From the IMG/VR virus record IMGVR_UViG_3300020473_000168, positions 1-20,220 of that record: a DNA stretch of 20,220 nt; one strand, 5' to 3'. Below, in pieces: positions 1 through 20,220 of the stretch. The notes under the pieces were generated by a model. The model was not told where the DNA came from. It did no database searches and saw nothing but the letters and a program-made list of their open reading frames with translations. Each line of letters opens with the position of its first letter. The first letter of the stretch is position 1. A program made the translations under genes and the position numbers. Source of the stretch: a virus.

Positions 1-3000
1 GTAGGTTTTGGTAATACTGGATTTTTCTATTTTATTGATTCTTTAGGTGATTATACAAAAGCAGAGTACAAATCAAAGTCATATAACCAATTTTTTGGTT
101 GTGTTGGAGTAACAACTTCTTTGCAGATCAGTGATCCAATAATTAGCGATAATTTTGTATTTGGTTATGAAAATAATGACATATCTAAAGTGTGTCAAAT
201 GAGAGTTGTTGGTTCTATTGCTGGATTATCATCAAAATACAAGAATACTAAGTTTTTAAATGCTGGAGATACTCTTGGAGTGAGATCTCTTGGAGAAAAA
301 AGGATAAATGATCCTAAATTTGATAGTTGGTTCCACAATAACATATCATATGTTGGAATTAGTAGTATTAACATATTTGTAAGTCAAATTGAAACTATAG
401 ATGATAATTATTTGAATGTTAATGATGATATTCACATTTATGAGAAGTTTACAACGAAAGAGTTGAATCCTGGTACTACATGGAAAGTAACAAAACTTAT
501 TGATAGTAAGCGTTTTGAAGTAAAGTCAAATAATCCATCAGATCCAGATATAAACTTCCCACCATCAGGATCAGTTAGTGTTGGTGCTACAGTTTATGAA
601 ATAAAGAAAAATTTAAGTTATGTTGATGAAAATCTTGGGTTTGATTCGTTAATTTCTGGTATACAAAACTCATTTACAGATCAGAATGATAATACTCTTA
701 TTGCGTTTTCTGGATATCCAACTGGTGGTATAGCTTCTACTGATAGATCACAAACTTTCCTTACTAGTGGAATAAGTACTGCTGGAACTGGTATTAATAT
801 TCCAAATCATGGATTTTTAAATGGAGAAAAAGTATATTATGAACCAATTCCTACAGATAAATGGGATAGTACTACAGAAACATTTGTAAAGACAACAGAA
901 GGAATATATTTGGGTGGTATAAACATAAAAGGTGATGCCTTTAGTTCAAATGAAGTTGGTATTGATACTGGAGTTTATTATATTAAGAAAATTGATGATA
1001 ATAATATAAGACTCTCTTTAAATGAGATTGGGGTATTTAATGATAATACACTATGGAATGTATATACTGATAGATTCCCAACACACAATCCAATTGGACT
1101 TGGAGATAGTACAAGTCCAGAAGTTACTCATAAATTAATACCATATCTGTTGTGGGAAGGAAATGGACTAGGAAATCAAAATAATTTTAAAAGAATACTT
1201 AAAAATACATTACCTGCAGAAGAAAAATATGATATTATTGGCCCAATTGGTGTTGGATTAAATGGAGTGGAACTTCATTCTCCAAAATCAGAGGATTTTT
1301 ATTATTATGGACAAATTGATTCAATTGATGTTATTGATAGTGGTGATGAAAATTATGATGCTATAAATCCACCAACAGTATCAATTGCTGATACCGCAGG
1401 TAATCAAGCACAGGGCATTGTTCATATATCAGAGGGTAAAATATCGGAAATAGTATTACAAACCAGTGGATGGGATTATGGAAGCGTACCAGGTGTTTCT
1501 ATTACTGGTGGTAATGGTATTGATGGTGAATGTGAAGCAAAAATGAGAGCAATTGACTATTCTGTTACTCTTAGAGAACAGGATGTCAATACTTCTACTG
1601 CTCCTAGTATAGTAGGTAATACAATTAGTATCGCATCTACAGTTGGATCATTTACTATAAATGAAGGTCATAGATTTATAACTGGTGAGAGAGTAATTTA
1701 TCAAAATAGTACTGGTGGAAGTACAATAGGAGTTGGTAGAACTCATGTTGGAATGAGTACTGATTCTCTTGTTAATGGAGCAATTTATTATGTTGTTAAT
1801 AATAATAGTAAGAATATTTCTCTTACCATAACAGAAGATTCTGCTCTTAAGAAAATACACCTTATAGATTTCTTAGACGATGGAGTTGGTAGTCATACAC
1901 TAACTGCAATACGTAAAAGACAAATTATTGATAGATTAGTTGTTAAAAATCCAGGAAGTGGGTATGGAAACAATAAAATTGAAGTTAAATCACAAAAATA
2001 TCCACCAGATGCTAGATCTGGTATATTAACTACTTTTACTGGTATAAGTACTCAAAATGATTACATATTTGCTAAAAATCATAATTTCTCAAGTGGGGAA
2101 ACTGTAAAATATACATCCAATAGTGTTATTGGTGGTTTAATAAGTGGTGTTGATTATGTTATAGATGTTATTGATAATGATAGATTTAAGATAAGTTCTT
2201 CTAAAACAGATCACAATAACAAAGTTTATATTAATTTGAATAGTAATGGTGTTGGAATACATACCTTCAATTATCCAGAAATAAAGGTAAATATTGAAGG
2301 ATCTTCTGCTGTTGGTGTAGGAAGTACTACATTACCATCATATTATACTGCAACTGCATATGCAGAAGCAAGAGGAAGGATTGATAATATATTCTTAACT
2401 GATGGTGGTGTTAGTTATGGATCTTCTGATGTTTTAAATTATTCAAGGCAACCAACAGTTAAGGTTAATACTGGAGAAAATGCTGTTGTTGGTTGTATAG
2501 TGGATTCATCTGGAAGAGTTGCTTCTGCATATGTTGTTTATGGTGGTACTGGATATACTACTCCCCCAATATTAGAAATTATTGGAACTGGTAGATTTGC
2601 AAAACTTTCTGCAACTGTAGAAAATGGAGAAATAACTGAAGTTCAAGTTATTCGTGGTGGTAGTGGTTACACAGAAGGTGTAACTAATGTTAAAGTATTA
2701 CCAGGTGGTTTTGGAGCAAATTTCAATGCAAATATCCATAAATGGAATATTAATACTGTAGAAAGATACAAATCAATATTACAACTTGGCCCAAATCAAG
2801 AACCTAATGTTTATAAACAAACAGTACAATTGCCATCAGATTATTCTGATCGAGGCAATAAAATTGCTGCATTTACTGCAACGAAACAACTTAGATTGGA
2901 ATTACAAGATAATTTGAGGATTAACAGTGCCAATCAGTATGAAGAAAAGCAAAATGCGAATAATAATGACCTATTAATACATTCTAAGATTATAGGTTGG

Positions 3001-6000
3001 GCATATGATGGAAATCCAATATATGGCCCATACGGGACAAAGGGTGGTCAATCTGCTAGATTATTGTCTAGTTATGAAAAGCAAAATATTCCTTACAATC
3101 AAGATTTAAGACCAAATGAGGTAAATGGATATTTTATAGAGGATTATTTCTTTAATGCTAATAATGGAGATCTTGATGAGTATAATGGAAGATATTGTAT
3201 AACTCCTGAATATCCAAATGGGACATATGCTTACTTTGCTTCAATAGATACCTCTGGAGAACCAAAATTTCCATATTTACCAATAAGACATAGAAATAGA
3301 AGTGATGAATTTAACTATAATGCATTTACAGATCAAACAGATAAGTATATCAATATTGGTGAGTATAGGAGAAATGTTCAGCATTATGGAATAAACGAAG
3401 AAAATAGAAGATATCCACTTCTTGGAATGCAAATAGATTCTAATGCATATTTGAATATTGAGAATACTAAAAAATCAGGTATATCAACTATAGTTGTTCA
3501 AGAACCAGGAACTTTTTATAAAGTTGGAGAAAAATTATCATTTAGTGGAGATACTTTCACTGGTGCAAATATTAGGGAAGTTTTAGGTAAAAACTTAGTT
3601 TCTATTGCTACTAGTGAAATAATAGAGAAAAATTTAACATTTAGTGTTGTTAATGATAATGTAACTGCATTCAGTACTCTTCCACATAGTTACAAATCTG
3701 GTGATTTTGTTCAAATTGCTGGAATTAGTTCTGCACAGTATGAGTTTATTGAAGGAGATCCCCATACAATTGGTGTTAATACTTCTATAATATCTACATT
3801 ATCTGTTGCTATTGGTGCTACTACAGTAACTGGTATAACAACATTCATTAGCATGTCAGAACCAACAGCATCTGCAAGATTTAATGTGGATGATGTTATT
3901 GAAATTGAAGACGAACAAATGTTAATTCTTGCTGTTGATCATGTTAACAGTAGATATAGAGTTCGTAGATATTACAATAGTTCTACACCTGGTGCTCATG
4001 ATGCTTCAAGAACTATAAAGAAATTACCAAAAGAGTTTACTTTTAAATCAAAAATTAGCATACCAAATAAAAGTGCGGAAATACCAAAAAAATATAATTT
4101 TGATGCTGAATTTGCTGTAGGTATAGGTAGCACAGCATCTAGAGTTCAAACAGGATATGTTGGTGTTGGTAATACTTGGACTTATGCTTTCAAAACAATT
4201 CCAGAACGAGCAATTTATCTTCCAGGTCATAAATTCCTAACTGGAGATAAAATATCTCTTGTTTCTATTGGAAGTACATTGAATGTTATTTTACCAAAAC
4301 ATGCTCCACATGCTTTTGCAGCAAATCCAATAACACAGCAATTTGATTTGTCTACTTTAGAACAACCATTCTATGCAGTTAAATTGAGTGATGAATATAT
4401 CGGTATATCAACTTCCAAAGTTGGATTCCAAACAAGTTATGTTTATTTCATTAATGCAACTGGTAAAGATCATAGAATTGAAACTATAGTCAATAATGTT
4501 ACTGGTAGAGCTACTAAAGTAGAAGCAACAGTTACTTTAGATGAAGAGCATTCGTTGCGAGCAAAAGATAGAATTAGATTTAAAATAGAACCAAAATTAA
4601 CTCAACGGTATAATTTTAAATTTAATGATGCAAATAGAGTATTAACTTCAAAAGAAGTTGGATTCACGACTGATAAAGTTGGTGTTGGTATTGGTAGTAC
4701 AAGTTCTCAATTCATAATTCCAAAGCATTCATATAGAACTGGTGATATAGTTGTATATAATTCTACTGATCCAATATCTCCATTAGTTAATGATGGAGTA
4801 TATGCTGTTGTTCGTGTATCTGATGATGAAATTAAACTTGCGGAAAATCAATATGATGCTACAAAATTACCTTATGAAGAAATCAAATTAACCAATGCTG
4901 GTGGTGGAACTAGTCCTAATGGTTCACTTGGGTCTATAAATCCTAGATTACTTTTTTATAGAGGGAATACAATAAGTCTTGGTATAGGTGATCCTAGTTT
5001 ATTGGGTTATAAAATCAATTTCTACTATGACGATAAATTTGAAGCAAGAGCAGACTTATCATCAGAAGATGTAGAATTAGTAGGTGATTATGGAGATGGT
5101 TCTGTAGATTCAGTATTAAAAATAACTGTAGGAAGTTCTTTCCCATCTACTCTTTACTATAGAGTAGAAGGTCATGGTGATCAGTATACTAGTACATATC
5201 CATCTGCAACAAATAGAGATGTTCCAAATCATTCAAATATTCGAGTTATAGATTCATCACTTAATGGTTTTCACAATATTACTGGTGTTGGTGAAACAAC
5301 ATTTAAACTAAATTTAGTTGGACTTGCTGAAACAACATTTTATGATACAGCAGGATTTAATACAGCATTTTACAGTACAACTTCTGAGACAGAAAGTGGT
5401 GGAATATATTCTATTGAGATAACTGATGCTGGATTCCATGATAGTATACCAAAAATAGTTTCTGTTGGTACAACAACTGGATCTGAAGCAATTTTCTTTG
5501 AAGATTCTTTGGATATAGGTCAAATACTAAGTGTAAATGTAGAAAATCAAGGATTAGAGTTTAATCCTGACACTACTCTTACTCCAAAGGCAGATGCAAA
5601 TACTGTCCTTAAATTAAGAGATGTTTATACTTTAAACTCTGTTGGTATTATTACTGGTGGAAAGAATTATACTTCAGCACCAGATGTTATTGCTATTGGA
5701 AATACTGCTATACAATTAAGTGCAACAATTGCTGGAAATTCTGTTGAAAAGGTTAAAATTTTAGCTAACGACACTGGATTATCTAAGAATATTAGATTCA
5801 TTCCAGTAAATAATTCAAACGGTGTTGGTATAATTAGTGCAAGTTCAGCATTTAAGGTTAATACTCTTAATATTAGAGCACCAATTGCTGGATTTACCAC
5901 TGCTAATCCATTCCCATTTGCTAAAGGTGATGAAATATTTGTTGAAAATGTAATAACAACTGATGGTGATGGATATAACTCTAGTGATTATGGTTTCAAA

Positions 6001-9000
6001 TATTTCACAGTTACTGGTATTAATACTATAGGTGGTGCTGAAAGTGTTGAGTATAATATTGCAGGATTTGGTAATACTGGTGGTGCAATGGATACTTCCA
6101 ATTTATTTGGAAGAATAATTAAGAAAGATGACTTAGCATCATTTGAAGGTAAGTTAGATAAAGTTAGTTTTGTTGAGGGTGAAAAAGTTAATCAAATTAA
6201 TGGTACTGCTGTTGGTATTGTTGCTAAAGATGGATGGAATACTAATGCACAAACACTTAAGTTGAGAGGTGTTAAAGGAATATTTGAAAATAAATCTAAG
6301 GTTCTGGGTTCTATTAATGGTGGAAAATCCATAATTCAGAATGTGCATGATTTTAATTTTGATTTGGATGTTCAAAGTGTTGTTGAAAAACAACAAAATT
6401 GGGAAAATGACAAAGGAAAATTAAATTTACATGATCAGAGATTGCATGATAATGATTATTATCAAAGATTCTCATATTCAATTCAAGGTGAAGAACCTTA
6501 CGAAAACTGGAAGGATATAGTTAAGAGTTTGGGTCATATATCTGGATATAAAGCATTTAGTGACTTAGAAGTAATTAATGGTCTTGGAACTACTGTTGGT
6601 ATGAGTACAATACCAGCAGAAATACAATTTAAAGTTGAACTTAATAATGAAGCATCTGTTTATGATAGGTACTTCTATGATCTAGCATCTGAAGATACTT
6701 CAAATCCAAATTTATCGAAAATTATTACTTTTGATTCTAAAGTTCTTACTGATTATGCAGAATCTAGAACCAATAAGGTTTTATTGCTTGCAGATATAAG
6801 TGACCAATTTACTGGTCAAAATAGAACATTTACTGGTATACACACATTCATGAGTGCAACTCAGACTGCTGTTACTATAGTTTCTGGTGGAAGTGGAAGT
6901 TTAGGGCCAACTACTGGAACAACATATGATCCTTCTACTGGTGTATTAACCATCTTTACACAAGAACCTCACAAATTACTTAATACAAATACTGTTTCTT
7001 TAGTTGATGATTCTATTACATTCAGATGTGATAAAGATAATTATGGTACAGATCATACATATCCTCGTTCTACTGATCCAGCATCTACATCAAATGATAA
7101 ACTTAATAATGGTATATTGGCAATTGGAAATACTACTGAAAATTCATTCCAAGTAACTGTAAACAATCCAACAACTGGTGGTCAGACTGTAGGATTACAT
7201 ACATTTACTCTTTATACTGTAGATAAGGAAAATGAAGTACCAGTTGCTGGTATTAGTACTGAAAGGTTATTCTTTAAAACTATAAATCCTACAACTAATA
7301 TAAACACAACTACTGGATATTTTGATATTCCAGAACATGAATTTAATTTGGGAGAACAGTTATTATATTCACCAAATGGTGGAGGAGCAATACAAATTGA
7401 TAATGGTAGTGGAGGAAACACAAATCTTCCATCAGAAGTTTATGTTATTAATTCAACAGATCCAAGAGATAGAAGGTTGTTTAGGTTAGCAACTAGTTTA
7501 GTAAATGCTAATGCTGGAATCGCTGTTACTGTCACTGGAGTAGGATCAGGAACTGAGCATACATTTGCTGTACCATCAGAACTTGCTACCAATAGAACAA
7601 TGATTTCTATTGATAATGTGATTCAAAGTCCCATATCCTTCAATAAAGGAGTTGCACTTGGATTAGCAAGAGCTGTTGGAATAGGATCGACACAGATTAC
7701 TTTATCTGATACTTCAAAAGTACAAGGAAATGATATAATAAAAATTAAAAATGAATTAATAAAAGTTAACCTAGTAGGTATATCCTCTGGTAATGTTTTA
7801 GATGTTACTAGAGGTGTAATGGGAACCTCTAATGCTGCACATGCCATTGGAGCAGCAGTAACTGCCATTTCAGGTGATTATAGAATAGAAAATGGTATCA
7901 TACATTTTACAGATGCACCCTATGGGCCAATTGGACAAAGACCATTGACTACTAGATCTTCATTTTCAGGAAGATCATTCTATAGATTAAATTATACTAA
8001 CAATAAGACTTTTGATGATATTTCTGAACAATTTGATGGAACAACAAAATTATTCAATATAAAGCAGAATGGTGTTCAAATTTCTGGTATTCAGACTAAT
8101 TATGGTATTGTACTAGTTAATAATATCTTCCAAGATCCACATCATGGAGATGGTGGTTCAAGTTGGAATATTTCTGATTATAGAATAGAAAGTCCAGGTC
8201 AACAAATAGAATTTGAAGGTACTGCTGGAGCTCCATATGTAAATCAAGGATCTAATACTGGAGAAGTTCCAATTGGTGGAGTTATCAATGAATTTGATGT
8301 GAATCCTGGTGTTGGTATACAATCATCATTTACTGCTATTGCAGAGGCAAATGTAAGCGTTGGTGGAACAATATTATCTGTAGGTATCGTAACTGCTGGT
8401 AGTGGTTATCTATATCCTCCTAGAGTTTCTATAGGATTGACAAATTATGCATTTGACCATAGATTTGTTGCTGCTGGAACTAATTCTATTAGTGTTCAAG
8501 GTGGTGGAAATTTAACACCAACATTTGCAACATATAATCCAACAAGTGGTGTTTTATCATTAACAATTCCAAATCATGGATTAAATACAAGCAATAAAGT
8601 TACTATTGCTAATAATTCATTAATATTCAAGTGTTCTAAAGACAATTACACAACAGATCATGCATATCCAAGAGCAAATGTAGATCCAGTTTCTGGTATA
8701 GCAACTTCAGTTTTATCTGTAGAAACCAATTTAATTACTGTAAGTATTCATCCATCAGTTGGTGTTGGTGCTTCATTGGTTGCTAATGTTGTTAATGGAG
8801 AAATTTCTAGTATAGATGTAGTAAGTCCAGGAGCTGGTTATACTACAACATACCAACCAACTATTACTATAGATCCACCTTCACCTTGGAATGATGTTCC
8901 TTTAACTGGAGGAAATGGTTCTGGAGCAACTATGGATGTTGTAATTGGTGTTGGTGGTAGTGCAATTCAATATTCACTAAACAATCCAGGAGTTGGTTAT

Positions 9001-10422
9001 GATGTTAATGATGTTTTGAGTCTAGATCCAGTTCCATATAGTGTTGGTGCTGGTGCTACATCCCCATTCCAAATAACTGTCAAAAACAGACATCAAGATA
9101 AATTCTCTGGATGGAGTTTTGGTCAATTATTTGAACTTGATGATTTTAGTAATCTATTCAATGGATTTAGAAAATCATTCCTAATTACTAGAACAGTTGT
9201 TGATAAGGAATATTACAGTATTATTAAACGAGAAGGATCTGGAATAGTTCTTGCTAACAATTTGCTTATATTCATTAATGATATTCTACAAAAACCTGTT
9301 GAAGATTATACTTTCACTAAAGGTACAAGAATAACATTTAAGGAACCACCAAAACCAGGAAGTAAGTTTAGAATGTACCTATATGTTGCTTCTACTGATG
9401 ATTATTTGAGTGTTGATGTTGAAGAAACAATTAAACCAGGTGATGGATTGACAATTCAGCAGTGGAATGATTTAACTGGAAGTTCATTATTTGCTCAAGA
9501 TAGGAGAATTGTTTATGAGTTAATTTCTTCTGACTCTGTAGAAACTCAAACATATACTGGCATTGGGATTAGAACTGATGGTTTATTGAGACCAATTAAA
9601 TGGTCTAAACAGAAGTCTGATACCCTTATTGACGGTATTAAGATTTCTAAGGCAAGAGCATATTTGGAACCATTAATTCAACCATCAACTAACATTATTC
9701 AACCAGTAGGTGCTGGAGATACTGTAATTTATGTTAAGAATATATATCCAACCTTTCAGAGTTATGATGATGTTTCCACTAATTTGAATAATATTAGAAT
9801 AGTTGGACAAGGTAGTACTGCTGTAGTTGAAAATCTTCAGAAAGTTACATATGGTGGTGATTATGGCCCAATTGTTGCTATAGGTCATTCTGCTATAGGT
9901 ACAGGAGTAAGTGTAACAAAACCATCTCTTTATTTTGATTTGGTTCCAAATTTTGATATTCAAAGTGAAATAACTAGATCTGGACTATCAACTGGTGATT
10001 ATTTTGTTGTTCAAGGTACTAATATTGGTGCAGTTGGTGGAGGAGTAACTTCTCTAGGAATTTCAACAAATACCGTTGTAAGCACAGGATCTTCCTTTAT
10101 AGATAATGTTTATTATGTTCATCATTATGAACATTCTAATACTCCAGGTATAGTAGGATTTGGTGCATCAACTCTTAGAGTATATTGTAATGTTGACCAA
10201 TTAACTGGTATAGATACTACAACACTATTAGATCCAATGATACCACCAGTTGCTGGAGCTTCTGGGGGTGGATATGGAAACTATACTTGGGGATTGATTA
10301 ATGTGTCAAGATCAGTCAATACTGCTAAGGTATTTGAGTGCTATAATCATAATGGATTGGTGGGTATAGAAACATCCGCACAGGTATCGAGAATATTAGG
10401 CCTTAAATCTATTCTCAAATAA
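1..10422 (+). CDS. Giant gp7-like baseplate wedge protein, 5' end missing
   Basis: The frame is open from the first base of the window, so the true start is upstream; the TTG at 121 is only an internal codon. At least 3473 residues are visible, ending at TAA 10420-10422. T4 gp7 is about 1030 residues, so this is a hugely expanded relative. The gp7 assignment rests on position just before a gp8-like gene, on a YHYH-type domain (window codons about 1000-1100: WAYDGNPIYGPYG, then CITPEYPNGTYAYF), and on a segment at codons 2141-2195 (HDNDYYQRFSYS, then SGYKAFSDL) that I recognise from marine T4-like wedge proteins. The rest is mainly beta-rich repeats: about 13 GxGY-type units, about nine 'H-x-F-x-x-G-[DE]' units, and modules resembling phage 'NNxxQxPxxDY' segments. 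Gly, Ser, Thr, Asn and Val dominate, and no membrane segment or signal peptide is visible in the portion present. Inferred role: structural wedge component with many surface decorations. A generic giant virion protein is the alternative if gp7 homology fails. Confidence 0.8.
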   Translation, partial: VGFGNTGFFYFIDSLGDYTKAEYKSKSYNQFFGCVGVTTSLQISDPIISDNFVFGYENNDISKVCQMRVVGSIAGLSSKYKNTKFLNAGDTLGVRSLGEKRINDPKFDSWFHNNISYVGISSINIFVSQIETIDDNYLNVNDDIHIYEKFTTKELNPGTTWKVTKLIDSKRFEVKSNNPSDPDINFPPSGSVSVGATVYEIKKNLSYVDENLGFDSLISGIQNSFTDQNDNTLIAFSGYPTGGIASTDRSQTFLTSGISTAGTGINIPNHGFLNGEKVYYEPIPTDKWDSTTETFVKTTEGIYLGGINIKGDAFSSNEVGIDTGVYYIKKIDDNNIRLSLNEIGVFNDNTLWNVYTDRFPTHNPIGLGDSTSPEVTHKLIPYLLWEGNGLGNQNNFKRILKNTLPAEEKYDIIGPIGVGLNGVELHSPKSEDFYYYGQIDSIDVIDSGDENYDAINPPTVSIADTAGNQAQGIVHISEGKISEIVLQTSGWDYGSVPGVSITGGNGIDGECEAKMRAIDYSVTLREQDVNTSTAPSIVGNTISIASTVGSFTINEGHRFITGERVIYQNSTGGSTIGVGRTHVGMSTDSLVNGAIYYVVNNNSKNISLTITEDSALKKIHLIDFLDDGVGSHTLTAIRKRQIIDRLVVKNPGSGYGNNKIEVKSQKYPPDARSGILTTFTGISTQNDYIFAKNHNFSSGETVKYTSNSVIGGLISGVDYVIDVIDNDRFKISSSKTDHNNKVYINLNSNGVGIHTFNYPEIKVNIEGSSAVGVGSTTLPSYYTATAYAEARGRIDNIFLTDGGVSYGSSDVLNYSRQPTVKVNTGENAVVGCIVDSSGRVASAYVVYGGTGYTTPPILEIIGTGRFAKLSATVENGEITEVQVIRGGSGYTEGVTNVKVLPGGFGANFNANIHKWNINTVERYKSILQLGPNQEPNVYKQTVQLPSDYSDRGNKIAAFTATKQLRLELQDNLRINSANQYEEKQNANNNDLLIHSKIIGWAYDGNPIYGPYGTKGGQSARLLSSYEKQNIPYNQDLRPNEVNGYFIEDYFFNANNGDLDEYNGRYCITPEYPNGTYAYFASIDTSGEPKFPYLPIRHRNRSDEFNYNAFTDQTDKYINIGEYRRNVQHYGINEENRRYPLLGMQIDSNAYLNIENTKKSGISTIVVQEPGTFYKVGEKLSFSGDTFTGANIREVLGKNLVSIATSEIIEKNLTFSVVNDNVTAFSTLPHSYKSGDFVQIAGISSAQYEFIEGDPHTIGVNTSIISTLSVAIGATTVTGITTFISMSEPTASARFNVDDVIEIEDEQMLILAVDHVNSRYRVRRYYNSSTPGAHDASRTIKKLPKEFTFKSKISIPNKSAEIPKKYNFDAEFAVGIGSTASRVQTGYVGVGNTWTYAFKTIPERAIYLPGHKFLTGDKISLVSIGSTLNVILPKHAPHAFAANPITQQFDLSTLEQPFYAVKLSDEYIGISTSKVGFQTSYVYFINATGKDHRIETIVNNVTGRATKVEATVTLDEEHSLRAKDRIRFKIEPKLTQRYNFKFNDANRVLTSKEVGFTTDKVGVGIGSTSSQFIIPKHSYRTGDIVVYNSTDPISPLVNDGVYAVVRVSDDEIKLAENQYDATKLPYEEIKLTNAGGGTSPNGSLGSINPRLLFYRGNTISLGIGDPSLLGYKINFYYDDKFEARADLSSEDVELVGDYGDGSVDSVLKITVGSSFPSTLYYRVEGHGDQYTSTYPSATNRDVPNHSNIRVIDSSLNGFHNITGVGETTFKLNLVGLAETTFYDTAGFNTAFYSTTSETESGGIYSIEITDAGFHDSIPKIVSVGTTTGSEAIFFEDSLDIGQILSVNVENQGLEFNPDTTLTPKADANTVLKLRDVYTLNSVGIITGGKNYTSAPDVIAIGNTAIQLSATIAGNSVEKVKILANDTGLSKNIRFIPVNNSNGVGIISASSAFKVNTLNIRAPIAGFTTANPFPFAKGDEIFVENVITTDGDGYNSSDYGFKYFTVTGINTIGGAESVEYNIAGFGNTGGAMDTSNLFGRIIKKDDLASFEGKLDKVSFVEGEKVNQINGTAVGIVAKDGWNTNAQTLKLRGVKGIFENKSKVLGSINGGKSIIQNVHDFNFDLDVQSVVEKQQNWENDKGKLNLHDQRLHDNDYYQRFSYSIQGEEPYENWKDIVKSLGHISGYKAFSDLEVINGLGTTVGMSTIPAEIQFKVELNNEASVYDRYFYDLASEDTSNPNLSKIITFDSKVLTDYAESRTNKVLLLADISDQFTGQNRTFTGIHTFMSATQTAVTIVSGGSGSLGPTTGTTYDPSTGVLTIFTQEPHKLLNTNTVSLVDDSITFRCDKDNYGTDHTYPRSTDPASTSNDKLNNGILAIGNTTENSFQVTVNNPTTGGQTVGLHTFTLYTVDKENEVPVAGISTERLFFKTINPTTNINTTTGYFDIPEHEFNLGEQLLYSPNGGGAIQIDNGSGGNTNLPSEVYVINSTDPRDRRLFRLATSLVNANAGIAVTVTGVGSGTEHTFAVPSELATNRTMISIDNVIQSPISFNKGVALGLARAVGIGSTQITLSDTSKVQGNDIIKIKNELIKVNLVGISSGNVLDVTRGVMGTSNAAHAIGAAVTAISGDYRIENGIIHFTDAPYGPIGQRPLTTRSSFSGRSFYRLNYTNNKTFDDISEQFDGTTKLFNIKQNGVQISGIQTNYGIVLVNNIFQDPHHGDGGSSWNISDYRIESPGQQIEFEGTAGAPYVNQGSNTGEVPIGGVINEFDVNPGVGIQSSFTAIAEANVSVGGTILSVGIVTAGSGYLYPPRVSIGLTNYAFDHRFVAAGTNSISVQGGGNLTPTFATYNPTSGVLSLTIPNHGLNTSNKVTIANNSLIFKCSKDNYTTDHAYPRANVDPVSGIATSVLSVETNLITVSIHPSVGVGASLVANVVNGEISSIDVVSPGAGYTTTYQPTITIDPPSPWNDVPLTGGNGSGATMDVVIGVGGSAIQYSLNNPGVGYDVNDVLSLDPVPYSVGAGATSPFQITVKNRHQDKFSGWSFGQLFELDDFSNLFNGFRKSFLITRTVVDKEYYSIIKREGSGIVLANNLLIFINDILQKPVEDYTFTKGTRITFKEPPKPGSKFRMYLYVASTDDYLSVDVEETIKPGDGLTIQQWNDLTGSSLFAQDRRIVYELISSDSVETQTYTGIGIRTDGLLRPIKWSKQKSDTLIDGIKISKARAYLEPLIQPSTNIIQPVGAGDTVIYVKNIYPTFQSYDDVSTNLNNIRIVGQGSTAVVENLQKVTYGGDYGPIVAIGHSAIGTGVSVTKPSLYFDLVPNFDIQSEITRSGLSTGDYFVVQGTNIGAVGGGVTSLGISTNTVVSTGSSFIDNVYYVHHYEHSNTPGIVGFGASTLRVYCNVDQLTGIDTTTLLDPMIPPVAGASGGGYGNYTWGLINVSRSVNTAKVFECYNHNGLVGIETSAQVSRILGLKSILK
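2380..2700 (+). repeat. Three consecutive GxGY beta repeats in the gp7-like protein
   Basis: Three units follow one another: IDNIFLTDGGVSYGSSD (Tyr at window codon 806), ASAYVVYGGTGYTTPP (Tyr 852) and EVQVIRGGSGYTEGV (Tyr 890). Each has the pattern I-x-x-[IV]-x-[IV]-x-x-G-G-x-[GS]-Y followed by a second short strand. Spacing is 46 and 38 residues. Related isolated units occur elsewhere in the same protein, with the aromatic or turn position near codons 452, 491, 655, 1173, 1812, 1854, 1890, 2803, 2947 and 3000. The units are degenerate at DNA level, so they are old protein repeats and not recent tandem DNA duplications. Confidence 0.75.
2998..3300 (+). other. YHYH-type domain inside the gp7-like protein
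   Basis: Window codons 1000-1100 contain W-A-Y-D-G-N-P-I-Y-G-P-Y-G followed about 65 residues later by CITPEYPNGTYAYFAS and then FPYLPIRHR. This order (a DG.PIYGP core, a GtYhYf-like strand, a yPY segment) matches the YHYH family domain found in secreted bacterial proteins and in marine T4-like baseplate proteins. The eponymous YHYH signature reads TYAYF here, so both histidine positions are replaced (A and F). Its function in virions is unknown to me. Confidence 0.75.
3805..4014 (+). repeat. 'RR/RG...H' module, copy A (gp7-like protein)
   Basis: This stretch runs from VAIGATTVTGITTF through DDVIEIEDEQMLILAVD to VRRYYNSSTPGAHDAS. It has the architecture seen in copies at 7672-7869 and 18310-18540: a short strand with repeated T/I, a 'D-x-I-x-I-x-x-E-x-[IL]' strand, then an arginine-led loop ending near a histidine. 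It is the most diverged of the three because the usual RG.. G dipeptide reads RR. Confidence 0.55.
6919..7080 (+). repeat. 'DNYxTDHxYPR' module, copy 1 (gp7-like protein)
   Basis: Reads TYDPSTGVLTIF, then EPHKLLNTNTVSL, ITFRCDKDNY, GTDHTYPRSTDP. A second copy lies at 8530-8688 in the same protein and keeps the order and spacing: TYNPTSGVLSLT, NHGLNTSNKVTI, LIFKCSKDNY, TTDHAYPRANVDP. The conserved Cys, Asp-Asn-Tyr, Thr-Asp-His and Tyr-Pro-Arg positions make this a clear intragenic duplication. I recall similar motifs in other marine cyanophage structural proteins. Confidence 0.8.
7606..7932 (+). other. Split 'NNxxQxP ... DYxI' module with nested insertion
   Basis: The segment begins MISIDNVIQSPISF and ends GDYRIENGIIHFTDAPYGP. 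In the other two copies in this protein (around 8020-8240 and 9145-9380) the Q-x-P and D-Y parts are close together. Here about 85 residues separate them, and that space holds an RG..GT..AH module (IGSTQITLSDTSKVQG, then DVTRGVMGTSNAAHAIG). The simplest reading is a domain inserted in a loop of another domain. The nesting is inferred from motif order only. Confidence 0.6.
7672..7869 (+). repeat. 'RGxxGTxxAHxxG' module, copy B (gp7-like protein)
   Basis: Visible parts are AVGIGSTQITLSD, GNDIIKIKNELIKV and VTRGVMGTSNAAHAIGAAV. It matches copy C at 18310-18540 in the DUF4815 gene (TSTTIKVVNASSF, IGKEIIEYKN, ITRGIDSSLKSNHDVNEYVYI). It sits between the two halves of another repeat module. Confidence 0.65.
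8020..8240 (+). repeat. 'SxxFxG ... NNxxQxP ... DYxI' module, copy 2
   Basis: Reads FDDISEQFDGTTKLFNI, then GIVLVNNIFQDP, then SDYRIESPGQQIEFEG. The order D-x-S-x-x-F-x-G, then a hydrophobic NN-x-x-Q-x-P strand, then D-Y-x-I with a following I-x-F strand recurs at 9145-9380. This is a pattern seen in many phage tail-fibre and baseplate proteins. Confidence 0.65.
8530..8688 (+). repeat. 'DNYxTDHxYPR' module, copy 2 (gp7-like protein)
   Basis: This is the partner of 6919-7080. It reads TYNPTSGVLSLTIPNHG, then NKVTIANNSLIFKCSKDNY, then TTDHAYPRANVDP. About 500 residues separate the two copies, and the intervening protein is unlike them, so this is a dispersed duplication. Confidence 0.8.
9145..9380 (+). 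repeat. 'FxG ... NDxxQxP ... DYxF' module, copy 3
   Basis: Reads FSNLFNGFRKSFLI, then LLIFINDILQKPVEDYTF, then GTRITFKEPPKPGSKFRMY. This is the most complete and compact version of the module. The E-P-P-x-P-G-S segment corresponds to the 'AP..G' turn of copies 1 and 2. Confidence 0.65.
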
Positions 10423-10424
10423 AG

Positions 10425-10432
10425 TATAAATA
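10425..10432 (+). promoter_or_regulatory. T4-type late promoter upstream of gp8-like gene
   Basis: The octamer TATAAATA lies in the 27-bp gap between the gp7-like stop and the gp8-like ATG. T4-like late promoters consist of this single -10 element, read by the phage sigma factor gp55 with gp33 and the sliding clamp. By T4 spacing transcription would start near 10438, leaving a leader of only about 12 nt. No good Shine-Dalgarno sequence lies before the ATG at 10450. Confidence 0.7.
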
Positions 10433-10449
10433 ATCAAAAAAGTACGGCA

Positions 10450-12033
10450 ATGCCAGCAATTATAACCGATCAGTTTAGAATATTAAATGCTGAGACTTTT
10501 ATCAACAGTTTTGTTGGTGTAGGAACAACTGCTAATTATTACTATACGTTTTTAGGTCATCCAAATCCGAAAGAAGTGGATGTTCCAGGATATACTGATA
10601 TTGATTGGAATGAAGTAGTTCCAGAACCAAGAGACTCTTTTAAAGAAGAGAATTCTTATCATGATAGTATGTTATTTCTTAAAAAAATAACAAGTTCTGA
10701 TGTTACTAGAGTTATTCCAAGATATAACTGGCAATCTGGATCAACCTATGACATGTATAGGAATAATTATGAAATTGATAATCCTTCTAACCAATTAAAT
10801 GCCAAAACACTATACGAATCTAAGTATATTGTAGTTAATTCGGAATTTAAGGTTTATATGTGCCTTAATAATGGTTCAGATCCAAGTAACTTGAATGGAA
10901 AGAAATCATTAGTTGAACCTAATTTTGTTTCTTCTACTCCACAAGCAGCATCAAATACTGCTACCGATGACTATCTTTGGCAATATCTTTTTACAATATC
11001 TCCTGCTGATATAATAAAATTTGCTACAGATAACTATATTCCTGTTCCCAAATCTTGGGTTCCTGAATCTACTATAGTAACTGGTTCAGTTAAATCTATT
11101 GTAGTAAAAAATGCTGGTTCTGGTTATGAATTGAATAATGGAAATGGAGGAGATGTAATTACAGTTCCAATTCTTGGTGATGGTACTGGTGGAAAAGCAA
11201 CATTAAATGTTAGTGGTAAAAAAGTTACTAGTGCTTACATATCTGATGGTGGAAGTGGATATACTAAAGCGTTCTTAAGATTTTCTGTTACGGAACCAGA
11301 TGATTTTATTACAGATGTTAATGGAGCTAAAATTGCTGGAACAGAAACAGTAATTAAGTTAACAGGTGGTACTGAAGCACAATTTGAAATACCAATTCCA
11401 CCAAAAGGTGGACATGCTTATGACATTTATAGGGATGTTGGTGCTTATAGAGTAATGGTTTATTCTAAGTATGATTCTGATCCTGATTGGATTGTTGGAA
11501 ATAGTTTTTCTAGAATTGGAATAGTTAAGAATCCAACAACTTATACTAGTAAGACTGAGAGAATAAATAAATCTACTTTGACAAATCTTGCTGCATTGAA
11601 GTTTAGTGCAAACAATACTGTAGAGTATACTGTTAATACACAGATAACTCAAACACTAGATAATGGAGATACTGCAGTAGGAGTAGTTGCTTCTTGGAAT
11701 AAGACCACAGGAGTATTAAAGTATTTCCAACCTGTAGGTATTTCATCTCAGACCAATTCTGGTTATAAACTTGCACAATTTGATGGTACTGCTTCTAATA
11801 AAGCGATAAATCAAACAGGTGTAGCATCACCTGGTGTTATAGATTCTAACTTTAATGCAGACTTTGAAACTATTGGAGGAAAAAGGTATGAGTATGGTCA
11901 ATCATTTAGTAATGGGGTTGCATTACCCGAAGTTGGTAAATATTCTGGTGATATAATTTATGTTGATAATAGAGCGTCAATCGTTAGATCTGCTGCTCAA
12001 AAAGAAGAAGTCAAAATCGTAGTAGAGTTCTAA
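10450..12033 (+). CDS. 8: gp8-like baseplate wedge protein
   Basis: A 527-residue protein starting at ATG 10450, directly after a late promoter. The N-terminus (RILNAETFINSF), the YNWQSGSTYDMYRNN region, SEFKVYMCLNN (about 132-142), DDYLWQYLF (173-181) and the GHAYDIYRDVGAYRVMV region (from about 321) correspond to conserved blocks of T4-like gp8. T4 gp8 is 334 residues, and much of the extra length is a beta-repeat insertion at about 215-275, with two GxGY units (VVKNAGSGYELNN, Tyr 226; SAYISDGGSGYTKAF, Tyr 271) of the kind abundant in the preceding giant protein. In T4, gp8 dimerises and joins gp7 and gp10 in the wedge. The 3-bp gap to the next gene points to co-translation or at least co-transcription. 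The start is supported by spacing and homology and not by a strong ribosome binding site. Confidence 0.87.
   Translation: MPAIITDQFRILNAETFINSFVGVGTTANYYYTFLGHPNPKEVDVPGYTDIDWNEVVPEPRDSFKEENSYHDSMLFLKKITSSDVTRVIPRYNWQSGSTYDMYRNNYEIDNPSNQLNAKTLYESKYIVVNSEFKVYMCLNNGSDPSNLNGKKSLVEPNFVSSTPQAASNTATDDYLWQYLFTISPADIIKFATDNYIPVPKSWVPESTIVTGSVKSIVVKNAGSGYELNNGNGGDVITVPILGDGTGGKATLNVSGKKVTSAYISDGGSGYTKAFLRFSVTEPDDFITDVNGAKIAGTETVIKLTGGTEAQFEIPIPPKGGHAYDIYRDVGAYRVMVYSKYDSDPDWIVGNSFSRIGIVKNPTTYTSKTERINKSTLTNLAALKFSANNTVEYTVNTQITQTLDNGDTAVGVVASWNKTTGVLKYFQPVGISSQTNSGYKLAQFDGTASNKAINQTGVASPGVIDSNFNADFETIGGKRYEYGQSFSNGVALPEVGKYSGDIIYVDNRASIVRSAAQKEEVKIVVEF
11092..11290 (+). repeat. Two GxGY beta repeats inserted in the gp8-like protein
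   Basis: The units are IVVKNAGSGYELNN and AYISDGGSGYTKAF, 45 residues apart, close to the 38- and 46-residue spacing in the gp7-like gene. They lie between the conserved N-terminal and C-terminal gp8 blocks, so they look like an added loop decoration. Confidence 0.75.
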
Positions 12034-12036
12034 GAA

Positions 12037-15000
12037 ATGACACAAAACACCAATCTAAATATTTCGCCATATTTTGACGATTTTAATGAGGATAAGAACT
12101 ATAATAAAGTTCTGTTTAAACCTGGTTTCCCAGTTCAGGCAAGGGAATTAACTACTCTACAATCGATTCTTCAAAACCAAATAGAAAGATTTGGTCAATA
12201 TATCTTTAAAGAAGGATCACCTGTAATACCTGGTGGTACTAATTATGATAATAGATATTATGCTGTAAGAATAGATCCAACATATCTAAATCTACCAGTT
12301 AGTGCATATACAGATGTTTTAGCATCCAAAAAAATACAAATAAAAGGAGAAACTACTGGAGTTGTAGCAACAGTTGTTAATAGAATTACTGCAGTAGAAT
12401 CTATTGATGATTTTGATACTTTATATGTAAAATATACTTCTTCTGGTACTGATGGTGTAACTAAAGAATTTCAAGATGGTGAAAATTTAATTACTCTTTC
12501 TGATATTGATTTTGCTTCAACAAAGATTGCTACTAACAGTTCTTTCGCTAATTGTATAGCAACAGGTTCAACTAAAATTGGATCGTCTGCATCTATAAGT
12601 GAAGGAATATATTTCATTAGAGGTTATTTTGTAAAAGTTCCTACAGAAACAATAATTTTAGATCAATATACGAATGAACCAAGTTATAAGGTTGGATTTA
12701 ACATAAATGAGCAGATTTTATCTGCGTCTTTGGAAAATAGTGATTTATATGATAATGCACAGGGATTTTCTAATGAAGCAGCACCAGGTGCTGATAGATT
12801 TTCTATGTCTGTAACTTTATCTAAGAAGTTACTTTCAGACAATGAGGATAAGAATTTCGTAGAGTTAATACGTGTAAGAGATGGTGTTTTAGAAAAATAT
12901 ACTGATGGAACAGCTGATTTAAATTTACTTGGAGATGCTCTTGCAAGAAGGACTTATGATGAATCTGGAGATTATTATGTAAGACCATTTGCAGTTGATG
13001 TAAGGGAATCTCTTAATGATAGGATTGCAAATAGAGGTTTATATCTAGAAAATCAATTAACTCAAAATGGAAATACACCATCTGATGACATTTATTGTTT
13101 AAATGTATCTCCAGGAAAGGCATATGTAAGAGGATATGAGGTTAATAAGGGTTTTACATCAGCAATTGATGTAGTTAAACCAAGAACAACAAAATTAAGA
13201 GAAAATGTTAATCTTCCAATAAAAATTGGAAATGTTGTTACTGTTAATAATCTATATGGATCACCAAAAATAGGGTATGCTCAACCAACACAAAATTATG
13301 TCAATTTAAGAAGTGACAGATTGAGTGCAAACAGATTATCATCAACTGAACCTGCTGGTGCTGTTGGTTTTGGTATTGGTAAAGCAAGAGTTTATGACTG
13401 GACTGAAAAAAATGTTAAAGGTGATGCATACGAATATGAAGTGAGATTATATGATATACAGTTATACACTCAAATATCTGTTGGAATTGCACTAACTTAT
13501 ACTGACAATGATTATTTTGAAGGAAAGTATAGTGGAGCAAGTGGATTCTGTAATGGTGGCGGTACTTTTGATTGGGTAAGTTTAACAGATGTTAGAGGAC
13601 AGTTCCAAATTAATGAACCATTATTACAAAATGGAATAGATATTGGATGTAATGTTGGTGTTGCAACTGACTATAGTTTTGAAGATGTCAAGGCTATGGA
13701 AAGAGTAGTAGGAGTTTCTACTTTTGCTGCAGATTTAGATCTAAACCGTAATAAAAAAACATTTGATTCTGGATTTGAATTTGAAATTACTGGTAATAAT
13801 AATTTAAAATGTGCTGGTATTCCAGATTTAAGAGAATTTATCAAAACAGGTGATATTATATCCTATATGGTTACTCAGGGTCTAAATGCAGGTGTTACTC
13901 TACCCCAATATAATAAAGTTGTTTCTGTTACACAAAATGAGGCAACTATTGCTGGTGTACCATCTGTTGCTGGTGTATGTGATGGAGATGTTATAAACAG
14001 CACACCAACTGGTGTTGATGTTATTATTCCGTCTATTAAAGAAACTGATAACATAGGACTTAGAATACCTTTTTCTAATCCTTATGTTTCTTCTGTCAAT
14101 GTATTAGATTCTTCTTATATAATAAGAAAACAACTTACAGCAACAGTTACTAATCCTGGTGGAGTTGCTACTTTCCTTTTAGCAGATACTGGTGATGCAA
14201 ACATATACTTTGAGCAATTTGATATTGATAAGTATGTTTTGACTTATGATTCAAAAGCAAATTCAAATACAACTCAAGGAGAAAGAGTTAATTTAAGAGA
14301 AGAACAGGTAACTATATCAGCTGATGCTGGTGTTGGCATGAGAAAATTGCAGATAGTTGGACTAGTAGAAGGTGCTCCAGTAACTTTATCTGCTACTCTT
14401 AAAAGAACTAAATTAGCTTCAAAAGTAAAAGAACTTTCAAGATGCAACAATCTTTTAATTAATAGATCAAAATATGATGGATCTGGTTCAACGGCAGTTA
14501 CATTTAATGATGGTCTAACATCTAGTATTGTTTATGGTACAAGAGTACAGGATAAAGAAATATCATTGAATAAGGCAGATGTACATAGAGTTTTGGGAAT
14601 ATTTGAATCTAGTGGTTCTGGAGAACCTGCTTTACCAGTATTGATTGCTACTGATACTTCTGATGTTTTTACTAATAGTAATGTTATAGTTGGTGAACAG
14701 TTTATTGGAAATAGATCTGGTGCTTTAGGTAGAGTTGTTATTGTAAATGATAGTGATGAATTAGCATTTGTGTATGAGAATAGAAAAGAGTTTGAAATTG
14801 GTGAAACTATTACTTTAAAATTATCTGGTATAATTGGAACTATAAGTTCAATAAACCAAGGTGATAGAAATATCTTAGATAGTTATGAAGTTGATACTGG
14901 GCATAGACCAGAATTTGTTGATTTTGGTAGAATAGTAAGAAAGAAAGATGTAGAAGAACCAACTAGATCTTTAAGAATTATTTTTGATTACTTTAAAACT

Positions 15001-18000
15001 GATGAAACACAATTGGGTGCTAGTGTTGAATCAATCAACAGTTATAATGGTTTAAATTATTCTACTGAAATTCCATTTATTATTGATAGAAGAGCATCTG
15101 ACTTTATAGATTTAAGAGCAAGAGTAAAGGACTATGATACTGCTAGTTCAAAGTCACCATTTACTTTCAATAGTAGAGATTTCTCTGAATCTGCATCTGA
15201 TACTGTAGCAACTAAAGAAACTGTTGTAGTTGATTATAGTCATTACCTTGGTAGAGTAGATAGACTATATTTGACAAAAGATGGAATATTTGAAGTTAAG
15301 AAAGGGGAACCAGGAATTGCTCCTAAAGCACCATTACCAAATGATGAGGCACTTGAAGTTGCTTTAATTAAGATGCAACCTTATGTTGTAAATGCAACAG
15401 CTAATGCAACAGTTAGTTTAATTCCCCATAAGAGATACACCATGAAAGATATTGGTGGTCTTGAACATAGAATTAAGAATCTTGAGAATTATACTACCCT
15501 TTCTCTTCTTGAGACTGATACTAAAAACTTGGCAATTAAAGATCCAAATACTGGACTAGATAAATTTAAGTCTGGTTTCTTTGTAGATAACTTTAGAAAT
15601 CATGCTTCTCATAATTTTAGTGGAGATTCTCAGTTTGATATAGATTTAAAAACAGGCGAATGTAGACCAAGAAGTACAGAAAGAAATGTTTCTCTTGTAT
15701 TTGAAACTAAGTCTTCCAAATTAAATCCATTAGGAACTGACTATAGATTTACTACTGATTTTGATTCTGATAATATTACAAGAAATGGGCCTGGTCTAAC
15801 TCTTAAATTTACAAATGAGATATTTATTGATCAACCATTAGCAACAAGAGTAGAGAATTTAAATCCATTCCAACTTACAATATATTCAGGAACTATAGAA
15901 TTAACTCCAGCATCTGATTTCTGGATTGATGAAATTGTTGCTGACACACCAGAAACTATCAATATTGGTGATGGAGTCTTCAGTGCTCTTGCAGAATTGA
16001 TGGGAGTTGAAGATAGGGAAAATGGTGGAATGTCAACTGGTGTATTCAACAGTAGTGAAGTTACATGGGGTGCTTCGGAATTTATTTCGGAAGAGTTGGT
16101 TAGCAGTGAAGTTATTGGTAGTGAAAGTAATTCTGAATGGAGAGGAAATACAGAATTTACAACAACTAATGAAACAATATCAAATGATTTCTTGAGGACA
16201 TTTAACCAAAGTGGAATTGAAAGGGACTTTGGATTTGAATTAACTTCACATACAGAAACTGTAAATCTTGGGCCAAAAGTTACTGGTACTGAAGTTCTTT
16301 ATAACTGTAGGTCAAGAAATATTGAAGTAGTTGGTAAGAGATTAAAACCAAATACAAAATATTATGTTTTCATGGAAAATGTTGATGTTACTCAATATTG
16401 TGTTCCAAAATTAATTCCTATTACAATGAATAGGGGTTCATTTACTGCATCAGACATTATTACCAATACTGGTGTACAAATAGCGTTGCTTGGTGTTCCT
16501 GGAATTACATTTAGAGCTGCTCAACAAAATCATAAATTTGGACAATTCAACAACCCATCAGAAGTTTATTCTACTGAACCATATAATCAAACCACATTAT
16601 CTTCATCATATTCTGCAACTAGTCCAGTATTGAATGTAGATACTTTTGATCTTGGTGATCAAAGAACTGTTGAAAGATTGGGTTGGGTTCAAGAGGGTCA
16701 AAGACTTGCTAATGAAAGTGGAACTGCAGAAGCAACTGTAGGTGCTTTAGCACTTATGAGTGATGATTTTGGTAATTTGATATTCTCTTTACATATTCCA
16801 GATCCTTCAAATGAGAGTAATCCTAAGTTTACTACTGGACTTAATACTATTAGGGTAACTACAAGTGCTACTAATGCTAATATATTGGATCCAGGTGAAG
16901 CATCTGCACAAACAACATATCTTTCATCTGGTTATGCACAGTATAGTGTAGAGCAAACACTTTCAATTAAAACTCCAGAAGTTGAGAGGAAGCAAATTGG
17001 TACTGATCAACCAATAACTAGAATAACTACTGAATTGGAAGAAGACAGAATTGAGCAAAGAGTTACAGTAGAAGAAACTGGTTGGAGAGATCCATTGGCA
17101 CAATCATTTATTGTACCAAGAGATAAGTATGCTGATGGTATGTTTATTACTGGAGGTGAATTATTCTTTAAAGCAAAAGATGATAGCGATGTAACTGTAC
17201 AACTTAGAGAGTTGGATGAGACTGGAAGACCTTCTCAAACAATATTACCATTTGGTGAAACTAAAATTATATCAACAAATGCTGGAATATCTACAAATGG
17301 TACTGTAGCAACAGAGTTTGCATTCTCAACACCAGTTTATTTGGAAGGTAATGGTAGATATGCTATTACTTTACTTACTCCAACTACTGGATGGAATACA
17401 TTTATTACTAGAATGAATGAACCTGATTTAATTACAGGTAGATTAAATGATAAACAACCAACATTAGGTTCATTGTTTAAATCACAAAATGGTCAATTGT
17501 GGACAGCAAGTAATCAAGAAGATCTTAAATTTAAACTCTTTAAGGCAAAATTTGTAACTAATACACCAGCAAGTGTTATTCTTTTCAATAATAATATTCC
17601 TACTGGTAAGATTAGAAAGCAAAATGCAGTTACAGTATATTCCAAGAGACAATATGTTTCTATAGCAAATACTGATAGAGAGTTTGATCAGGGTAATACT
17701 ATAACTCAAGGAGCAAATACTGGTAATATATTTGAATTTGGTGGCCCAATTGATGTTACCAATAATGTACAAGGATTTGTAAATAGTGGTCTTGCTGTTA
17801 CATTTACCTGGCATGATAATTTTACTTCACCAGGAACTGGAATTGGACTAACACCTACTACTGGAGCAGCTAAACAATATGATGGTATTTCATTTACTTC
17901 ACTTAATGGTCATGGAACAGGTGCTCAAGCAACTGTTAAGGTTCAAAATGGTAGATGTGATAAAATTATAATGACTGCAGGTGGTAAAGGTTATAAAGTA

Positions 18001-19455
18001 GGTGACTCTCTATTAAGTGGCCCTATAGGTGATACGGGATCGCAAGTCCGTGCTGTAGTTGGTGTTGTATCAATGACTAACTATCTTGTTGTTGATGATG
18101 TCGATTCTGCATTTACTAACTCTGCATATGTTCACACAAATACTGCAGGGGCAAGTGAAACAATGCTTGAACCATTATCTGTACCAACTACAGATACAAT
18201 TAGAGATGGTTTAACGATGAAGTTTGATCATAGGAATCATGGTATGCATTCAAGTACAAATAAAGTGAAAGTTGAAGGATTCTCTACTGATATTCCTCCA
18301 GTATTGTTATCTACAAAAATGGATGATACTTCAACAACCATTAAAGTTGTTAATGCTTCCAGTTTTACTACCTTTGAAGGTGCTACAGTAACAGCAAGTA
18401 ATCCAGGTTATGTTCAGATTGGGAAGGAAATTATAGAATATAAAAATGCTAATACAACTTCTAATGAATTGGAACAAATTACTAGAGGAATTGATAGTAG
18501 TTTGAAATCAAATCATGATGTTAATGAATATGTTTATATCTATGAAATTAGTGGAGTTTCCTTGAGAAAGGTTAATAAGACCCATAATATCTCAAATAAA
18601 CCAAAAACATTCAATACTTATCATGTTGAACTTTCCGATACTACAAAAGTATTTGAGAAATCAAAATCTGGTGGTGGAAGAAATGTTTCAGCATCACAGA
18701 ATATACCATTTGAAGCAATTACACCAAAACTTAATTGCATAACACCAACAGGAACAAATATTGTTTCTAGAATTAAAACAACTAGTGGAACCAGTATAAA
18801 TGGAGGAGAAGCATCGTTTGTAGATAAAGGATATGAACCAATTTCTCTCAATAAGTTGAATTTATTGGATTCTCCAAGAATAGTTGCTTCTGAAACAAAT
18901 GAATACGAATTAATGTCTGATGATAAATCATTTGGTTTGGAATTAACATTATCAACAAATAATGAAAATGTTTCTCCACTTATTGATTTAAATACTGCAA
19001 ATGTTATTCTTCATAGCAATTTAGTTAATAGACCTATTGCTGATGCTGATTGGACATCTGATAGTAGACCAAGAATTCCTGGACAGGATCCAAATTCTGG
19101 TGTATATGAAACTAAGAGAATAGATCTAGAGTTTCCATCCAATTCAATTTATGTACAATTTGATGGAAATAGAATGGGTGATTCAGAATTCCGTGTATTT
19201 TATAAATTATACAGAAGTGATGGTCAAGATTTCCAACAAGTTTATCTACCATTTAACACTAATGGATTACCAGATAAAACTGTTAATGCAAATACTTCAC
19301 ATAGAAAGTTTAGTGAGTATAAATTCACAGCAGAAAATCTACCACAATTTAATGGATTTATGATTAAAGTTATTATGACTTCTTCAAATCAAGCAGAACC
19401 ACCAAAGTTTAAAAACTTTAGATCTATAGCATTAAGATCATTTTCTGTAGATTGA
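12037..19455 (+). CDS. Giant DUF4815 family baseplate/fibre protein
   Basis: A 2472-residue protein from ATG 12037 to TGA 19453-19455. DUF4815 hallmarks appear in order: N-terminal SPYFDDFNEDKNYNKVLF and PVQARELTTLQSILQNQIE (about 11-50); GIYFIRGYFV (190-199) and the NEAAPGADRFSM segment; SPGKAYVRGYEV (358-369); DIGGLEHRIKNLENYTTLSL and GLDKFKSGFFVDNF (about 1138-1186); DPLAQSF (1685-1691); GSLFKSQNGQLWTAS and EDLKFKLFKAKF (about 1811-1839). After these come a GxGY unit (Tyr 1986), an RG...H module (about 2091-2175) and a C-terminal ETKRIDLEFP to FKNFRSIALRS block typical of marine T4-like relatives. The family was, as far as I recall, defined on much shorter conserved sequence, so large parts between the hallmarks are insertions. 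No cellular catalytic motif is visible. It lies where T4 has gp9-gp12, so a role in the wedge periphery or fibre attachment is inferred. The coil-prone LEHRIKNLENY stretch may aid oligomerisation. Confidence 0.85.
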   Translation: MTQNTNLNISPYFDDFNEDKNYNKVLFKPGFPVQARELTTLQSILQNQIERFGQYIFKEGSPVIPGGTNYDNRYYAVRIDPTYLNLPVSAYTDVLASKKIQIKGETTGVVATVVNRITAVESIDDFDTLYVKYTSSGTDGVTKEFQDGENLITLSDIDFASTKIATNSSFANCIATGSTKIGSSASISEGIYFIRGYFVKVPTETIILDQYTNEPSYKVGFNINEQILSASLENSDLYDNAQGFSNEAAPGADRFSMSVTLSKKLLSDNEDKNFVELIRVRDGVLEKYTDGTADLNLLGDALARRTYDESGDYYVRPFAVDVRESLNDRIANRGLYLENQLTQNGNTPSDDIYCLNVSPGKAYVRGYEVNKGFTSAIDVVKPRTTKLRENVNLPIKIGNVVTVNNLYGSPKIGYAQPTQNYVNLRSDRLSANRLSSTEPAGAVGFGIGKARVYDWTEKNVKGDAYEYEVRLYDIQLYTQISVGIALTYTDNDYFEGKYSGASGFCNGGGTFDWVSLTDVRGQFQINEPLLQNGIDIGCNVGVATDYSFEDVKAMERVVGVSTFAADLDLNRNKKTFDSGFEFEITGNNNLKCAGIPDLREFIKTGDIISYMVTQGLNAGVTLPQYNKVVSVTQNEATIAGVPSVAGVCDGDVINSTPTGVDVIIPSIKETDNIGLRIPFSNPYVSSVNVLDSSYIIRKQLTATVTNPGGVATFLLADTGDANIYFEQFDIDKYVLTYDSKANSNTTQGERVNLREEQVTISADAGVGMRKLQIVGLVEGAPVTLSATLKRTKLASKVKELSRCNNLLINRSKYDGSGSTAVTFNDGLTSSIVYGTRVQDKEISLNKADVHRVLGIFESSGSGEPALPVLIATDTSDVFTNSNVIVGEQFIGNRSGALGRVVIVNDSDELAFVYENRKEFEIGETITLKLSGIIGTISSINQGDRNILDSYEVDTGHRPEFVDFGRIVRKKDVEEPTRSLRIIFDYFKTDETQLGASVESINSYNGLNYSTEIPFIIDRRASDFIDLRARVKDYDTASSKSPFTFNSRDFSESASDTVATKETVVVDYSHYLGRVDRLYLTKDGIFEVKKGEPGIAPKAPLPNDEALEVALIKMQPYVVNATANATVSLIPHKRYTMKDIGGLEHRIKNLENYTTLSLLETDTKNLAIKDPNTGLDKFKSGFFVDNFRNHASHNFSGDSQFDIDLKTGECRPRSTERNVSLVFETKSSKLNPLGTDYRFTTDFDSDNITRNGPGLTLKFTNEIFIDQPLATRVENLNPFQLTIYSGTIELTPASDFWIDEIVADTPETINIGDGVFSALAELMGVEDRENGGMSTGVFNSSEVTWGASEFISEELVSSEVIGSESNSEWRGNTEFTTTNETISNDFLRTFNQSGIERDFGFELTSHTETVNLGPKVTGTEVLYNCRSRNIEVVGKRLKPNTKYYVFMENVDVTQYCVPKLIPITMNRGSFTASDIITNTGVQIALLGVPGITFRAAQQNHKFGQFNNPSEVYSTEPYNQTTLSSSYSATSPVLNVDTFDLGDQRTVERLGWVQEGQRLANESGTAEATVGALALMSDDFGNLIFSLHIPDPSNESNPKFTTGLNTIRVTTSATNANILDPGEASAQTTYLSSGYAQYSVEQTLSIKTPEVERKQIGTDQPITRITTELEEDRIEQRVTVEETGWRDPLAQSFIVPRDKYADGMFITGGELFFKAKDDSDVTVQLRELDETGRPSQTILPFGETKIISTNAGISTNGTVATEFAFSTPVYLEGNGRYAITLLTPTTGWNTFITRMNEPDLITGRLNDKQPTLGSLFKSQNGQLWTASNQEDLKFKLFKAKFVTNTPASVILFNNNIPTGKIRKQNAVTVYSKRQYVSIANTDREFDQGNTITQGANTGNIFEFGGPIDVTNNVQGFVNSGLAVTFTWHDNFTSPGTGIGLTPTTGAAKQYDGISFTSLNGHGTGAQATVKVQNGRCDKIIMTAGGKGYKVGDSLLSGPIGDTGSQVRAVVGVVSMTNYLVVDDVDSAFTNSAYVHTNTAGASETMLEPLSVPTTDTIRDGLTMKFDHRNHGMHSSTNKVKVEGFSTDIPPVLLSTKMDDTSTTIKVVNASSFTTFEGATVTASNPGYVQIGKEIIEYKNANTTSNELEQITRGIDSSLKSNHDVNEYVYIYEISGVSLRKVNKTHNISNKPKTFNTYHVELSDTTKVFEKSKSGGGRNVSASQNIPFEAITPKLNCITPTGTNIVSRIKTTSGTSINGGEASFVDKGYEPISLNKLNLLDSPRIVASETNEYELMSDDKSFGLELTLSTNNENVSPLIDLNTANVILHSNLVNRPIADADWTSDSRPRIPGQDPNSGVYETKRIDLEFPSNSIYVQFDGNRMGDSEFRVFYKLYRSDGQDFQQVYLPFNTNGLPDKTVNANTSHRKFSEYKFTAENLPQFNGFMIKVIMTSSNQAEPPKFKNFRSIALRSFSVD
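17941..18000 (+). repeat. GxGY beta repeat in the DUF4815 protein
   Basis: The unit reads CDKIIMTAGGKGYKVGD with Tyr at residue 1986. It follows the conserved DUF4815 core and matches the units in the gp7-like and gp8-like proteins, so this repeat type is shared by three consecutive genes. Confidence 0.7.
18220..18540 (+). repeat. 'NHG' strand plus 'RG...H' module, copy C (DUF4815 protein)
   Basis: FDHRNHGMHSSTNKVKVEGF resembles IPNHGLNTSNKVTI of the gp7-like protein. It is followed by TSTTIKVVNASSF, VQIGKEIIEYKN and ITRGIDSSLKSNHDVNEYVYI, which parallels the RG..GT..AH module at 7672-7869. The same two module types therefore occur side by side in a second gene. Confidence 0.6.
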
Positions 19456-19457
19456 TG
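19452..19457 (+). promoter_or_regulatory. Stop-start overlap TGATG (translational coupling)
   Basis: The stop TGA of the DUF4815 gene occupies 19453-19455 and the ATG of the next small gene starts at 19455, giving TGATG. A TTG one codon upstream (19452) could also start the frame, but the ATG overlap is the more usual arrangement. No purine-rich ribosome binding site is visible, so initiation probably depends on terminating ribosomes. Confidence 0.7.
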
Positions 19458-19679
19458 GAAAAATTTTTGAAAGTTGAAAATGATACCTCTTTAGTTAGAG
19501 ATACACATTCAAATGCTATTATTAATAATAATAGGAGTGAATTTGATAAATTTATGTCTCTTTCACAGAAAAAGTACAAAGAAAAAAAGAAATTTGATGA
19601 CTTGAAATCTGATGTTGACAGTATAAAAACTGATATTGAGGAAATAAAAAGTTTGTTAAAAACAATCGTGCAAAAATGA
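19455..19679 (+). CDS. Small coiled-coil virion-associated protein (hypothetical)
   Basis: A 74-residue protein starting at ATG 19455. The N-terminal part is MEKFLKVENDTSLVRDTHSNAIINNN (FLKVEND, LVRD, SNAIINNN segments), a signature I recall from short proteins near baseplate and fibre genes in marine T4-like phages. From about residue 34 it is rich in Lys and Glu, and DLKSDVDSIKTDIEEIKSLL (about 48-67) has heptad-like spacing of Leu, Val and Ile, consistent with a C-terminal coiled coil. No enzyme motif is present. Overlap with the preceding stop suggests it is made in proportion to the DUF4815 protein. A structural, adaptor or chaperone role is possible but not shown. A late promoter follows, so the next gene can be transcribed separately. 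Confidence 0.8.
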   Translation: MEKFLKVENDTSLVRDTHSNAIINNNRSEFDKFMSLSQKKYKEKKKFDDLKSDVDSIKTDIEEIKSLLKTIVQK

Positions 19680-19681
19680 TT

Positions 19682-19689
19682 TATAAATA
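19682..19689 (+). promoter_or_regulatory. T4-type late promoter upstream of the 112-residue gene
   Basis: TATAAATA lies in the 39-bp gap between 19679 and 19719. With T4 spacing the start site would be near 19695, leaving a leader of about 24 nt before ATG 19719. It is identical to the octamer at 10425. Besides these two I noticed none on the + strand by eye; several near-matches inside genes end in C or G. Confidence 0.75.
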
Positions 19690-19718
19690 TCTAGAGATAG
19701 ATCTTAATTGAAACTCTA

Positions 19719-20057
19719 ATGGCAGCATATGTTAGTAATATAGTGATTGATCAAGGTGCTGATTTTAATCAGACTTTTAACCTTGAGAATAATGCTAATG
19801 CCCCTATGGATTTGACTGGATACAGTGGTACTTCTATGTTGAAGAAGTCTCCTTTAACAAAGTACAATTCATGGACTTTTGGAGTTCAATTTCCTGATAG
19901 GGTTAATGGTACAGTTAGGATATCTTTGGGATCTAGTATCACGGCTGGTTTAAGACCAGGTCGATATAGTTATGATATTTTATTAGACGATGGTTCTGTT
20001 AAGACCAGAATTGTTGAAGGCAGTGCAATTGTTACTGCTGGTGTAACTACAGGTTAA
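19719..20057 (+). CDS. Probable beta-sandwich virion protein (hypothetical)
   Basis: A 112-residue protein from ATG 19719 to TAA 20055-20057. It begins MAAYVSNIVIDQGADFNQTF, continues with PMDLTGYSGTSMLKKS, and ends with LRPGRYSYDILLDDGSVKTRIVEGSAIVTAGVTT. The alternating strand and turn pattern, 'DLTGY' and 'PGRYSYDI' segments are typical of a small Ig-like or BppU-N-like beta-sandwich found near phage baseplates and fibres. I recall close relatives annotated as hypothetical or virion structural in marine cyanophages. There is no signal peptide or enzyme motif. It has its own late promoter upstream and is only 5 bp from the next gene, so both are likely one transcript. A fibre-attachment or head/tail decoration role is inferred. 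Confidence 0.78.
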   Translation: MAAYVSNIVIDQGADFNQTFNLENNANAPMDLTGYSGTSMLKKSPLTKYNSWTFGVQFPDRVNGTVRISLGSSITAGLRPGRYSYDILLDDGSVKTRIVEGSAIVTAGVTTG

Positions 20058-20062
20058 AAAAT

Positions 20063-20220
20063 ATGGCAGACATTAAAGTAAAAGTTGGTCAACAAAATGC
20101 TATAAAAGTTTTATCCTCTTTTGGAGGTGCTGGTGGAACTTTGGCAGCATTATCTGACGTTGATGTATCAGGTGGAGTATCCGATGGTATGGTACTTGTT
20201 TATAATTCTACTAAATCAAA
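20063..20220 (+). CDS. Tail-fibre-like virion protein, 3' end missing
   Basis: ATG 20063 lies 5 bp after the previous stop and the frame is open to the window end, giving 52 complete codons. The sequence starts MADIKVKVGQQNAIKVL, then SFGGAGGTLAALSDVDVSGG and SDGMVLVYNSTKS. The 'IKVKVGQQNAIKV' opening and the 'LSDVDVSGGVSDGMVLVYN' segment resemble N-terminal and repeat elements of marine T4-like tail-fibre proteins. An AGG at 20051-20053 gives only a weak ribosome binding site, so coupling to the preceding gene is likely. Function beyond 'virion or fibre protein' cannot be judged from so short a fragment. Confidence 0.7.
   Translation, partial: MADIKVKVGQQNAIKVLSSFGGAGGTLAALSDVDVSGGVSDGMVLVYNSTKS

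Follow-up and report, generated by a model that had tools for sequence, protein, structure and literature searches.

The first copy of a small repeated beta domain (CORE) in a giant gp7-type baseplate wedge initiator is read here, with a probability of about 0.87, as one domain that carries three independent domains in three of its loops. The window, i.e., the whole stretch of DNA analyzed, is a cyanomyovirus fragment from IMG/VR (virus record of 20,220 bases), and its nearest annotated relatives, which infect Synechococcus and Prochlorococcus, belong to the Kyanoviridae. Frame 1 is open from base 1 to 10422 on the plus strand and encodes 3,473 aa of gp7, the 5′ end of which lies outside the window; the product matched phrog_2885 ("baseplate wedge subunit") with E = 0. 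Annotated gp7 homologues are located between gp6 and gp8 in Kyanoviridae, and in the window gp8 lies 3′ of gp7 (nt 10450-12033; Phage-Gp8 match, E = 2.7e-12), followed by a structural DUF4815 protein of 2,472 aa and a small tail-assembly-like protein. Both the homology to annotated gp7 and the place directly upstream of gp8 identify the gene as Kyanoviridae gp7, and this giant tail-baseplate protein belongs to an ocean virus infecting cyanobacteria.

The region of interest, all features of which are encoded on the plus strand, is preceded by an anchor domain that is not repeated (nt 6412-6783, about aa 2138-2261) and that served as the basis for the orthology of copy 1. Copy 1 starts with the opener LLADISDQFTGQNRT (nt 6784-6828; CORE HMM positions 4-21), is interrupted by insert 1, the DNYxTDHxYPR module (DNY; nt 6829-7173, aa 2277-2391, 115 aa), which is a gap in all insert-free homologues, and continues with TGGQTVGLHTFTLYTVDKENEVPVAGI (nt 7174-7254), which runs on from the opener in insert-free homologues. 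Insert 2, the HEF module (nt 7255-7578, aa 2419-2526, 108 aa; HMM score 108.6 bits), is followed by the third piece ELATNRTMISIDNVIQSPISFN (nt 7579-7644), recognized by CORE HMM positions 27-46 and the spliced alignment, whereupon insert 3, the RG..GT..AH module (RG; nt 7645-7860, aa 2549-2620, 72 aa; HMM score 89 bits), precedes the fourth piece TAISGDYRIENGIIHFTDAP (nt 7861-7920), assigned by the spliced alignment and by model strands at aa 2627-2630 and 2633-2636. SFSGRSFYRLNYT (nt 7960-7998) is probably the last strand of copy 1, as it aligned with the last strand SKFRMYLYV of copy 3, which was modelled as a strand there. CORE copy 2 (nt 8005-8226, aa 2669-2742; source of the HMM, 94.9 bits) and copy 3 (nt 9130-9396, aa 3044-3132; 37.6 bits) are compact. 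A second DNY module (nt 8458-8748, aa 2820-2916) is flanked by GSGY-type beta repeats; five relatives lack it, with clean junctions.

A sequence-only reading of this DNA had pointed to the compactness of copies 2 and 3 and to scattered motifs of copy 1, and motif positions as well as the CORE HMM confirmed both: the opening motif ISDQFTGQNRTFTG spans aa 2266-2279 (nt 6796-6837), IDNVIQSP follows 271 residues later (aa 2537-2544), and RGVMGTSNAAH and DYRIENG lie at aa 2604-2614 and aa 2626-2632, respectively. The opening motif was rightly taken as part of copy 1, but its proposed end QNRTFTG crosses the insertion boundary, FTG belonging to the DNY insert. Similarly, the proposed insertion of whole domains holds, but not its restriction to two places: strand 2 of copy 1 (HTFTLYT, about aa 2399-2405) stands between DNY and HEF, which thus occupy different loops, so that copy 1 is interrupted three times. 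In insert-free relatives, e.g., the gp7 of locus L007 (DISDQFTGFTTTTGGQVVGLTTFALYTIDTPGQ), the opener is continuous with the second strand, which places DNY between strands 1 and 2. The loop holding HEF joins strand 2 to the IDNVIQ strand, and RG separates IDNVIQ from DYRI.

Whether split or compact, the copies were compared using a CORE HMM made from copy 2 and its orthologues only. This HMM matched copy 3 at aa 3047-3113 and, in copy 1, matched with positions 4-21 at aa 2264-2281 and with positions 27-46 at aa 2526-2545, i.e., in the right order; the opener by itself scored 8.7 bits. When copy 1 was spliced in silico (aa 2262-2273 + 2396-2418 + 2527-2546 + 2623-2643), the score rose to 36.3 bits as compared to 37.6 bits for the contiguous copy 3, and the true order of the pieces scored best of all 24 permutations. 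The CORE host domain is hence contiguous after removal of the inserts. When the same protein was spliced at random with the order kept, the highest score in 20,000 trials was 11.4 bits, and 20,000 shuffles peaked at 12.4 bits. Moreover, the spliced copy 1 of 142 distinct gp7s scored a median of 25.6 bits, as compared to a median of 1.4 and a maximum of 11.7 bits when the pieces were shifted by 25 residues; the scores dropped in the most distant phages, 43 of the 142 gp7s remaining below 15 bits. A chance or compositional likeness between short beta-rich motifs might be suspected, given that the pieces are short and gp7 is full of similar beta-strand motifs. However, all null splices, shuffles and shifted controls stayed at or below 12.4 bits, and homologues with contiguous pieces exist, which makes this explanation negligible.

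Structure prediction with AlphaFold2 was carried out for aa 2195-2745 with 55 sequences, from which stand-alone DNY copies had been dropped since MAFFT aligned them on HEF. The model displayed a mean pLDDT of 67.6, with values near 90 from HEF through RG and below 50 for the opener and much of DNY. The flanking motifs, whose pairing across the inserts the sequence-only reading had proposed to check, were not seen to form separate domains, and copies 1 and 2 are predicted to share the same strand order at matching places (LYT/LFN, the IDN pair, YRIE and IIHF/QIEF). Since the copy-1 opener was not placed by AlphaFold2, the presumed strand pairing across DNY rests on homology. Copy 3 alone, modelled with 80 sequences, yielded a pLDDT of 84 and a pTM of 0.75, and the compact CORE is accordingly modelled with confidence as a single all-beta domain uniting the opener and the later strands. 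We propose that the copy-1 pieces would likewise fold back into one sandwich from which the inserts would project outward.

Foldseek comparison of CORE with the PDB retrieved, among others, the N-terminus of the T7 tail fibre gp17 (7boz; probability 0.99, 103 columns spanning the whole CORE) and further T7-type fibre N-termini (8es4, 7ey9 and 8vbx); the probabilities were 0.95-0.99, but E-values were 0.03-0.2 and TM-scores about 0.35-0.5. In BFVD, the matches included the cyanophage wedge initiators of S-SSM7 (5.7e-8) and Bellamy (3.1e-6). At the profile level, CORE matched a structurally solved phage depolymerase (9k4a, E = 2.6e-5), with a further, weak match to the P-SCSP1u cyanophage fibre (8i4m, E = 0.12). 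The solved-structure search with the whole gp7 returned chance matches only. CORE is recognized by no Pfam family; for copies 2 and 3, a threshold as loose as E ≤ 10 still brought up no family of fibre N-termini. For this reason CORE is not assigned to the T7 fibre family, and the label "fibre-type" seems reasonable only as a resemblance of its predicted fold to the N-terminal domain by which T7-type fibres attach to the tail. Unlike the T7-type fibre N-termini, with which it shares no significant sequence match, CORE occurs several times within one baseplate wedge protein, with copy 1 interrupted. Foldseek with the whole region gave no match below E = 0.001, the hits being mostly tailspikes, F1-ATPase chains and partial baseplates, and HEF and DNY are therefore not assigned to a fold.

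Forms of copy 1 without inserts occur naturally. The anchor profile for the upstream domain was built without the opener in order to keep the orthology test independent of it, and it matched gp7 of S-SM1, P-SSM4 and S-TIM4 at E = 4e-17 to 4e-16; in these three phages a compact CORE without DNY, HEF and RG directly follows the upstream domain. Furthermore, 163 gp7s retaining HEF and RG were surveyed at the DNY site (site 1), and the opener was present at the copy-1 place in every one of them. Site 1 was empty (21-33 aa) in 54 of the 163, which is the comparison with homologues lacking one insert that the sequence-only reading had suggested. DNY occupied the site in nine gp7s (144-151 aa), a block of about 390 aa in 99 (391-436 aa) and a different tail-fibre module of 203 aa in one, that of Synechococcus phage DSL-LC03; no lengths between 33 and 144 aa were found among the 163. 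S-CAM9 is an example of the empty site and P-SSM2 of the large block. The DSL-LC03 insert matched short-tail-fibre and tail-fibre families (phrog_4527, 1.1e-23), and internal repeats in the block of about 390 aa were weakly supported. Thus, the earlier view that whole domains are inserted into loops of copy 1 is borne out by the gp7s without DNY, by the three phages without any of the inserts and by the splice test. With relatives holding nothing, DNY, another tail-fibre module or the large block, site 1 acts as a socket. A homologue with HEF alone or RG alone was not found among the gp7s examined, which suggests that HEF and RG may have arrived together.

These insert-free forms also bear on the possibility that the opener, IDNVIQ and DYRI pieces are remnants of separate decayed COREs in a tandem array of degenerate repeats, with the modules strung between them as beads. 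The repeat-rich nature of gp7, in which HEF and DNY occur many times and CORE twice in compact form, would be compatible with such an origin, as would the low score of the opener alone. Against it, the pieces are complementary within one model, stand in the right order and duplicate no part, the opener is retained at the copy-1 place throughout the survey, and P-SSM4, S-SM1 and S-TIM4 have one compact CORE at the syntenic position; this origin is accordingly very improbable.

A different objection accepts the split but takes the compact copy 1 seen in the clade of P-SSM4 and S-SM1 as derived, HEF and RG having been lost there and DNY having been lost repeatedly. In the tree of the flanks, the large-block state forms one clade (support 97, starred), whereas the DNY state requires three changes, at least two of which are forced by starred, well-supported branches. 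The DNY sequences from site 1 nevertheless form one group (support 90, unstarred), and the second DNY of the protein that carries them is not their nearest neighbour. One group of sequences with a state scattered over the flank tree makes losses of DNY or recombination likely, and the history of DNY would fit either a single gain followed by losses or an exchange of DNY among phages. This pattern, together with the fact that the tree cannot tell gain from loss, speaks for a derived compact form. On the other hand, compact CORE is the common form, as in copies 2 and 3 and in matches in 339 phage records including Pelagibacter phages, and DNY, HEF and RG are found independently of CORE. We consider a derived compact copy 1 rather unlikely and retain the reading of copy 1 as one CORE with three domains in its loops.

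The insert modules recur widely. DNY gave 228 matches across the examined loci and also matched phrog_1276 and phrog_5342 (tail fibre), HEF has further copies within the same gp7, and RG matched the tail and tail-fibre PHROGs 1101, 11439 and 9851. A second RG copy is located in another part of gp7 (aa 1275-1339, nt 3823-4017) and is present in many of the examined gp7s. The second DNY is absent with clean junctions in S-CAM9, S-8S56, DSL-LC03, Bellamy and DSL-LC02. In P-SSM4 (L023), gp7 contains an array of about ten DNY modules, with fewer in S-TIM4 (L024), and gp7s of the P-SSM4/S-TIM4 clade possess a tandem CORE pair near the C-terminus. Direct repeats as a transposon might leave were found at the boundaries of neither DNY insert, and the GC content of the DNY insert (0.33) is ordinary as compared to that of the gene (0.32); consequently, no mobile-element mechanism is claimed for DNY. 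The recurrence of the modules in tail-fibre families suggests that fibre genes are a likely donor pool, and recombination among related module copies, which are numerous in giant tail genes, would be the likely route of insertion.

Taken together, gp7 seems to expand by accepting prefabricated domains into a frame that itself stays stable. One possibility is that each CORE copy is a rigid beta frame, in which loop modules would alter the exposed surface while the path of the chain through the frame is kept. The least certain part of this proposal is its purpose: tentatively, the putative role of the inserts may be to vary the outer baseplate surface, i.e., fibre or host contacts, with the scaffold left undisturbed. 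It is a more doubtful suggestion that site 1 is a putative general socket of marine cyanomyoviruses for swapped tail-fibre-derived domains, the occupant of which might help to set the cells or fibres engaged.

Kyanoviridae gp7 (phrog_2885) shares gene, place before gp8 and domain order with the window gp7. The annotated records checked give product names only, and no description of the split CORE or its variable site in cyanophage gp7 was found in the papers available to a literature search. Nested domains are known from the T4 tail sheath protein gp18, in which domain I lies in II, II in III and III in IV (PMC3004832). As in gp18, whole domains are inserted within domains of a phage tail protein; however, gp18 is a sheath protein with nests one inside the next, whereas the window gp7 carries three inserts side by side in one small domain, with one insertion site differing between relatives. 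The exchange of fragments among tail and baseplate proteins is likewise known (PMC10684548); that survey concerns domain combinations, whereas in gp7 the exchange takes place within a domain, at loops. The T4 proteins gp10, gp11 and gp12 have a common fold decorated by big loops (PMC3004832) and are similar in being baseplate-periphery proteins diversified by insertions in a shared small fold, but they carry loops where the window gp7 carries recurrent, self-standing modules. In T4, gp7 is monomeric and sits at the periphery of the baseplate, touching gp10, gp8 and gp6 (PMC3004832), and cyanophage gp7 is several times larger. Thus, this kind of organization is already known from the nested domains of gp18 and from tail mosaicism, and gp7 adds a form of it in which the socket has three insertion sites, one of them variable.

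Most giant structural proteins of marine phages carry the annotation "unknown". The organization described here provides a rule for reading them, namely as short recurring modules, some of which are nested inside others, and the natural pairs with an empty site make a correction possible for annotation tools that cut proteins into consecutive domains. It also provides a testable case, namely a defined loop where the surface parts of the baseplate vary from one related ocean virus to another.

In the window DUF4815 protein (P0004, nt 12037-19455), an RG-like stretch IEYKNANTTSNELEQITRGIDSSLKSNHDVNEYVYIYE was seen by eye, and a profile search of this protein detected no RG module. Elsewhere in gp7, a YHYH domain was recognized at nt 2980-3249 (aa 994-1083; Pfam, 5e-19), for which a role as metal-dependent hydrolase has been proposed (PMC7824862). 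In DSL-LC02 (L018), gp7 is annotated as two genes (1054-8598 and 8602-12900), the second of which encodes 1433 aa and starts just upstream of copy 1, implying that the CORE cluster can be a separate polypeptide. Additional genes are located between gp7 and gp8 in P-TIM68 (L026, 12858-15302) and in S-SCSM1 (L025, 16935-18288), in the latter including a 2OG-Fe(II) oxygenase.
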